Made by a program: the position numbers and the translations under genes. DNA of 64,000 nt, taken from Truepera radiovictrix DSM 17093. GTDB taxonomy: Bacteria > Deinococcota > Deinococci > Deinococcales > Trueperaceae. Where the stretch lies: the NCBI RefSeq assembly GCF_000092425.1, contig NC_014221.1, positions 2,485,001 to 2,549,000 on the forward strand, in the 5' to 3' direction. This document shows positions 1-64,000 of the stretch, piece after piece. How positions within the stretch are numbered: the stretch's first letter is position 1; each line of letters begins with the position of its first letter. Below the pieces are notes generated by a model. That model made no database searches and was not told the origin of the DNA. It was given only the letters and a program-made list of their open reading frames with translations.

Positions 1-188
1 TCGCGATCTACAACCAGCGCGCCGAGATCATGCGCGAGCACCTGCCCATCATCCCGCTCATCTCGCCCGCGTTCCACTTCTACCACGACCTCGGTAACGT
101 CTGGCCGGAAGAGGTGTTAGACGCCAACTCGATCGAATCGCCCTACACCCCGGGCAACTTCCGCACCCTCGTCACCGAGCCGCAGTAA
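1..188 (+). CDS. Oligopeptide ABC transporter substrate-binding protein, C-terminal end (partial)
   Basis: Only the last 61 codons are in the window; the reading frame begins at base 3 and ends with TAA at 186-188. The visible end carries PIIPLISPAFHFYHD followed by a hydrophilic tail ending TEPQ. This kind of ending is typical of family 5 (DppA/OppA-like) extracytoplasmic solute-binding proteins. It is followed on the same strand by two permeases and two ATPases of the dipeptide/oligopeptide class, so it most likely captures peptides (or another family 5 ligand such as an oligosaccharide) for the DppBCDF-type importer. The signal peptide and ligand pocket lie outside the window, so the substrate cannot be judged. 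Confidence 0.8.
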   Translation, partial: AIYNQRAEIMREHLPIIPLISPAFHFYHDLGNVWPEEVLDANSIESPYTPGNFRTLVTEPQ

Positions 189-200
189 CGTCGCTTTCCA

Positions 201-228
201 AGGGGTGTCCGCTACCACGGACACCCCT
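201..228 (+). terminator. Perfect 11-bp hairpin behind the binding-protein gene
   Basis: The arms AGGGGTGTCCG (201-211) and CGGACACCCCT (218-228) are perfectly complementary around a 6-nt loop. No T-tract follows, so it is not a textbook intrinsic terminator. A hairpin between a highly expressed binding-protein gene and its permease genes often trims or stabilises the 3' end of the first message, which is the likely role here (inference). Confidence 0.4.
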
Positions 229-320
229 GCTGTTCCCTACCACCTTACCCACACCTGCTGTACCGCCCGCCCCCTCCCCCTATTTCGTAAGCGCGGAACC
301 GAGCACCCTGGAGCCCTCAC

Positions 321-1301
321 GTGATCGCCTATCTTTTTCGCCGTCTGCTCAACCTTATTCCGACCTTTTTTATCGCCACCTTTCTCGCCTGGATCGTGAT
401 CGAACTCGCGCCGGGCGACTTTGCGAGCCAGTTTGCCTTCGACCAGCTCGACCCGGGGCGGGCCGAGCGCATCCGGCAGTCGCTCGGGCTCGACCAACCC
501 TGGTACGTGCGCTACTTCTACTGGCTGCGCAACGTCGTGACGGGGTTTGACTTCGGCACCTCAATGACCACGCGCGGCGACGTCACCAACCTCATCTGGC
601 CGCGGATGGTGAACTCCCTGACGCTGCTGCTGCCCGCGACGATCTTGACCTATCTCATCGCTATTCCCATCGGCGTCTACTCGGCCGTGCGCAAGTACTC
701 GCTCGGCGACCGGGCGCTCACCATCTTTAGCCTCATCGGCCTCGCTATTCCCAACTTTTTCCTCGCGCTCCTCGTGGTCGCGTTCGCCGTGCAGTTTTTT
801 CAAGCCAACGGCTACCTCCTTATCCCAGTCGGCGGGATGACCAGTCAGAACCACGCTCAGCTCAGCGCTTGGGGGCAGTTTGCCGACCGGCTCTGGCACC
901 TCATCGCCCCGATGCTGGTCATCGCCCTTTCGGGGCTCGCCTCGATCTCACGGTTTATGCGCGGGGAGATGCTCGAGGTCTTGGGCCAGGACTACATCCG
1001 CACCGCGCGCGCCAAGGGGCTCTCCGAACGGGTAGTGAACTACAAGCACGGGCTGCGCAACGCCGTGATCGTCATCGTCGCGACCATCGGCGGCGTGCTC
1101 CCCAGCCTGATTAGCGGCGCCGGTTCGGTCGAGTACGTGCTCCGCTGGCCCGGCATCACCCCGCTCTTTTTGCGCTCCATTTACGCGCAGGATATCTACG
1201 TCATCATGGCGCTCCTGACCATCCTGACGCTGCTGCTGATGATCGGCAACCTGATTTCGGACATCGCCCTGGCGCTGATTGACCCGAGGATCCGTTACTA
1301 A
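321..1301 (+). CDS. dppB: Peptide ABC transporter permease, DppB-like
   Basis: 326-aa integral membrane protein, a usual length for DppB/OppB. The first transmembrane helix is at residues 9-29, and the cytoplasmic EAA loop that docks on the ATPases is visible as YIRTARAKGLSERVV around residues 224-238. It forms half of the membrane channel of a family 5 peptide importer, pairing with the next gene. The GTG start at 321 has a GGAG ribosome site about 7 nt upstream. The stop codon overlaps the next start by one base (TAATG), which suggests translational coupling. Confidence 0.92.
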   Translation: MIAYLFRRLLNLIPTFFIATFLAWIVIELAPGDFASQFAFDQLDPGRAERIRQSLGLDQPWYVRYFYWLRNVVTGFDFGTSMTTRGDVTNLIWPRMVNSLTLLLPATILTYLIAIPIGVYSAVRKYSLGDRALTIFSLIGLAIPNFFLALLVVAFAVQFFQANGYLLIPVGGMTSQNHAQLSAWGQFADRLWHLIAPMLVIALSGLASISRFMRGEMLEVLGQDYIRTARAKGLSERVVNYKHGLRNAVIVIVATIGGVLPSLISGAGSVEYVLRWPGITPLFLRSIYAQDIYVIMALLTILTLLLMIGNLISDIALALIDPRIRY

Positions 1302-2512
1302 TGGCCGACGTTACCCCCCCCGTCACCCAAGCGCCCGACACCATGAGCGCGCCGCCGGGCCGCAAGCCCCGCGGGGAGTCGCTCACCTCGATCGCTTGGA
1401 AGCAGTTCCGCAAGCACCCGCTCGCGCGCGTGTCGCTCGTGGTGCTCAGCGTCCTCTACCTGCTCGCCGCGTTTGCCGACTTTCTCGCCCCCTACCCCGA
1501 ACGCTTCATCAACACCGGCGCCACCTTTCAACCCCCCAACCGCATCCGTTTCTGGGATGAAAACGGCTTTACCCGCCCCTTTATCTACGGCATGACGCGC
1601 GAGCTCGACCTAGAGACGCTCGAAAACGTCTGGGTCGAAGACCCCTCGAGGCGCTACGAGCTGCGCTTTTTCGTCCGCAGCGACAACGTCCGCGAACGCT
1701 ACGTCCCCTTCCCCGTCAACCTGATCCCGGTCCAGCTCCGCCAAGCGTGGGGTATCCGCCCCTGGGCGTCGCTGCGCCTTTTCGGCCTCGATGACCCAAA
1801 CGCCCGCATCTACATCTGGGGCTCAGACGACCTCGGCGCCGACGTTTTCAGCAAGGTTCTCTACGGCGCCCGCATCAGCTTGACCGTCGGCATCCTCGCG
1901 GCAGCGGTGGCGATCGCCATCGGCGTCGTCATGGGTGGCATCGCGGGGTTTTTCGGGGGTTGGGTCGACGAACTCATCATGCGCTTTATCGAGGCGCTCG
2001 CCGCGATTCCCGACCTCTTTTTGCTGCTCGCCCTGTCGGCCATCTTCTACCCCTTAAACCTCCCCTCCTCGACGGTCTTCATGCTGGTGATCGTGGTGCT
2101 GTCGCTGATCGGTTGGGGCGGGGTGGCGCGGACGGTGCGCGGTCAGGTGCTGTCGCTGCGCGAACGCGACTTCGCCTACGCGGCACGCTCACTAGGCGCC
2201 AGCAACACCCGCATCATCTTGCGGCACATGCTGCCTCACACGCTCACCTACGTGATCGTCTACATGAGCCTTGTGATCCCGGCCTTTATCATCACCGAGT
2301 CCGTGCTGAGCTTTTTCGGCCTCGGCATCCAGCCGCCCTCGACCTCATGGGGGCTCATGCTCTCGACCGCGCAGAACTTCGCGGGGGTCGCGGGGCTCGC
2401 CGACAGGTGGTGGATCTTCTTGCCGGGGCTTTTCATCTTTATCGCCGTGATGATGTGGAACCTCTTGGGGGACGCGCTGCGCGACGCCTTCGATCCGCGG
2501 AGCCGCCGATAA
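1301..2512 (+). CDS. dppC: Peptide ABC transporter permease, DppC-like, with enlarged first periplasmic region
   Basis: 403 aa, about 100 residues longer than common DppC proteins. The extra length is a hydrophilic segment after the first membrane helix (roughly residues 65-165), followed by the conserved core beginning WGSDDLGADVFSKVLYGARISL (written here as WGSDDLGADVF plus SKVLYGARISL). The EAA loop reads DFAYAARSLGASNTRII. It is the second channel subunit of the importer. Some family members have such insertions, and they may contact the binding protein; that role is inference. Start ATG at 1301 overlaps the dppB stop. Confidence 0.92.
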   Translation: MADVTPPVTQAPDTMSAPPGRKPRGESLTSIAWKQFRKHPLARVSLVVLSVLYLLAAFADFLAPYPERFINTGATFQPPNRIRFWDENGFTRPFIYGMTRELDLETLENVWVEDPSRRYELRFFVRSDNVRERYVPFPVNLIPVQLRQAWGIRPWASLRLFGLDDPNARIYIWGSDDLGADVFSKVLYGARISLTVGILAAAVAIAIGVVMGGIAGFFGGWVDELIMRFIEALAAIPDLFLLLALSAIFYPLNLPSSTVFMLVIVVLSLIGWGGVARTVRGQVLSLRERDFAYAARSLGASNTRIILRHMLPHTLTYVIVYMSLVIPAFIITESVLSFFGLGIQPPSTSWGLMLSTAQNFAGVAGLADRWWIFLPGLFIFIAVMMWNLLGDALRDAFDPRSRR

Positions 2513-2598
2513 AGTGCAACACCTTCCAGTTTTCGGTACAATCGACTTCATCATGACAACCGTGCACGCCTCTTTATCAACCGCAAAGGGTCTCTGCC

Positions 2599-3615
2599 GT
2601 GGCTAATCGGGACGCGATCTTAGAGGTCAACGACCTCAAAACCTACTTCAACACCGACGACGGCGTCGTCAAAGCCGTCGACGGGGTGTCGTTTCACATC
2701 GGCCGCGGCGAGACCTTAGCGGTCGTCGGCGAGTCCGGTTCGGGCAAGTCGGTCACCAGCCTGTCGATCATGCGCCTTATCCCCACCCCACCCGGACGCA
2801 TCGCCGGGGGGGAGATGCTCTTCGAGGGCAAAGACCTCGTCAAGATGAGCGAGGCGCAGATGCGCAAAATCCGCGGCAACGACATCTCGATGATCTTCCA
2901 GGAGCCGATGACCTCGCTGAACCCGGTCTATACGGTCGGCGACCAGATCGCCGAGGCGATCCAGCTCCACCAGAAGAAAACCCGTCGGCAGGCGATGAAG
3001 CTCGCGACCGAGATGCTCGACTTAGTTGGCATCCCCGAACCGGGCAAACGCGTGCACAACTACCCGCACCAGATGTCGGGGGGGATGCGCCAACGCGTGA
3101 TGATCGCCATGGCGCTCTCGTGCGGGCCGAAGCTGCTTATCGCCGACGAGCCGACGACCGCTCTGGACGTCACCATTCAGGCGCAGATTTTAGACCTCAT
3201 GCGCCAGCTGCAGCGCGAGATCGGCATGTCGATCCTCTTTATCACCCACGACCTGGGGGTGGTCGCCGAGATCGCCGACCGCGTGGTGGTGATGTACGCC
3301 GGGCGCGCGGTCGAAGAGGGGGACGTGCGGGAGATCTTCGCCGATCCGCAGATGCCCTACACCTTGGGGCTGATGAACTCGATTCCGCGCGTCGACAAGG
3401 CGGCCGAACACCAAGCGCGGCTCGAGGCGATCCCCGGTAACGTCCCCAACCCCTTGTACCTGCCGCCGGGGTGCTCCTTTCACCCGCGCTGCCGCTTTGT
3501 TCAAGACAAGTGCAAAGAGGCGATCCCGCCCCTTGAAGACACCGGCGGCGGCCACATGGTGCGCTGCGTCCGCTGGAAAGAACTCGACCTCAGCGAGCGG
3601 AAGGTTATGGCGTGA
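2599..3615 (+). CDS. dppD: Peptide ABC transporter ATPase, DppD-like
   Basis: 338-aa ABC ATPase. Walker A is GESGSGKS (about residues 47-54), the signature is MSGGMRQR, and Walker B with the D-loop is [12 protein letters not shown]. The C-terminal oligopeptide-transporter extension with Cys residues (CSFHPRC) is present, which is diagnostic for the DppD/OppD class. GTG start at 2599 with AAAGGG upstream. An 86-nt gap separates it from dppC and contains a TACAAT box at 2537-2542, so a secondary promoter is possible but has no clear -35. It overlaps the next gene by 4 nt (GTGA). Confidence 0.93.
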
Positions 3616-4670
3616 GCGACGTCGTCATTGTTAAAGAAGACAAGGCGCCCAAAGGGCCACGCGTCAGCGGTGTTGACAAACGGGGCAGCGCTAAGGGGGA
3701 ATACCTCCTCGAGGTCAACAACCTCAAAAAGTACTTCCCCATCAAGGGCGGCATCTTTTCACGCACGGTCGCCAACGTCAAAGCGGTCGAGGACTTTACC
3801 CTCAAGATCAAACCGGGCGAGGTCGTCGGGCTCGTCGGGGAGTCGGGGAGCGGCAAGACGACCGCCGGCCGGACCATCTTGCGGCTGATCGAACCCACCT
3901 CGGGCGAGATTCTCTTTAACGGCACCGACCTCGCCAAGCTCTCCAAAGCGCAGATGCGCGAGTACCGCAAAGAGATGCAGATCATCTTCCAAGACCCCTT
4001 TGCGAGCCTCAACCCGCGCATGACGGTCGGCGACATTATCGGCGAGGCGTTAGACATCCACAAGCTCGCGCGCGGCAAGGCGCGCGAAGAGCGGGTCGTG
4101 CAGCTTTTGGAGCGTACCGGCCTCTCGGCGGCGCACATGCGCCGCTACCCGCACGAGTTCTCGGGGGGGCAGCGTCAGCGCATCGGCATCGCCCGCGCGC
4201 TCGCGGTCGACCCGCAGTTCATCGTCGCCGACGAACCGGTCTCGGCTCTTGACGTCTCCATTCAGGCGCAGGTCGTCAACTTGCTGCAAGACCTCAAGGA
4301 GGAGCTCGGCCTGACGCTCCTTTTCATCGCCCACGACCTAGGCGTCGTCGAGTACATCTCCGACCGCGTGGTGGTGATGTACCTGGGCCGCATCATGGAG
4401 ATCGCCCCGGCCAAGGAGCTCTACGCCAACCCCGTGCACCCCTACACCGAAGCGCTCCTCTCGGCGGTGCCCATCCCCGACCCGACGGTGCGGCGCGAGC
4501 GCATCATCTTGCAGGGCGACATCCCTAGCCCCATCAACCCGCCCTCGGGCTGCGTCTTCCGGACGCGCTGCCCGATCGCAGCCAAAGAGTGCGCGGAGGT
4601 CGTGCCGCCCTTGGAGGAGGTCTCCCCCGGCCACTTCAAAGCGTGCATCCGGCGCCCTGGGCCGGTCTAA
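3612..4670 (+). CDS. dppF: Peptide ABC transporter ATPase, DppF-like
   Basis: 352-aa ABC ATPase. Walker [10 protein letters not shown], signature [15 protein letters not shown], Walker [13 protein letters not shown], and the family C-terminal Cys-rich segment CVFRTRC are all visible. It pairs with DppD to energise the importer. The GTG start overlaps the dppD stop by 4 nt, a coupling arrangement repeated throughout this operon. It is the last gene; a hairpin follows 20 nt downstream and then the leader of CRISPR array 1 begins. Confidence 0.93.
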
Positions 4671-4690
4671 AGCTCTTTCAACACCTCTGC

Positions 4691-4711
4691 AAGCGCCCCG
4701 AGTGGGCGCTT
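4691..4711 (+). terminator. Hairpin ending the dpp operon
   Basis: AAGCGCCC (4691-4698) pairs with GGGCGCTT (4704-4711) around a 5-nt loop. Only a weak T content follows (CGACACTT). It lies between dppF and the CRISPR leader and would insulate the array from read-through. Confidence 0.55.
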
Positions 4712-4836
4712 CGACACTTCCTCTCAGCACCCGGTGCCCCCCTACGGCTTTTTGGAATGGCTGGATGTCGGTAGCCGCGAGGTTTTCAAAACGCATAGCA
4801 AAGCCGCCTGACGCACTCGGCAACGAGCCTCGAGGC

Positions 4837-4904
4837 GAGAACCATGACAACCTAGCTGACACTTCCGAGGGGGGCAGCCCGTAGATTTGCCGTGCTGGGC
4901 TAGT
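4837..4904 (+). promoter_or_regulatory. Leader of CRISPR array 1 (conserved motifs)
   Basis: Three blocks in front of the first repeat recur in the leader of array 2: GAGAACCATGACAAC (4837-4851), ACTTCCGAG (4861-4869) and CTGGGCTAGT touching the first repeat (4895-4904). In array 2 they read GAGAACCTTGACAAC, ACTTCCGAG and CTGGGTCTAGT at nearly the same distances (the ACTTCCGAG block is 35 nt from the repeat here and 34 nt there). Such motifs in type I-E leaders guide Cas1-Cas2 integration. This marks the acquisition end of array 1 and its + strand transcription. The rest of 4712-4836 shows nothing recognisable. Confidence 0.75.
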
Positions 4905-6460
4905 CTTTTCCCCACACGCGTGGGGATGAACCGATGCAGCGACTAAAGCACCGGGCCGAGGCTCTCTTTTCCCCACACGCGTGGGGATGAACCGCGTTCG
5001 GGGTATCGCTACCCCAAGTTCCCGTGCTTTTCCCCACACGCGTGGGGATGAACCGTCGCGGACGCGCGTGATTACCGTCAGCGTCTGCTTTTCCCCACAC
5101 GCGTGGGGATGAACCGGCGGCGGAGACGGTGCTGCGGACGGTTGCGCGCTTTTCCCCACACGCGTGGGGATGAACCGTTGCCGCCGCCGCGCTATCTGAG
5201 CCCGTACCCTTTTCCCCACACGCGTGGGGATGAACCGGACGAGCAGGGGCGCGTCCGCTACCTCGTCGACTTTTCCCCACACGCGTGGGGATGAACCGGG
5301 GGAGCTAGACGCGGCATGAAAAAGGGCGGCCTTTTCCCCACACGCGTGGGGATGAACCGCTCCAGGGGCTCGGGGAAGTTCAGCCAAACATCTTTTCCCC
5401 ACACGCGTGGGGATGAACCGCGCCTTGAACGAGCGGGTATCGGCTCTATCTCCTTTTCCCCACACGCGTGGGGATGAACCGGTACAGGGTGAGCACCCTC
5501 CCCTCCCCTTCCTCTTTTCCCCACACGCGTGGGGATGAACCGTAGGCACCTTCCTCGGCGTTGTAGAAGAGGGCCTTTTCCCCACACGCGTGGGGATGAA
5601 CCGGACAACGTGGGCAAGGTGTTGGCTTTTGCCCACTTTTCCCCACACGCGTGGGGATGAACCGAAGTACATCAACCGCGTCAAGGCACTCGGCCTCTTT
5701 TCCCCACACGCGTGGGGATGAACCAGTCTCTCTCGCCCCGCCCCCCCGGCATCGTCAGCTTTTCCCCACACGCGTGGGGATGAACCGTTGACGGCTTCAG
5801 GCGCGACGATGTTCAGAGCCTTTTCCCCACACGCGTGGGGATGAACCGGGTATGTCGCTGTAGCGCTTGGAGCAGGTCAGCTTTTCCCCACACGCGTGGG
5901 GATGAACCGAGATTGGTATGTGCTGACACGTGGCGACACCCCTTTTCCCCACACGCGTGGGGATGAACCGAAGCCGCGCAGCTCACCATCGATATCGCCA
6001 AGCTTTTCCCCACACGCGTGGGGATGAACCGTGGGGTGAGGTCGATCTACTCACCGGCTCGCACCCTTTTCCCCACACGCGTGGGGATGAACCGGACCGG
6101 GGCTTGTCCCTGAGAGCAAACGTGGCCTTTTCCCCACACGCGTGGGGATGAACCGGGTAGCAACAATCGCCTGCATCAGATCACGTCCTTTTCCCCACAC
6201 GCGTGGGGATGAACCGGCGCTGGGCCAGAGCGTCGACCCCAACGACGCCTTTTCCCCACACGCGTGGGGATGAACCGCGCGGGGGAGGTCTACGGCGAAA
6301 CTGAAACCTCTTTTCCCCACACGCGTGGGGATGAACCGCGCGGGGGAGGTCTACGGCGAAACTGAAACCTCTTTTCCCCACACGCGTGGGGATGAACCGG
6401 TGCTCCCCGGAGAGAGGAACACCCCAACCGGCTTTTCCCCACACGAGCGGGGACGAAATA
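4905..6460 (+). CRISPR. CRISPR array 1, type I-E, 26 repeats / 25 spacers, no adjacent cas genes
   Basis: 29-nt repeats (CTTTTCCCCACACGCG then TGGGGATGAACCG) start at 4905 and recur mostly every 61 nt, giving 32-nt spacers. Exceptions are spacers of 31 nt (spacer 5), 33 nt (spacer 14) and 34 nt (spacer 19). The final copy at 6432-6460 is degenerate (ACGAGCGGGGACGAAATA), marking the old end and confirming + strand orientation. Repeat 14 ends in A instead of G. Spacers 23 and 24 (6278-6309 and 6339-6370) are identical. Spacer 5 (5178-5208) also occurs in array 2. The repeat differs from that of array 2 at positions 3 and 14 only, so the cas genes at 22.7-31.7 kb can process it. Confidence 0.98.
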
Positions 6461-6484
6461 TCTTCAGCGAGTCTCTAACCGGGC

Positions 6485-8104
6485 TCACACCCCACACAGG
6501 TGAACCTTAAGCCCCAACGCGGCGAACATCGCCGCTTTGACCTGCAACACGTGCTCAGCTTGTTCGGACGGAACGTAGGCCACCTGGATGTGGTTGGCTT
6601 TGTGCCGCGCCATCATCTGGTCGCGCGTGACGCCGCGCAAGACCGCGTGCATGATCGGCCACTGCGGCGTCGTCGCCTCCCACCGCCGCCGCGTCTCCTC
6701 CTCGGGGAGCGCGACCACCGTCGCCCGCCCGAGGTCAACCTCTAGAGCGCCCCCCTGCACGAACACGCGGCTCCAGATGATCTCACCTGGCTTACTGACC
6801 CCCTTGAGCGTTCCGCCCCCCAAAGGAAAGTACATGGGCGGCTGCCGCTCGCTCCGCGCCCCCGCGTAGCCGTCTACGAAGTGCGAGGCGGGGGCCGCGC
6901 CGGAGATCTCAAACACCCAAACGAACGGCTCCTCCCCAGCGATCGGGTAGGGCTCGCCCCAGCGCAGGTCGTGCAGCGTGGTCGAGGGCTCGAGCGAGAG
7001 CGCCGTCCACACCCGGTTGGTGACAAGAGCGTCCAAGGCGGCGCACTCGTCGACTTCGTTGAAGTGCGGCAGGGCGCGGCCCGGATAGAGCTCCTCGCCG
7101 GTCTCGGCGTGCAGCACGGGGGGGCGGTCGGGGTTGTTGAGCAGCCCTTCGACGAGGTCAGAAGCGGGCGTCATGTCTTTGAGGCCCTGCTGGTACTGGA
7201 TGCCCACGGCGTCGCAACCGAAGCGGTGGGCCATGCGCACGGCGGCGACGTACATCCTGGCCTGCTCCAGAAGCTGCGCTTCGGTCAGCTCGGTCTCGTC
7301 GTCCGTTCCCGTGACGAAGGTCACGCCGCGCCGGCGCAACCAGTCGAGGACGGAGCGCGCCTCGCTGCCCCGCACCAGGCGCATCTCGGCGACCAAGGCC
7401 GACTGCGACAGGCGCTCCTTGTAGACGCCCAAGGGGTTGAGGAGTTCGTCGTCGATAATGGCGTTGTACATCCCCATGCAGCCCTCGTCGAACACGCCCA
7501 AGATGGCCTTGTCGCGCCTCAAGGTCTCGGCCAAGTGGGCGCCCAGCTCGGCCGCTTCCGCTGAGAGGGCGCTGGGCTCGAGCGACCTAACGTGGCTGAG
7601 GTCGTGCTCGACCCTTCCCGTCGTCAACCATTCCTTGAGCCCGCGCTCGAAAAAGGGGTCGGTGAAGGTCTCGCTCCACAGCGTGCTGTAGGCGACCCCC
7701 GCCTTGGTCAAGGAGCCATTGAGGTTCAGCATCCCCACCAGCCCCGGCCACTGGCCGCTCCAGTTGGCGACCGTGAGGATCGGCCCCCGGTGGTCGCGCA
7801 GACCGGCCAGGACGTGGTGCGAGTACTGCCACACGGCCTCGGCGACGACCAACGGGGCATCTTTGGGAACCGTCCGAAACACGTCCATCCCCATGCGCTG
7901 CGACGAGATAAAGCCGTGGCCGGTGCGTTCGTCGAAGGGGTGGGCGCGCGTCACCTTGACGCCGTGGCGCCCGAAAGCCTCCGTTAGCGCCGCCTCCATC
8001 GCCGCCTGAGCGGGCCAGCAGACGCGGTTGGCCGTCTCGCGCAGGTCGCCGCTCGCGACCAAGAGGGCGTGGGTGATGGGCAGCGTGGGTTGCAGGTCGT
8101 CCAT
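6485..8104 (-). CDS. L-fucose/L-arabinose isomerase-fold protein
   Basis: 539-aa soluble protein whose layout resembles the fucose/arabinose isomerase-like family: an N-terminal Rossmann-like part (ITHALLVASGD near the start, VVAEAVWQYSHH, TVANWSGQWPG) and a C-terminal part with EISGAAPASHF and FPLGGGTLKG. Such enzymes interconvert aldoses and ketoses using a divalent metal. It is the last gene of a ribose-type ABC operon, 8 nt after the transaldolase-like gene, so it probably acts on the imported sugar or its product. The exact substrate cannot be read from sequence. The last codons lie 24 bp from the end of CRISPR array 1. Confidence 0.65.
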   Translation of the reverse strand: MDDLQPTLPITHALLVASGDLRETANRVCWPAQAAMEAALTEAFGRHGVKVTRAHPFDERTGHGFISSQRMGMDVFRTVPKDAPLVVAEAVWQYSHHVLAGLRDHRGPILTVANWSGQWPGLVGMLNLNGSLTKAGVAYSTLWSETFTDPFFERGLKEWLTTGRVEHDLSHVRSLEPSALSAEAAELGAHLAETLRRDKAILGVFDEGCMGMYNAIIDDELLNPLGVYKERLSQSALVAEMRLVRGSEARSVLDWLRRRGVTFVTGTDDETELTEAQLLEQARMYVAAVRMAHRFGCDAVGIQYQQGLKDMTPASDLVEGLLNNPDRPPVLHAETGEELYPGRALPHFNEVDECAALDALVTNRVWTALSLEPSTTLHDLRWGEPYPIAGEEPFVWVFEISGAAPASHFVDGYAGARSERQPPMYFPLGGGTLKGVSKPGEIIWSRVFVQGGALEVDLGRATVVALPEEETRRRWEATTPQWPIMHAVLRGVTRDQMMARHKANHIQVAYVPSEQAEHVLQVKAAMFAALGLKVHLCGV

Positions 8105-8112
8105 GGGTTACC

Positions 8113-8805
8113 TCAGGTGTCGTGTGCGTTCATGAGCGCGCGGGCGTCCTCCAGAAACGTCTCGGCGGCGCGGGCCGTTTCGGCGTCGTTTGTCAGCTCG
8201 GTGAAGAGCGCGGGCGGCAGGGTGAGCGCCCCGACGCCCAGCTCGAGGAGCGCCAGCACCGCCTCGCGCGTGCGCACGCTCGCCACGAGCAAACGGGTCG
8301 GGTGCGCGCCCGCGTAGCGCGCCAAAAGCCGCTGCATCCGCCCGATTAAACCTAGGCCGTCCTCCCCGGCGTCCTCCAAACGCCCCAAGTAGGGCGCGGC
8401 GTAGGCGGCGCCCACCATCTGCGACCAGAGGGCCTGCTCGGGGCGGTAAACCGCCGTCATCGTCACGGGGACCCCTTCGGCGACGAGCGCCGCCGCCCCC
8501 GAAAACCCCTCGCGCGTCGCCGGGATCTTGACGACGACGAACCCGGGCGGCCCCAATGCGGCGAGCTCCCGGCCCGCCTCGAGGGTCTTTTCGGCGCTGC
8601 TGCACGGCACCTGGAGGTGCACGGCCCGGGCCCCAAGCCCCTGCACCGCCGCCGCGAAGCCCGGTAGGTCGGCGTAAGCAAGGCCAGCGCGCCGCATCAG
8701 CGTGGGGTTGGTGGTGACGCCGTACACCAGCGGGTTGGGCAGCACCCCCCTTAGCACCTCCAAGTCGGCGCTGTCGAGGTACACGTGCGGCTCCGGAGGA
8801 TTCAC
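8113..8805 (-). CDS. Transaldolase / fructose-6-phosphate aldolase family protein
   Basis: 230 aa, the length of the short transaldolase (FSA/TalC-type) class. The Schiff-base lysine sits in VVVKIPAT (Lys93), and the N-terminal YLDSADLEVLRG and VYGVTTNPTL are family hallmarks. It should cleave or form a C-C bond in a ketose (phosphate). The GTG start overlaps the permease stop by 4 nt, so it is co-translated with the sugar importer. Together with the isomerase-like gene it suggests a short catabolic route for the imported sugar. The precise substrate is unknown. Confidence 0.85.
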   Translation of the reverse strand: MNPPEPHVYLDSADLEVLRGVLPNPLVYGVTTNPTLMRRAGLAYADLPGFAAAVQGLGARAVHLQVPCSSAEKTLEAGRELAALGPPGFVVVKIPATREGFSGAAALVAEGVPVTMTAVYRPEQALWSQMVGAAYAAPYLGRLEDAGEDGLGLIGRMQRLLARYAGAHPTRLLVASVRTREAVLALLELGVGALTLPPALFTELTNDAETARAAETFLEDARALMNAHDT

Positions 8806-9773
8806 GCCTGCCGCCGTTTGCGCAGCTGGTCGGTGTAGACCACCCCGACGATGATGAGCCCTGTGATGATGGGCTGCCAGAAGGGGTTGACGCCCAGCAG
8901 GTTGGAGCCGTTGTTGATGGTGGTGAGTAGCAGCGCGCCGATAAAGGAGCCGATGATCGACCCCTCCGCGCCGAAGAGGCTGGCGCCGCCGATGACCGAC
9001 GCGGCGATGGCGTCGAGCTCGTAGTAGGTGCCCGCCGTGGGGATCCCCACGCTGATGCGCGAGGCGAGCAGGATGCCCGCGAGCGCAGCGAGCGTCGCCG
9101 AGACGGCGTAGGCGAGGTAGATCGTGCGGCCGATCTTGACGCCGCTTAAGCGCGCCGCCTCGCGGTTGCTCCCGACCGCGTAGATGTAGCGGCCGAAACG
9201 GCTCCGCTGCAGCAGCACAAAGGCCAAGACGCCCACCAAAATGACCATCCAGAAAAGGCTCGGGATCCCCAAAAACGACACCTGCGAGAAGTTGGTAAAA
9301 CCGCGCGGCAACCCCCCGATGCTCTGCCCGTTGGTGATCAAGAGCGCCACCCCGCGCAGCCCCACGAGCGACGCGAGCGTCATGATAAAGGGCGGCAAAC
9401 CCAGGTTGTAGATCCCGAAACCGTGGTAGATGCCGACTACAGCGCCCAAGAGCAGCGTCAAGACGATCGCTAAGGGCAGCGGCACCCCGGCTTGCAGCAA
9501 GAGCGCCAGAACGACCCCGCTAAGCCCCACCACCGCCCCCACCGAGAGGTCGATGCCAGCGGTGATGATGACAAAGGTTTGACCGAAGGCGACGAGCGCC
9601 CCGATGGAGGTCTGGCGCACCAGGTTGCTGATGTTCTGCTCCGTGAAAAAGGTGTCGGTCGCGAGCGCCAACACGAGCCACAAAAGCGCCAAGAGCCCGA
9701 AGAGGGTGAGCTGCAAGAGCGTCTTGGGGTCGAAGCGGCGGCCTGGAGCAGTTTGCGGCGTGGTGTCGGTCAT
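8802..9773 (-). CDS. Ribose-type sugar ABC transporter permease (RbsC-like)
   Basis: 323-aa membrane protein of the RbsC/AraH/XylH family: about 8-10 hydrophobic segments, with the conserved FVIITAGIDLSVGAVVGLSG and a later SVIGGASLFGAEGSIIGSF (both typical family blocks). It forms the channel of a CUT2 importer with the ATPase encoded just upstream. The start codon overlaps the ATPase stop by 4 nt and its own stop overlaps the aldolase start, so the genes are tightly coupled. Confidence 0.93.
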   Translation of the reverse strand: MTDTTPQTAPGRRFDPKTLLQLTLFGLLALLWLVLALATDTFFTEQNISNLVRQTSIGALVAFGQTFVIITAGIDLSVGAVVGLSGVVLALLLQAGVPLPLAIVLTLLLGAVVGIYHGFGIYNLGLPPFIMTLASLVGLRGVALLITNGQSIGGLPRGFTNFSQVSFLGIPSLFWMVILVGVLAFVLLQRSRFGRYIYAVGSNREAARLSGVKIGRTIYLAYAVSATLAALAGILLASRISVGIPTAGTYYELDAIAASVIGGASLFGAEGSIIGSFIGALLLTTINNGSNLLGVNPFWQPIITGLIIVGVVYTDQLRKRRQA

Positions 9774-11299
9774 AGAGCTTCCTCTGTGGCTGGGGCTTCG
9801 GCTTTAAGCGCCTGGGTCTGCGCCGCCCCGAGCGCCTGAGCCAGAATCGTTTCGCTGTCCGCGGCGCCGTGGGGGTGCGTGCCGACAAGACGCCCGTGGC
9901 GAAAGACGTGCAGCGTGTCGCTGAGTTCTAACACCTCCGGGAGGTACGAGGAGACCAGGATGATCCCCGCCCCCCCCTTGAGGAGGGCGGCCATGAGTTT
10001 GTAGATCTCGAGCTTGGTAGCGACGTCCACGCCGGTCGTCGGCTCGTCGAAGATGTAGAGCTCGGCGCCGTGCAAAAGCCACTTGCCGAGCACCACCTTC
10101 TGCTGGTTGCCGCCCGAGAGTTTGCCGACCTGCCGCGCCGCGCCGGGGGTGCGGATACGCAGGTCGCGGATCTGCGCCTCCGCGTTTCTGAGCTCGTCGG
10201 CGCGGCGCACCACGCCGAAGGGGCTGATGCGCTCGTAGACCGGCAGGTTGAGGTTGAAGCCCACCGAGAGCGACAAGCAGAGCCCCTGCAAGCGGCGGCT
10301 CTCGGGGATCAGCGCCACCCCCCGCTTGAGCGCGTCGGCGACGCTCTTCGGGCGGTAGGGCGCCCCCCGAAAACGCATCTCGCCCGAGGTGGGGCGCGTG
10401 CGGCCGAACACGGCCGACAGAAACTCGCTCCGCCCCGCCCCGATGAGGCCGAAAAGCCCTATGATCTCGCCGCGGCGCACCGTGAGGCTGATGTCGTGAA
10501 ATCCAACTCCCGAAAGGCGCGCCGTCCTTAACAGCACCTCCCCCTTGGGGACGGCCTCTTTGTAGTAGAGCTGCTCGAAGCTGCGGCCCGCCATGTCGCG
10601 AATCAGCGTGCTCCGGTCGGTCTCATGGATCGGCCGCGAGGAGATCACCGCCCCGTCGCGCAGCACGGTGACAAAGTCGGCGAGCTCGAAGATCTCCTCC
10701 AAACGGTGGCTGATGTAGACGATCGTCACCCCCTCCCCCTGCAGCCGCCGGATAAGGCGAAAGAGCCCCCGGACCTCGCTGTTCGAGAGGTAGGCGGTGG
10801 GTTCGTCGAAGATCAAGAGCTTTGTGCCGCGCGCGCTCGCTCGCGCGGTCGCCACGAGCTGCTGCTGGCCGATGGTCAGGTCGCCGAGGCGGCGCCGAGC
10901 GGAGAGCTGAAAGCCGAGGTCGTCTAAAAGCGCCTGCGCCCGCCGGGTCATCACGCGGTCTTGCACCAACCCCGCGCGCGTCGGTTCGTCCCCCAAAAAG
11001 ATGTTTTCGGCGACCGTGAGCGCGGGCGCCAGGGCGACCTCTTGGTGCACGGCGTTGATGCCCAGGGCTTGCGCGTCTAGGGGGCTGCGCAGCTCGAGGG
11101 GGCTGCCTTCCCAGATCAAGGTGCCGCCGTCTTTGGGGTGCGCGCCCGTGAGGATCTTGATCAAGGTCGACTTGCCCGCCCCGTTTTCGCCGACGATGGC
11201 GTGCGTTTTGCCCCGCTCAAAGACCAAACTCACGCCCTTGAGGGCGTGGGTTCCGGGGAAACGCTTGTCGATGTCTTGCAGCTCTAAAAGGGTGCTCAT
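9770..11299 (-). CDS. Ribose-type sugar ABC transporter ATPase (RbsA-like, two ABC domains)
   Basis: 509 aa with two fused ATPase modules as in RbsA/MglA. The N-terminal module has GENGAGKST and LLIFDEPTAYL; the C-terminal one has the usual degenerate Walker A GLIGAGRSE and signature LSGGNQQKVVLGKWL with YIFDEPTTGVDV. It drives uptake of a monosaccharide in CUT2 systems. The gene follows the binding protein by 61 nt and is coupled to the permease. Confidence 0.94.
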   Translation of the reverse strand: MSTLLELQDIDKRFPGTHALKGVSLVFERGKTHAIVGENGAGKSTLIKILTGAHPKDGGTLIWEGSPLELRSPLDAQALGINAVHQEVALAPALTVAENIFLGDEPTRAGLVQDRVMTRRAQALLDDLGFQLSARRRLGDLTIGQQQLVATARASARGTKLLIFDEPTAYLSNSEVRGLFRLIRRLQGEGVTIVYISHRLEEIFELADFVTVLRDGAVISSRPIHETDRSTLIRDMAGRSFEQLYYKEAVPKGEVLLRTARLSGVGFHDISLTVRRGEIIGLFGLIGAGRSEFLSAVFGRTRPTSGEMRFRGAPYRPKSVADALKRGVALIPESRRLQGLCLSLSVGFNLNLPVYERISPFGVVRRADELRNAEAQIRDLRIRTPGAARQVGKLSGGNQQKVVLGKWLLHGAELYIFDEPTTGVDVATKLEIYKLMAALLKGGAGIILVSSYLPEVLELSDTLHVFRHGRLVGTHPHGAADSETILAQALGAAQTQALKAEAPATEEAL

Positions 11300-11360
11300 A
11301 GGTTTTGCTGGGGGTCACGGCGCGCCGCAGCCACGCCGTGACCCCCAAAGCGCAGCCCCG

Positions 11361-12314
11361 TTACTCCCGCGTCTCCGGGTAGAGCAGCGCCTGCACCTCT
11401 GGGGTGTCAAAGTTCTCGAGGGTCACGATGGTCACCCCCGTGTCGATCTCGCGCTCGACCTCCTCGCCGCGGGCGGCGGCGACGGCGGTCTTGACCCCCT
11501 CGTAACCCATGCGGTAGGGGTTTTGCACCACCAGCGCTTTGATCTGACCGCCCTGTAAAAAGGCGATCTCCTGCTCGTCGGCGTCGAAGGCGACGACGGC
11601 GACCTGCTCCTCGAGCCCGCGCTCGGCGATCGCCCGCCCCGCCCCGACGCCCATCGGCAGGTTGTCGGCGAAGATGCCCACGAGGTTCGGGTGCGCCACG
11701 AGGAGGTCGAGGGTGTTCGAGAGCGCCTGGTTGGCGTCGTTGTTGTTAAAGCGGTTGGCGACCTCGCGCAACCCGGGGTAGTTCGTCAGACCGTCGCGGA
11801 AGCCGTTGTCGCGCGCGGTCAACGAACCCACGCCGGGGAGCGCCGTGAGGATGGCGATCTCCCCTTCGGGCGCGCCGTGCAGCGCCTCGACGGCCTCGGC
11901 CAAGGCTTCGGCGGCGAGCTGACCGGCAGCGAAGTTGTCAGTGGTCAGAAACGAGGTGTAGGCGTCCGTGTCGGCGGCCGAGTCGATCTTGATGATCGGC
12001 ACGCGCTCGGCGGCCCGCTCGATGGGGGCGCCCAGGGGTTCGAAGGCGGTCGGCGCGATGACGATCGCGTCCGGCCCTTGGGTCACGGCGTTCTCCAAAA
12101 TGGCGATCTGCCCCGCGATATCGGACTCCTCGGCGGCGCCCAAGGTCGTGAGGTTGACGCCCAGCTCCTCGGCGGCGGCCTCGGCGCCCGCGAAGACCGT
12201 CTGCCAGAAAGGCGAGGTCGTCGCCTTGACGATCACGGCGATGTCGAGCGGTTCTTGCGCCAGAGCGCCCCCAGCTAGGAGCAAAACGCACACTGCTTGG
12301 ATGATCCTCTTCAC
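11361..12314 (-). CDS. Sugar-binding protein of ribose-type ABC importer (RbsB-like)
   Basis: 317 aa with a signal peptide (MKRIIQAVCVLLLAGGALA then QEP). The mature part begins IAVIVKATTSPFWQTVFAG, the family start of ribose/galactose-type binding proteins, followed by AVTQGPDAIVIAPTAF and a hinge. It is the first gene of the five-gene operon and captures the sugar outside the membrane. A clear promoter lies about 225 nt upstream, leaving a long 5' UTR with a tandem 15-bp repeat. Ligand not deducible. Confidence 0.9.
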   Translation of the reverse strand: MKRIIQAVCVLLLAGGALAQEPLDIAVIVKATTSPFWQTVFAGAEAAAEELGVNLTTLGAAEESDIAGQIAILENAVTQGPDAIVIAPTAFEPLGAPIERAAERVPIIKIDSAADTDAYTSFLTTDNFAAGQLAAEALAEAVEALHGAPEGEIAILTALPGVGSLTARDNGFRDGLTNYPGLREVANRFNNNDANQALSNTLDLLVAHPNLVGIFADNLPMGVGAGRAIAERGLEEQVAVVAFDADEQEIAFLQGGQIKALVVQNPYRMGYEGVKTAVAAARGEEVEREIDTGVTIVTLENFDTPEVQALLYPETRE

Positions 12315-12372
12315 CGGTCTCCCCTTTCGCGGCCGTACCCGTTCGCGCGGCCTCTAAGCGCACGGCAACGCC

Positions 12373-12402
12373 GTCACGCACCAACCAGTCACGCACCAAC
12401 CA
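12373..12402. repeat. Tandem 15-bp direct repeat in the sugar-operon leader
   Basis: GTCACGCACCAACCA occurs twice without a gap (12373-12387 and 12388-12402). It lies in the 5' UTR between the promoter at 12539-12567 and the binding-protein gene. Direct repeats in this position may bind a sugar-responsive regulator or arise from replication slippage. No regulator gene is adjacent. Confidence 0.6.
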
Positions 12403-12538
12403 CGCCTCACTTCCCACGCCCCACTTCGCAACGGACGACATCAAGGCTCAGGCACGGTCTTCCACCCCTCACGCCTACCGTCTACACCCACGCGTACCGC
12501 TTCGGCAGCGGGCCCTTGCACGGAGTTTGTGTAGGGGC

Positions 12539-12567
12539 ATCATAGAGCGATGGCAACATCTCGTCAA
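12539..12567 (-). promoter_or_regulatory. Promoter of the ribose-type sugar operon
   Basis: Read on the - strand: -35 TTGACG (12567-12562), 17-nt spacer, -10 TATGAT (12544-12539). Both boxes are one mismatch from consensus. Transcription would begin near 12531 and run through 12315-12530, which holds no other gene, into the binding-protein gene. Confidence 0.75.
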
Positions 12568-12617
12568 GTCATCTCTGCGCGAAACGGTGCGTTTTTGTCG
12601 CTCCGTGTTAGGCGTGG

Positions 12618-13919
12618 TCAGCCGGGCGGGTCTTTGGGCGACACCTCATCGGGGGAGCGCTCGAGCGCCCCCGCCGGCACCGGCACCTCCCCCTCGAGCA
12701 GCGGGTCGTCGGTGTCGCGCATCCAGCGCTCGAGGCGCTCGCGCAGCGCCTCGAGCACCCCGGGCGGCGCGCTGCTCGCGAGGTTGTGCGTCTCGCAGGG
12801 GTCGTAGAGGCGGTCGAAGAGCTCCTCGGAGGGCACCGCGCGCTCGCGCCAGCCGCGCGCCAGCAGGAGGCTCTTGGTGCGCGAATCGTCGCAGTTGACG
12901 AGCACCGGTCGCGCGCGCCCCCCGAAGCGCCGGATATAGGTGTAGCGCTCCGTGCGGACGCAGCGCTGCGGCTCGTAGGCGACGTGGTGGGTGGACTCGG
13001 TGAAGAGGGCGTCGCGCAGCGAGGCGACCTCGCCCCGCACCAAAGGCAGCAGCGAACGGCCCTGCAACCACGGGGGCGGCGGCAAGCGCAACAGCTCGCA
13101 CAGCGTCGGGAAGACGTCGAGGTGCGAGACGAGGCCGTCGACGACCCGCCCGCCCGTGAACCCGCCGGGCCCGCGCATCAGGAGCATCACCCCGGTGCCG
13201 TGCAGCGTCAGCTGCCCTTTCATACCGGGAAAGGGGGGGCCGTGGTCGGTCGTGCAGAGGACCAGGGTGTTTTCGGCCAGAGCGCCGCGCTCTAGCGCCG
13301 CCAAAAGCGCGCCGATCCCCTCATCGAGCGCCCGCACCGAGCGCGCGAAGTCGGCGAGGTCTTGGCGCACCGGCGGCGCGTCGGGGAGCGGTGCGGGGGG
13401 GCGGACGTAGCGCGGGTCGCCAGTACCGTGTCCAAAACCCCCTTCCGGCATGAAGTGGGTCTCGACAAAGCCGACCGAGAGGAAAAAGGGGCGCTTGGGC
13501 GGGTGCCGCAAATACCTCAGGGCGGCGGGCAGGATGTCCTCGGCAAGCAGGCCGCGGCTCGGCAGCTGGCGGTGGTAGCCGATCCGCCGCGCCCCGCCCG
13601 GGTCGGGGGCGAGGTGCTGCACCCCCGCTAGCGCCGAGGTGTAGCCCGCGGCGTGCAGGGTGTGGATGAGGTGCGTGCGGTAGTCGCGCAGCCGCCAACC
13701 GCGGTGGGCGAGCCCCATCATGCCGGCGTTGTGCGGCGTCATACCGGTCAGGAGCCCCGCGCGCGACGGCGAGCAGGTCGGCGCGGCGGCGTGCGCGTCG
13801 CGAAACATCACCCCCTGTTCGGCGAGGCGCTGCAGGTTGGGGGTCGCGATGGGCGCGCCGTAAGGCTGCACGTACCGGCCGGTATCGTGCGAGTGGAGGT
13901 AGAGGATGTTGGGCAGCAC
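12618..13919 (-). CDS. Sulfatase (type I, formylglycine-dependent)
   Basis: 433 aa. The C-x-P-S-R sulfatase motif is CSPSR (Cys49), the residue converted to formylglycine by a maturase, followed by AGLLTGMTPHN. The N-terminal metal site is LHSHDTG, a variant used by N-sulfoglucosamine-sulfohydrolase-like sulfatases. Later metal/substrate blocks are TTDHGPPFPGMKGQL. No signal peptide is visible, so it is probably cytoplasmic. It follows a CUT1-type binding protein by 53 nt on the same strand, which suggests that the importer brings in a sulfated sugar or glycan fragment. Confidence 0.88.
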   Translation of the reverse strand: MLPNILYLHSHDTGRYVQPYGAPIATPNLQRLAEQGVMFRDAHAAAPTCSPSRAGLLTGMTPHNAGMMGLAHRGWRLRDYRTHLIHTLHAAGYTSALAGVQHLAPDPGGARRIGYHRQLPSRGLLAEDILPAALRYLRHPPKRPFFLSVGFVETHFMPEGGFGHGTGDPRYVRPPAPLPDAPPVRQDLADFARSVRALDEGIGALLAALERGALAENTLVLCTTDHGPPFPGMKGQLTLHGTGVMLLMRGPGGFTGGRVVDGLVSHLDVFPTLCELLRLPPPPWLQGRSLLPLVRGEVASLRDALFTESTHHVAYEPQRCVRTERYTYIRRFGGRARPVLVNCDDSRTKSLLLARGWRERAVPSEELFDRLYDPCETHNLASSAPPGVLEALRERLERWMRDTDDPLLEGEVPVPAGALERSPDEVSPKDPPG

Positions 13920-13972
13920 CGGCGCCTCCTCGTTCGGTCGGGTCTCAGCGTACCGCGCTCGGCTCGAGCGGG

Positions 13973-15589
13973 CTACTCGGCCGCTCCGGCCGCGAGGTAG
14001 CGCTCATACGCCGCCGTGTAGAGCGCCAAGACCCGCTCCAAGCCGATGCGCCTAAGCGTCTCTAGGTACGCCTCCCACGTGTCTAAGGGCCTTTGGCCGG
14101 TGATAAAGCCCGCCTCGGCGCTCTGGGTAAAGCGCTCGAGCTCGAGTAGCAGCGCCGAGAGCTCGCGCTGCTCGTCGGGGGTGAAGTATAGCGGGGGGAG
14201 CGTGGGCGCCGCGTAGGGCTCTAGAAGCGCCGTCTGCTCCGCGATGTAGAAGTTCAGCGGGTTCGTCTGCGCGAGGTCGATCTGCGCGAGCGCAAAGACC
14301 GGCTCGCGGTTGTGCGGCAGCTGCGACCCCGCGTCCGGGGTGAGCGTCGCGGCGCGGTAGAGCTCCGGGTTCTCCCCCTCGGGGTAGAGGCGCGCGATCC
14401 CCCCCGACGGGGTGTAGACCCAATCCTCGCCGTAGACGCCGTGCACGAGCAGCAGCGCCCCCTCGAGATCGTAAAATCGGTCGACCCAGCGCATCGTCGC
14501 CGCCGGGTCGGGGTTCGTGTGCGAGATCGCGAAGGTGCCGCGCACATACGCCGAGGTGCGCGGCCACATGGGGGTGGCGTTCACGGCAGAGGTGAGCGGG
14601 AGGAGCTGGCGGAAGGTCTCGTTGCGCTCCGGCCCGACGACCAGAAAGGGGCCCGCGGCGGTAAAGGCGCCGAGGCGGTCGGCGGCGCCCTTGGCGGCGA
14701 GCGCGGTGAGGTCCTGCGTAAAGGCGTCCGGGTCGAGGAGACCGTCACGGTAGAGGCGGTGCACAAAAGCCAGGTACTCGTAAAACGCGGGCTCGGCGGG
14801 GACGAAGCGCACGCGGCCGTCGGCGACGTCAAATAGCGCCCTGCCGTAGCCGACCGAAAACCCGAACGCCGCCAAGAGCCCCGGGCGCAGGTCATCGAGC
14901 GGCCACCCCTCGAGGCTCGTCGAGCTGATGGGGATCTCGTCGGCCTCGCCGTTGCCGTTGGGGTCGCCCGTCTGGAAAGCGCGGAGCACCTCGTAGAGCT
15001 CGTCGGTGGTGCGCGGCATGGCGAGCCCGAGCGCGTCTAACCACGCCGCGTTGATCCAGAGCTTCGGGTACACCCCGAACCCGGCCGTCACAGCCGGTAG
15101 GGCGTAGATGTGCCCGTCCGGCGTGGTGATGGCGCGGCGCAGGTCGGGGCGCTCTGCGAGCAGCTGCGCGAGGTTGGGCGCGTGCTCCGCGATCAGCGCC
15201 TCCAGCGGGAGCAGAAGCCCCTGCGAACCGTAGGTCACCTCGTCGGCGGGGCTCAGGCGACCGCCGAAAAAGACGTCGGGCAGACTGCCGCTCGCGAAGG
15301 CGAGGTTTTTGCGCTCCTCGTAGGCGTCGTCGATGGGGGTGTCGAAGACGAGCCGGATGCCCGTCTGCGCCTCGAGCACCCGGAAGAGCTTGAGCTCCTC
15401 CCACGGGCTCTGCAGCGGTGACCTCGAGCCCATCACCGATAGGGTCAAAGGCTCCGCTACCACCCACGTCGCCCTAGGCGCCGCGGCCACCCCCACCGCC
15501 AACGCGCTCCACGCCGCCACAGCCCCAGCGAGACACCGCCACGCGCCCCCACCTGCACGCCGACACGGACCCCGACACCAGGCGTTCAT
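13973..15589 (-). CDS. Extracellular solute-binding protein, family 1 (LplA-like)
   Basis: 538 aa, typical for the large binding proteins of oligosaccharide CUT1 systems. Residues 1-37 look like a signal peptide ending AVGVAAAP, without a lipobox. The mature region starts LTLSVMGSRSPLQSPWEEL, with LPDVFFGG and INAAWLDALGLAMPRTTDEL as recognisable family blocks. The ATG is preceded at 6 nt by TAAGAT (15601-15596), so an internal leaderless promoter is possible in addition to read-through from the permeases. No ATPase gene is nearby; CUT1 systems often share one encoded elsewhere. Confidence 0.88.
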   Translation of the reverse strand: MNAWCRGPCRRAGGGAWRCLAGAVAAWSALAVGVAAAPRATWVVAEPLTLSVMGSRSPLQSPWEELKLFRVLEAQTGIRLVFDTPIDDAYEERKNLAFASGSLPDVFFGGRLSPADEVTYGSQGLLLPLEALIAEHAPNLAQLLAERPDLRRAITTPDGHIYALPAVTAGFGVYPKLWINAAWLDALGLAMPRTTDELYEVLRAFQTGDPNGNGEADEIPISSTSLEGWPLDDLRPGLLAAFGFSVGYGRALFDVADGRVRFVPAEPAFYEYLAFVHRLYRDGLLDPDAFTQDLTALAAKGAADRLGAFTAAGPFLVVGPERNETFRQLLPLTSAVNATPMWPRTSAYVRGTFAISHTNPDPAATMRWVDRFYDLEGALLLVHGVYGEDWVYTPSGGIARLYPEGENPELYRAATLTPDAGSQLPHNREPVFALAQIDLAQTNPLNFYIAEQTALLEPYAAPTLPPLYFTPDEQRELSALLLELERFTQSAEAGFITGQRPLDTWEAYLETLRRIGLERVLALYTAAYERYLAAGAAE

Positions 15590-15690
15590 GGAGCTATCTT
15601 ACGTGGCGCTCCCCCCCCAAAAGGAGCCTCGCTCACGCTGCGTCTTCAGCAGTTCTTCATGTCCTGGCGCGTGGCCCGCAAAACGCGCCG

Positions 15691-16590
15691 CTAGCCGTCT
15701 TTCAGTGAACCGACCAGCGTCCCCTGGACGAAAAAGCGCTGCACGAAGGGGAAGGTCGCGAGCATCGGGGCGGAGGCGACGACGATCGCCGCGTACCTGA
15801 TGATCTCAGCGGCGCGCGCCCGTTCGGCGAGCGCCGCCGCCGCGCTCGGGTCCGCCATCGCCGCCGCCCCCCCCTGCTGCACCAACAGCTCGCGCAGCAC
15901 GAGCTGCAAGGGGTAGAGGTCGCGCTCGGAGAGGTAGAGGAGCGCGTCGAAGTAGCTGTTCCAGTGCCCGACGGCGTAGAAAAGGGCGAGCACGGCCACG
16001 AGCGGTTTGGAAAGGGGCAGCACGACGGTGAGGAAAAAGCGCCACGGCGAGGCGCCGTCGAGCTCGGCCGCTCCCTGCAGGTCGCGGGAGATGGTGGTGC
16101 GAAAAAAGGTGGTCGCGACCAAGATGTGCCACGCCGAAGCCGCTCTAGGCAGCAGCAGCGCCCACACCGTGTTGAGTAGCCCCAGGTCGCGCACCAACAA
16201 GTATGTCGGCACCATCCCGCCGTGAAAGAGCAAGGTGGTAAGGAGAAGGGCGAAGACGAAGCGCCGCCCCGGCAGCTCGGGCCGCGAGAGCGCGTACGCG
16301 CAGGGCAGGGTGATGAGGAGATTAAGGAGCGTTCCGGCAAACGTGTAAAAGAGCGTGTTGCGGTAGCCGATCATCAGGCCGCGGTGCCCCAGAACCTCCC
16401 GAAACCCCTCCAGGGTAAACCCCACCGGCCACAGCCACATCTCCCCCGACGCCACCGCCACCGGGTCGCTCACCGAGGCGCTGAGGAGGTACACAAGCGG
16501 GTAGAGCGCGCTCAGCACGAGCGCCCCGACCAAGGCACGGTTGCCCCACGCGAACATCCGGTCGGCAAAAGAGGCGTTCGCGCCTACCAC
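15691..16590 (-). CDS. CUT1 sugar ABC transporter permease (LplC/YtcP-like)
   Basis: 299 aa with six predicted membrane helices. The conserved EAA-loop region reads LQGAAELDGASPWRFFLTVVLPLSKP, given here as AAELDGASPWRFF, the permease motif that contacts the ATPase. It pairs with the permease encoded just upstream (7-nt overlap). The 101 nt between its stop and the next gene hold only the -10 box noted for the binding protein. Confidence 0.92.
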   Translation of the reverse strand: MVGANASFADRMFAWGNRALVGALVLSALYPLVYLLSASVSDPVAVASGEMWLWPVGFTLEGFREVLGHRGLMIGYRNTLFYTFAGTLLNLLITLPCAYALSRPELPGRRFVFALLLTTLLFHGGMVPTYLLVRDLGLLNTVWALLLPRAASAWHILVATTFFRTTISRDLQGAAELDGASPWRFFLTVVLPLSKPLVAVLALFYAVGHWNSYFDALLYLSERDLYPLQLVLRELLVQQGGAAAMADPSAAAALAERARAAEIIRYAAIVVASAPMLATFPFVQRFFVQGTLVGSLKDG

Positions 16591-17528
16591 AACCCCACCC
16601 CCGCGACGCGGCGCGCGAGCCCGTTAAAGCCGAGCAGCAGCGCGAGGTTGACGACCGCGTTAAAGAGCCCGACCGCCGTGCCGAAGCCGATCTGCGCGCC
16701 CAACAGCCCCGCTTTGTAGACGTAGGTCTGCAGCACCTCGGAGACCTCGAGGTTGAGCGGGTTTTGCATCAGGTAGACTTTCTCAAAGCCCACACTCATC
16801 GTGCCCCCCAGCTGCAACAGCAGAAGCAGCACGAGCGTCGGCACGAGGCTCGGCAGGTTGATGTGCCAGACGCGCTGAAGCCGCGACGCGCCGTCGATCA
16901 CCGCCGCCTCGTGCAGCTGCGGGTCGACCGACGCGAGGGCGGCTAGGTAGATGATGGCCCCCCACCCGAGCCCTTGCCACTCCCCCGAGAGCACCCACAC
17001 CGTGCGGAACCAACCGGGATCGGTCATAAAGGCGACGGGGGCCCCCCCGAGGAGGCGCAAGAGGTGGTTGACCACCCCGGTCGTCGGGTGCAGAAAGCTT
17101 GAAAGCATGCCGACGAGCACCACCACCGAGATAAAGTGCGGGGCGAGCAGCACTGTCTGCGCGGCGCGCTTTAAAGCGCCGCTACGCACCTCGTGAAGCG
17201 CCAGGGCCGCGATCACCGGAAGCGGAAAGAAGAGGAGTTGGTAGAGGCTCAAAAGCGCGGTGTTGCGCACGAGCGCCGGGAAGCTGTAGCTATTAAAGAG
17301 GCGCTCGAAGTGCGCCAGCCCGACCCAGGGGCTCCCCCAGATGCCCTCTGTAACACGGTAGTCCTTGAACGCGAGCTGCAACCCGTACAGCGGGTAGAGG
17401 TGAAACACCGCGAAGTAGAGAAGTGCGGGCAGCAAGAAGAGGAGGAGCTGGCCGTGGCGGCGCACCCGGCGCAGCGCCTGCGCGCCCCGCCACCGCCGCT
17501 GCGCGGGATACCCTAGCGCGCGGTTCAT
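16584..17528 (-). CDS. CUT1 sugar ABC transporter permease (LplB/YteP-like)
   Basis: 314 aa, six membrane helices, EAA-loop EAAVIDGASRLQRVWHINLP. It is the first gene of the sulfatase operon. A TACAAT -10 box (17578-17573 on the - strand) lies about 45 nt upstream but without a good -35. The first helix FLLPALLYFAVFHLYPLYGL is typical of the LplB group, which imports complex oligosaccharides. Confidence 0.92.
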   Translation of the reverse strand: MNRALGYPAQRRWRGAQALRRVRRHGQLLLFLLPALLYFAVFHLYPLYGLQLAFKDYRVTEGIWGSPWVGLAHFERLFNSYSFPALVRNTALLSLYQLLFFPLPVIAALALHEVRSGALKRAAQTVLLAPHFISVVVLVGMLSSFLHPTTGVVNHLLRLLGGAPVAFMTDPGWFRTVWVLSGEWQGLGWGAIIYLAALASVDPQLHEAAVIDGASRLQRVWHINLPSLVPTLVLLLLLQLGGTMSVGFEKVYLMQNPLNLEVSEVLQTYVYKAGLLGAQIGFGTAVGLFNAVVNLALLLGFNGLARRVAGVGLW

Positions 17529-17600
17529 AGAGCACCCTTAAAGTCGGGTAGAGCAGCGTCGGGCATCGCAACATTGTACCGCCGCCGCGCGGCAACCCCC

Positions 17601-17635
17601 TTGTGCTCAGCGCGCTCGAGCACATATGCTCGAGC
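17601..17635 (+). promoter_or_regulatory. Promoter with overlapping 22-bp palindrome (candidate operator)
   Basis: -35 TTGTGC (17601-17606), 18-nt gap, -10 TATGCT (17625-17630) on the + strand. GCTCGAGCA (17614-17622) and TGCTCGAGC (17627-17635) form perfect 9-bp arms around CATA and overlap the -10. A dimeric repressor bound here would block this promoter. It stands between the divergent sugar ABC operon and the small acidic protein gene. Confidence 0.55.
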
Positions 17636-17675
17636 CCACAACTGCTCCGACACACCACACGCAGCCTTGGAGGTC

Positions 17676-17849
17676 ATGATGGCTTCAGCCGTACTCCCCG
17701 AAGACCCCCTCACCCCCGACCCGGACCCCACGTGGGACGACCCCAACGACGACACGATCGATGACCCGGATCCTTTAGACCCACCTATCGAGGAGCCTGA
17801 CCCCGCAGACCCGCCGGTCGAGGAGCCACCCCCCGGTTGGGGCGCTTAA
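17676..17849 (+). CDS. Small acidic Pro/Asp-rich repeat protein, unknown function
   Basis: 57 aa starting at ATG 17676, with GGAGG 3-7 nt upstream (17669-17673). After MMASAVLPED the protein is made of repeats of the type DPDP, DDPDPLDPPIEEPDPADPP, very low in hydrophobic residues and with no Lys, Arg or Cys. It is probably disordered and strongly acidic. No family is recognised. It has its own promoter with a palindrome. A spurious ORF is unlikely because of the strong ribosome site and the amino acid periodicity, but function is unknown. Confidence 0.5.
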   Translation: MMASAVLPEDPLTPDPDPTWDDPNDDTIDDPDPLDPPIEEPDPADPPVEEPPPGWGA

Positions 17850-18060
17850 GATGCGGCGGTCAGGTCTCCACTTCGGCGCCATGAGGTTGGCGTCTCCCAC
17901 AGCGCCTTAGGTCAGCACGTAACAAGCGAGTTGCCGCGCAGGGACTCATATGGGTCGGTGCGCTCGTTGGGGCGCCGCGGCGCAGCGCGCCCATTGGCGG
18001 CCCGCAGCAGCGGTTTGGTCTCGGCGTTCATGCTCGCATAGTGTGCCCGCGCGCGGTGGG

Positions 18061-18089
18061 CAAAAGAAAAGCCCGGCCCGCGCCGGGCT
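18061..18089 (-). terminator. Rho-independent terminator after the unknown gene pair
   Basis: On the - strand AGCCCGGC pairs with GCCGGGCT around GCGG, followed by TTTTCTTTTG. It is 9 nt past the stop of the 113-aa gene, so it ends the - strand unit that begins with the 188-aa gene (and any read-through from CRISPR array 2). The rest of 17850-18060 shows only GC-rich inverted repeats and no gene. Confidence 0.85.
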
Positions 18090-18097
18090 CATGGGGG

Positions 18098-18439
18098 TTA
18101 GGCGGCCTGTGTTGGTCGCGGCGCTAAATGGCGCAGCCCCCACAGCATCACGTCGGCCGGGTGGGCGCCTCTTAGTCCTGCCTCGGGGCAATCCACGGCG
18201 GGTAACTCGAGTGCCCGCAAAAAGGCGTAGTCCTCGAGGAAGCGTGTGGGCTGATCGTGCCAGAGGCCGACAAACGCCTCGCTCTCGTCGTCGCGGTAGA
18301 CCTCAAGGGCGCCGCTGGGCGCGTAGCTACTGGTCTCGTCAGCAAAGGTGGGGCGAGGATCGTCAGCGTCGCGCGTCCACAGCGTCAACAGACCGCCGTC
18401 GTGCACATCTGCGAACTTGACATGAGCTGTCAGGGCCAT
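18098..18439 (-). CDS. Unknown 113-aa protein next to CRISPR array 2
   Basis: Not recognised. The sequence starts MALTAHVKFADVHDGG and has a central acidic stretch and a C-terminal part with ADVMLWGLRHLAP. No signal peptide or membrane segment is visible. It overlaps the end of the upstream 188-aa gene by 10 nt and so is co-translated with it; a strong terminator follows. Its place between the old end of CRISPR array 2 and a terminator makes an accessory CRISPR role conceivable, but nothing in the sequence proves that. Confidence 0.6.
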   Translation of the reverse strand: MALTAHVKFADVHDGGLLTLWTRDADDPRPTFADETSSYAPSGALEVYRDDESEAFVGLWHDQPTRFLEDYAFLRALELPAVDCPEAGLRGAHPADVMLWGLRHLAPRPTQAA

Positions 18440-18996
18440 AAAATCCTTCTGTCGCTCATTATAGCGCGTTTTAGGTGCAGCGACTTGACAAAGCTATACT
18501 CGCGCGCGTCGGTCGCAAAAAATACCACGACCTTAACGAACCGCACCCGCTTAGAGGGGCCGATGAGGTCGCCCAAGGAGGCTGTGGTGCGAAAAAAGCG
18601 CACGGCGCGCGCTTGATCGTTTTCCTGCAGCACCGTGACGTGCGGGTCAAGGTCCTCGAGGGTGGTGCGCAAGATGGCGCGCGGATCGCGCAGCACGGCG
18701 TGCTTCTGCAGATCGTCATGGTAGCTGTCTATCTCGTACCAGACGCTGCGGTAGGGGCAGCGGCGCAGGCGCTGCAGCCATTCAGGCACCTCAGCCACCT
18801 TGAGGAGATCGCACTCACGCCCGCTGGCCTCCCGGAAGCGCACCGCTGCACCCACCGGGGCGTCATCGGGGAGTTCGTTCACGCCGTTCACCCTAACCCA
18901 ATAGCTCTGCACCACGCGGTCCACGCGCACGCGCTTGATCTTGCGGTAGCTTGCCTTAGCAAACACTGCCGAGGCGCGCAGCGCGAGCCTAGGCAT
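18430..18996 (-). CDS. Unknown 188-aa protein next to CRISPR array 2
   Basis: Not recognised. The chosen ATG at 18996 gives MPRLALRASAVFAKASYRK; a longer reading would run into CRISPR repeat sequence and is rejected. The N-terminus is basic (KASYRKIKRVRVDRVVQ); the rest is mixed alpha/beta with WYEIDSYHDDLQKHAVLRDP and a basic C-terminus. It starts 74 bp from the last (oldest) repeat of array 2 on the same strand and overlaps the 113-aa gene, forming a two-gene unit. No nuclease or DNA-binding motif could be identified with confidence. Confidence 0.6.
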   Translation of the reverse strand: MPRLALRASAVFAKASYRKIKRVRVDRVVQSYWVRVNGVNELPDDAPVGAAVRFREASGRECDLLKVAEVPEWLQRLRRCPYRSVWYEIDSYHDDLQKHAVLRDPRAILRTTLEDLDPHVTVLQENDQARAVRFFRTTASLGDLIGPSKRVRFVKVVVFFATDAREYSFVKSLHLKRAIMSDRRILWP

Positions 18997-19069
18997 CCTG
19001 CAGCCCCTGCGCGCGCCTCGCCTCGCGGGTGTGCTCGGGCACCCCCGCAAACGAGTTGGGAGAGAGCTC

Positions 19070-22000
19070 CGGTTCATCCCCACGTGTGTGGGGAATAGGA
19101 CTGGCTCAATCTTGACAAAAGGGGATGAACCGGTTCATCCCCACGTGTGTGGGGAATAGCTCGACGAATCGCTGGAGCACGCCTGGATTGCCGGTTCATC
19201 CCCACGTGTGTGGGGAATAGTCCGAAGGCGGCATTTCGCAACTGGGGCTCTTTCGGTTCATCCCCACGTGTGTGGGGAATAGCTAGCACATGCGCTGCAC
19301 GGCCTATCAGTGTCCGGTTCATCCCCACGTGTGTGGGGAATAGAATTCGCTCCCTTTGACGAGGTCGTCAAGGTCCGGTTCATCCCCACGTGTGTGGGGA
19401 ATAGGCGGATCAACTCCAGCGGGCGAACCAGGCGCTCTGGTTCATCCCCACGTGTGTGGGGAATAGGAGCATGGCCTCGTAGTGACGGCCGAGCTTGCGG
19501 TTCATCCCCACGTGTGTGGGGAATAGGCCGTGCAGAGCGCTAGTCACCATAAAGCCATCGGTTCATCCCCACGTGTGTGGGGAATAGTGAGAGGCTAGGA
19601 TGTGTATGGCGGCCAGCTCCGGTTCATCCCCACGTGTGTGGGGAATAGGAGTTTACCAACGCCTATCTGGTCGGCACCCACGGTTCATCCCCACGTGTGT
19701 GGGGAATAGGAGCCAGGTGATCATGGCGTGCTCACCCGCCTCGGTTCATCCCCACGTGTGTGGGGAATAGTTTGACGCCTGTGACCTGTGGAGCGCTTCG
19801 TTCGGTTCATCCCCACGTGTGTGGGGAATAGATGCCCCTACTGACTCGCTCGGAAGGTTAAGGCGGTTCATCCCCACGTGTGTGGGGAATAGAGCCAGAC
19901 CGGTGCGCTTATCCATCCGCCCAACGGTTCATCCCCACGTGTGTGGGGAATAGGCATACCTTATGCACCACACCGACCCGCGCCGCTGGTTCATCCCCAC
20001 GTGTGTGGGGAATAGGATGACGCGCTGCACGCCGGTGAGCACGCCGGTCGGTTCATCCCCACGTGTGTGGGGAATAGTGCTTTAGCCCTGTTGAAAATCA
20101 CGCTGTTTGCGGTTCATCCCCACGTGTGTGGGGAATAGTAGCCCCCGATACCGAGCAAGTTGCTGACGCCCGGTTCATCCCCACGTGTGTGGGGAATAGG
20201 TCGTCTAGGAAGAGCTGCACAACCTCACCACCGGTTCATCCCCACGTGTGTGGGGAATAGGGCGAGCCGCTCCAACGCCTCCACCCCCTGGACGGTTCAT
20301 CCCCACGTGTGTGGGGAATAGGTTAACCTTGTCTATCCTGGTGTCGCTCCTCGCGGTTCATCCCCACGTGTGTGGGGAATAGGTGTGGCAGTGACCACAC
20401 CCTAGGCGAGCGCATCGGTTCATCCCCACGTGTGTGGGGAATAGTTGGCTCCAGGTCTCGAGCTGGCCCTGGAGCGCGGTTCATCCCCACGTGTGTGGGG
20501 AATAGGCAACGTAAACCGGAACGGTTCCCCGAACTCCGCGGTTCATCCCCACGTGTGTGGGGAATAGGGTTAGGTACGTCCGGGTTGGAAGCCCGATTTT
20601 CGGTTCATCCCCACGTGTGTGGGGAATAGGAGGTCAACCGGACGCCTGTGGGTGGCGTCGTAGGTTCATCCCCACGTGTGTGGGGAATAGCGCGGGTGGT
20701 GCATCTGCATGTCCTCATGGACCGGTTCATCCCCACGTGTGTGGGGAATAGCACAACCCACTTGGCCTTATCGCCTTGACCCTGCGGTTCATCCCCACGT
20801 GTGTGGGGAATAGCTTAGCCCACCCGCGCGGCGGGAAGGCTAAGTACGGTTCATCCCCACGTGTGTGGGGAATAGCACAACCCACTTGGCCTTATCGCCT
20901 TGACCCTGCGGTTCATCCCCACGTGTGTGGGGAATAGCTTAGCCCACCCGCGCGGCGGGAAGGCTAAGTACGGTTCATCCCCACGTGTGTGGGGAATAGT
21001 CGCGCGGGTCCACGTAGGGGAGCGCCTGAGCCGGTTCATCCCCACGTGTGTGGGGAATAGGGCCTGCTCGTCGCTCACCGCCCGGGCCGCCTCGGTTCAT
21101 CCCCACGTGTGTGGGGAATAGCCGTGGCGTGACGCGCTCATCGACCGGCGAATCGGTTCATCCCCACGTGTGTGGGGAATAGCGCTGAACGCCTGCCCGA
21201 AGGGAGGAAACGACCGGTTCATCCCCACGTGTGTGGGGAATAGCGCGCCCCACCACTCCTTTTCAGGCCGGAAAGCGGTTCATCCCCACGTGTGTGGGGA
21301 ATAGCGGTACGGGCTCAGATAGCGCGGCGGCGGCAACGGTTCATCCCCACGTGTGTGGGGAATAGGCAGATTGAGCACGTGAGAGCGCACGCTGGGCGCG
21401 GTTCATCCCCACGTGTGTGGGGAATAGACCCGAGCAATCATGGCCGAGCTGCCCGACTCCGGTTCATCCCCACGTGTGTGGGGAATAGGGCGGGCGGGAA
21501 CACCAGCAGCGCCGCCGCGCCGGTTCATCCCCACGTGTGTGGGGAATAGCCCGTTCCCAGCCGTCATCAGGTGGTGGAACGCGGTTCATCCCCACGTGTG
21601 TGGGGAATAGACCGTCAACGACCTCGACGGCGAGGTGGTCAACGGTTCATCCCCACGTGTGTGGGGAATAGCGCGTTCTGATCGGGTCTCTAGCCTACTA
21701 CTACGGTTCATCCCCACGTGTGTGGGGAATAGGTTGTAGTGGGCGCCGAATTTGTCTTTCAAGAGGGTTCATCCCCACGTGTGTGGGGAATAGGCCCGCC
21801 GGTGGGTAGGGGCTCTTGAGCCCCTACGGTTCATCCCCACGTGTGTGGGGAATAGGGCAAAAAACTGCTCCGGAGGTTCTCATGTCCCGGTTCATCCCCA
21901 CGTGTGTGGGGAATAGCCCGTCCTGTTGGGGGTCGCTGTGCGTGGTCGCGGTTCATCCCCACGTGTGTGGGGAATAGACCGTTCACATCCCTCCCGTACC

Positions 22001-22589
22001 GGGTACCGACGGTTCATCCCCACGTGTGTGGGGAATAGTTCATCGACTTTACAAGAACACCGCTGCACGACGGTTCATCCCCACGTGTGTGGGGAATAGG
22101 AGGATGGATGATGATGAAAGCTGTCGCCACGCGGTTCATCCCCACGTGTGTGGGGAATAGGCTTGCGGCTCATCCTGTGACAGCTCTTGCAGCGGTTCAT
22201 CCCCACGTGTGTGGGGAATAGCAGTGCTGGCCCAACCCGCGAGCACTGGAGCTCGGTTCATCCCCACGTGTGTGGGGAATAGGGGATGCGCATGCCGTCG
22301 CCGTTGACAAGCGCCGGTTCATCCCCACGTGTGTGGGGAATAGGATGCTCGACCTCCTCGGGGGGGCGTGCGACGGCGGTTCATCCCCACGTGTGTGGGG
22401 AATAGTCCATCTCGGAAGTTGAAAGGAGACGAGCGGGCGGTTCATCCCCACGTGTGTGGGGAATAGGTCGTAATCCCTGGCCGGTTTTATCCGACAAGCG
22501 GTTCATCCCCACGTGTGTGGGGAATAGGCCCGAGACCTCTGAGTCGGTGCCGGTGAGCATCGGTTCATCCCCACGTGTGTGGGGAATAG
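19070..22589 (-). CRISPR. CRISPR array 2, type I-E, 58 repeats / 57 spacers, linked to cas operon
   Basis: 29-nt repeats, on the + strand CGGTTCATCCCCACGT then GTGTGGGGAATAG, start at 19070 and end at 22589; spacers are 31-33 nt. Transcription is on the - strand, continuing the cas operon direction, so the newest spacers are near 22560. Spacers at 20752-20784 and 20814-20846 are repeated at 20876-20908 and 20938-20970 (124-bp tandem duplication). Spacer 21305-21336 is the same guide as array 1 spacer 5. The repeats at 19438, 19987, 20662 and 21765 have a changed terminal base. The spacer at 19099-19130 begins, in guide orientation, with an inverted copy of the repeat end. Confidence 0.98.
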
Positions 22590-22661
22590 ACTAGACCCAG
22601 ACGCTAAAAACGCGCGAAAAGGGCTCGGAAGTATCCAAGAGGTCTCGTTGTCAAGGTTCTC
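22590..22661 (-). promoter_or_regulatory. Leader of CRISPR array 2
   Basis: Read on the - strand toward the array: GAGAACCTTGACAAC (22661-22647), ACTTCCGAG (22632-22624), CTGGGTCTAGT (22600-22590) abutting the first repeat. The same blocks lead array 1. The leader sits between the cas2 stop (22700) and the array. Motif spacing agrees with array 1 to within 1-4 nt, which fits binding sites for an integration host-like factor or Cas1-Cas2 anchoring (inference). Confidence 0.75.
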
Positions 22662-22699
22662 GGCATGTGGCGCACCACGCTGCCACAGTAGCACAGCGA

Positions 22700-23011
22700 T
22701 CAGCTTGCTGGCTCGACAAACATCTGCTCCCACTTGGCGTTCTTGACGGTGACGAGCATAAGCCCGTCAAAGTCACGAATGCTTCGGTTGCTGTCGCCGT
22801 GCATGCGGATGGCGTAGCCCTGCTCGTTGTTGGTGCGGTAAAGCTGACAGCAACGGCCGGCGCGGCTCTTCTCAACGCACTTGTCCCACAGCAAGTCGCG
22901 CACCATCGCGCTCATCGAGCCGACGAAGACGCCGGTTGAGACCTCGAGCATCCAGCGCGTCAGCTCACCCCTCAGGCTCTTGGGCACCTTCTCCAGCACC
23001 ATCACCACCAT
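22700..23011 (-). CDS. cas2: CRISPR-associated endoribonuclease/integration subunit Cas2e
   Basis: 103 aa from the ATG at 23011, which has a fine ribosome site (GGAGGTGTCATCT before ATG). A longer reading to 23134 would only overlap cas1. The start VVMVLEKVPKSLRGELTRW and the block TGVFVGSMSAMVRDLLWDKC match the Cas2e family (E. coli Cas2 is 94 aa). It forms the Cas1-Cas2 integrase complex that inserts new spacers. It overlaps cas1 by 47 nt and is the last cas gene before the leader and array 2. Confidence 0.93.
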   Translation of the reverse strand: MVVMVLEKVPKSLRGELTRWMLEVSTGVFVGSMSAMVRDLLWDKCVEKSRAGRCCQLYRTNNEQGYAIRMHGDSNRSIRDFDGLMLVTVKNAKWEQMFVEPAS

Positions 23012-23927
23012 AGATGACACCTCCGGCGACATTTCCCGCGGGGTCCCACAGCTCGCCGGGTTTTGAAGGGTCGTCGGCGTAGGGGTCGGGAAGTTCGAGG
23101 TCATCAAAGAGCGCATGTAAGTCGGCAACGACACGCTCCAAGAGCTTTACCTCGCGCAGCTGATCACGCAGGGTGTGGCGCACCCGCCGCTCGACCCCTT
23201 CGGATGACTCGGCGACCACCTTAAACGCTGTGGGGATGAGCGTTTCAGCCTTGTAGAGGTCGGCGATGTCGTAGACGAATGAGAGCTGTTTGCCGGTGTG
23301 GATAAAGCCCAAAGCTGGGCTATAGCCGGCGCTGACGATGGCGGCGTGGCAGAGTCCGTAAAGGCAGGCGGCTCCGGCGCTGATGGCACGGTTGATGGGG
23401 TCGGCTTGCGTCCAGTTGCCGCGGCTATAGTTGCGCCCATACCAGGGAACGCCGGTCTCGCGGCTCCAGTAGGCGTAGGTATCGCGTACCCGCACCCCCT
23501 CGTAGCCGCGGATCTGCTGCAGGGTGAGGCCTTCGGGCAAGGGCTCGGGGAAGCGCAGGGCGTAAAGCCGCTTGACGACCCTTAGCCTGGTGTCGTGGTC
23601 GCTGTAGGCGGCCACCTGCCGCAACAGGTGTTGGGTGCTGCGCGTCTCACCCAGGCCGCAGGCGTAAAAGCGCACCATCTCCTCGCCCACCCAAAAGACG
23701 CTGCAGCCGTTATTGGCAAGCGCGCGAATCGCCGCGTGGGTGACGCTGGTGCCGGGCCCGAGCATCAGCACCCCCAAAGCGGCAGCGGGTACGGCGGTCA
23801 TGCCGTCTGGGCCGTAGTGGGCGATCGCTTGATCCTCTTGCTCGATACGGCCGTGCTCGAGGTAGAGGTAGCTCAGCCCATCGCGGAACTTGGGCAGCTC
23901 TTTGAGGTTTTGGGTGGTGTAGGGCAC
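22965..23927 (-). CDS. cas1: CRISPR-associated integrase Cas1e
   Basis: 320 aa. Metal-binding active-site residues can be assigned by family pattern: Glu143 in RGYEGVRVR, His210 in LGFIHTG, Asp220 and Asp223 in FVYDIADLYK. It catalyses spacer integration at the leader-repeat junction. GTG start with AGGGGGT 5 nt upstream, 3 nt after the cas6e stop. All catalytic residues are present, so adaptation is probably functional. Confidence 0.96.
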   Translation of the reverse strand: MPYTTQNLKELPKFRDGLSYLYLEHGRIEQEDQAIAHYGPDGMTAVPAAALGVLMLGPGTSVTHAAIRALANNGCSVFWVGEEMVRFYACGLGETRSTQHLLRQVAAYSDHDTRLRVVKRLYALRFPEPLPEGLTLQQIRGYEGVRVRDTYAYWSRETGVPWYGRNYSRGNWTQADPINRAISAGAACLYGLCHAAIVSAGYSPALGFIHTGKQLSFVYDIADLYKAETLIPTAFKVVAESSEGVERRVRHTLRDQLREVKLLERVVADLHALFDDLELPDPYADDPSKPGELWDPAGNVAGGVIYGGDGAGEGAQEPEG

Positions 23928-23930
23928 CGT

Positions 23931-24563
23931 TTACCCCCTAGCGACCGAAAGCAGCCCGCAGCCGAGCGCTTTGGCGTGGCCGAGGCCGCACTCGAGGGTA
24001 GTTAAAAAAGCGTCGACATCGGTGACGCGCAGGTGACCGTCGTAGGTGACGCTCTGCAGGGTGATGCGGTGCCCCGCTCGTCCGTCCTTTGGGGGTTTGT
24101 GCGCGCTGACGCGCTCGCTGCTCGTGACCATAGCGCCAAGCACCGCAAAGCCGCCGCGCTCGCCCTGCCGGTAGAGCCAAGCGAGCTGCGCTTCCAGGGT
24201 GACGAGCCCTAAGCGCTTCCGTTTGCCCTTTTGGGGGTCGAGCTTGGTGACCGTCGGGTTGGCGCGCAGGCGAAAGCGCAGCAGCTGGCCAGCCTTAAAG
24301 GTGGGCTCAAACGGTTTGGGACTTTGGGCGTCGAGCGTCGCGTAATCGGGGTGGCGGCTAAAGAGCGCTGGCCAGTCGGGGGGGGTGAGGCTTTGCACGA
24401 GCAGGACCGCTTCGCGCCGGCTCTGCTCGAGCCGCCACAGCGGGCGCCCGCCCTCGCGACCGGCAAAGGCCCACGACAGCGTAGCGTGCATCTCGTAAGG
24501 GTTGGCAAGGTCGCGCCGGGCTTGTTTGGCGCGGGGGTTAAGCTGGAGCTTGCTCAGGTACAT
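23931..24563 (-). CDS. cas6e: Cas6e (CasE) crRNA-processing endonuclease
   Basis: 210 aa from ATG 24563 (GAGGTGCCCT upstream); a longer frame to 24620 overlaps cas5 further and lacks support. The family N-terminus YLSKLQLNPRAKQARRDLAN, then NPYEMHATLSWAF with candidate catalytic His26 and Tyr23, and the glycine-rich C-terminal loop GLGHAKALGCGLLSVARG are present. It cleaves the repeat stem-loop (CCCCAC/GTGGGG) and stays on the 3' handle. Overlaps cas5e by 26 nt. Confidence 0.94.
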   Translation of the reverse strand: MYLSKLQLNPRAKQARRDLANPYEMHATLSWAFAGREGGRPLWRLEQSRREAVLLVQSLTPPDWPALFSRHPDYATLDAQSPKPFEPTFKAGQLLRFRLRANPTVTKLDPQKGKRKRLGLVTLEAQLAWLYRQGERGGFAVLGAMVTSSERVSAHKPPKDGRAGHRITLQSVTYDGHLRVTDVDAFLTTLECGLGHAKALGCGLLSVARG

Positions 24564-25230
24564 AGGGCACCTCGATAGAGTCTGCAACAACGTAGCGGGC
24601 GCCAAAGCGGCGCTCAGCAAAGGCCCCTAAGGGTTGATCCATCCGTAAGGAGCCGCTACCGTCGTCGCTCTCGAGCCACACGGGCAGGCGTTGCGATGCC
24701 AGCGGGTTGCCGTCTTGGTCGCTTGACCATCGCTGTCCTATAAAGGGATACCCGAGGGCGTCGCGCAACGGTTCGTCGCGCAGCCCATCTTTGAGGTAAA
24801 CCCCTGGGCTAGGCAGATAGCCCTTGCGCCCCAAGTACAGCGGCCAGGTTGGATGGCGAAGGGCCCGGTGGGCCCTCGCCAACAATGGTTGGTCATCCCC
24901 TTCAAGGCCAACCAAAAAGGCGGCGTCTGAGAGGTAGTAACGCCTGGAAATGGTCGTTGGGTGCACCTTGGATTCGTCAGCGGCGATCACGTTTTGGGCT
25001 GTTTGGTAGTCGTAGCGCAACACCCCCGGCTGGTCGACGCGCACCCCCATGCGCAGTGCAGCAAGCTCTAACACGGGCTCGAGCGCCTCGCGGTAAATCC
25101 CCATCGCAGCACAGAGCAGCCCAATGACCCCGCTTTTCGAAGGGATAAGGTCGCTGTCGCGTTCGTCGAAGCGGCTTTTAGTGCCCCAGGACTGCATGGG
25201 GCCAGCGAGCCGTAAGAGCAAGGTCGGCAC
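24538..25230 (-). CDS. cas5e: Cascade subunit Cas5e (CasD)
   Basis: 230 aa from a GTG at 25230, one base after the cas7e stop. This start gives PTLLLRLAGPMQSWGTKSRF, the classic Cas5 N-terminus; the longer frame is rejected. SKSGVIGLLCAAMGI is the conserved helix after it. Cas5e caps the 5' handle (AUGAACCG) of the crRNA and anchors Cse1. Length fits E. coli CasD (224 aa). Confidence 0.94.
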   Translation of the reverse strand: MPTLLLRLAGPMQSWGTKSRFDERDSDLIPSKSGVIGLLCAAMGIYREALEPVLELAALRMGVRVDQPGVLRYDYQTAQNVIAADESKVHPTTISRRYYLSDAAFLVGLEGDDQPLLARAHRALRHPTWPLYLGRKGYLPSPGVYLKDGLRDEPLRDALGYPFIGQRWSSDQDGNPLASQRLPVWLESDDGSGSLRMDQPLGAFAERRFGARYVVADSIEVPYVPEQAPA

Positions 25231-25231
25231 G

Positions 25232-26406
<1,175 letters not shown>

Positions 26407-26410
<4 letters not shown>

Positions 26411-26997
26411 GATTCCTCTCCTTCGTAGGTGGCGTTGGCGACGGTGCGGTAAAAGGCCCGCGCCCACGTCTGTTGCACGGGTTTGCCTTCACGGTTCCAA
26501 GCGAGCAGGTCGCGCAGCAGCGCGCCCCAGTGGATGCGGATGGCTTCATCCCCCTTGAGCAGCTGCACCATCTGGCGCAAGCGGTAAGGGAGCTGCTCTC
26601 GGTCGGCGTCAAGCAGCGCGACGAAGCGCTGCTCGATGCTTGGGCTCTGACTGCGCGCCAGGTAGAGCTGCGCGATGGCGTGACCGAGGGCGCGGCGGTA
26701 GCCCTCAGTGGGTTGCGGATCGGCGCCACCCTCTAGCCCCTCGTCGTCCACCGCGTCGCGAAATTGCTCCAGCTCGGACGACGACACCGTCCCCGCCCAC
26801 AGCCCTGCGACCAGGTAGAGCATCTGCCGCTCCCAGGCGTTGTCGTAGTCCTTTTGCAAGCGCGCGACGAAGACTTCGACCAGCGGTACGACCTGCGCTC
26901 CCGGCTCAGCGACGCCGCGCCTGAGCCGGGCGAGATCGGCGCTCTCGGCGTTGCGCCGCAGGTGCCGCATAAACTCGCGCTCAACGACCTGTTGCAC
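26407..26997 (-). CDS. cse2: Cascade small subunit Cse2 (CasB)
   Basis: 196-aa helical protein (E. coli CasB 160 aa). FMRHLRRNAESADLARLRRG matches the Cse2 N-terminus, with basic patches that line the displaced DNA strand. GTG start at 26997 with AAGGAGGTCACCG upstream. It overlaps cse1 by 17 nt. A dimer of Cse2 stabilises the R-loop in Cascade. Confidence 0.92.
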
Positions 26998-28519
26998 CGG
27001 TGACCTCCTTCTGCTGGTAGATGTGGCTAAACAAGATGCCTTCGCTCTTGTAGATCGCCCGCAGCGCTCGAGCGTCGTCGCCGGCGGCGAGGCGCGTCAG
27101 CTGCCAGGCGCGCCGGGCCGCCTGCTCGAGCGCTTCTTGCCAGCGCTGCGTGAGCTGCGCCTCGTCAAAGTCAGCTTTAAGCCCCTCGAGCCACTCACCA
27201 AAGCGCTGCTCGAGCACTGACCAGTACGCGGTATGATGCGGGAAGCTCTGAGCGAGTCTGCCAATATCGTCCCTGTGCGGTTGCCGGTCGCCTAGGGTCA
27301 GCAGCTCTTTGGCCAACGCTCTAGCGGCGCTGCTTAGCCGCTGTCCCATCGCCTCGGCCTTTTCAAGGTTGCTCTCGACAAACCGCCACACCTCGCGGTC
27401 GCTCAAGACGGCTTCCGGCAGCTGGTAGACCTCCCCTCGCCACAGCTCGATCTTGGCTTGGTCGTTGGCAAAACCGGCGACAAAGACCGGCAACTTGCGT
27501 TCACCAAAGGTGCCGCTGAGCGCGCTGCAAAGGTTGCGCGCATGGTCGGCGACCCCTAGGCTATGCCCACCAGGGCGCGGCAGGAGTGAAGCGTAGTCAC
27601 GCCACAGCGCGCGCCCCTCGCGAAAACCGAGTGGGTAGACTTTGGTTGGGTCTTTGGGGTCGCGTCGGAAAGCGACCATCGGGTCGGGGCGCACCGCCGC
27701 CTCTTCATAGCGGATGCCGGAGGCGTAGGCGATCCAGCGCACCACCGTTTGGCCGCCTTCGCTTTCGGGGTGCAGGCGCACCGAGCGCGCCAGCCAGGTG
27801 TAGCGGTGCACGATCCCTTTGGCGCTGCCCCGCGCGGCCTCACAGTCGGCCATATCGGTGACTTTAAGGGGCGGTTGCTCCCAGGTCGCGGCGTCCTGTG
27901 CGTGTTCGCGCTCGGAGTAAGGCACGAGGTTCAGGCACAGGGTTTGGTGCAGGTTGTCCCCTAGCACCAGCGCCAGCGCCGCGGTGGCCACCGGCGCGGT
28001 AGCAGTGTGGCAGAGCACGCTTTTGCCCGCTGAGATGGCAAAGGTTTGATTGCTGACGAGCAGTCTAGCAGCCTCAGCAGGTAAGAGCGGCCTTGGGCGC
28101 GAGGTGATGGTGTGGTCGAAGAGCACCTTGTTATTGTCCGAGTTGAGCTCCGGCGCAAGCACCGTCCACGAGCGGCTCGAGCGCTCAGGACCAAAGTCGG
28201 CCACCTGATAGAAGGGCGCTTCAGGGTGAAAGAGGTCGAAGCGGTGTCGATAACGCTCGAGGTAGGCGCGCACCCTGTTCGCATCGAAGCCTTCCTCAAA
28301 CCACTCCGCTGCTTGCTCGGCGTCCTCTGGCCCAGCGAGCGCCCGGTGCAAGACGGCGAGCAGCAAACGGTGTAATGAAACGGTGACGAGCGGGCTGGGG
28401 TCTTCGATGCGGTTATAGCGATGAGCTTCAAGCAGGGCCGCTTCGAGGCTCACGAGCTTGTGTGCTGCGCCCTCGCGTACAGGGATCCAGGGTTCGGTGA
28501 TGAGGTTGAATGTGGGCAA
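26981..28519 (-). CDS. cse1: Cascade large subunit Cse1 (CasA, Cas8e)
   Basis: 512 aa from a TTG start at 28519. The TTG is chosen because AAGGAGGT lies 5 nt upstream and because it yields the family N-terminus PTFNLITEPWIPV; the longer frame to 28594 has no ribosome site. The protein reads the PAM, loads target DNA and recruits Cas3. Length equals E. coli CasA (502 aa). The distal helical bundle is at the C-terminus. It lies 52 nt after the 59-aa gene and is driven by the promoter at 28824-28852. Confidence 0.95.
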   Translation of the reverse strand: MPTFNLITEPWIPVREGAAHKLVSLEAALLEAHRYNRIEDPSPLVTVSLHRLLLAVLHRALAGPEDAEQAAEWFEEGFDANRVRAYLERYRHRFDLFHPEAPFYQVADFGPERSSRSWTVLAPELNSDNNKVLFDHTITSRPRPLLPAEAARLLVSNQTFAISAGKSVLCHTATAPVATAALALVLGDNLHQTLCLNLVPYSEREHAQDAATWEQPPLKVTDMADCEAARGSAKGIVHRYTWLARSVRLHPESEGGQTVVRWIAYASGIRYEEAAVRPDPMVAFRRDPKDPTKVYPLGFREGRALWRDYASLLPRPGGHSLGVADHARNLCSALSGTFGERKLPVFVAGFANDQAKIELWRGEVYQLPEAVLSDREVWRFVESNLEKAEAMGQRLSSAARALAKELLTLGDRQPHRDDIGRLAQSFPHHTAYWSVLEQRFGEWLEGLKADFDEAQLTQRWQEALEQAARRAWQLTRLAAGDDARALRAIYKSEGILFSHIYQQKEVTGATGR

Positions 28520-28571
28520 GTCGCACCTCCTTAGATGGCAAGCGCTGGTCGGTAACGGCGGCGCTGCCCGC

Positions 28572-28751
28572 TTAAGAGGTGTCGTCCCAGGCATCGGCGT
28601 CGTAAGCGCCGTGCTGCTCGAGCAGCCGGTACTCTGCTAGGCGCAAACGCAGCTCGGCAAGGAGCTGAGCAAGGTTGCGCACGCGCGCCGCTCGAGCGGC
28701 GTCGGCCACTAACTGCACGAGGTCCTCGTCGGCTAAACTGCCATAGAGCAC
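28572..28751 (-). CDS. Unknown 59-aa helical protein, first gene under the Cascade promoter
   Basis: Starts at GTG 28751 with a very strong ribosome site (AAAGGAGGTGA, 5 nt gap). The protein begins VLYGSLADEDLVQLVADA (initiator V read as M), is rich in Ala, Leu and Arg, looks like two amphipathic helices with a heptad-like LAQLLAELRLRLAEYRLLEQ, and ends in an acidic tail. No family is recognised and standard I-E operons lack such a gene. It is about 65 nt downstream of the predicted transcription start and precedes cse1. It may be a Cascade accessory or regulator, or the toxin of a CreTA-like pair, since its promoter is the one targeted by the adjacent guide RNA. Confidence 0.6.
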   Translation of the reverse strand: MLYGSLADEDLVQLVADAARAARVRNLAQLLAELRLRLAEYRLLEQHGAYDADAWDDTS

Positions 28752-28823
28752 GGAGTTCACCTCCTTTCTCACCGGAGACCCCCTCTCAGCTTGGCGGCGG
28801 GCGGGGTTTTTCGGGTTAGGCAG

Positions 28824-28852
28824 ATTGTAGAAGATATGGTGGGCCTTGTCAA
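28824..28852 (-). promoter_or_regulatory. Promoter of the 59-aa gene / cse1-cas2 operon
   Basis: - strand: -35 TTGACA (28852-28847, full consensus), 17-nt spacer, -10 TACAAT (28829-28824, one mismatch). It is the best sigma-70 promoter in the window. Start of transcription is expected near 28816. The -35 lies inside the 32-nt site recognised by the neighbouring guide RNA, so Cascade binding would block RNA polymerase. Confidence 0.88.
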
Positions 28853-28880
28853 TCCCTAAAACCCTGTGAGCAACCAACTT
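28846..28880 (-). promoter_or_regulatory. Cascade target site (PAM plus protospacer) covering the operon -35 box
   Basis: On the - strand AAG (28880-28878) is followed by the protospacer 28877-28846. Against the pseudo-spacer at 28949-28918, positions 1-5, 7, 8, 10, 11 and 13-17 are identical (pattern TTGGTnGCnCAnAGGGT), then identity drops (19 of 32 overall). Mismatches at 6, 12 and 18 fall on the bases that Cascade flips out. AAG is the preferred type I-E interference PAM in E. coli. The poor PAM-distal pairing is as expected for binding without Cas3 cleavage. Confidence 0.8.
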
Positions 28881-28888
28881 AAAAATCT

Positions 28889-28917
28889 CTGCAAAACCCC
28901 ACGGATGTGGGGAGAGT
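28889..28917 (-). repeat. Degenerate CRISPR repeat 2 of the mini-CRISPR
   Basis: 19 of 29 positions equal the array 1 repeat (- strand reading ACTCTCCCCACA then TCCGTGGGGTTTTGCAG). The stem is intact (CCCCAC/GTGGGG) while the 3' handle ATGAACCG is lost, so it can be cut by Cas6e but cannot start another crRNA. No indels relative to the repeat. Confidence 0.8.
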
Positions 28918-28949
28918 TTGGCTTGCAGCGCGACCCTATGCGCTACCAA

Positions 28950-28978
28950 CGGTTCATCCACGCGCGTGCGAGGAACGG
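28950..28978 (-). repeat. Degenerate CRISPR repeat 1 of the mini-CRISPR
   Basis: 23 of 29 positions equal the array 1 repeat without gaps (mismatches at 2, 3, 8, 10, 17, 19). The last ten bases GGATGAACCG are unchanged, and CACGCGCGTG can still form a short stem. It begins 7 bases before the cas3 stop codon is reached from the other side (cas3 ends at 28985). Confidence 0.88.
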
Positions 28979-28984
28979 CGCCTA

Positions 28985-31675
<2,691 letters not shown>

Positions 31676-31700
31676 GACGGTACGCTACCTCCCTATGGCG

Positions 31701-32681
31701 TCATCTAACGTCGCAATGTCGCGCCGCCACCTGCCGCGCCTCCTCGAGCCAGCGGCGCCTTAAGGCCTCAGGCTCTAGCACCTCCACCCGCGCCCCCCAG
31801 CTCTGCACCCAAGGCAGGATCTCCAAGGGAAACCCGGCGCTGTCCGTCCCGACGCGTAGGCGCACCACGAGGCTGCCGTCTGCGCAGCGCTCCTCGACGG
31901 TCACGTCGAGGTAGCCCCCCTCCTCGAGCCGGTAAGCCGCCTCGGGCGCAAAGCGCAGCCGCACCGTCTCGAGGGCGCCGCCGCTCGTACCCACGACGCC
32001 CCACGCGTTCTGAAGGTAGCGGTTCGGATCGAAGGTCGGGGGTACCACATAGGTGTCCTCTAGCAACCTGACGTGCCGCATCCGCGAGAGCTTCCACGTC
32101 AGGATGGCCCGGTGAAACGTGCGCTCGAAACCGATGGCGTAGGGCGCTAAGTTGTCGCGGCTGACCTCGACGAAGTAGACCTCGAGCTCCTTGTTGCGCC
32201 AGCGGCCCGAACCACCCGGTGACCGGTATTCAAAGGCGAGCACCCGACTTTCGAACCAGGCTCGGGCCACGAGCTCGAGCGTCCGGTCGTCGCGCGGTCT
32301 CCCCTGCAGCGCTTCAGCGCTCCTTAGGGCGGCCTCTCGGGCAGGCTCCGGCAGGAGCGCCGAGAGCTTCTCGAGAGCGGAGCGGTAAGCGGGGCTGCGG
32401 GTCGGTGAATGGTGGTAGAGGAGCCTCACCGCCGCGTGCACAGCGAGCGCCTCAACGGCGCTCAGCCGGTGGTGAACATGTGGGATGCGGTAGCGTCCAC
32501 GGCTCACCGCTTCAACCCCCTCGCCCATGTCGCGTAACGCCTCGAGGTCGCGCTGAACCGTCCTCACGGAGACGCCAAAACGCTCGGCGAGCTCGGAGGT
32601 GCGGCGCGGTTTGAGGCGTAACAGTTCGGCAAGCGCGACGAGCCGGCGCGCTTCGCAGGTGGCTCTGCGCTGAGGGGTCAC
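31701..32681 (-). CDS. HTH-WYL transcriptional regulator upstream of cas3
   Basis: 326 aa. N-terminal DeoR-type HTH (ELLRLKPRRTSELAERFGVSVRTVQRDLEAL, here cited as TSELAERFGVSVRTVQRD), a middle WYL domain (residues about 130-210) and a C-terminal extension. WYL proteins sense ligands, in several cases nucleic acids or nucleotides, and regulate CRISPR and phage-defence genes. The GTG start lies 5 nt behind a TAGTCT box (32692-32687), suggesting a leaderless transcript. It probably controls the regulator-cas3 unit or the whole locus. Confidence 0.88.
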   Translation of the reverse strand: MTPQRRATCEARRLVALAELLRLKPRRTSELAERFGVSVRTVQRDLEALRDMGEGVEAVSRGRYRIPHVHHRLSAVEALAVHAAVRLLYHHSPTRSPAYRSALEKLSALLPEPAREAALRSAEALQGRPRDDRTLELVARAWFESRVLAFEYRSPGGSGRWRNKELEVYFVEVSRDNLAPYAIGFERTFHRAILTWKLSRMRHVRLLEDTYVVPPTFDPNRYLQNAWGVVGTSGGALETVRLRFAPEAAYRLEEGGYLDVTVEERCADGSLVVRLRVGTDSAGFPLEILPWVQSWGARVEVLEPEALRRRWLEEARQVAARHCDVR

Positions 32682-32930
32682 GCCTTAGACTATCAGACTG
32701 AGCAAAACCAAGTTTGAGCGAGGCGGGTGAACGCACGACACCACCGTTATCCCTGCTCGGCCGCACACACGCCCGCAGGCACGTCACCCTGCAGGCGCTC
32801 AGACGTCGCCGCAGCTACCAACCGGCGGTCACCGCACGACGAGGGCGCACCAAACCGTGCAACGCCACCTCGCTGCTCGGTCCAGAGCGTTCCCAGTACC
32901 CTAAACCAGACTGGTAGGTGCAAGCCCAAA

Positions 32931-32955
32931 AAACCCCCGCCAAACGCGGGGGTTT
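32931..32955. terminator. Bidirectional terminator between tRNA-Trp and the WYL gene
   Basis: AAACCCCCGC (32931-32940) and GCGGGGGTTT (32946-32955) are perfect arms around CAAAC, with T-rich tails on both strands (TTTTTCG on +, TTTTTTGGG on -). It ends the tRNA transcript on the - strand. 32693-32930 holds no gene that can be supported. Confidence 0.85.
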
Positions 32956-32980
32956 TTCGTGCGTCTCTGACGCTTTGTTG

Positions 32981-33056
<76 letters not shown>

Positions 33057-33067
33057 ATAGCTTTACG

Positions 33068-33096
33068 AGTATAACAAGCGCAGCCCGACTTGCCAA
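33068..33096 (-). promoter_or_regulatory. Promoter of tRNA-Trp
   Basis: - strand: -35 TTGGCA (33096-33091), 17-nt spacer, -10 TATACT (33073-33068). The expected start is about 5-6 nt before the mature tRNA 5' end at 33056. Confidence 0.85.
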
Positions 33097-33112
33097 GTCT
33101 CGGTAGCGGGAC

Positions 33113-33136
33113 GTGCGCCCAACGGGCGCACTTTTT
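33113..33136 (+). terminator. Intrinsic terminator facing right with no gene in front of it
   Basis: GTGCGCCC (33113-33120), loop AAC, GGGCGCAC (33124-33131), then TTTTT. On the + strand it is a good terminator, yet no + strand gene is seen between 22.6 kb and here. It may stop antisense transcription toward the M23 peptidase gene, or end a short unrecognised RNA. Confidence 0.6.
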
Positions 33137-33263
33137 GCCCCCTTAGGGGCCACGGTTGGCGCTACCCCAACGGGCCGTCAGCATCCGGACCAGCCTCGCC
33201 CCTGCGGCTACGCGCGGTACGTCATCGGCCGTAACGCCGACGCAGCGGTCACCCAGAGGCGGG

Positions 33264-34100
33264 CTAGCGCGTGGCGTAGGCGGCCTGGTCGTAGGCTTGC
33301 AGGTAGGGCGCGGGGTCGACCGGCTCCCCGCCGAGGCGCAGCTCGAAGTGCAGGTGCGGCCCCGTCGAGGCGCCGGTGCTGCCCACAGCGCCGAGGGGCT
33401 CCCCTGGCGCGAGCGTGCGGCCGACGGGGGCGCCGGGGGCGCGGAGGTGGGCGTAGCGCGTCTGCGCGCCACCCTCGTGCTCGAGGTAGACCACATAGCC
33501 GTACGCCCCGCCCCAACCCGAAAAGCTCACCGTCCCCGCCCGCGCCGCCCGCACGGGCGTCCCCTCGGGGGCAGCGATGTCGAGGCCGCGGTGAAAGGTG
33601 TTGCCGGCGACCTCGAGGGTGCGCGGTCCAAAGGCGGAGGTCACGCGGCCCGCGTGCTCGAGCGGCCAGAGGTAGCGGCCGTCGTCCCGGGCGTGCGCGG
33701 CGGCTTCGGCGGGTAGGAGCAACAGCGTCCCCGCTGGCAACCCCACCAAGCTGCGAAGGCCGTTTGCGCGCGCGACCGCAGCCGGCGCGTGACCGTAACG
33801 CAGCGCGACGCTTAGCGCGTCCTCGCCGGCTGCGAGCACCACGAGCTCGCCCTCTTGGGGGGGGACGTTAAGGTGCGCCCCCGCGGGGAGCGGCGCCGTT
33901 GCGGGACCCCAAAGGTGTGGGTTCGCCGCGCGCAGGAGCGCTTCGGAGAGGCCGTAGCGCGCCGCGAGCGCCGCTAGGGTCTCCCCTGAAGCGACGACGT
34001 GCGAGCGGAAGCTCGGGGGCGCGCTCACCGCTCCCGCAACAGGGCCCAAGAGCGTGGCGAGCGCTAGCAACCCTAGCGCGCGAGACAAAAGGCTGAGCAC
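33264..34100 (-). CDS. LysM / M23 family peptidoglycan endopeptidase
   Basis: 278 aa: signal peptide (1-24), LysM-like repeats at about 32-77 (SHVVASGETLAALAARYGLS) and 83-128 (VVLAAGEDALSVALRYG), and a C-terminal M23 zinc peptidase (GRVTSAFG, HRGLDIAAPEG, HLHFEL with the zinc ligands). It should cut peptide cross-links in the cell wall or activate amidases, outside the membrane. Monocistronic between the tRNA and rho. Confidence 0.92.
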   Translation of the reverse strand: MLSLLSRALGLLALATLLGPVAGAVSAPPSFRSHVVASGETLAALAARYGLSEALLRAANPHLWGPATAPLPAGAHLNVPPQEGELVVLAAGEDALSVALRYGHAPAAVARANGLRSLVGLPAGTLLLLPAEAAAHARDDGRYLWPLEHAGRVTSAFGPRTLEVAGNTFHRGLDIAAPEGTPVRAARAGTVSFSGWGGAYGYVVYLEHEGGAQTRYAHLRAPGAPVGRTLAPGEPLGAVGSTGASTGPHLHFELRLGGEPVDPAPYLQAYDQAAYATR

Positions 34101-34157
34101 GGTGCTGACCTCGTCGGCAGGAGCTCATCGCGCCCGCCGCGTGGCACCAGCCTAGCG

Positions 34158-35792
34158 TCAGCCGTGGCCTAGGGTCGATAAAAACTCCGCATTGTTCTTT
34201 GTCCGGCTGAGGCGCGAGAGGAGCATGTCCATCGCCTCGGCGGGGTCCATGTCGGAGATGACCTTGCGCAACAGCCACATCTTGGCGAGCACGTCCTCGC
34301 TTAAGAGCAGGTCTTCGCGGCGGGTGCTCGACTTGAGGATGTCAATAGCCGGGAAGATGCGGCGCTCCTCCAAGCGGCGGCTTAGGTGCAGCTCCATGTT
34401 GCCGGTGCCCTTAAACTCCTCGAAGATGACGTCGTCCATGCGCGACCCCGTCTCGACGAGGGCAGTCGCCATGATCGACAGGGAGCCGCCGCCGCGGATG
34501 TTGCGCGCCGCCCCCAAAAAGCGCTTCGGCCAGTGCAGCGCCGAGGAATCCAACCCCCCCGAGAGGGTGCGGCCGGTCGGCGGGGTGACGAGGTTGTTCG
34601 CGCGCGCAAGGCGGGTAATCGAGTCTAAGAGGATCATCACGTGCCCCCCCTCTTCGACGATGCGCCGCGAACGCTCGTGGACAAACTCGGCGACGCGGAT
34701 GTGGTTGGTCGGCGGCTCGTCGAAGGTGCTCGCGATCACCTCGACGCCCGTGACCGACTCGCGAAAGTCGGTGACCTCTTCCGGGCGCTCGTCGACGAGG
34801 AGCACGATCACCTTGATGTCGGGCTCGTTTTGCACCACCGAGTTGGCAATTTTCTTGAGCAGGGTCGTCTTCCCGGCCTTGGGCGGGGCGACGATCAGCC
34901 CGCGCTGGCCGCGGCCGATGGGGGCCAGAAGGTCGATGACGCGCGCGGCGACCTCGTTCTGGGTGGTCTCGAGCCGGATGCGCCGCTCGGGGAAGGTCGG
35001 GATGAGGTCGTCGAAGCGGGGGCGTTTGGCCGCTTGGAAGGGGTCGACCCCGTTAACCGCCTCGACGCGGATCAGGGTGCCGTAACGCTCGTTGTCGCGC
35101 GGGCGGCGCGCTTTACCCAGGATAAAGTCGCCCGTACGGAGCTTGAACTGCTTGATGAGCCCCGCCGAGACGATCACCGAACGGGTGTTGTTCTGGAGCA
35201 GCGACTCCTGCAAAAACCCGTAGCCGTCGCTCGAGATCTCCAAATAGCCCTGCACCAGCTTGAGCCCCTCGGCCTCGGCCGCGCGCTCCAAGATCGCTAC
35301 CGACAGCTCGTCTTTGCCCATCTGGCGGTAGTCGCTGAGCCCGACCTCCTTGGCTAACAGGTGCAGCTCGGGGAGGATCTTCGACTGCAGGTCGCGGTAG
35401 TTCAGGCTCGGCCGCCGCGCGCTACGGGTGCCCCGCGGGCGGCGCGCGGCGTTCTCTTCAGCGCTCGCCGTTTCGTCCTCGTCGTCAGCGGCGAGCGCCC
35501 GGCTGGCGCGACGGCCGCGCCGTTTGAGCCCCTCGCGGGGCGCCTCCTCGGTGGCGTCACCCGCGCTGCTCGCGGTCTGCGCGTCGTCGGTAGCGGGCGC
35601 GTCGGGCCCGAGCTCCGCCGCCGGTGAGGCGTCCGTCTCCCCCGGAGCATCGGTCTCAACATCGAGGCTCGGGGTGTCAGCAGCTTTGGCTTTGCGCCCA
35701 CTGCCTTTGGGGCGGCCGCGGCGTTTGGGTTTCTCGGCTGCCTCGGCCTCGGGTGCTACGAGCACTTCGGGATCAGCTTTGGCTTGTGTCAC
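34158..35792 (-). CDS. rho: Transcription termination factor Rho with long N-terminal extension
   Basis: 544 aa against about 420 in E. coli. Residues 1-130 form a low-complexity tail with basic AT-hook-like patches (KPKRRGRPKGSGRK; RRGRRASR) and acidic Ala/Asp/Glu stretches. Then come the Rho N-terminal and RNA-binding domains (GYGFLQE), Walker A PPKAGKTT (303-310) and VLLVDERPEEVTDF. Rho unwinds RNA from RNA polymerase. Extensions like this occur in high-GC bacteria and increase RNA binding. GTG start at 35792; a weak ribosome site only. Confidence 0.95.
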   Translation of the reverse strand: MTQAKADPEVLVAPEAEAAEKPKRRGRPKGSGRKAKAADTPSLDVETDAPGETDASPAAELGPDAPATDDAQTASSAGDATEEAPREGLKRRGRRASRALAADDEDETASAEENAARRPRGTRSARRPSLNYRDLQSKILPELHLLAKEVGLSDYRQMGKDELSVAILERAAEAEGLKLVQGYLEISSDGYGFLQESLLQNNTRSVIVSAGLIKQFKLRTGDFILGKARRPRDNERYGTLIRVEAVNGVDPFQAAKRPRFDDLIPTFPERRIRLETTQNEVAARVIDLLAPIGRGQRGLIVAPPKAGKTTLLKKIANSVVQNEPDIKVIVLLVDERPEEVTDFRESVTGVEVIASTFDEPPTNHIRVAEFVHERSRRIVEEGGHVMILLDSITRLARANNLVTPPTGRTLSGGLDSSALHWPKRFLGAARNIRGGGSLSIMATALVETGSRMDDVIFEEFKGTGNMELHLSRRLEERRIFPAIDILKSSTRREDLLLSEDVLAKMWLLRKVISDMDPAEAMDMLLSRLSRTKNNAEFLSTLGHG

Positions 35793-36046
35793 ACGTACTC
35801 AACTTTCTCGGCGTGGTGGTAACCGCATGTCTTGCTTTTAGAGCGTGAAATAAAAACCGCGTCCGTCGGCATCGGCGCCTAGCGCCCAAGTCCATGCGAC
35901 GCGCGCCGCTTGCAGGGGTGCTTTAGGCTGCTCCACACGTCACTCCTTAGGGGTTGCTTGGCTTAGCCCTTCCGCCTAAACGGGTGCGGAAAGGTCCAGG
36001 CGATCCGTGAGGTGATCACGGCGCACGCTCCTCGGTGCGCGGCGCA

Positions 36047-36103
36047 GACAGCTTGAGAGCGTCGCGTAACCCCGGCGATAGCGCGGGGGGCGTTCAAGCT
36101 GTC
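36047..36103. other. Large hairpin in the rho-ileS divergent region
   Basis: GACAGCTTGA (36047-36056) and TCAAGCTGTC (36094-36103) are perfect arms enclosing GC-rich sequence that can fold further. The divergent intergenic region 35793-36299 has no ORF that can be supported. It also has a second inverted repeat around 35970-35995 (CCTTCCGC/GCGGAAAGG). The structures may belong to the rho mRNA leader, as rho is often autoregulated there, or to an unknown RNA. Signature sequences of SRP, tmRNA, RNase P and 6S RNA were looked for and not seen. Confidence 0.4.
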
Positions 36104-36159
36104 GGGCGGAAAAAGAGCAGCGCGGTGCCAGAGAGGCGCAGACCGCTCAGGGCGGCTGC

Positions 36160-36199
36160 TTGACGTCGTCTAAACCCTGCTGCTAGGCTTTAGTATAAG
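36160..36199 (+). promoter_or_regulatory. Candidate promoter of the ileS T-box transcript
   Basis: -35 TTGACG (36160-36165) is followed after 18 nt by TAGGCT (36184-36189), with TATAAG further on at 36194-36199. The -35 is near consensus, the -10 uncertain. It directs transcription into the ileS leader. Confidence 0.45.
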
Positions 36200-36299
36200 C
36201 AGGTTGCGCGCGACCTGTAAAGCGTCCCCGGCACACGGTTCGGCGTTTGCGCGCAGCCCGTAGCGGTCGCTTACGCCGGGCAGCGACCCCAAAGGCGAT

Positions 36300-36603
36300 G
36301 ACGGGAACGAGTAGCTCGAGACACGGTGCGAAGGTCCCTCGGGACCAGCAGCGAGCCAGGGAGGGTGCGAGCCTGGCCACACGCCTCGAGCGAAGATCCT
36401 CCCCGAGCTGTCCCCCGAACCGGCCGTCGCCCCGCGCGTGGCCCCAGTAGACGGGAACGTGAGCCGCACGTCAGCGCGGCGGCGCTCTGCTCGAGCCTGC
36501 TCGAGCGTAGCGGCAGAGGCTGCACCCGCGAGGGTGCGGCGAAGTTGGGTGGTACCACGCTGTTATGGCGTCCCAATGGCTTCAAGGCTTGGGGCGCTTT
36601 TTT
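36300..36603 (+). promoter_or_regulatory. T-box riboswitch controlling ileS
   Basis: The antiterminator is very clear at 36543-36576: TTGGG, bulge TGGTACC, ACGC, loop, GCGT, CCCAA, both helices perfect. The bulge TGGT pairs with the ACCA end of uncharged tRNA-Ile. The competing terminator is GCGTCCCA (36568-36575) with TGGGGCGC (36590-36597), then six T. Uncharged tRNA-Ile would prevent termination and switch on ileS. The Stem I part upstream is GC-rich and its specifier could not be fixed; ATC at 36395-36397 is one candidate. GACGGGAACG occurs at both 36300 and 36450. Confidence 0.85.
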
Positions 36604-36658
36604 GTTCGCCGACCCCGCGTCGTCTCACCGCGACAGCGCCCCGGAAACGAGGTCAGCG

Positions 36659-39600
36659 GTGTTTAAAGAGGTGAAAACGGCGGACTTCGTCGCGCTCGAG
36701 CAGGAGGTCATCGCCTTCTGGCGCGAGCGCGAGGTCTTTCGCAAATCGGTCGAAAAAGAGGCGCCCAAGGGCGACTACGTCTTTTACGAGGGCCCCCCCA
36801 CGGCCAACGGCAAACCGGGCGTGCACCACGTGATCAGCCGCTGCTACAAAGACCTGTTCCCGCGGTTTAAGACCATGCAGGGCTTTCGCGTCGGGCGCAA
36901 GGGCGGTTGGGACACGCACGGCCTGCCCGTGGAGATCGCCATCGAAAAGCGCCTCGGGTTCACCCGCAAGTCGCAGATCGAAGACTTCGGCATCGAGCGC
37001 TTTAACGCGCTCTGCCGCGCCTACGTGTTCGAGAACATCGCCGACTGGAACGCCATGACCGAGCGCATCGGCTACTGGCTCGACCTCGAGAACGCCTACG
37101 TCACCTACGACAACGCTTACATCGCGTCGTGTTGGTGGGTGCTCAAAAGCCTCTGGGACCGCGGCCTGCTCGTCGAGGACTACCGCACCACCTGGCACTG
37201 CCCGCGCTCGAACACCTCGCTGTCGTCGCACGAGGTCTCGCAGGGGTACAAAGAGGACGTCGAGGACCCCTCGGTCTACCCGAAGTTCGCCGCCGCGCGC
37301 GACGCGCTCGTCGCGCGGGGTCTGCTTAGCGCCGACGAGACGCGCCCCGTATCGCTCATGGCCTGGACGACGACGCCGTGGACGCTCGCGGCCAACACCG
37401 GTTTGGCCGTTCAGGGGGGGGCGACGTACGCGCTCGTAGCGGGTCCCGCGCGTTACGGCGAGGGGGGCCGAACGGAGCTCTACGTGCTCGCTCACAACCG
37501 CCTCGAGGCCGTGTTCGGCGAGGGGGGTTACGAGCTGCTGCGTACTTTCCCGGGGGAGGCGCTCGTCGGGGTGCGTTACGCCCCGCTTTTTGAGGCGCGC
37601 GTCCCCCCCGACGAGGACCCCACCACGGGGTGGCGCGTGGTCGCCGACGAGAGCGTCACCCTCGAGGACGGCACCGGCGTGCTGCACGTGGCCCCGGCCT
37701 ACGGCGACCTCGAGTTGGGGCGGCGCCACGGCCTCCCCACGCTCTTCTCGGTCGGGCTCACCGGCGAGGTCTTCCCCGAGGTCAAAGCGCCCGGCGCCGC
37801 GGAGGGCGACGGCCCCTACACCGGCCTCTTTTTCAAGGACGCCGACGGGCCCATCGCCGACGACCTTCTCGCGGCGGGCAAGCTCTTTCGCCGCGAGACG
37901 ATCCGCCACACCTACCCCTTTAACTGGCGCAACATGGACGTGCCCCTGATCAACTACGCCAAGCGGAGTTGGTACCTGCGCACCACCGCCCTTAAAGACA
38001 AGCTGCTCGCCAACAACGACAAGATCAACTGGGTGCCCGACAGCATCCGCACCGGCCGCTTCGGCAAGTGGCTCGAGAACAACGTCGACTGGGCGCTCTC
38101 GCGCGAGCGCTACTGGGGGGCGCCGCTACCTATCTGGGAGGCCGAGGACGGCGAGCGCGTCTGCGTCGGCAGCGTCGCCGAGTTGGAGGCGCTCACCGGC
38201 CGCGACCTCTCGGGGCTCGAGCTGCACCGCCCCTTTATCGACGAGGTGACCTTTGAGAGGGACGGCAAAACCTTCCGGCGCGTCCCCTACACCGTCGACG
38301 TGTGGTTCGAGTCGGGCGCCATGCCCTACGCGCAGTGGGGCTACCTGGGCGAAAGGAGCGGCGAGGCGGCGCGCGAGACCCTCCGGCGCCACTTCCCCGC
38401 CGACTACATCTGCGAGGCGGTCGACCAGACCCGCGGCTGGTTCTACAGCCTGCACGCCCTCGCGACGCTGCTCACCGATGGCGGCGACGGCGTGCGGGAA
38501 CCGGGCGCGCTCGCCTGGCTCGGCCCCGACATGCCCGCTTTCAAAAACGTCATCGTGCTGGGGCACATCTTGGACGAAAACGGCGAGAAGATGTCGAAGT
38601 CCAAGGGCAACATCGTCGACCCCTGGACGGTGCTCGACGCCGTCGGCGCCGACGCGCTGCGGTGGTACCTCTACGCCTCCTCGCCCCCCGAAGCCTCCAA
38701 GCGCTTTTCGCTCGCCCTGGTCGAGGAGACGCAGCGCGACCTCTTTAACACCCTCTGGAACACCTACAGCTTCTTCGTGCTCTACGCCAACTTAGACCGC
38801 CCCGAGCTGACGCGCGCGCTCCCCGTCGCCGAGCGCCCCGAGCTTGACCGCTGGCTCGTCGCCAAAGTGCACGCGCTCGTCCGCGACGTGACCGCCCACC
38901 TCGAGGCCTACGACCCCACGAGCGCCGCGCGCGCGGTGCGCGACTTCGTGGTCGACGACCTCTCGAACTGGTACGTGCGCCGCAGCCGCCGCCGCTTCTG
39001 GAAGTCAAGTGGCGACGCCGACAAACGCGCGGCCTACGCGACGCTCTACGAGGCCCTCGTGACGACCGCCAAACTCATGGCGCCGATGGCCCCCTTTGTC
39101 AGCGAGGCGATCTACCAGAACCTGGTGCTAGCTCTCGACCCGGGAGCGCCCGAGTCGGTCCACCTGGCCGCCTGGCCGACGTTCGACCCCGCGCTCATCG
39201 ACGAGGCGCTCTTACGCGACATGAACGCCCTCAGGCGGATCGTCGAGCTCGGCCGCGCCGCCCGCGCCGCCTCGAAGGTCAAGACGCGCCAACCGCTCCC
39301 CGAGGTCTTGGTGCGAGTGCGCAGCGCCGATGAGCTCGCCGGGGTGCGGCGCCTCGAGCCCCAACTGCTCGACGAACTCAACGTCAAACGGGCGAGCTAC
39401 TTAGACCCCACCGCCGACTTCGTCGACTACGAGGTCAAACCCAACCTGCCCTTGGTCGGCAAACGCTTCGGCAAGCTCATCCCCGCGCTCAAGCGGGCGA
39501 TCGCCGAGCGGGGGGGGCGCGAGATCGCCCAAAACGTGCGCGAGGGGCGCGAGACGGTCTTCGTGCTCGAGGGCCGCGAGTACCGGCTCGAGCCCGAGGC

Positions 39601-39979
39601 CTTTTTGCTCGACGCCAAGAGCCCCGAGGGGTACGCGGCGCTCGAGGAGCGCGGCTACCTAGCGGCGCTGAACACCCAGCTCACCCCCGAGCTGATCCAA
39701 GAGGGGCTGGTGCGCGACGCCATCCGGCTCGTGCAGAACGCCCGCAAAAACGCCGGCTTCGAGGTCGCCGACCGGATTGAGCTGGGCGTGAGCGCCACCG
39801 GAGCCCTGCGCGAGGCGCTCGAGGCGCACCTCAGCACGCTGCAAACCGAGGTGCTCGCCCATACCGTCAGCTTCACGGGGCTCCCCGAGGCCGAACACCG
39901 CGAGGAGGTCGAGGTCGAAGGGACGCGTCTGGGGCTCGAGCTGCGCCGCGCGCCCGTGGCCCAAGGAGTCGAGGCGTGA
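36659..39979 (+). CDS. ileS: Isoleucyl-tRNA synthetase
   Basis: 1106 aa from GTG 36659 (GAGGT 5 nt upstream), chosen because the frame upstream to 36326 runs through the T-box terminator. Catalytic signatures: PPTANGKPGVHHVISR (HIGH-type motif) and GEKMSKSKGNIVDP (KMSKS). The inserted editing domain has AWTTTPWTLAANTGLAV. It charges tRNA-Ile in the cytoplasm. The GKPGVHH variant is typical of the eukaryote-like/Thermus IleRS group. Confidence 0.96.
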   Translation: MFKEVKTADFVALEQEVIAFWREREVFRKSVEKEAPKGDYVFYEGPPTANGKPGVHHVISRCYKDLFPRFKTMQGFRVGRKGGWDTHGLPVEIAIEKRLGFTRKSQIEDFGIERFNALCRAYVFENIADWNAMTERIGYWLDLENAYVTYDNAYIASCWWVLKSLWDRGLLVEDYRTTWHCPRSNTSLSSHEVSQGYKEDVEDPSVYPKFAAARDALVARGLLSADETRPVSLMAWTTTPWTLAANTGLAVQGGATYALVAGPARYGEGGRTELYVLAHNRLEAVFGEGGYELLRTFPGEALVGVRYAPLFEARVPPDEDPTTGWRVVADESVTLEDGTGVLHVAPAYGDLELGRRHGLPTLFSVGLTGEVFPEVKAPGAAEGDGPYTGLFFKDADGPIADDLLAAGKLFRRETIRHTYPFNWRNMDVPLINYAKRSWYLRTTALKDKLLANNDKINWVPDSIRTGRFGKWLENNVDWALSRERYWGAPLPIWEAEDGERVCVGSVAELEALTGRDLSGLELHRPFIDEVTFERDGKTFRRVPYTVDVWFESGAMPYAQWGYLGERSGEAARETLRRHFPADYICEAVDQTRGWFYSLHALATLLTDGGDGVREPGALAWLGPDMPAFKNVIVLGHILDENGEKMSKSKGNIVDPWTVLDAVGADALRWYLYASSPPEASKRFSLALVEETQRDLFNTLWNTYSFFVLYANLDRPELTRALPVAERPELDRWLVAKVHALVRDVTAHLEAYDPTSAARAVRDFVVDDLSNWYVRRSRRRFWKSSGDADKRAAYATLYEALVTTAKLMAPMAPFVSEAIYQNLVLALDPGAPESVHLAAWPTFDPALIDEALLRDMNALRRIVELGRAARAASKVKTRQPLPEVLVRVRSADELAGVRRLEPQLLDELNVKRASYLDPTADFVDYEVKPNLPLVGKRFGKLIPALKRAIAERGGREIAQNVREGRETVFVLEGREYRLEPEAFLLDAKSPEGYAALEERGYLAALNTQLTPELIQEGLVRDAIRLVQNARKNAGFEVADRIELGVSATGALREALEAHLSTLQTEVLAHTVSFTGLPEAEHREEVEVEGTRLGLELRRAPVAQGVEA

Positions 39980-40132
39980 CGGCTCAAGGTCCGGGCGACA
40001 CGTCTGCAGCAGCAGTCCCCCGAGACGCTGCTGGGATCATCTCCGGTGCGTGCAGAGCGACCTCATTATCCCTCTTATCGATGTATCCACGCGTCAGTGT
40101 GAGAGCGCCGCCAACCGGACGACACCGACCCC

Positions 40133-40158
40133 AAAAGGCGTGAGCGCTCACGCCTTTT
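40133..40158. terminator. Bidirectional terminator between ileS and yihY
   Basis: AAAAGGCGTGAGC and GCTCACGCCTTTTT form a perfect palindrome with A- and T-tails, serving the two convergent genes. 39980-40132 otherwise shows no feature. Confidence 0.9.
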
Positions 40159-40169
40159 TCTTGACCCTC

Positions 40170-41039
40170 TTACGCCCGCTTCTCGCCGTAGTCCTTGCCT
40201 TCGGCGCTCGCGTCCTCGATGACCTCGTTGATCTCGGCGCCGAATAGGAGCACCGAGGCGGAGATGTAGAAGTAGAACAAGATTACCACCACCGCACCCA
40301 AGCTGCCGTACGTCGCGCTAAAGTCCGCGAAGTTCTGCACGTAGAGCGAGAACCCCCACGAGGCGAGGAGCCACACGAGCACCGCGAGCACCGACCCCGG
40401 GGTGATAAAGACAAAACGCTGTTCGGTGTCGGGAAAAGCGTAGTAGACGAGCGCCACCACGAGCATGAGGAGCACCACGGCGACCGGTAACCGCAGCAGG
40501 TTCCAAAGGGTGACGAAGATGTTGGCAAAACCCACCAACTCACCGAGCCAGCTCATCACCTGCGGGCCGAAAATGAGGAGCGCGGCGGCGGCGATCAGCA
40601 TCGCGGCGAGTCCGACGGTGTAGAGCAGCGAGAGCGGCATGCGCTTCCATACCGGTCGCCCCTCGGAGACACCGTAGGCGACATTCAGAGCGTTCATGGT
40701 GGCGCGCACCCCCGCCGACGCGGTCCACAGCGCGACCAAGATCCCGAGCGACAGGAGACCGCCGCGCGGCTGCTCGATCTCGTCGATGATCTGGTTGACC
40801 TGGTCGGCCACCTGCGCGGGCAACACCTCGTTGGCCTGGCCGCGCAGGTACTCGAAGAACTCGGGGATGTTGAGAAACCCCAGCAGCGCCACTAAAAAGA
40901 TGATAAAGGGGAAGAGCGAAAAGAGCACCTGATAGGCGAGCGCGCTCGCGTAGGTGCCCATGTCGTCCTCGCCGAACTTGCCGAACGCGCGCCGCAGCAC
41001 GGCGAAGGGGCCGAGCCCCCGGAGACCGGGCAGCTTCAC
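40170..41039 (-). CDS. YihY/BrkB family inner-membrane protein
   Basis: 289 aa with six membrane helices; family blocks ASALAYQVLFSLFPFIIFLVALLG (here ASALAYQVLFSLFPF) and the C-terminal YGSLGAVVVILFYFYISA. Earlier called ribonuclease BN by mistake; function of the family is not settled (possibly lipid or solute transport). GTG start. It is monocistronic and convergent with ileS. Confidence 0.9.
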   Translation of the reverse strand: MKLPGLRGLGPFAVLRRAFGKFGEDDMGTYASALAYQVLFSLFPFIIFLVALLGFLNIPEFFEYLRGQANEVLPAQVADQVNQIIDEIEQPRGGLLSLGILVALWTASAGVRATMNALNVAYGVSEGRPVWKRMPLSLLYTVGLAAMLIAAAALLIFGPQVMSWLGELVGFANIFVTLWNLLRLPVAVVLLMLVVALVYYAFPDTEQRFVFITPGSVLAVLVWLLASWGFSLYVQNFADFSATYGSLGAVVVILFYFYISASVLLFGAEINEVIEDASAEGKDYGEKRA

Positions 41040-41244
41040 CGCACGCCCCCGTCAGGAGCTTCCAGCCACGGACCATCACAGGGGGCGCCGGCGCGCCCCA
41101 AACGTATCATTAACACCATTTTTCCTCACCTTAAACGCTCTAGTGTAGCGGGGGTGCTTGCAGCGACCTCCCCCAGGTCAGTCTACCCAACGCGAAGGCG
41201 CGCCTACCGGCGACCGCGCCGCCCCCCGCGCCCAAACGCGTTAA

Positions 41245-42285
<1,041 letters not shown>

Positions 42286-42488
42286 ACCGCGAGCGGCGAG
42301 CTCGCTTGTGGGCAGCCTCGAGTCACGCGGGCTCGAGGCCGTTTCGCTGCCCCAAACCGCAACCCGAGGTGGCGGTGTGAGAACCGGCGGCGCGGTTGGG
42401 GGTGCTGGCGCGGGGTTCTCGAGCGCCGACCCGTCGCCCCTTTTTGACTAACGTCACCACCTCGCCACAACCGAAGGAGGAGTACACC
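42286..42488 (+). other. gap-pgk intergenic region with hairpin
   Basis: No gene. GGGCAGCCTCGAG (42310-42322) and a later CTCGAGGCC with GCTGCCC near 42331-42353 can fold into a long imperfect hairpin without T-tract. It may act as an RNA processing or attenuation element between the two glycolytic genes. CGAAGGAGGAG at the end is the pgk ribosome site. Confidence 0.35.
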
Positions 42489-43667
42489 GTGCTAAGAACG
42501 CTCGACACCCTCGACGTCCGGGGCAAACGCGTGCTCGTGCGCGCCGACTTCAACGTGCCGCTTCAAGGGGGCGCGGTAGGCGACGACAGCCGCATCCAGG
42601 CGACGCTGCCGACGCTGCGCCGCCTGCTGGACGCGGGCGCGACGCTCTTCGTGATGAGCCACCTCGGGCGCCCCAAGGGCCCGGAGGAGGCCTCGAGGAT
42701 GGGACCCGTCGCGGCGCACCTAAGCCGCTTGCTGGGCCAGGAGGTGCGCTACACGCCCACCCCCGGCCCCGCTTCGGACGAGCAGGCGGCCTTCGTCGCC
42801 GAGGCGCCGCCGGGGAGCGTGACGCTGCTCGAAAACACCCGCTTCGACGCCCGCGAGACCAAAAACGACCCGGAGATGGCCCGCGCCCTCGCCGCCTACG
42901 CCGACGTCTTCGTCAACGACGCTTTCGGCGCGGCGCACCGGGCGCACGCCAGCACGGAAGGGGTCGCGCGGCTTCTGCCGAGCGCGGCGGGGCTGCTCTT
43001 GGCGCGCGAGGTCGAGGTGCTGTCCAAGCTGCTGCAAAACCCCGACAAACCCTTTGTGGTCATCCTGGGGGGCGCCAAGGTGTCCGACAAAATCGGGGTG
43101 ATCGAAAACCTCCTCGCGCTCGCCGACGACGTGCTCATCGGCGGCGCGATGGCCTACACCTTCTTCAAAGCCCAGGGCGGCGCGGTCGGCGCCTCCCTCG
43201 TCGAGGACGACAAGCTCGAGCTCGCCCGCGAGCTGCTCGGGCGCGCGCGGCAACGGGGCGTGACGCTGCACCTGCCGCAGGACTCGGTGTGCGCGCGTGA
43301 GATAGCAGAGGGCGCCGAGACGGCCGTGTACCCCTCCGACGCGATCCCCGAGGGGTGGATGGGTCTTGACGCCGGCCCCGAAGCCGTGAGAGCGTACCGA
43401 GCGGTGCTTGGGGGCGCCAAGACGGTCCTCTGGAACGGCCCGTTGGGCGTCTTTGAGACCAAGCCCTTCGACCGCGCCACGACCGCCATCGCCGAAACGG
43501 TCGCCGACTTAGAGGGCTACACGGTCGTCGGCGGCGGGGACTCGGTCGCCGCCGTCAACGCCGCCGGGGTCGCGGCGCGCATCGACCACATCTCGACGGG
43601 CGGCGGGGCCTCGTTGGAGTTTCTAGAGGGCAAGACGCTGCCGGGGATCGCGGTGCTTAGCGACTAA
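42489..43667 (+). CDS. pgk: Phosphoglycerate kinase
   Basis: 392 aa from GTG 42489, preceded by GAAGGAGGAG; this start gives LRTLDTLDVRGKRVLVRADF, the family N-terminus, while the longer frame does not fit. Substrate-binding SHLGRPKG and C-terminal GGGDSVAAV with ISTGGGASLEFLEGK are present. It makes ATP from 1,3-bisphosphoglycerate. Forms a unit with gap. Confidence 0.96.
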   Translation: MLRTLDTLDVRGKRVLVRADFNVPLQGGAVGDDSRIQATLPTLRRLLDAGATLFVMSHLGRPKGPEEASRMGPVAAHLSRLLGQEVRYTPTPGPASDEQAAFVAEAPPGSVTLLENTRFDARETKNDPEMARALAAYADVFVNDAFGAAHRAHASTEGVARLLPSAAGLLLAREVEVLSKLLQNPDKPFVVILGGAKVSDKIGVIENLLALADDVLIGGAMAYTFFKAQGGAVGASLVEDDKLELARELLGRARQRGVTLHLPQDSVCAREIAEGAETAVYPSDAIPEGWMGLDAGPEAVRAYRAVLGGAKTVLWNGPLGVFETKPFDRATTAIAETVADLEGYTVVGGGDSVAAVNAAGVAARIDHISTGGGASLEFLEGKTLPGIAVLSD

Positions 43668-43800
43668 GCCGCAGCGACCTTTGGGGGCGCACCTGGTCGC
43701 CGGACGAAGCGCCGCGCCTGCTGTTAGCGCGGCGCTCGCGCTCACGTCCGCCGCGTCAAACGCGACACAAGCTCTAAGAAACGCTCGCTAGACTAAAAGG

Positions 43801-45090
43801 GTGCCCCGGCCCCGCCTTCTCTCACGCCTTCTTCTGCTCGCGGTCCTGTTGGGGACGCTCTGGGTGCTCTTTGAGCGGCGCGCCGAACCCGACTGGTTCT
43901 GCGCCGCAGCCGCCTCCCCCGAGGCGTACGAGGACACCTGGTTTTACACGCTGCAAGAGGGGCCGGACGGGTGGCTTTTGCGTCACGCCGACCTCCAGTC
44001 CGCGGCAGCCCCCTCGCCGGAGGCGCTAGCGGGGCTTGTGCAGCTCAACCGCGCGCTCAACGCCAGAGGCGTCACGCTCCTTATCGCCGCTCAAGCGCCG
44101 CGGGGCGTCGCGCTGCCCGAGGGGAGCGTCGAGGGCTACAGCCCCAGCCGCGCGCTTCAGGACTACCGCGCCTTTAAGGCGGCGCTCGTCGAGGCGGGGG
44201 TGCTGACCGCCGACCTCGGCACGGTCGCGGCCGACATGCCCGGCTTCTTCTTTCGGCGCGACCACCACTGGACGCCCGAGGGCGCCCGGGCGAGCGCCGC
44301 CGCGGTGGCCGAGCTGATCCGCGCGACCCCTACCTACGCCACCCTGGAGCCGCAGGCTTACACGACCGAGCGCGTCGCCCAAGAGGCGCAGGTCGGCTCG
44401 TACGGCGAAGCGGTCGGGCGCGCTTGCGGCCAGCCCCCCCCGGCTGAGCCCCTGACGCGTTACGAAACGCGGCCCCAAACGCCGAGCGGCGCCCCCTCCG
44501 AGGCCCTGTTCGCGACCACCTCAACCCCCCCCATCGCGCTCGCGGGCACCAGCAACAGCGCGCGCGACGACCTCAACTTCGCGGGGTTTTTGGCGCAGGA
44601 AACGGGGCTAGAGGTCCTCAACGTGTCTGCCGTCGGGGGCGGCCCCGAAACCGCGCTAGACACCTTTTTGCGCTCCGAGACGTTTGCTGCGTCGCCGCCC
44701 CCCTTCCTCGTCTGGGAGTTTGCGACGCTCTTCGACGTGCCGAGCGAAGGCACCTTCTACCGGCAGCTCGTACCGAGCGTCGCGGGGGCGTGTTCGGTCG
44801 CCGACAGCGTGCGGCGCGTGCGGCGCCGAGCCGCCCCCGAGCTCACCCTCTTTGAGGACGCTCCCGCGGCGTCGTTTCTCTACCTCGAGGCTTCTGACCT
44901 CTCGCTCGTGGCGTTTGAGGTCGCGGTGACGTATGAAGACGGGCGCACGGAAAGGGTCGCCATCGAGCGCCCGACGCGGGCGCGCAACGACGGGCGGTTT
45001 TTCCTGGGGCTCGAGGGCGCGTTGGGGCGGCTCTCGCTGACGCTCCCCGAGGCTACCGGGGGCGAGCTCGAAGCGAGGCTCTGCCCGTAA
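43801..45090 (+). CDS. AlgX/AlgJ-like SGNH hydrolase-fold protein
   Basis: 429 aa with an N-terminal signal anchor (residues 4-23). Catalytic-type motifs of the alginate O-acetylase AlgX/AlgJ family: DHHWTPEGA (Asp-His of the triad) and GTSNSARDDLNFAGF (nucleophile Ser in GTSNS). Members acetylate exopolysaccharides outside the membrane together with an MBOAT protein, but no MBOAT or polysaccharide genes are near. A C-terminal beta domain (about 340-429) may bind carbohydrate. Leaderless: TAGACT (43789-43794) ends 6 nt before the GTG. Confidence 0.75.
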   Translation: MPRPRLLSRLLLLAVLLGTLWVLFERRAEPDWFCAAAASPEAYEDTWFYTLQEGPDGWLLRHADLQSAAAPSPEALAGLVQLNRALNARGVTLLIAAQAPRGVALPEGSVEGYSPSRALQDYRAFKAALVEAGVLTADLGTVAADMPGFFFRRDHHWTPEGARASAAAVAELIRATPTYATLEPQAYTTERVAQEAQVGSYGEAVGRACGQPPPAEPLTRYETRPQTPSGAPSEALFATTSTPPIALAGTSNSARDDLNFAGFLAQETGLEVLNVSAVGGGPETALDTFLRSETFAASPPPFLVWEFATLFDVPSEGTFYRQLVPSVAGACSVADSVRRVRRRAAPELTLFEDAPAASFLYLEASDLSLVAFEVAVTYEDGRTERVAIERPTRARNDGRFFLGLEGALGRLSLTLPEATGGELEARLCP

Positions 45091-45181
45091 CATCCCTGCG
45101 CGTGCGAGCAAGCCCACATCCCTTCCGGAGCGTCACAGCGTCACGCGACCTCGCAGCGCCGTTTGTGGCGGCGACCCCGCG

Positions 45182-45832
45182 CTACCGCCGGTCGATCTCC
45201 AGCTCGACCTCGGTGCGCCCGCTCTCACGCTCGACCTCGAGCTCCGCCTCGAAGTCCCCGCGCACGTAGTCCGCCTCGCGCTCACCCTCCGACTCGCTGA
45301 GGTCGGTGCGCTCCCAGCCCGCACCCCGCAAGAGCCCGTCGTAGTGGTCGAACACGGCGACAAAGTCCTCGGTCGCGTATTCGACGTCGAGGCTCCAGTC
45401 GAGGTCGCGCACCGAAACGTCTGGCATGAGCGTCAGCTCAAAGCGCGGCCAACGGTAGAGGCTAAAGGTGCCCTCACTGATCACCGCCTCGTCGAGATCG
45501 AGCTCGAGTTCGGTGTAACCGTCCGCATCGCGCTCGGACTCGAGCTCGAGCCGCAGACCGTCAAGGCGGTACTCGGCGTCGATCTCGTCGTCGTCCTCAA
45601 AAAGGCTCACCTGCTCCCAACCCTGGCGCCTAAGCTCGGCGTCGTAAAAGGCGAAGACGCCCCTAAAGTCCTCGGTGTCGTAGTCGATGTCGACCGACCA
45701 CGAGCGCTCGAGGAGCTGCGCACCCCCGAAAGCGGGGAGCTCGAGGTCATCTTCGGGGGTGCTCTGCGCCCCCACCCACCCTAGCAGCAGCGCAGCCGAC
45801 AGCGCGGCGGCTTTCGTCGTTCGTCTCACCAT
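45182..45832 (-). CDS. Secreted acidic protein built from two copies of one domain
   Basis: 216 aa from ATG 45832 (a start at 45853 is possible). Signal peptide ends GWVGAQS. Residues about 43-120 and 138-216 are homologous: WSVDIDYDTEDFRGVFAFYD against WSLDVEYATEDFVAVFDHYD, then GWEQ against GWER, then a charged strand-rich part (DGYTELELDLDE against SGRTEVELEIDRR). So the protein arose by internal duplication. It is very acidic and has no Cys. Family not recognised; a periplasmic or surface role is inferred. Confidence 0.75.
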   Translation of the reverse strand: MVRRTTKAAALSAALLLGWVGAQSTPEDDLELPAFGGAQLLERSWSVDIDYDTEDFRGVFAFYDAELRRQGWEQVSLFEDDDEIDAEYRLDGLRLELESERDADGYTELELDLDEAVISEGTFSLYRWPRFELTLMPDVSVRDLDWSLDVEYATEDFVAVFDHYDGLLRGAGWERTDLSESEGEREADYVRGDFEAELEVERESGRTEVELEIDRR

Positions 45833-45873
45833 CGTGTGTCCCCCCAAAAGCAAGTTGCAGGCGAACCTGGCTT

Positions 45874-47016
45874 TTAATCTTGCAGCAACCCCCGCGCGAT
45901 CACCACGCGCTGGATCTCATTCGTACCCTCGTAGATCTGGTTGAGCTTAACGTCGCGCAGGAGCTTCTCGACCGGGTACTCGCCGACGTAGCCGTAACCG
46001 CCGTGGATCTGGATGGCTTCGTTGGCGGCCGCAAACGCCATGTCCGAGGCGTAGGCTTTGGCGATTGCCGAGGCTTCGGTGTGGGGTTGGCCGCTGTCAA
46101 CGAGCCACGCCGCGTAGAGGGTCTGCAGGCGGGCGGTCTCGATGCCGATCTTCATGTCCGCCATCTTGAACTGCAGCGCCTGAAACGAGTTGATGGGGCG
46201 GCCGAAGGCGTGGCGTTCGGCGCTGTAGCGGCGCGACTCGTCGAGCGCGCGCCGCGCGAGGCCGACCGAACCCGCCGCGACCGGGATGCGGGTTTTGTCG
46301 AGCGTCTTCATGGCGATGCGAAACCCGTCGCCCGGCTCGCCTAAGATGTTCGCCGCCGGTACGCGCACGTCCTCGAAGACGAGCTCGGCGGTCACGCACG
46401 CGCGCTGGCCGAGCTTGCCGTGGATTTTCTGGTAGCTCATCCCCGGCGGCGTCCCCTCGACGACCACAGCCAGCGTGCCGCGGTGCTTGGCTTCCGGGTC
46501 GAAGGTGGCAAACACCACCGTCAGCTCGGCCAGACCGCCGTTGGAGATCCACATCTTGGTGCCGTTTAGGACGACCTCGTCGCCCTCGAGGCGGGCGCGC
46601 GTCTTCATGGCGCCCGCGTCTGAGCCGTTGTCGGGCTCCGAGAGCGCGAAAGCGGCCAGCTTCGGGCCCTCCAAAAGGGGCTTTAAAAGGCGCGCCTGCT
46701 GCTCCTCGCTGCCGGCGACCAAGATGGGGGTGATGCCGAGCTCTGAGGCCATAAAGATGCAGTAGATGCCCATGCAGGCGTAGGCGAGCTCCTCGCCTAT
46801 AAGCACCTCGTCGACCATGCCGAGGCCGAGCCCGCCCAAGGAGGCCGGGATACCCGTGTTCAGCAGGCCGAGCTCGAAGCCGCGCGCGACCACCGCCTCC
46901 GGATAGCTCTCCTCGCGGTCGTGCTCCGCCGCGACGGGAGCGATGACGTCGCGGGCGAACTCGCGGGCGAGCGCCCTAAACTGCCGCTGCTCGTCGGTGA
47001 GGGAAAAGTCGATCAT
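45874..47016 (-). CDS. Acyl-CoA dehydrogenase
   Basis: 380 aa, standard length. FAD/substrate blocks AFALSEPDNGSDAG and KMWISNGG, and the C-terminal IYEGTNEIQRVVIARGLL whose Glu is the catalytic base of short/medium-chain enzymes. It introduces the alpha-beta double bond in fatty or branched acyl-CoA. ATG with AAAGGAGAG upstream. Downstream of a second acyl-CoA dehydrogenase on the same strand. Confidence 0.94.
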   Translation of the reverse strand: MIDFSLTDEQRQFRALAREFARDVIAPVAAEHDREESYPEAVVARGFELGLLNTGIPASLGGLGLGMVDEVLIGEELAYACMGIYCIFMASELGITPILVAGSEEQQARLLKPLLEGPKLAAFALSEPDNGSDAGAMKTRARLEGDEVVLNGTKMWISNGGLAELTVVFATFDPEAKHRGTLAVVVEGTPPGMSYQKIHGKLGQRACVTAELVFEDVRVPAANILGEPGDGFRIAMKTLDKTRIPVAAGSVGLARRALDESRRYSAERHAFGRPINSFQALQFKMADMKIGIETARLQTLYAAWLVDSGQPHTEASAIAKAYASDMAFAAANEAIQIHGGYGYVGEYPVEKLLRDVKLNQIYEGTNEIQRVVIARGLLQD

Positions 47017-47091
47017 GCGTCTCTCCTTTGGGGTAAGTAGCCTAGCGTGCGTGGCGCGTGGCTCTTGGTGCGTGCCTGCTAAGACCGTGCG

Positions 47092-47460
47092 CTACGCGCT
47101 GCGAACGAAGAGGTCGGCGAGCCCCTGCTCCGACCAGCACCAGCGCAAGGGGGGTTTGGGCAGCGAGAGCAGGAGGGGGTGCAAGGAGGCGGGCGTCGGC
47201 TGCGGCCGCACGCGCAGGGGTTGGGGCGTGGGCAGCGCAAAACCCGCGGGGGCGGAGGCGCCCTTGACGAACCCCAACAGCTCACCCCGCACGTCCCACA
47301 AAAAGGCGCCGTCAAACCACCCGAGCGGCTCCCCCCGAGGCGAGGCGACGAGCTCGCCGTGCACGAAGCCCACGGGTTCATTCGATAGCGTGTAGAGCAC
47401 CCCCGCGCCCGTGAGGTAGAGCTGCGGCGCGCCCGCGCGGTCGTAGAGCATGCGCCGCAC
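47092..47460 (-). CDS. Small beta-repeat protein (4-fold beta-flower-like)
   Basis: 122 aa. Residues 5-68 contain repeated short strands with Gly turns (YLTGAGVLYTLSNEPVGFVH, GEPLGWFDGAFLWDVRGELLGFV), the pattern of the small beta-flower family; a Pro-rich linker and a short tail follow. The GTG start overlaps the stop of the acyl-CoA dehydrogenase by one base (TAGTG), so it is translationally coupled. Function unknown. Confidence 0.6.
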   Translation of the reverse strand: MRRMLYDRAGAPQLYLTGAGVLYTLSNEPVGFVHGELVASPRGEPLGWFDGAFLWDVRGELLGFVKGASAPAGFALPTPQPLRVRPQPTPASLHPLLLSLPKPPLRWCWSEQGLADLFVRSA

Positions 47461-48605
47461 TACGCCTCCCGGTAGAGCTGCCGCGCGATCACGATGCGCT
47501 GAATTTCGCTCGTGCCCTCGTAGATCTCGGTCACGCGGGCGTCTCTAAAGTAACGCTCGACGGGATAGTCTTTGGAGTAGCCGTAACCGCCCAAAACCTG
47601 CAGCGCCGCGTGGGTGACGAACGAGGCCGTTTCAGAAGCGAAGAGCTTGGCCATCGACGCCTCCTGGGTGACGCGGTAACCGTGGTCTTTAAGCCACGCG
47701 GCGCGCTGGGTGAGTAGCCGCGCGGCGTCGACGCGGGTCGCCATGTCGGCGAGCTTAAAGGCCACCCCCTGGTGCTCGCGGATGGGTTTGCCGAAGGTGC
47801 GGCGTTCGCCGGCGTAGGCCAGAGCCGCCTCGAGAGCGGCCCGGGCGATACCGACCGCCTGCGCCGCGATACCGATGCGCCCGCCGTCGAGCGACTCGAG
47901 CGCGATCACCAGCCCCTGCCCCTTGGGGCCGACGAGCGCGCCATCGGGCACGAAGCAGTCCTCGAAGATCACGCTCGTGGTCGTCGCCGCGTGCTGTCCG
48001 AGCTTCTCCTCGGGTTTGCCGAAGTGCATCCCCGGGGTGCCCTTGTCGACCACGAAGCACGACACCCCGCGCGGCCCCGCACTCGGATCGGTTTTGGCCA
48101 TCACCAGGTACACCTGCGCCTCGCCCCCCGAGGTGATCCAGGCTTTTGTCCCGGAGAGCACGTAGCCCCCTTCGACCTTGCGGGCGCGGGTGGTGATGGC
48201 AGCGGCGTCCGAACCGGCGTGCGGCTCCGAGAGGCAAAAGGCGCCGATCCACTCGCCCGAAGCGAGCTTGGGCAAGTAGCGCGCCTTTTGGGCTTCGGTG
48301 CCGTAGTGCACCAGCATGGTCTGCGGGAGGCCGCTGGTAACGCTCATGATGGTGCCGTGCGAGGCGTCGGCGGCGGAGATCTCCTCGAGCATCACCACGT
48401 AGTCGAGCGTCCCCAACCCTAGACCGCCGTAGCACTCGGGGGTGGTCATCCCTAGTAGGCCCAGCTCACCCATTTTGCGCAGCGTCGGCCAGGGAAAGCG
48501 CGGGTAGCGGTCGAGCTCGGCGGCGATGGGGGCGATCTCCTTTTGGGCAAAGTCGCGCACGGTGCGCTGCATCATGAGGAGGTCTTCGGAGAGGGCGAAC
48601 TCCAT
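47460..48605 (-). CDS. Acyl-CoA dehydrogenase (second copy)
   Basis: 381 aa. AFCLSEPHAGSDAAA, KAWITSGG and the C-terminal IYEGTSEIQRIVIARQLY with the catalytic Glu place it in the butyryl/short-chain acyl-CoA dehydrogenase group. It is not a recent duplicate of the first copy: similarity is at family level. First gene of a unit with the beta-repeat protein and probably the downstream dehydrogenase (75-nt gap). Confidence 0.94.
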   Translation of the reverse strand: MEFALSEDLLMMQRTVRDFAQKEIAPIAAELDRYPRFPWPTLRKMGELGLLGMTTPECYGGLGLGTLDYVVMLEEISAADASHGTIMSVTSGLPQTMLVHYGTEAQKARYLPKLASGEWIGAFCLSEPHAGSDAAAITTRARKVEGGYVLSGTKAWITSGGEAQVYLVMAKTDPSAGPRGVSCFVVDKGTPGMHFGKPEEKLGQHAATTTSVIFEDCFVPDGALVGPKGQGLVIALESLDGGRIGIAAQAVGIARAALEAALAYAGERRTFGKPIREHQGVAFKLADMATRVDAARLLTQRAAWLKDHGYRVTQEASMAKLFASETASFVTHAALQVLGGYGYSKDYPVERYFRDARVTEIYEGTSEIQRIVIARQLYREA

Positions 48606-48726
48606 TAAGCCAGCCCCGATGGTTTAAAACGAGCATGCTGATTGCAAGTCACCTCCTTAGCATAGCGCGCGACACACTTCTGAGGCGCTTAGAGCAACCC
48701 GTATACCGAAGGCCACACCCGTTTGC

Positions 48727-48755
48727 TTGACATCACTAGTTCAAGTTCATACGAT
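48727..48755 (+). promoter_or_regulatory. Strong promoter of the lipoprotein genes
   Basis: -35 TTGACA (48727-48732), 17 nt, -10 TACGAT (48750-48755). Expected start near 48762. AGAAAGGTGG follows at 48781-48790, a good ribosome site, leading to ATG 48796. Confidence 0.85.
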
Positions 48756-48795
48756 TTACTTGCGTCGTTACATCTTTACAAGAAAGGTGGTTGGT

Positions 48796-48849
48796 ATGCC
48801 CTTCGCCACCCCTAGGCCCCTCACCCTTTCGGTGCCTCAGCATGGTTGA
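48796..48849 (+). CDS. Possible 17-aa leader peptide before the lipoprotein
   Basis: ATG 48796 is placed 5 nt behind AAAGGTGG and encodes MPFATPRPLTLSVPQHG before TGA at 48847. Its stop overlaps the ATG at 48842 that opens the lipoprotein frame. It could serve translational coupling, or indicate that the annotated frame contains a frameshift. No signal of amino-acid control is apparent. Confidence 0.35.
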   Translation: MPFATPRPLTLSVPQHG

Positions 48850-49426
48850 GTGCCAGCGAGCAGTCACCGACCACGGCAGTGCAGCGCAACTGTGCCCACC
48901 GACCGCAACACCAGCGACAGCTCAAGGGGCGAAACGGGCGTCTTTCTCGTTTATAAAAAGTAGTGTCACGCTGCTCGTCCTGCTCCTCGGGGGGTGCGTC
49001 CAGCAGCCTCCGGGCACTATCCACTTGACCGTGTTCAACAATCCGAGCGTCGTCTCAGGTGACACTCCCGATCCGATGGCCTGTGCGGGCGGCGTCCAGG
49101 CCTCGCTTTCGATCGCGGGCGAGAGCGTCAAGACCTCACGCGTCAGACCGCTGGCGGTCGGGGAGGGTACGGCGCAGCTCGTCGTCCCCCCCTCCAAACG
49201 CCTTCAGTTCGGTATGACCCTCGTAACCGAGGCGTGGTGTTACGACGACGCAGGCGATGAGATCGGCCACGTCGAGGTCGCGAGGCCCCTGCGCTACGGG
49301 CACATCCCGGGGGTTTTGGTCCTATCGCCCCTCGCCGCCAAACCGACCTTCGGACCCGAAGCGGGGTGCGTCGCGCCGACCGCGCAGCGGGGGGTTGCGC
49401 TGTGCGTTCTCAGCGACCTCTACTAG
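48842..49426 (+). CDS. Lipoprotein of unknown function
   Basis: About 194 aa if translation starts at ATG 48842; TTG 48791 in the same frame lacks proper spacing to the ribosome site. The lipobox is LLGGC at the end of a hydrophobic run VTLLVLLLGGC, but 40 residues precede that run, unusually long. The mature part (IHLTVFNNPSVVSGDTPDP onward) looks like a beta-sandwich and has four further Cys. No family recognised. Exported and lipid-anchored by prediction. Confidence 0.6.
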   Translation: MVECQRAVTDHGSAAQLCPPTATPATAQGAKRASFSFIKSSVTLLVLLLGGCVQQPPGTIHLTVFNNPSVVSGDTPDPMACAGGVQASLSIAGESVKTSRVRPLAVGEGTAQLVVPPSKRLQFGMTLVTEAWCYDDAGDEIGHVEVARPLRYGHIPGVLVLSPLAAKPTFGPEAGCVAPTAQRGVALCVLSDLY

Positions 49427-49482
49427 GTTCGCACCCGAACCCGTTCAGAACGGCGCCGCGACGCGTTTAGAAAGAGGCGATC

Positions 49483-50124
49483 ATGCGTTACCGGAGTGCG
49501 TTGCTGCTCACCCTCCTGCTCCTTGTCGGCGGATGCCGCCGGAACCCGCCGCCCGAACCCCCACTGCCGCCCGAACCCACGCCTCGGGGGCTCAGCGCCA
49601 TCGAGGGGCGGTTGGAGGGTTGGACGCTAGGCCGCGCTTTGATCACCCTGACGGGCGGTTACGCTGTCCAGGGCGACGGCCAGACGACGACGCTGACCCT
49701 CATGGAGCCCACCTACACCGGCGACATCGCGGAGGACGGGGCGTTCTCCGTCGACCTGAGCGGCCCCGTCGCCGAAGGGGCGCTGTTCGCGCTCGGCTGC
49801 ACCGCAGACGCGCCAGACGTTGCGGTTCTCCTTATCGGCCTCGTCAGCCAAACAGACCCTATCGCGTCCTTGGACGACATCATCGCAGACGTCACCCTGC
49901 GGCCCGACCCCGAGTTGTTCCCCACGGCGATGTGGGTATACGCCAAAGGCGCCTACCGCTACAGCGGCGCCTGCGACAGCGGGGAAAACCTGCTGAGTTT
50001 GACGGAAGTCGAGCTCGAGCTCGTCGCCGGTTGGAACGCGGTCATCGTGGAGCGCCTGACCTTCGGCGCGCGCATGCGCAGCGCCGACATTCCCGAAAGC
50101 TACCGCTGGCAACCCGCGTACTGA
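49483..50124 (+). CDS. Lipoprotein of unknown function
   Basis: 213 aa, ATG with AAAGAGGCGATC upstream. Signal MRYRSALLLTLLLLVGGC with lipobox VGGC, then a Pro-rich linker (PPPEPPLPPEPTP) and a globular beta-rich part with two Cys (ALGC, SGAC). Likely anchored in the cell envelope. Same strand as the preceding lipoprotein, 56 nt apart, so possibly one operon. Not recognised. Confidence 0.75.
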   Translation: MRYRSALLLTLLLLVGGCRRNPPPEPPLPPEPTPRGLSAIEGRLEGWTLGRALITLTGGYAVQGDGQTTTLTLMEPTYTGDIAEDGAFSVDLSGPVAEGALFALGCTADAPDVAVLLIGLVSQTDPIASLDDIIADVTLRPDPELFPTAMWVYAKGAYRYSGACDSGENLLSLTEVELELVAGWNAVIVERLTFGARMRSADIPESYRWQPAY

Positions 50125-50152
50125 CGCGTCCTCAACCGAGCTGCACGTCGAC

Positions 50153-50177
50153 GGGGGCGGCCTGAGGCGCCGCCCCC
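50153..50177. terminator. GC-rich hairpin after the lipoprotein genes
   Basis: GGGGGCGGC (50153-50161) pairs with GCCGCCCCC (50169-50177) around CTGAGGC; followed by TTGAGG, so no proper T-tract. It separates the lipoprotein genes from the convergent DUF4870 gene. Confidence 0.5.
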
Positions 50178-50252
50178 TTGAGGTCTACAACCAAGCCGCA
50201 GATACGGAGACCAGTAGGACCGACGCCCCATCGATAGGCTCGCTCTTTGGCG

Positions 50253-50705
50253 CTAGAGCAGCCGCAGCGTCAGCGGGTAGCGGTAGCGCTCGCCGCTCGA
50301 GGCGCGCACCGCCGCGACGACGGGCAGCACGAGCGACCCCACGACGAGCGCGAGCAGCGCCAGCGCGACCAGCGCGAGCCCCTCGGCGCTCCCCCCGATA
50401 AGCGCGGCGACGCCGAGCACACTGAGCCCGACGAGATAGATGAGCGCCGAGAGGCCGAAGTTGAGCGCCTCCAGAGCCTGCGCGTCGCCGAAGGCGCTCT
50501 CGCCGCGCCTCAAAAGCCACACCGCGAGCGGGCCGACGGCGCTCGGCAGCCCCAGAAAGACGACGTACAACGAGAGGTGCGCCAGGATGCCCCAACGCAC
50601 CTCGTCGGGTGTCGGTGAAAGGGGCGTCGGCGCCCCCGTAAGGTCGGCTTGCGTCTCGTCCACGATGCTCCTGCGCTCCCGCTGGTTTGGGTTTAGCCTC
50701 TTCAT
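50253..50705 (-). CDS. DUF4870-type membrane protein
   Basis: 150 aa with three membrane helices. The pattern WGILAHLSLYVVFLGLPS, GPLAVWLLRRGES and QALEALNFGLSALIYL matches the DUF4870 family (small membrane proteins of unknown role). N-terminal 30 residues are hydrophilic. Stand-alone gene. Confidence 0.85.
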   Translation of the reverse strand: MKRLNPNQRERRSIVDETQADLTGAPTPLSPTPDEVRWGILAHLSLYVVFLGLPSAVGPLAVWLLRRGESAFGDAQALEALNFGLSALIYLVGLSVLGVAALIGGSAEGLALVALALLALVVGSLVLPVVAAVRASSGERYRYPLTLRLL

Positions 50706-50749
50706 GCAGCACGCAACGGGGCTTCACGTCCCCCCCTTAGAGTACCCCT

Positions 50750-51316
50750 ATGATGCTCGGACTTCTCGTCGCCCTCTTCGCCAACCTCATCGCGCTGCCC
50801 AGCGCCGACACCGCCCTCAGCTTCGAGCTCGAGCTCCTCTTAAACGGCCAGCCCATCCACTGGGACTCCGGCGAACGGGCGCGGCGCAACGGCAACCGCT
50901 TCCGCGTCGAGGACCCGGAGGTGCCCCTGGAGGTCTTTTTCGAGGGCGGCGTGCTCACGCTCGACCTCGCCGACTACGGCACCTTTAGCCGGCCGCACGT
51001 GCTCGGCGTCCGTTATCAGCGCCTCGGTGACCCCACGAGCTTCGGCGCGACCGTCTACCACGACCCGGAAAACCCCGCGCAGGTCATCCGCTTCGAGGGT
51101 GAGCGGGTGCGGGGCGGCGACTTGGAGCTCACGGGGGTGCCCGCCCAGAACCCCTTCACCCGCTCCCAAGAGGGCGTCGAGGCCTCGGGGACGGTCGAGG
51201 TGCGCGCCGAGGACGCGGCGGGAAACGCGGGGAGCACGATCACGCTCGACCTAGACAGCGCGCTCTTTGCGGGCCTCGAGCGCTTCAACCTGCGCGTGCA
51301 GCTGACGCCGCAGTAG
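50750..51316 (+). CDS. Secreted protein of unknown function
   Basis: 188 aa, N-terminal hydrophobic signal (MMLGLLVALFANLIALPSA). The rest is strand-rich with no Cys and no recognised family (ELELLLNGQPIHWDSGERA, VLGVRYQRLGDPTSFGATVY). Leaderless: TAGAGT (50738-50743) is 6 nt before ATG. Divergent from the DUF4870 gene with only 44 nt between, so their promoters overlap. Confidence 0.7.
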   Translation: MMLGLLVALFANLIALPSADTALSFELELLLNGQPIHWDSGERARRNGNRFRVEDPEVPLEVFFEGGVLTLDLADYGTFSRPHVLGVRYQRLGDPTSFGATVYHDPENPAQVIRFEGERVRGGDLELTGVPAQNPFTRSQEGVEASGTVEVRAEDAAGNAGSTITLDLDSALFAGLERFNLRVQLTPQ

Positions 51317-51336
51317 CCTTAGTAGCACCCCGGCAG

Positions 51337-51372
51337 ACCGCCCCGCTCCGGAGGCTTGGAAAGCGGGGCGGT
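51337..51372 (+). terminator. Hairpin between the secreted-protein gene and the trp leader
   Basis: ACCGCCCCGCT (51337-51347) and AGCGGGGCGGT (51362-51372) are perfect 11-bp arms with a 14-nt loop, followed by TTGCC. It ends the upstream gene. The -35 of the trp promoter (TTGGAA, 51356-51361) lies in its loop, so the two elements overlap. Confidence 0.6.
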
Positions 51373-51384
51373 TTGCCGTAGACT
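51356..51384 (+). promoter_or_regulatory. Promoter of the trpBA unit
   Basis: -35 TTGGAA (51356-51361), 17 nt, -10 TAGACT (51379-51384). The leader peptide ATG follows after 6 nt, so the message is expected to be leaderless. Confidence 0.65.
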
Positions 51385-51390
51385 GCAACC

Positions 51391-51495
51391 ATGACGACCC
51401 GGGCGCCCCGTACCCCCCGCCGCCTCGGTGGCGCGCGGCCGCGCGTGCGCACGCCCCGGGCCTTTAAGTGGCACCACCAGCGGTGGCGTCTTTAG
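51391..51495 (+). CDS. Candidate trp leader peptide (attenuator)
   Basis: 34-aa ORF starting at ATG 51391: basic N-terminal part and C-terminal AFKWHHQRWRL before TAG, with two Trp codons close to the stop. CCACC/GGTGG (in 51473-51486) can form a hairpin over the Trp codons, followed by GTCTTT. This is the layout of ribosome-mediated attenuation: ribosome stalling at Trp codons changes downstream folding. The gene behind is trpB, 51 nt after the stop. Confidence 0.55.
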   Translation: MTTRAPRTPRRLGGARPRVRTPRAFKWHHQRWRL

Positions 51496-51546
51496 CGGCG
51501 ACCCCACGCGACCCCCAACCCACACCCCGCACAGCCTGGAGGCAGC

Positions 51547-53557
<2,011 letters not shown>

Positions 53558-53590
53558 GTCGCCTGGTGCGGTCGCAACCCCCAGCACCTC

Positions 53591-53632
53591 AAAAGACGCC
53601 CCGGGTTCGGGAGAACCCCGGGGCGTCTTTTG
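53591..53632. terminator. Strong bidirectional terminator after trpA
   Basis: AAAAGACGCCCCGGG (53591-53605) pairs with CCCGGGGCGTCTTTT, leaving a loop of about 12 nt, with A- and T-tails. Shared by trpBA and the convergent rlpA. Confidence 0.93.
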
Positions 53633-53643
53633 GCAAGAGCGGT

Positions 53644-54240
53644 CTAGAGCGCCGAGATGACCTCGACCTCGAGCTCGGTGAGGTCGAGCGCTTCAAAGAG
53701 CGCTCTGGGGAGCAGCAGGTCGACATCCTCGGTTTCGGGGACGCGCCCGACGACGCGGAGTAGGAGCGGCTCTTGCGCCGCGCCCCGCAACAGCAGCAGC
53801 TCGCCGGGGCGGTGGAGGCGCGACAGCACGTCGTAGCCGTCGACCTCGCTGCTCATCTGCACCCGCCAACTCGCCGCCGGCATGTCGCTCAAAAGCTCTA
53901 AGCGCACGGGCGCCGTACCGCTGCCGATCATGTCGATGCGCTCGGCGGCGGCGCGCGAGAGGTCGATGATGCGCCCGCCGACGAAGGGGCCGCGGTCGTT
54001 GATGCGCACGACCACGGCGAGACCGTTGTTCAGGTTGGTGACCCGCACGAGCGTGTCAAAAGGAAGGGTCTGATGGGCGGCGGTCAGGAGGCTCGAGTCG
54101 AACACCTCGCCGTTAGCCGTGAGGCGCCCCTCGAAGCCGGGGCCGTACCACGAGGCGATCCCTTCGGCGGCGTTGGGGACGCGGCTCAGCGCCGGGGCGC
54201 AGGCCGTTAGGCAGAGCGCGAGAAGGAGCAAGGGGCGCAT
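53644..54240 (-). CDS. rlpA: RlpA-like septal/cell-wall lipoprotein
   Basis: 198 aa. Lipobox LTAC at residues 11-14, then the double-psi beta-barrel: [28 protein letters not shown] and [18 protein letters not shown], which hold the catalytic Asp/His type residues of lytic transglycosylases acting on naked glycans. No SPOR domain is present. Leaderless: TAGACT (54251-54246) is 5 nt before ATG. Confidence 0.88.
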
Positions 54241-54276
54241 ACCCCAGTCTAACCCCTGTCAGCGGGGCGAGCCGCA

Positions 54277-54597
54277 CTAGCCGCGGCTCGCGAGCTCCTG
54301 CTGACAGATGATGAACGCCTCGTAGTCCTCGATGCGCGCGCGGCCCGCCGTGATGGCCTGTTCACAGCGGCGTAGGGTGTCGCGCAGCTCGCGGGTCGGG
54401 AGGTAAGGTGCGCGTTCGCTCAGGTCGCCCTGCGGGGCAGCGGTCGCGGAAGCGTCGGGGGTGGGCTCGGCGGTGCCCAGGCGAGCACCCGAGCCCCCCC
54501 AGGTCGTTTCGGCGCGGGGCGTGACCTGGCGGAGGCGTTCGCGGTAGGAGGGGGGGGAGAACATCAGCCGGTTGAGGTAACGCGAGCGGTAGACCAT
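54277..54597 (-). CDS. Unknown 106-aa protein
   Basis: From ATG 54597 with GGGAGG about 10 nt upstream. Starts MVYRSRYLNRLMFSPPSYRE; middle is low complexity; C-terminus is a helical pair (RELRDTLRRCEQAITAGRA, IEDYEAFIICQQELASRG) with two Cys. No family recognised; cytoplasmic by prediction. Weak evidence but good codon use. Confidence 0.5.
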   Translation of the reverse strand: MVYRSRYLNRLMFSPPSYRERLRQVTPRAETTWGGSGARLGTAEPTPDASATAAPQGDLSERAPYLPTRELRDTLRRCEQAITAGRARIEDYEAFIICQQELASRG

Positions 54598-54829
54598 GGG
54601 CGTTGCGACCTCCCTGACGTTAACGCGGACCGCCGCAGTGGCGGGGCACCCTACCGCCCCCATGCACCTTCTGCGGGCCGCTTTCGGTCGCCTCCTCCTT
54701 TCACCGTGAGCATTGTGTCGGCCTAAGCTTAAGTGAGCCTTAAGGGGGGCTACCGATGATGAGCCTACCGGGGGGTGCTTGCGGTCAACTTGCGACGGCC
54801 CGCTCCGACGGGTGGGCTATGCTGACGCC

Positions 54830-55606
54830 ATGACCGACAGCCACTGCCACCTCACCGCGTGCGCCGACCCCGACGCGGCCGCCTCACCGGAGCTGCGCGC
54901 GCTGATCACCGTCGGCACCGACCTCCAGGACGCCGAGCGCGCGCTCGAGCTCGCCGAACGCCACCCCAACGTCTGGGTCGCGCTCGGCCACCACCCCAAC
55001 GACGCCCACAGCGCCACCCCAACAGCGCGCCGCCAGCTCGCCGCGCTCGTGACGCACCCCAAAGTCGTCGGGGTCGGCGAGACGGGTTTCGACACCTATT
55101 GGCACAGCTCCCCCTTGGGGGAGCAACGCGAGCTGTTTTTCTGGCACGCCGAGCTCGCCGCAGCCCACGCCAAAGCGCTCGTCTTGCACGTGCGCGACGA
55201 GTCGGGGGGGGAGACGGCGTCACGAGAGGCCGCGCGCTGCCTCGCCGAAGCGGGGCTCGCGGGGGGGATCTTGCACTGCTTTAACGGCCACCCGGAGCTC
55301 CTCGAGACCGGCCTGGAGCTCGGCTGGTACGTCTCATTTGCAGGCAACCTCACCTACAAAAACGCCGCTAGGTTGCGCGAGGTCGCCGCGCAGGTGCCCG
55401 CGGAGCGGCTGCTCGTCGAGACCGACAGCCCCTACCTGACCCCCCAACCCAGGCGCGGCGAACGCAACGTGCCGCACAACGTCCGTTACACGGCGATGAC
55501 CCTCGCCCAGGTGCGCGGGGTCACGCTGGAGGCGCTCGAGCGCCTCACCGACGACAACGCCGCGCGCGTTTACGGGCTCGCTGCGGGGGCGCCTACGGCG
55601 ACTTGA
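54830..55606 (+). CDS. tatD: TatD family metal-dependent deoxyribonuclease
   Basis: 258 aa from ATG 54830; leaderless, with TATGCT (54818-54823) 6 nt before. Metal-binding TDSHCHL at the start, GETGFD, VLHVRD, HCFNG and ETDSPYL complete the amidohydrolase-type TatD pattern. Acts as 3'-5' DNA exonuclease in repair or degradation. Confidence 0.93.
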   Translation: MTDSHCHLTACADPDAAASPELRALITVGTDLQDAERALELAERHPNVWVALGHHPNDAHSATPTARRQLAALVTHPKVVGVGETGFDTYWHSSPLGEQRELFFWHAELAAAHAKALVLHVRDESGGETASREAARCLAEAGLAGGILHCFNGHPELLETGLELGWYVSFAGNLTYKNAARLREVAAQVPAERLLVETDSPYLTPQPRRGERNVPHNVRYTAMTLAQVRGVTLEALERLTDDNAARVYGLAAGAPTAT

Positions 55607-56015
55607 GCGGCGCCCCCCCCCAACGCACCCCGCGCGCCGCTTGGCGCCGCGTGGGCGGTTGATCGTAACGCAGCAGCTCGGCGAGGCGGCGCCGTGAGAC
55701 GGCGTGATGGGGTTTTTCGGGGATAAACGCCGTCACGACGTCGACCCAGCGCGGGCGGGCGTACTCGAGCACCACGTGCAAGGGGATCTGCACCTGCGGG
55801 CTGGGGTGGATGTAGCCGAGTACCAACAGCCTCTCGTCTTCGGTGTAGCGCACCAGTTCGTGACCGAAGAGCGCGGCGGCGACGACGTCTTTTTCGGCGA
55901 AGCCTTCACAGGCAGCGTGTTTGAGCGCGTGGGGACCGAGGCGGTAGCGGCCGTCCCGAAAGAGCGGGCGAAGCTCCTCGAGCGTCCGGACGCGCCTCCT
56001 CGTGGTGTGCGACAT
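55593..56015 (-). CDS. DUF4258-like RelE-fold protein
   Basis: 140 aa from ATG 56015 (CCGGAGGAAGCC upstream). RLGPHALKHAACEGFAEKDV, followed by LVRYTEDERLLVLGYI and HVVLEY resembles DUF4258 proteins, a branch of the RelE-like fold. No antitoxin gene is beside it. Convergent with tatD and overlapping its end by 14 bp. Confidence 0.5.
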   Translation of the reverse strand: MSHTTRRRVRTLEELRPLFRDGRYRLGPHALKHAACEGFAEKDVVAAALFGHELVRYTEDERLLVLGYIHPSPQVQIPLHVVLEYARPRWVDVVTAFIPEKPHHAVSRRRLAELLRYDQPPTRRQAARGVRWGGAPLKSP

Positions 56016-56400
56016 GGCTTCCTCCGGGTGAGAACAGAGCGCTGCGGTGGCGCGAGCGTGTTCCAAGCGGATGCCCCGTCGGGGCCGCGGGGGGCGCGCC
56101 CCCGCGAGAGGCGCAGGTGCGCCCGGGGGAAATGTCAGGGTTACATGGTTTTAGGCTACCACGCGCGCGCGCCAGGTACGCCAAGCGGGGCACCAAACCA
56201 GCGCCACGCCCCCGGTCGCCCACTGTGAAGTTTTTGATTTTACGTTCTAAACGAACCCGGCCGCCCCCCTCCTGCACCCCGAGGTTCACGTCTGCAACGC
56301 CTTTCGTGGGGTTGCAGCCGTCCGCTTGGGGGGGTTTTGGTGAGGGCCGTACCACCAGGGGCCGGTACAGCTGCTTCTGGCCCCCCAGCCCCCGAGACCC

Positions 56401-56487
56401 TATGCTGAGGGCAACGGCACCGCCTTGGCCGGTTGCGCCGTACTCCCTCGCGGAGGCCCTGTAGGTGGGGACCTACAGGGTTTTTTG
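56401..56487 (+). ncRNA. Candidate small RNA with own terminator, in a 530-bp gene-free region
   Basis: TATGCT at 56401-56406 can serve as a -10; the following 75 nt fold into GGCAAC/GTTGC-type and CTCCCTCGCGGAG hairpins and end in a strong intrinsic terminator: CCTGTAGGT (56458-56466) with ACCTACAGG (56471-56479) and GTTTTTT. No gene precedes the terminator on this strand, which points to a short RNA. No known RNA family is recognised. 56016-56400 contains an AT-rich patch near 56226-56250 and nothing else that can be named. Confidence 0.45.
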
Positions 56488-56547
56488 CGCTAGCAAAAGC
56501 GGCGCCGGACGACCCTCGGCGCCGCCCCGGCGGCTTAGACTCGGTCC

Positions 56548-56790
56548 GTGGAGACGATGATCCTCTTTTACGAGTGTGCGGGCCCGGAGGCGCGAGGGCG
56601 CCTGGAGGCGCTCCAGACGAGGCTCGCCGAAGGCGAGGGCTACGTGGCGGGCACGCTCTTGCAGAGCGCGGACCAGCCCGAACTCTACCTCCTGACGAGC
56701 ACCTGGCGGGCAAACGGGGCGCCGCAGGCAGCGCCGGAGGGGGTCAAGGTGTGGCGCTTTCGCCCCGTAGCCCCGGAGGGGGGAGCGTGA
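56548..56790 (+). CDS. Small protein, antibiotic-biosynthesis-monooxygenase-like
   Basis: 80 aa; leaderless GTG, 6 nt after TAGACT (56536-56541). ILFYECAGPEARGRLEALQT followed by LYLLTSTWRAN resembles the ferredoxin-like ABM/EthD fold, but identity is low. Its stop overlaps the next start by 4 nt, so it is coupled to the alpha/beta hydrolase. Confidence 0.5.
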   Translation: METMILFYECAGPEARGRLEALQTRLAEGEGYVAGTLLQSADQPELYLLTSTWRANGAPQAAPEGVKVWRFRPVAPEGGA

Positions 56791-57728
56791 GCGGCCTCGG
56801 TGACGCTTGGGCGCCAAAGGGCGCGTTTCTCGACGAGGTGTACCGCCTCGAGGTGCCGGGCGCCGAGCTCTACGTCGAGCAGGTCGGACCGCACGACGCG
56901 AGCGCGGTGCTCTACCTCCACGGCGGCCCCGGTTATAACAGCTACTCGTTTCGCGAGCTCATGGGCGACGAGCTCGGGCGCTACCGGATGCTCTACGCCG
57001 ATCAGCGCGGGGCGGGGCGGAGCCGCACCCTACCGGGCGCCGACCCCGGCTCGAGCTTCGACGTCGCGACCCTCGCCGGTGACGCGCTGCACGTTTTGGA
57101 CGCGCTCGGCGTCGCGCGCGCGACGCTGCTCGCGCACGGCTTCGGGGCGACCGTCGCCGCCGCCGCGTTCGCCCGCGCCCCCGAACGCGTCGAGCGGCTC
57201 GTGTGGGTCAACCCGTGGGTCGACATGCCCGCCCTGGCGGGGACGCTCCAGCAGCTCGCCGCCGAGCTAGACCCCGCCCCCCATCACCCCTTGGAGGGGG
57301 GTGCGGGCGACCCTCAAGACGACCTCCTTCCCGCCGAGCGGGTCGAGGCGGCCGCTCGAGCCGTGGGCGGCAAACGGCTTTTCGACGCCCTCCTCTTTTG
57401 CAAACCGAGCAGCCGCCTTAAGCTCGAGCACCTCGACGCCGAGGGGTTTAGCGAGCTCGCTAGCGGCGGCGCGTCTGAAGCGGCGCCGAGCCGCCTCTGG
57501 GAGGTGCGCGCCGAGCTGGCGCCGCTAAGGCGCGCGCCGCGGCCCACGGTCGTGCTCGTCGGCCGCGACGACCGCAGCTGCTACCCCGCACAGGCCGAGC
57601 GCGTGTTAGAGGGGCTGCCCCACGCCCTTTTCAGCCTTTTAGAGGCGGCTCACTACCCCTGGTTGGACGACCCGGAGACCTTTACCGCCCTTTTGCACGA
57701 GGCGCTGAGCCTCCCTGCGGGGCGCTAG
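56787..57728 (+). CDS. Alpha/beta hydrolase-fold protein lacking the nucleophile Ser
   Basis: 313 aa from GTG 56787. Proline-iminopeptidase-like N-terminus LYLHGGPGYNSYSF (oxyanion hole) and DQRGAGRS. At the nucleophile elbow, where relatives have GHSWGG, this protein has AHGFGA (Gly118 in place of Ser). The later acid VLVGRDDRS and His in EAAHYPW remain. So it is either catalytically inactive, a binding protein, or uses another mechanism. A longer frame to 56433 is rejected since it crosses the upstream terminator and gene. Confidence 0.85.
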   Translation: MSGLGDAWAPKGAFLDEVYRLEVPGAELYVEQVGPHDASAVLYLHGGPGYNSYSFRELMGDELGRYRMLYADQRGAGRSRTLPGADPGSSFDVATLAGDALHVLDALGVARATLLAHGFGATVAAAAFARAPERVERLVWVNPWVDMPALAGTLQQLAAELDPAPHHPLEGGAGDPQDDLLPAERVEAAARAVGGKRLFDALLFCKPSSRLKLEHLDAEGFSELASGGASEAAPSRLWEVRAELAPLRRAPRPTVVLVGRDDRSCYPAQAERVLEGLPHALFSLLEAAHYPWLDDPETFTALLHEALSLPAGR

Positions 57729-57781
57729 CGGCGTGAACTTTTCTTCCTAGACGCCTCGCGCTGCCATGCTAGATTACCCGC

Positions 57782-58372
57782 ATGCTGCTGCGCCCTGACG
57801 CCGTCGTGGCCTCGGTGACCGAGGTCACCCCCGAACTGCTACGCGAGCTCGGCGTGCGCGCGGTGATGGTCGACCTCGACGACACCCTCGTCCCCGCCGG
57901 CAGCGAGCTGCTCGAACCGCTCTTTCGCGCCTGGCTCAGCGAGCTCGTCGCGGCGGGCTTTCCGGTGGTGATCCTTAGCAACGGGGAGCGCAGACGGGTC
58001 GAGCGCTACGCCCGCGAGCTCGGCGTGCGCGGGCTGGCGCTCGTCGGCAAACCCTTTCGCCACGCCTTTCGCCGCGGGCTTCGCCTCCTCGGCACGCCGC
58101 CCCACGAGACGGCGATGGTCGGCGACCAACTCTTCACCGACGTCTTGGGCGCTAACCTCATCGGGTTGCGCTCGGTGCTCGTCTCCCCCCTGTCGCCCGG
58201 CAAGCTGCTCCACACCCGCGCGCTGCGCCGCTTGGAGCGGCGGCTCTTGCGCCGCTGGCAGCGCGACCTCGCTCAGCTGCAGGGCGCGGGGTGCGACGAA
58301 CCGCCCAAGGCGTCGCCCCGGCTGTCTACGCCACCAAGGAGGGGGTGGGGGCTGTGGCCGTCCTGTCAATAG
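57782..58372 (+). CDS. YqeG family HAD-type phosphatase
   Basis: 196 aa. HAD motif I VDLDDTLVP, motif II ILSNGE, Lys in LVGKPF, motif IV MVGDQLFTDVLGAN. Related to phosphatidylglycerophosphate phosphatases (YqeG/Gep4). Leaderless ATG: TAGATT (57770-57775) 6 nt upstream. Its end overlaps the pilB start by 19 nt. The last 30 residues are likely non-conserved. Confidence 0.88.
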   Translation: MLLRPDAVVASVTEVTPELLRELGVRAVMVDLDDTLVPAGSELLEPLFRAWLSELVAAGFPVVILSNGERRRVERYARELGVRGLALVGKPFRHAFRRGLRLLGTPPHETAMVGDQLFTDVLGANLIGLRSVLVSPLSPGKLLHTRALRRLERRLLRRWQRDLAQLQGAGCDEPPKASPRLSTPPRRGWGLWPSCQ

Positions 58373-61005
58373 GCGACAAACGCCTCGGCGCCATGCTTTT
58401 AGAGCGCGGCTTTATCAGCGATGAGGGGTTGCAACGCGCCATCGCGCGCCAGGCCGAAACGGGGGGGCGCCTCTCGGAGGTGCTCATCAACCTGGGGCTC
58501 TTGTCCGAGCAGCGCATCGCGCGCGCCATCGAGGAGGCGATGGGGGTGCCGCTGGTGCACCTGACCCGCACCCCCACCGACCCCCAAGCGCTCGCCAAGG
58601 TCCCGGCGGCGCTCGCTCTTGAGCTGCGCGCGCTGCCCTTCGCCCTGCAGGGGACGCGCCTACGGGTCGCTTTCGAGGACCCTTTAGACGCGCTCGCCGC
58701 CGAGGAGCTCGAGGACGTCAGCGGCTGCATCGTCGAGGTCTTTCAGGCGCTCGGCAGCGAACTCACCTGGGCGCTCGCCACCCACTACCCCGAACTCGGC
58801 CTCACCCCCCCCGCCGAACTCAACCCCGCGCTGGGGTCGCGCGTCGGCGAGCTCGCGCTCACCTTAGGGCTCATCACCCGCGAGCAGCTCGAGGCCGCGT
58901 TAGCGCAGCAGGCGCGTACGGGGGGGCTTTTGGGCAGCATCTTGCAGGAGCAGGGGGCGCTAAGCGACGTGCAGCTCGCCGAACTGCTCGCGCAGCAAGC
59001 CGACCTGCCCTTTACCGCCGACCTGCGCGGCGCGCGTATCAGCGAACGGCTCGCCTCGCACCTGCTGCGCGTCGACGCGCTGCAGTACCGCGCGGTGCCC
59101 TACCAAGAGGAGGCGGACGGTCTTGTCGTGGCGCTCGCCGATCCGCGCCGCGCGGACGACCTTCGGGAGATTATCCGCACCCCCGTGCGCTTCGTCGTCG
59201 CCCCGGAGAGCCAGGTGCAGGCGCTCACCGACGCCCTTTACGAACACGACAAGGGGCGGCTCGGCGAGACGTTGCTGCAAGCGGGCAAGCTGCGGCGCGA
59301 ACAGCTGCGCGAGGCGCTCTACGAGCAGCAAAAGCGCGGGCGCGTAAGGCCGCTCGGCGACATCTTGGTCGACCTCGGCTTTGTCAGCCGCGAGGACGTG
59401 CAGTGGGCGCTCGCCGAGCAGCGCACGCGCGGGGGGCGGCTCGAGGACACCCTCGTGCAAGCGGGGCGCATCAGCCCCGAGATGCTCTCGCGCAGCCTCG
59501 CGCTGCAACTCGGCTACGCCTTCGTCGAGGAGAACGTGCAGGTCGACGCGGCGGCGGTCGCGCTCGTCCCCGAGGGGGCGGTGCGCCGCTACAACGTGAT
59601 GCCGCTGCGCGTCGAGGGCAACACCCTCACGCTCGCCATGAAAGACCCGCGGCACGTCTTCGCCATCGACGACATCCGGCTCCTCACGGGTAAAGAGATC
59701 CGCCCCGCGGTCGCTACCGAAGAGACCCTCATTAAGCTGATCAACCGCCACTACAAGAGCAACGAGAACATGGAGGAGCTCGCCAAGGCGGTTTTAGAGG
59801 AGATCGGCGACCAAGACGAGATTGAAGACGACTCCCACTTAGACGACACCGCGCTCGTCAAGGTCGTCAACAACATCATCCGCGAGGCGGTCTTCAACGA
59901 CATCTCGGACATCCACATCGAACCCTACCCCGACAAGGTGCTCGTGCGGGTCCGCAAAGACGGCGCGCTCCGCGAGTACATGTCGTTGCCGCGCGGCGTC
60001 GCCGGCGCGGTCGCGGCGCGCATCAAGATCATGGGGCGCCTTAATATCGCCGAGAGGCGGCTGCCGCAAGACGGGCGGGTGCGCTTTAAAGACAAGAACC
60101 TCGAGGTCGACCTGCGCCTCTCGACGCTGCCCACGGTCTACGGCGAAAAGGTCGTGATGCGCCTTTTAAAGCGCGCCTCGGCAATTCCCGACATCGAGCA
60201 GCTCGGTTTCGCCGACTACAACTTCGAGCGCTTTACCGACACCATCCAAAAGCCCTACGGCATTTTTCTCATCACCGGGCCGACCGGCTCGGGCAAGTCG
60301 TTTACCACCTTCTCCATCTTAAAGCGCATCGCCACCCCGGACGTCAACGTCACGACGGTCGAGGACCCCGTCGAGTACGAGATCCCGGGGATCAACCAGA
60401 CGCAGGTCAACGTCAAAGCGGGGCTCACCTTCGCGAGCGCCCTGCGCGCGTTTTTACGCCAAGACCCGGACGTGATCATGATCGGCGAGATCCGCGACAC
60501 CGAAACCGCCAAGATCGCCGTCGAGGCGGCGCTGACCGGCCACCTGGTGATCGCCACGCTGCACACCAACGACGCCACGGGGGCGGTCACGCGGCTCGCG
60601 GAGATGGGGGTCGAACCCTTTAACATCTCCGCGTCGCTCTTGGGGGTGCTCGCGCAGCGGCTCGTGCGCAAGGTGTGCGCCGCTTGCCGCGTCGCCTACA
60701 CCCCCGACGTGGACACCCTGCGGCGTTTGGGGCTCGCCCCCGAAGCGCTCCAGGGCGCGACGCTCTACCGCGGCGTCGGCTGCACGCAGTGTGGCGGCAG
60801 CGGCTACAACGGCCGCCACGCGATCCACGAACTGTTTACCGTCGACGCCGCGGCGCAGCGCGCCATCGTGCAGGGCCGCTCGTCGAGCGAACTCAAAGAG
60901 CTCGCGGTCGCTGCGGGGATGAAGACGCTGCGCGACGACGGGGTGTTCAAGGCGCTCGCCGGCATCACCACGCTCGAAGAGGTGCTCGCGCGCACCACCG
61001 ACTGA
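58354..61005 (+). CDS. pilB: Type IV pilus assembly ATPase PilB (PilF-like), multiple MshEN modules
   Basis: 883 aa from GTG 58354, 11 nt behind AAGGAGG; a GTG at 58345 is too near the ribosome site. N-terminal half contains repeated MshEN (GSPII) modules: RLGAMLLERGFIS at the start, RVGELALTLGLIT near 165, RLGETLLQAGKLRREQL near 305, with RGGRLEDTLVQAGRIS as a further half-repeat. These bind c-di-GMP in Thermus PilF and Vibrio MshE. C-terminal ATPase: GPTGSGKS, GEIRD, and a tetracysteine zinc site CAACRVAY with CTQCGGSGYNG. Powers pilus extension. Confidence 0.95.
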   Translation: MAVLSIGDKRLGAMLLERGFISDEGLQRAIARQAETGGRLSEVLINLGLLSEQRIARAIEEAMGVPLVHLTRTPTDPQALAKVPAALALELRALPFALQGTRLRVAFEDPLDALAAEELEDVSGCIVEVFQALGSELTWALATHYPELGLTPPAELNPALGSRVGELALTLGLITREQLEAALAQQARTGGLLGSILQEQGALSDVQLAELLAQQADLPFTADLRGARISERLASHLLRVDALQYRAVPYQEEADGLVVALADPRRADDLREIIRTPVRFVVAPESQVQALTDALYEHDKGRLGETLLQAGKLRREQLREALYEQQKRGRVRPLGDILVDLGFVSREDVQWALAEQRTRGGRLEDTLVQAGRISPEMLSRSLALQLGYAFVEENVQVDAAAVALVPEGAVRRYNVMPLRVEGNTLTLAMKDPRHVFAIDDIRLLTGKEIRPAVATEETLIKLINRHYKSNENMEELAKAVLEEIGDQDEIEDDSHLDDTALVKVVNNIIREAVFNDISDIHIEPYPDKVLVRVRKDGALREYMSLPRGVAGAVAARIKIMGRLNIAERRLPQDGRVRFKDKNLEVDLRLSTLPTVYGEKVVMRLLKRASAIPDIEQLGFADYNFERFTDTIQKPYGIFLITGPTGSGKSFTTFSILKRIATPDVNVTTVEDPVEYEIPGINQTQVNVKAGLTFASALRAFLRQDPDVIMIGEIRDTETAKIAVEAALTGHLVIATLHTNDATGAVTRLAEMGVEPFNISASLLGVLAQRLVRKVCAACRVAYTPDVDTLRRLGLAPEALQGATLYRGVGCTQCGGSGYNGRHAIHELFTVDAAAQRAIVQGRSSSELKELAVAAGMKTLRDDGVFKALAGITTLEEVLARTTD

Positions 61006-61042
61006 CCGCGCCTCCCGACCGCCCAGAACACCTAGGAGCACC

Positions 61043-62194
61043 ATGAGCCGAGCGACACCCGAGATCATCCCCCTGCTGCGCCTAGCGAGCGAACGCCGCG
61101 CCTCCGACCTGCTGCTCACGACCGGCCTCCCCCCGATGCTGCACCTCGACGGCGCGTGGCAGCCAACCGAGTTTGAACCGCTCACCGCCAACGACACCCG
61201 GCGGCTGATGTACGCCCTTATGGACGAGAAAAAGCAGCGCGACTTCGAGGAGCGGCGTGAGCTCGACTTCTCCTTTATGCTGAGCGGGCACGGCCGCTTC
61301 CGCGTCAACGCCTTTTTCCAACGCGGCGCCGTCGGCGGGGTTTTGCGCACGATCGCCAGCGAGCTCCCCAGCCTCGAGCGCCTCGGCCTCCCCCAGGTCG
61401 TCGCCGACGTCATCAAGCAGCCGCGCGGCCTCGTGCTCGTCACCGGACCGACCGGCTCCGGCAAATCGACGACGCTCGCTGCGCTCATCGACCGCATCAA
61501 CACCGAGTCGCGCAAACACATCATCACCATCGAAGACCCCATCGAGTTCTTCCACCCTCACAAACGCTCGATCGTCAACCAGCGCGAGCTCGGCGAGGAC
61601 ACGAAGAGCTTTGAACGCGCCCTGCGGGCGGTTTTGCGCCAGGCTCCGGATGTGATCTTGGTCGGCGAGATGCGCGACTTCGAGACCATCGGGGCGGCCG
61701 TCACGGCCGCCGAGACCGGACACCTGGTCATCGCCACGTTGCACACCAACTCCGCCCCCGAAGCGGTCGACCGCATCATCGACGTCTTCCCCGAAGCGCA
61801 GCAGGCGCAGGTGCGGGTGCAGCTCGCGAGCAACCTCCAGGCGATCTTGACGCAGCAGCTCGTCCCCAAAGTCGGCGGCGGGCGGGTGCTGGCCTACGAG
61901 TTTCTCGTCGCCACGCCCGCCGTGCGCAACCTTATCCGCGAAGGCAAAACGCACCAGATCCCCTCGGCGATCCAGATGGGCGGCCAGTACGGGATGCAGA
62001 CCATGGACGCGCACCTCGCCGAGCTGCACGCGCGGCGCCTGATCACGTACGAGGCGGGCCTGACTCGAGCCGTCGACCCGAAGGAGTTCGCGCGGCTCGT
62101 GAGCAGCCACGGCCCCGGCGCCCCCGCCCCCGACGCCCGGCGCGCCGAAGGCCCCCCCCTACCACCTTTCGGACGGGGCGGGCGCGGCGCTTAG
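61043..62194 (+). CDS. pilT: Type IV pilus retraction ATPase PilT
   Basis: 383 aa. Walker A GPTGSGKSTT, Asp box ITIEDPIEF, Walker B VGEMRD, His box HLVIATLHTNSAPEAVDRI (as HLVIATLHTNSA). C-terminus has the AIQMGGQYGMQTMD family signature. ATG with AGGAGCACC upstream, 37 nt after pilB. Retracts pili for twitching and DNA uptake. Confidence 0.95.
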   Translation: MSRATPEIIPLLRLASERRASDLLLTTGLPPMLHLDGAWQPTEFEPLTANDTRRLMYALMDEKKQRDFEERRELDFSFMLSGHGRFRVNAFFQRGAVGGVLRTIASELPSLERLGLPQVVADVIKQPRGLVLVTGPTGSGKSTTLAALIDRINTESRKHIITIEDPIEFFHPHKRSIVNQRELGEDTKSFERALRAVLRQAPDVILVGEMRDFETIGAAVTAAETGHLVIATLHTNSAPEAVDRIIDVFPEAQQAQVRVQLASNLQAILTQQLVPKVGGGRVLAYEFLVATPAVRNLIREGKTHQIPSAIQMGGQYGMQTMDAHLAELHARRLITYEAGLTRAVDPKEFARLVSSHGPGAPAPDARRAEGPPLPPFGRGGRGA

Positions 62195-62387
62195 ACCTAG
62201 CGGCGGGCGCGCACGCCCGACGCGTAACGTGCTAAGCTAGCGCCACACGTCGGCACGGTGGCCGCACCCTAACGGACGCCATGCTCGTCGCGGCCTCGGC
62301 TTCGTCATCAGCGCATCCTCCCAGCTGCGTCCGGGTACGCAAGGCGGCGTAAGAAATGTGTGAGAAAGGCTGCGCTACGCTGTGGCT

Positions 62388-62456
62388 ATGCGACCCCCTC
62401 TCGGCCTCGCGCTAGCTTGCGACGCGCGCTACGCGCTGCGGAAGGATCCGACGTGA
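62388..62456 (+). CDS. Possible 22-aa leaderless leader peptide
   Basis: ATG 62388 lies 6 nt after TACGCT (62376-62381). The ORF ends with TGA overlapping the GTG of the next gene (GTGA). It may supply translational coupling to the CHASE4 protein, which has no ribosome site of its own. The rest of 62195-62375 has no feature. Confidence 0.4.
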   Translation: MRPPLGLALACDARYALRKDPT

Positions 62457-64000
62457 CGCTCCGGCTGCGCTTGCGTCTCGTGGTCGTCGTCGTCCTGGTG
62501 GGACTTATCGCCACGCTCGCGGTGCTCGTCTGGTCGCTTCTGCTGCGTGACTTGAGCGCCCTGGAAACGCGCGCTTTGCGTCAGGACGTCGCGCGCGTCC
62601 TAAGCACCTTGAGCGCCTCGCAGGCGGGCCTCGAGGCGCTCGCGCGCGACTGGGGCCACTGGAACGACACCTACGCCTTTGTCGCGAGCGGCGACGAGAC
62701 CCTCTACCAAGAGAACTTAAACGCCCCCTTTTTCGAGACCTTCGACCTCGACCTCGTGCTCATCGCCGACCGAACGGGCCGCCTCGTCTACGCCGCGCAC
62801 GCCGAGGCAGCGGGCCTAGGGGCGCTCAGCCCCGACGAGCTGCGCGCGTTCGGCCCCGAGCACCCCCTGTGGCTGCGCGACCCCGCGGCGCGCGAACCGC
62901 GCTCGGGGCTGCTGCAGCTCCCCGGCGGGATCGCGCTGGTCGCGCTCAGCCCGATCCTGACGAGTACCGGTGAGGGGCCCTCGCGGGGGAGCTTCCTGGT
63001 CGCGCGCTACCTCACCGAGGCGCGGCTCGCGGCCTACGCGCAGCACACCCTCGCGGCGGTGTCGCTAGCGCCTTACGAGGAGCTCACGGCGCTCGTCGCC
63101 GCCGACCACCCCGGGCTCACCCAGCACCAGCTTGCGGCGCGCACCCTCTACAGCTACCCCCGAGATGACGCGACGCTCCTCGGGTACGCCGCGCTGCACG
63201 ACCTCTTCGGCAGACCGCTGGCGGCGCTGCGCGTAAGCGAACCGCGCGTCTTTTACCAGCAGGGGCTCGTGAGCGCCCGCGCGCTCATCGCCGCGGTTGC
63301 GCTCGTCGGTCTCAGCTTTAGCGCGCTGGTGCTCGTGCTCGTCGAGCGCCTGCTCCTCGCCCGCCTCGGCTTTTTGAGCGCCGAGGTCGCCCGCATCGCG
63401 CAGCGCGGCGACGTCAGCGCCCGCCTCGACCTCCCCGGGGTCGACGAACTCTCCCGCCTCGCCGGGGACATCAACGGGATGCTCGCCTCGCTCGAGCGCG
63501 CCTTTGCCGCGCTGCGCGAGAGCCGTGAGCGCTACGCCCTCGCTGCGCAGGGCGCCAACGACGGGCTGTGGGATTGGGAGGCGGCGCGCGGCGTCACGCT
63601 CTCGAGCCGCTGCGCGGCGCTACTGGGGCTCCCCGAGGTCGAGCAGGTGCGCCCCCCGTGGCAGCTCATCCGGCACGTTCACCCCGACGACCGTCAGCGC
63701 GTCCTCAAGCAGCTCGCCGCGCACCTGCGCGGCGAGAGCGCGCACTTCGAGAGCGAGCTGCGCCTGCGCGACGCAGAGGGACGCTACCGCTGGATGCTGC
63801 TGCGCGGCGTCGCCGTCCGCGCCGAACCCTCGGCAGCCCCCCCCCTCGCGCCAGCGGGGGCGCCCTCGGCGGATGGCGGGGTCGCTCACCGACCTCAGCC
63901 AACGCGGTCTCTTCGACGCGCTCACCGGTCTCCCCAACCGCACCCTCCTCACGCAACGCCTCGCGTTCGTCCTCAAGCAGCGCCGGGCGGGGGGGGCCGT
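62453..64000 (+). CDS. CHASE4-HAMP-PAS-GGDEF signalling protein, apparent frameshift, cut by window end
   Basis: GTG 62453. N-terminal membrane helix (7-27), CHASE4-type sensor (DWGHWNDTYAFV near residue 65), second helix near 272-295, HAMP, then PAS/PAC (LAAQGANDGLWDWEAARG). After the nine-C run 63837-63845 the expected PAC end and GGDEF start continue only in another frame: GRPRRMAGSLTDLS and FDALTGLPNRTLL are encoded with codon starts one base off. One C fewer would restore the protein. The sensor domain is extracytoplasmic; the GGDEF would make c-di-GMP. Fits next to pilB with its c-di-GMP-type modules. The C-terminus is outside the window. Confidence 0.8.
   Translation, partial: MTLRLRLRLVVVVVLVGLIATLAVLVWSLLLRDLSALETRALRQDVARVLSTLSASQAGLEALARDWGHWNDTYAFVASGDETLYQENLNAPFFETFDLDLVLIADRTGRLVYAAHAEAAGLGALSPDELRAFGPEHPLWLRDPAAREPRSGLLQLPGGIALVALSPILTSTGEGPSRGSFLVARYLTEARLAAYAQHTLAAVSLAPYEELTALVAADHPGLTQHQLAARTLYSYPRDDATLLGYAALHDLFGRPLAALRVSEPRVFYQQGLVSARALIAAVALVGLSFSALVLVLVERLLLARLGFLSAEVARIAQRGDVSARLDLPGVDELSRLAGDINGMLASLERAFAALRESRERYALAAQGANDGLWDWEAARGVTLSSRCAALLGLPEVEQVRPPWQLIRHVHPDDRQRVLKQLAAHLRGESAHFESELRLRDAEGRYRWMLLRGVAVRAEPSAAPPLAPAGAPSADGGVAHRPQPTRSLRRAHRSPQPHPPHATPRVRPQAAPGGGGR

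Follow-up and report, generated by a model that had tools for sequence, protein, structure and literature searches.

The two CRISPR arrays in the window (the whole stretch of 64,000 nucleotides analysed here, from a radiation-tolerant bacterium) have one spacer in common. Most likely, a single type I-E Cas1e–Cas2e made two captures of one protospacer from a foreign element, with one insertion in each array. We favour this double capture because the two copies share no neighbours, lie among array-specific repeats without hybrids, and have the same PAM-side edge together with a different far edge. We infer that the source was foreign and that AAG is its candidate PAM.

Two arrays and the spacer they share

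4905..6460, + strand: array 1, 26 repeats (the last one degenerate, i.e., the old end) and 25 spacers; repeat CTTTTCCCCACACGCGTGGGGATGAACCG
19070..22589, − strand: array 2, 58 repeats and 57 spacers; repeat CTATTCCCCACACACGTGGGGATGAACCG
5178-5208, + strand: array 1 copy of the shared spacer, 31 nt, fifth counted from the leader
21305-21336, − strand: array 2 copy of the shared spacer, 32 nt, twenty-first counted from the leader

Both arrays fit the type I-E format, with 29-bp repeats and spacers of about 32 bp at a period of 61; spacer lengths range from 31 to 34 nt in array 1 and from 31 to 33 nt in array 2. The degenerate repeat on the right of array 1 places its leader on the left; that of array 2 lies to the right of its array and adjoins cas2 of the type I-E operon. 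The two repeats are identical at 27 of 29 positions and differ at positions 3 and 14, which are diagnostic of their array: T3/G14 is found in all 25 intact repeats of array 1, and A3/A14 in 58 of 58 in array 2. Beyond these two positions, the intact repeats vary solely at the last base (G in 78 of 83), as expected if that base is PAM-derived. The five repeats with a base other than G there (5725, 21765, 20662, 19987 and 19438) possibly record protospacers with another PAM-side base, as captured. We also observed that spacer 57 of array 2, its oldest (19099-19130), contains GTTCATCCCC, which corresponds to part of the repeat in reverse complement; when all spacers were shuffled 200 times, a repeat match of this length arose somewhere in 27 rounds, and the resemblance is possibly due to chance.

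An earlier note on this DNA had described the same spacer in both arrays, in the same orientation relative to the repeats, and this is borne out by exact parsing: all 31 bases of array 1 spacer 5 agree with bases 1-31 of array 2 spacer 21, the orientation is the same, and the ordinals (fifth and about twenty-first from the leader) hold. Each copy directly follows an identical repeat end, GATGAACCG, such that the 5' (PAM-side) edge is the same in both and the 3' (far) edge is displaced by one base. The shortness of the array 1 copy by one base, also claimed earlier, is real in the sequence, where the array 1 period at this spacer is 60 against the usual 61 (21 of 24 periods); a miscalled junction base could give rise to this difference of 31 versus 32 nt. 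With up to two mismatches allowed, a 17-nt core of the spacer occurs at two sites only in the window and in none of 100 shuffles; chance is therefore no explanation. When the 82 spacers (25 + 57) were all compared pairwise, no other inter-array match exceeded 11 nt. A reading of the shared spacer as self-targeting was rejected, a 26-nt core having no third site in the single 3,260,398-bp chromosome with up to three mismatches.

Two captures or one copied spacer

In the mechanism that we propose, Cas1e–Cas2e would have captured one protospacer of a foreign element on two occasions, and each captured fragment would have been inserted once, at the leader of its own array. Both fragments would share the cut at the PAM-side edge, and slightly different Cas1–Cas2 measuring or trimming would have left one of them a base shorter at the far edge. 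The surroundings of the two copies bear upon this proposal: spacers 4 and 6 of array 1 match neither spacer 20 nor spacer 22 of array 2. A single shared spacer, without shared neighbours and at non-ancestral positions, fits independent double acquisition, as do copy ends that differ at the far edge only (31 versus 32 nt). Two captures require just one protospacer and the ordinary variation in fragment length that both arrays show. The earlier note had offered two readings, namely that the protospacer was taken twice or that recombination or gene conversion moved the spacer; neighbours, flanking repeats and edges support the former, and the latter is disfavoured.

Copying between the arrays, by gene conversion or recombination through the repeats, is nonetheless the alternative that survives best, unlikely though we consider it. 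The arrays are about 13 kb apart, their repeats are alike at all but two positions, and recombination within arrays did happen, as the following tandem duplicates attest:

6278..6370, + strand: array 1 spacers 23 and 24, adjacent identical 32-mers
20752..20970, − strand: array 2 spacers 27-30, a two-spacer block (27-28) tandemly repeated as 29-30

Spacers 23 and 24 of array 1 are an internal example of copying via repeat recombination or slippage, and the block in array 2 is a sign of inter-repeat recombination. (Spacer 27 of array 2, at 20938-20970, and its copy, spacer 29, are near self-complementary and hairpin-like; against its own reverse complement, spacer 27 has 7 mismatches at a shift of 2.) These undoubted copies are tandem and unchanged in length; the shared spacer shows neither mark. 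Furthermore, none of the 83 intact repeats is a hybrid mixing T3/G14 with A3/A14. A conversion tract would have to begin among the final 15 bases of the upstream repeat and stop at base 1 or 2 of the downstream repeat. Conversion would additionally need to change the spacer length by one base, no neighbouring spacer was co-copied, and a crossover between these arrays, which are inverted relative to each other, would invert the intervening segment.

We attach even less probability to a source within the arrays themselves, in which Cas1e–Cas2e took a fragment of array 2 (or a spacer excised from it) as the prespacer for array 1, or the reverse. If this were true, one array would have immunised the other, and no second infection would have been needed. 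The array does hold exactly this sequence, of which the chromosome has no other copy, but within the array CCG precedes the spacer in place of AAG, and chance alone would have to bring the cut exactly onto the repeat border. It is equally improbable that the arrays are old duplicates and the shared spacer a remnant of their common ancestor: similar repeats and leaders would suit such a history, but the repeats have uniformly diverged while the spacer has 0 mismatches in 31, and ancestral spacers are expected to be leader-distal (PMC12814883), as positions 5 of 25 and 21 of 57 are not.

Returning to double capture, we estimated how many shared pairs would arise if K elements of 40 kb contributed spacers evenly, with AAG at 1 in 64 bases per strand and 25 x 57 pairs to compare. 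The expectation in this model is 1.14 with one such element and falls to 0.38 with three and to 0.11 with ten; given values of 0.11-0.38 for three to ten elements, one match needs no special mechanism. As to timing, in a model of growth proportional to the present array lengths the fifth position in array 1 corresponds to about 11 newer spacers in array 2, and at least 20 has P = 0.10. Positions 5 and 21 are thus slightly off what a single episode would give under such growth, and the two captures may be separate events; they may have fallen in one infection or in two.

Leaders, cas genes and a common machinery

4805..4904, + strand: array 1 leader, with elements CGAGAACC, TGACAA, ACTTCCGAG and CTAGT in common with the array 2 leader
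22590..22689, − strand: array 2 leader, adjoining cas2
22700..23134, − strand: cas2e (longest ORF, the start may be further in; Pfam PF09707 and PADLOC Cas2e)
22965..23927, − strand: cas1e (PADLOC Cas1e, E 1e-116)
23931..31675, − strand: cas6e, cas5e, cas7e, cse2 (cas11e), cse1 (cas8e) and cas3, the remaining type I-E operon

The type I-E gene set is complete in the window (cas3, cse1, cse2, cas7e, cas5e, cas6e, cas1e and cas2e), and its operon, the sole one of this kind there, lies beside array 2. The gene at 31701-32681, upstream of cas3, encodes a WYL-domain regulator of a type that accompanies CRISPR systems. Near array 1, no cas gene was found among the 10 ORFs scanned (positions 321-15589): nine belong to transporter or sugar-metabolism families, one of these, a fucose isomerase-like ORF, falling under the curated cut-off, and the tenth has no family.

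The leaders of arrays 1 and 2 carry common elements at like distances: GAGAACC at -68 and -72, TGACAA at -60 and -64, ACTTCCGAG at -44 and -43, and CTAGT at -5 in both, where it adjoins the first repeat. No shuffle out of 1000 reached their local alignment score, which 5 of 5000 stretches from elsewhere in the window attained. Since these motifs are shared at like distances, one Cas1e–Cas2e likely serves both arrays. Two further cas1 genes on the chromosome neighbour arrays with different repeats, which makes the Cas1e–Cas2e of the window the likely inserter; the 24 and 18 spacers beside those two genes have no stretch of at least 12 nt in common with arrays 1 or 2. E. coli with two arrays is described in PMC11788318 as dividing acquisition between both.

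Protospacer search and relation to known cases

Searches of phages, plasmids, IMG/VR and 111 genomes of the phylum, and an exact 19-mer scan of genome contigs, yielded no protospacer for the shared spacer. Short-query matches in phages and plasmids were dismissed as GC-rich and at chance level (best E 0.6-0.8). Three exact 19-mer matches in genome contigs were rejected too: of the 32 bases they cover only 21-23, and about 2 such matches are expected by chance. IMG/VR returned 0 matches for an exact 18-mer and three degenerate codon patterns of the shared spacer, and likewise 0 for 20-mers of four neighbouring spacers. With the entire arrays as queries, 1 and 6 phage records were returned, none with E below 0.03; the most promising, array 2 spacer 16 against Streptomyces phage phiCAM (26/32, ungapped, no AAG at the 5' edge), was rejected. 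Against plasmids, the matches listed have 64-66% identity spread over the arrays and were rejected in turn; we read them as repeats matching other CRISPR arrays. A missing protospacer is a common outcome, since few Thermus spacers find a match: among 1567 unique spacers, 3.3% matched phages and 5.1% prophages (PMC6452258). The same paper reports an AAG PAM for the I-E system of Thermus.

When array 1 DNA was compared with 39 genomes of the family (its own included), array-like repeats occurred mainly in one other (G097), and the remaining genomes gave short, weak matches. The strongest of these, in G102 (L022), was rejected as a lone repeat-like stretch. The shared spacer is absent from the one other genome of the genus that was compared.

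Independent re-capture has already been published, and the shared spacer adds a neat case to a known, fairly ordinary kind of event. In Thermus, which belongs to the same phylum, seven pairs of spacers reflect independent capture of the same locus (PMC6452258), a situation akin to ours. The proof there consists of a different CRISPR type or of partial overlap, across 26 genomes, whereas here both arrays have I-E-type repeats, a single genome is involved, and the two copies coincide except for one base. For genomes in which several arrays have the same consensus repeat, the survey in PMC12814883 states that 11.9% of such arrays show at least some spacer overlap, in counts that include duplicated arrays; the repeats here are similar, not identical. 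For type I-E adaptation in E. coli, PMC6787059 gives precursor strands of 32-34 nt and notes that spacers with potential slippage were filtered out; slippage at the prespacer end is experimental in that account, but deduced here from one natural pair. None of the titles listed by the literature searches concerns this spacer pair.

As a natural example, the pair is a clean one that comes with built-in controls, namely the tandem copies in the same arrays and the diagnostic bases of the repeats. It suggests that one I-E machinery serves two arrays and is able to capture the same target twice, and it brings a caution for strain typing: identical spacers do not necessarily mean shared descent.

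Follow-up and report, generated by a model that had tools for sequence, protein, structure and literature searches.

The window analysed here is a 64,000-nucleotide stretch of the Truepera radiovictrix DSM 17093 genome (positions 2,485,001 to 2,549,000), the 3,260,398 bases of which form a single contig. It carries a complete type I-E operon on the minus strand, in the order cas3, cse1, cse2, cas7, cas5, cas6e, cas1, cas2, together with two CRISPR arrays (all coordinates below are positions in the window):

28985..31675, minus strand: cas3 (type I-E helicase-nuclease; matches to TIGR01587, TIGR01596 and PRK09694), the 3' end of which contains a putative promoter for a CreR (cas-regulating RNA)
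26981..28519, minus strand: cse1/cas8e (TIGR02547)
22700..26997, minus strand: cse2, cas7, cas5, cas6e, cas1 and cas2 (TIGR02548, TIGR01869, TIGR01868, TIGR01907, TIGR03638 and TIGR01873)
19070..22589, minus strand: main CRISPR array, 58 repeats, downstream of cas2
4905..6460, plus strand: second CRISPR array, 26 repeats, oriented opposite to the main array

Relatives and a Shine-Dalgarno sequence point to the TTG at 28519 as the likely start of cse1; the open reading frame counted from an ATG extends to 28594. Directly 5' of cas3, on the same strand, lies the gene for a WYL-domain regulator (HTH_11, WYL and WCX domains; 31701-32681, minus strand), a possible second regulator of the locus.

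Within the cas3-cse1 gap, apart from the arrays and adjoining the complete effector operon, sits a mini-CRISPR that consists of two degenerate type I-E repeats and one pseudo-spacer:

28984..29013, minus strand: putative CreR promoter, TTGGCG-18-TATGAT, found by promoter scan inside the 3' end of cas3
28950..28978, minus strand: degenerate repeat 1, 29 nt, CCGTTCCTCGCACGCGCGTGGATGAACCG
28918..28949, minus strand: pseudo-spacer (candidate CreR guide), exactly 32 nt, TTGGTAGCGCATAGGGTCGCGCTGCAAGCCAA
28889..28917, minus strand: degenerate repeat 2, 29 nt, ACTCTCCCCACATCCGTGGGGTTTTGCAG

Repeat 1 matches the repeat of the second array (4905-6460) at 23 of 29 positions and that of the main array (19070-22589) at 22 of 29. 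It retains the 8-nt 5' handle ATGAACCG, and its stem folds with one mismatched pair. For repeat 2, the corresponding counts are 19 and 18 of 29; its handle is replaced by TTTTGCAG, and it retains the Cas6e-type hairpin CCCCACATCCGTGGGG (CCCCAC....GTGGGG). The mini-CRISPR repeats are one base nearer to the second array than to the cas-adjacent one.

A promoter scan of 500 bp returned two promoter-like sites, compared with 0.2 expected, namely, the operon promoter described below and the putative CreR promoter. Transcription from the latter is predicted to begin with the first base of repeat 1, and its TATGAT is retained in three of the four relatives that share the Truepera layout (see below) and missing from locus L042, which lacks the module. 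Since T-rich sequence lies 3' of the repeat-2 hairpin in Truepera, in a distant relative (G024), and in the Thermus-like loci, this hairpin may also terminate transcription; a terminator scan of the Truepera locus returned no terminator at the hairpin. Rfam searches of the CreR locus and four relatives gave no known family, and a mir-22 match fell under the cut-off.

The pseudo-spacer aligns to a site on the promoter of the cse1 operon, the first gene of which is a small open reading frame (ORF):

28878..28880, minus strand: AAG protospacer-adjacent motif (PAM) of the target
28846..28877, minus strand: target protospacer, identified by spacer alignment and chance tests
28824..28852, minus strand: promoter TTGACA-17-TACAAT of the small ORF and cse1-cas2, 11 of 12 consensus bases
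28572..28751, minus strand: 59-amino-acid (59-aa) ORF with a GTG start, the first gene under the target promoter

The -35 element TTGACA (28852-28847) is contained in the target protospacer. Spacer and target match at positions 1-5, 7, 8, 10, 11, and 13-17, with mismatches that include positions 6, 9, 12, and 18, so that 14 of the 15 positions from 1 to 17 other than 6 and 12 are paired. Over the whole spacer, 19 of 32 positions match, but only 5 of the last 15 do so. These alignments agree with the first-pass annotation, which had reported repeats of 23/29 and 19/29 around 32 nt (counts that hold against the array at 4905-6460), the same matched positions with mismatches at 6, 12, and 18, an AAG PAM next to a target that includes the -35 TTGACA of the small-gene and cse1-cas2 promoter, and poor PAM-distal pairing.

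We gauged how often such a match would arise by chance by scoring random 17-mers from the window: of 99,159 such 17-mers, 4 reached the score of the pseudo-spacer at one or more of the 46 PAM sites that the cas3-cse1 gap contains, an estimate (~4e-5) that applies to the Truepera locus alone. None of 81 array spacers scored as well as the pseudo-spacer over 1.6 kb, and the promoter site was the sole mismatch-free match to the PAM-plus-seed pattern in the entire genome.

A search for relatives at the family level yielded only one distant relative, G024, whereas a search of the phylum gave a useful set. Cse1 relatives were present in 45 of 111 Deinococcota genomes, and we examined 40 stretches around the matches, to which L083, located by a search with the gap DNA, was added. 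The locus scan was strict, with repeat and hairpin filters; a broader scan was noisy from chance matches in GC-rich coding DNA. A mini-CRISPR was found in 10 relatives, always in the cas3-cse1 gap (L039, L047, L040, L083, L072, L050, L055, L056, L066, and L070), some of which are referred to as Meiothermus-like or Thermus-like, genus labels that rest on relatedness. The repeat handle abuts the spacer and the repeat-2 hairpin is conserved in 11 of 11 loci. Spacer length varies: it is 32 nt in Truepera, 31 nt in G024, and 19 to 20 nt in the other nine. A further candidate, a single spacer near cas6e at L049 (14573-14662) that is flanked by one repeat of 26/29 identity and one decayed repeat, was left out of the CreR count because it has no target nearby.

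All 11 spacers pair with a site downstream of their own mini-CRISPR, which lies on the cse1 promoter in 10 of the loci. Positions 1, 2, 4, 5, 7, 10, and 11 are never mismatched, whereas mismatches occur at position 6 in 9 of 11 loci, at position 12 in 10, and at position 18 in 10; since the scan score omitted positions 6 and 12, it could have favored the mismatch excess at these two. We therefore repeated the gap search with equal weight on positions 1-11 and no PAM requirement, and the top site was unchanged in all 11 loci, with an AAG PAM in 10 and ATG in 1. Judged from these alignments, the mismatch pattern across the 11 loci is the 5+1 pairing rule of Cascade. The CreA-type seed (positions 1-5 and 7-11) is paired at 9 to 10 of 10 positions across the loci; in Truepera it is 9 of 10, with position 9 mismatched, and position 8 is mismatched in G079, G061, and G069.

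The spacers also covary with their targets. When spacers and targets were permuted across genomes, 0 of 200,000 permutations reached the true total; within the same-strand group (defined below), 2 of 120 did so, including the true order, the single tie arising from a swap of two near-identical loci. Compensating changes were visible relative to the window at position 3, which is G to A in both spacer and target of G069, and at position 1, which is T to G in both in G080. Covariation between the pseudo-spacer and the promoter site in related genomes had been proposed in the first-pass annotation as a check on its reading, and it held in these 11 genomes.

These data bear on whether the mini-CRISPR could be the decayed remains of a normal array, with a match to the promoter that is coincidental. 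Its degenerate repeats and single spacer are what such a remnant would look like, but the low chance probability at the Truepera locus, the recurrence of the same arrangement with different spacers in ten further genomes, and the covariation, which contradicts it, make this explanation almost certainly wrong.

The loci fall into two main layouts, within each of which the promoter geometry is constant. Truepera shares the same-strand layout, in which target and operon are on one strand, with four Meiothermus-like loci; here the -35 element begins 25 nt after the start of the protospacer. The opposite-strand layout is that of G024 and of four Thermus-like loci; here the target lies on the other strand, and its PAM (CTT when read along the operon strand) overlaps the start of the -35 box. 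G042 has a third arrangement, with the ATG PAM, and no clear cse1 promoter was located at its target. Since spacer and target form a direct repeat spaced by 60 to 72 nt in the same-strand layout, and since a WYL gene lies 5' of cas3, their similarity might instead reflect paired DNA operators for a protein regulator such as the WYL protein. The orientation is nevertheless reversed between the two layouts, a PAM occurs on the target side only while the repeat handle adjoins the spacer at every locus, and the mismatches are located at positions 6, 12, and 18; we thus consider paired operators highly improbable.

The mini-CRISPR of Truepera is instead very probably a CreR-type autorepressor of the type I-E system. 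Its anatomy, pairing, overlap with the promoter, covariation, and uniqueness in the genome support this reading at the level of sequence, and we infer the transcription, processing, binding, repression, and relief that would complete the circuit. The autorepressor proposed in the first-pass annotation is borne out to the same extent, given that position, PAM, pairing pattern, promoter overlap, and covariation all fit the CreR type.

In the circuit that we propose, the mini-CRISPR would be transcribed from the promoter within the end of cas3, and Cas6e would trim the transcript to a crRNA-like guide made up of the handle ATGAACCG, the spacer, and the repeat-2 hairpin. In complex with this guide, Cascade would bind the promoter of the small ORF and cse1-cas2 through the PAM and seed pairing and obstruct RNA polymerase at the -35 element, such that Cascade would restrict its own synthesis. 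The block would be lifted by whatever occupies or disables Cascade, such as an anti-CRISPR or numerous crRNAs, relief of this kind being adopted by analogy from the published CreR model (PMC12737573, PMC13131331). Cas3 would escape the brake, its gene being located upstream of the controlled promoter, and only Cascade and Cas1-Cas2 would be held down. Because pairing fades after about position 17, we propose that Cas3 would not be licensed and the DNA would remain uncut.

The proposal that Cascade could sit on the promoter without licensing Cas3 draws on data from Escherichia coli type I-E and on CreA genetics. In E. coli, AAG and a short seed are enough for binding, interference requires pairing over more than 18 bp counted from the PAM, and mismatches across positions 19-32 spare binding (PMC5904413). 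In H. hubeiense CreA, nucleotides 1-5 and 7-11 are required while 6 and 12 are free, and single seed changes abolish activity (PMC8501985). The seed mismatches at position 9 in Truepera and at position 8 in G079, G061, and G069 would sit uneasily with this sensitivity of CreA, although the aligned pairing extends to position 17.

The small ORF raises the question of what else the guide may control. The 59-aa family is present in exactly five genomes of the 111, all with the same-strand CreR layout, and a second small-ORF family is present in exactly four, all Thermus-like with CreR. Pfam gave no confident match for either family. The 59-aa product is predicted to be a two-helix protein (mean pLDDT, 78). 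Homology between the two families was considered and set aside, the link being weak and confined to 15 C-terminal columns. A further element separates the cse1 promoter from the small ORF:

28771..28815, minus strand: hairpin in the 5' untranslated region (UTR), with an invariant CGCCGCCAAG loop

Four pairs of this hairpin show compensatory change across the five same-layout genomes.

The guide could serve mainly to repress a toxin encoded by the small ORF, freed when Cascade fails, as in CrePA or CreTA, with control of the Cascade genes being incidental. The ORF is placed first in the operon that the target promoter drives, the two families occur in exactly nine CreR loci (Truepera, Meiothermus-like, and Thermus-like) among the 111 genomes, and ORF and guide were lost together in L042. 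On the other hand, the same promoter drives the entire Cascade operon, the known CreP carries a KilA-N domain (PMC12737573) whereas Pfam gives the small ORF no domain, and the guide persists where the ORF is shortened to 26 aa (the Thermus-like G092) or absent (G042). We consider toxin control as the main role improbable. A little less doubtful, but still unlikely, is that the small proteins belong to the autorepressor circuit as a second output, released upon overload or disabling of Cascade, and act, for instance, against anti-CRISPRs, in the assembly of Cascade, or as a mild toxin.

In most other Deinococcota type I-E loci, cas3 and cse1 are almost adjacent and the guide is absent, which indicates that the module is dispensable. 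On a tree of Cse1, at least 7 to 8 gains or losses of the module are required. G069, which has the module, and G082, which does not, share 99.2% DNA identity in the 6.6 kb downstream of it and 94.7% in the 4.7 kb upstream, and ~430 bp with the guide, promoter, and small ORF are missing from G082 relative to G069. The cas3-cse1 gaps of L060 and L073 are short and without a guide. In L063, the wide cas3-cse1 gap (7600-8990) holds a transposase-like insertion and is possibly a lost CreR site. Separately, Meiothermus-like I-E operons carry a DUF2939 gene, the product of which likely has a membrane anchor, inserted between cse2 and cas7 and absent from the window:

L041, 4910-5410: DUF2939 gene
L043, 10768-11300: DUF2939 gene
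L040, 6400-6940, complement: DUF2939 gene

CreR has been published for types I-B, I-E, and V-A (Liu et al. 2023, doi 10.1016/j.chom.2023.08.005, as cited in PMC13131331 and PMC12737573). CreR, as described there, and the Truepera module both combine a mini-CRISPR beside the cas genes with a crRNA-like guide of limited complementarity to a cas promoter, and type I-E is among the reported CreR types. Given that type I-E CreR is already on record, the novelty of our finding is limited. The accounts of CreR in two reviews (PMC13131331, PMC12737573) do not mention two layouts, a PAM inside the -35 element, 19- to 20-nt spacers, CreR-linked small ORFs, or a 5' UTR hairpin.

CreA of CreTA (PMC8501985) resembles the Truepera module in that two degenerate repeats are present, the 5' handle has 8 nt, and the PAM overlaps a promoter element; the CreA seed, at 1-5 and 7-11 with 6 and 12 free, is paired at 9 of 10 positions in Truepera. 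However, CreA guards a toxin RNA, whereas Cascade itself is under the promoter targeted in Truepera. CrePA (CRISPR-repressed protein toxin; PMC12737573) likewise places a guide RNA on a promoter ahead of a small protein gene, but Truepera lacks a KilA-N toxin and its operon is the cas operon. In type II-A Cas9 autorepression (Workman et al., as cited in PMC13131331), an effector also represses its own genes and anti-CRISPRs relieve the repression, but the effector is a different one and a mini-CRISPR is not involved.

New among the details are small genes restricted to CreR loci, the repeated loss of the module, and the spacer length of 19 to 20 nt that most relatives have. Guides of this length fall within the range in which type I-B can repress without cutting, as an engineered Haloarcula system shows repression but no interference with spacers of up to 24 nt (PMC10989794). 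G069 and G082, two near-identical systems of which only the first has the module, allow a direct test of what the brake costs and what it brings. If the second-output reading were true, one guide RNA would govern both the supply of the immune complex and an alarm protein. Taken together, these loci provide natural, sequence-level evidence for RNA-guided autorepression of cas genes in a phylum that comprises thermophilic and radiation-resistant bacteria, in which guide and promoter covary, drift is seen at the bases flipped out by Cascade, and two ways of aiming at the -35 element are displayed across loci.
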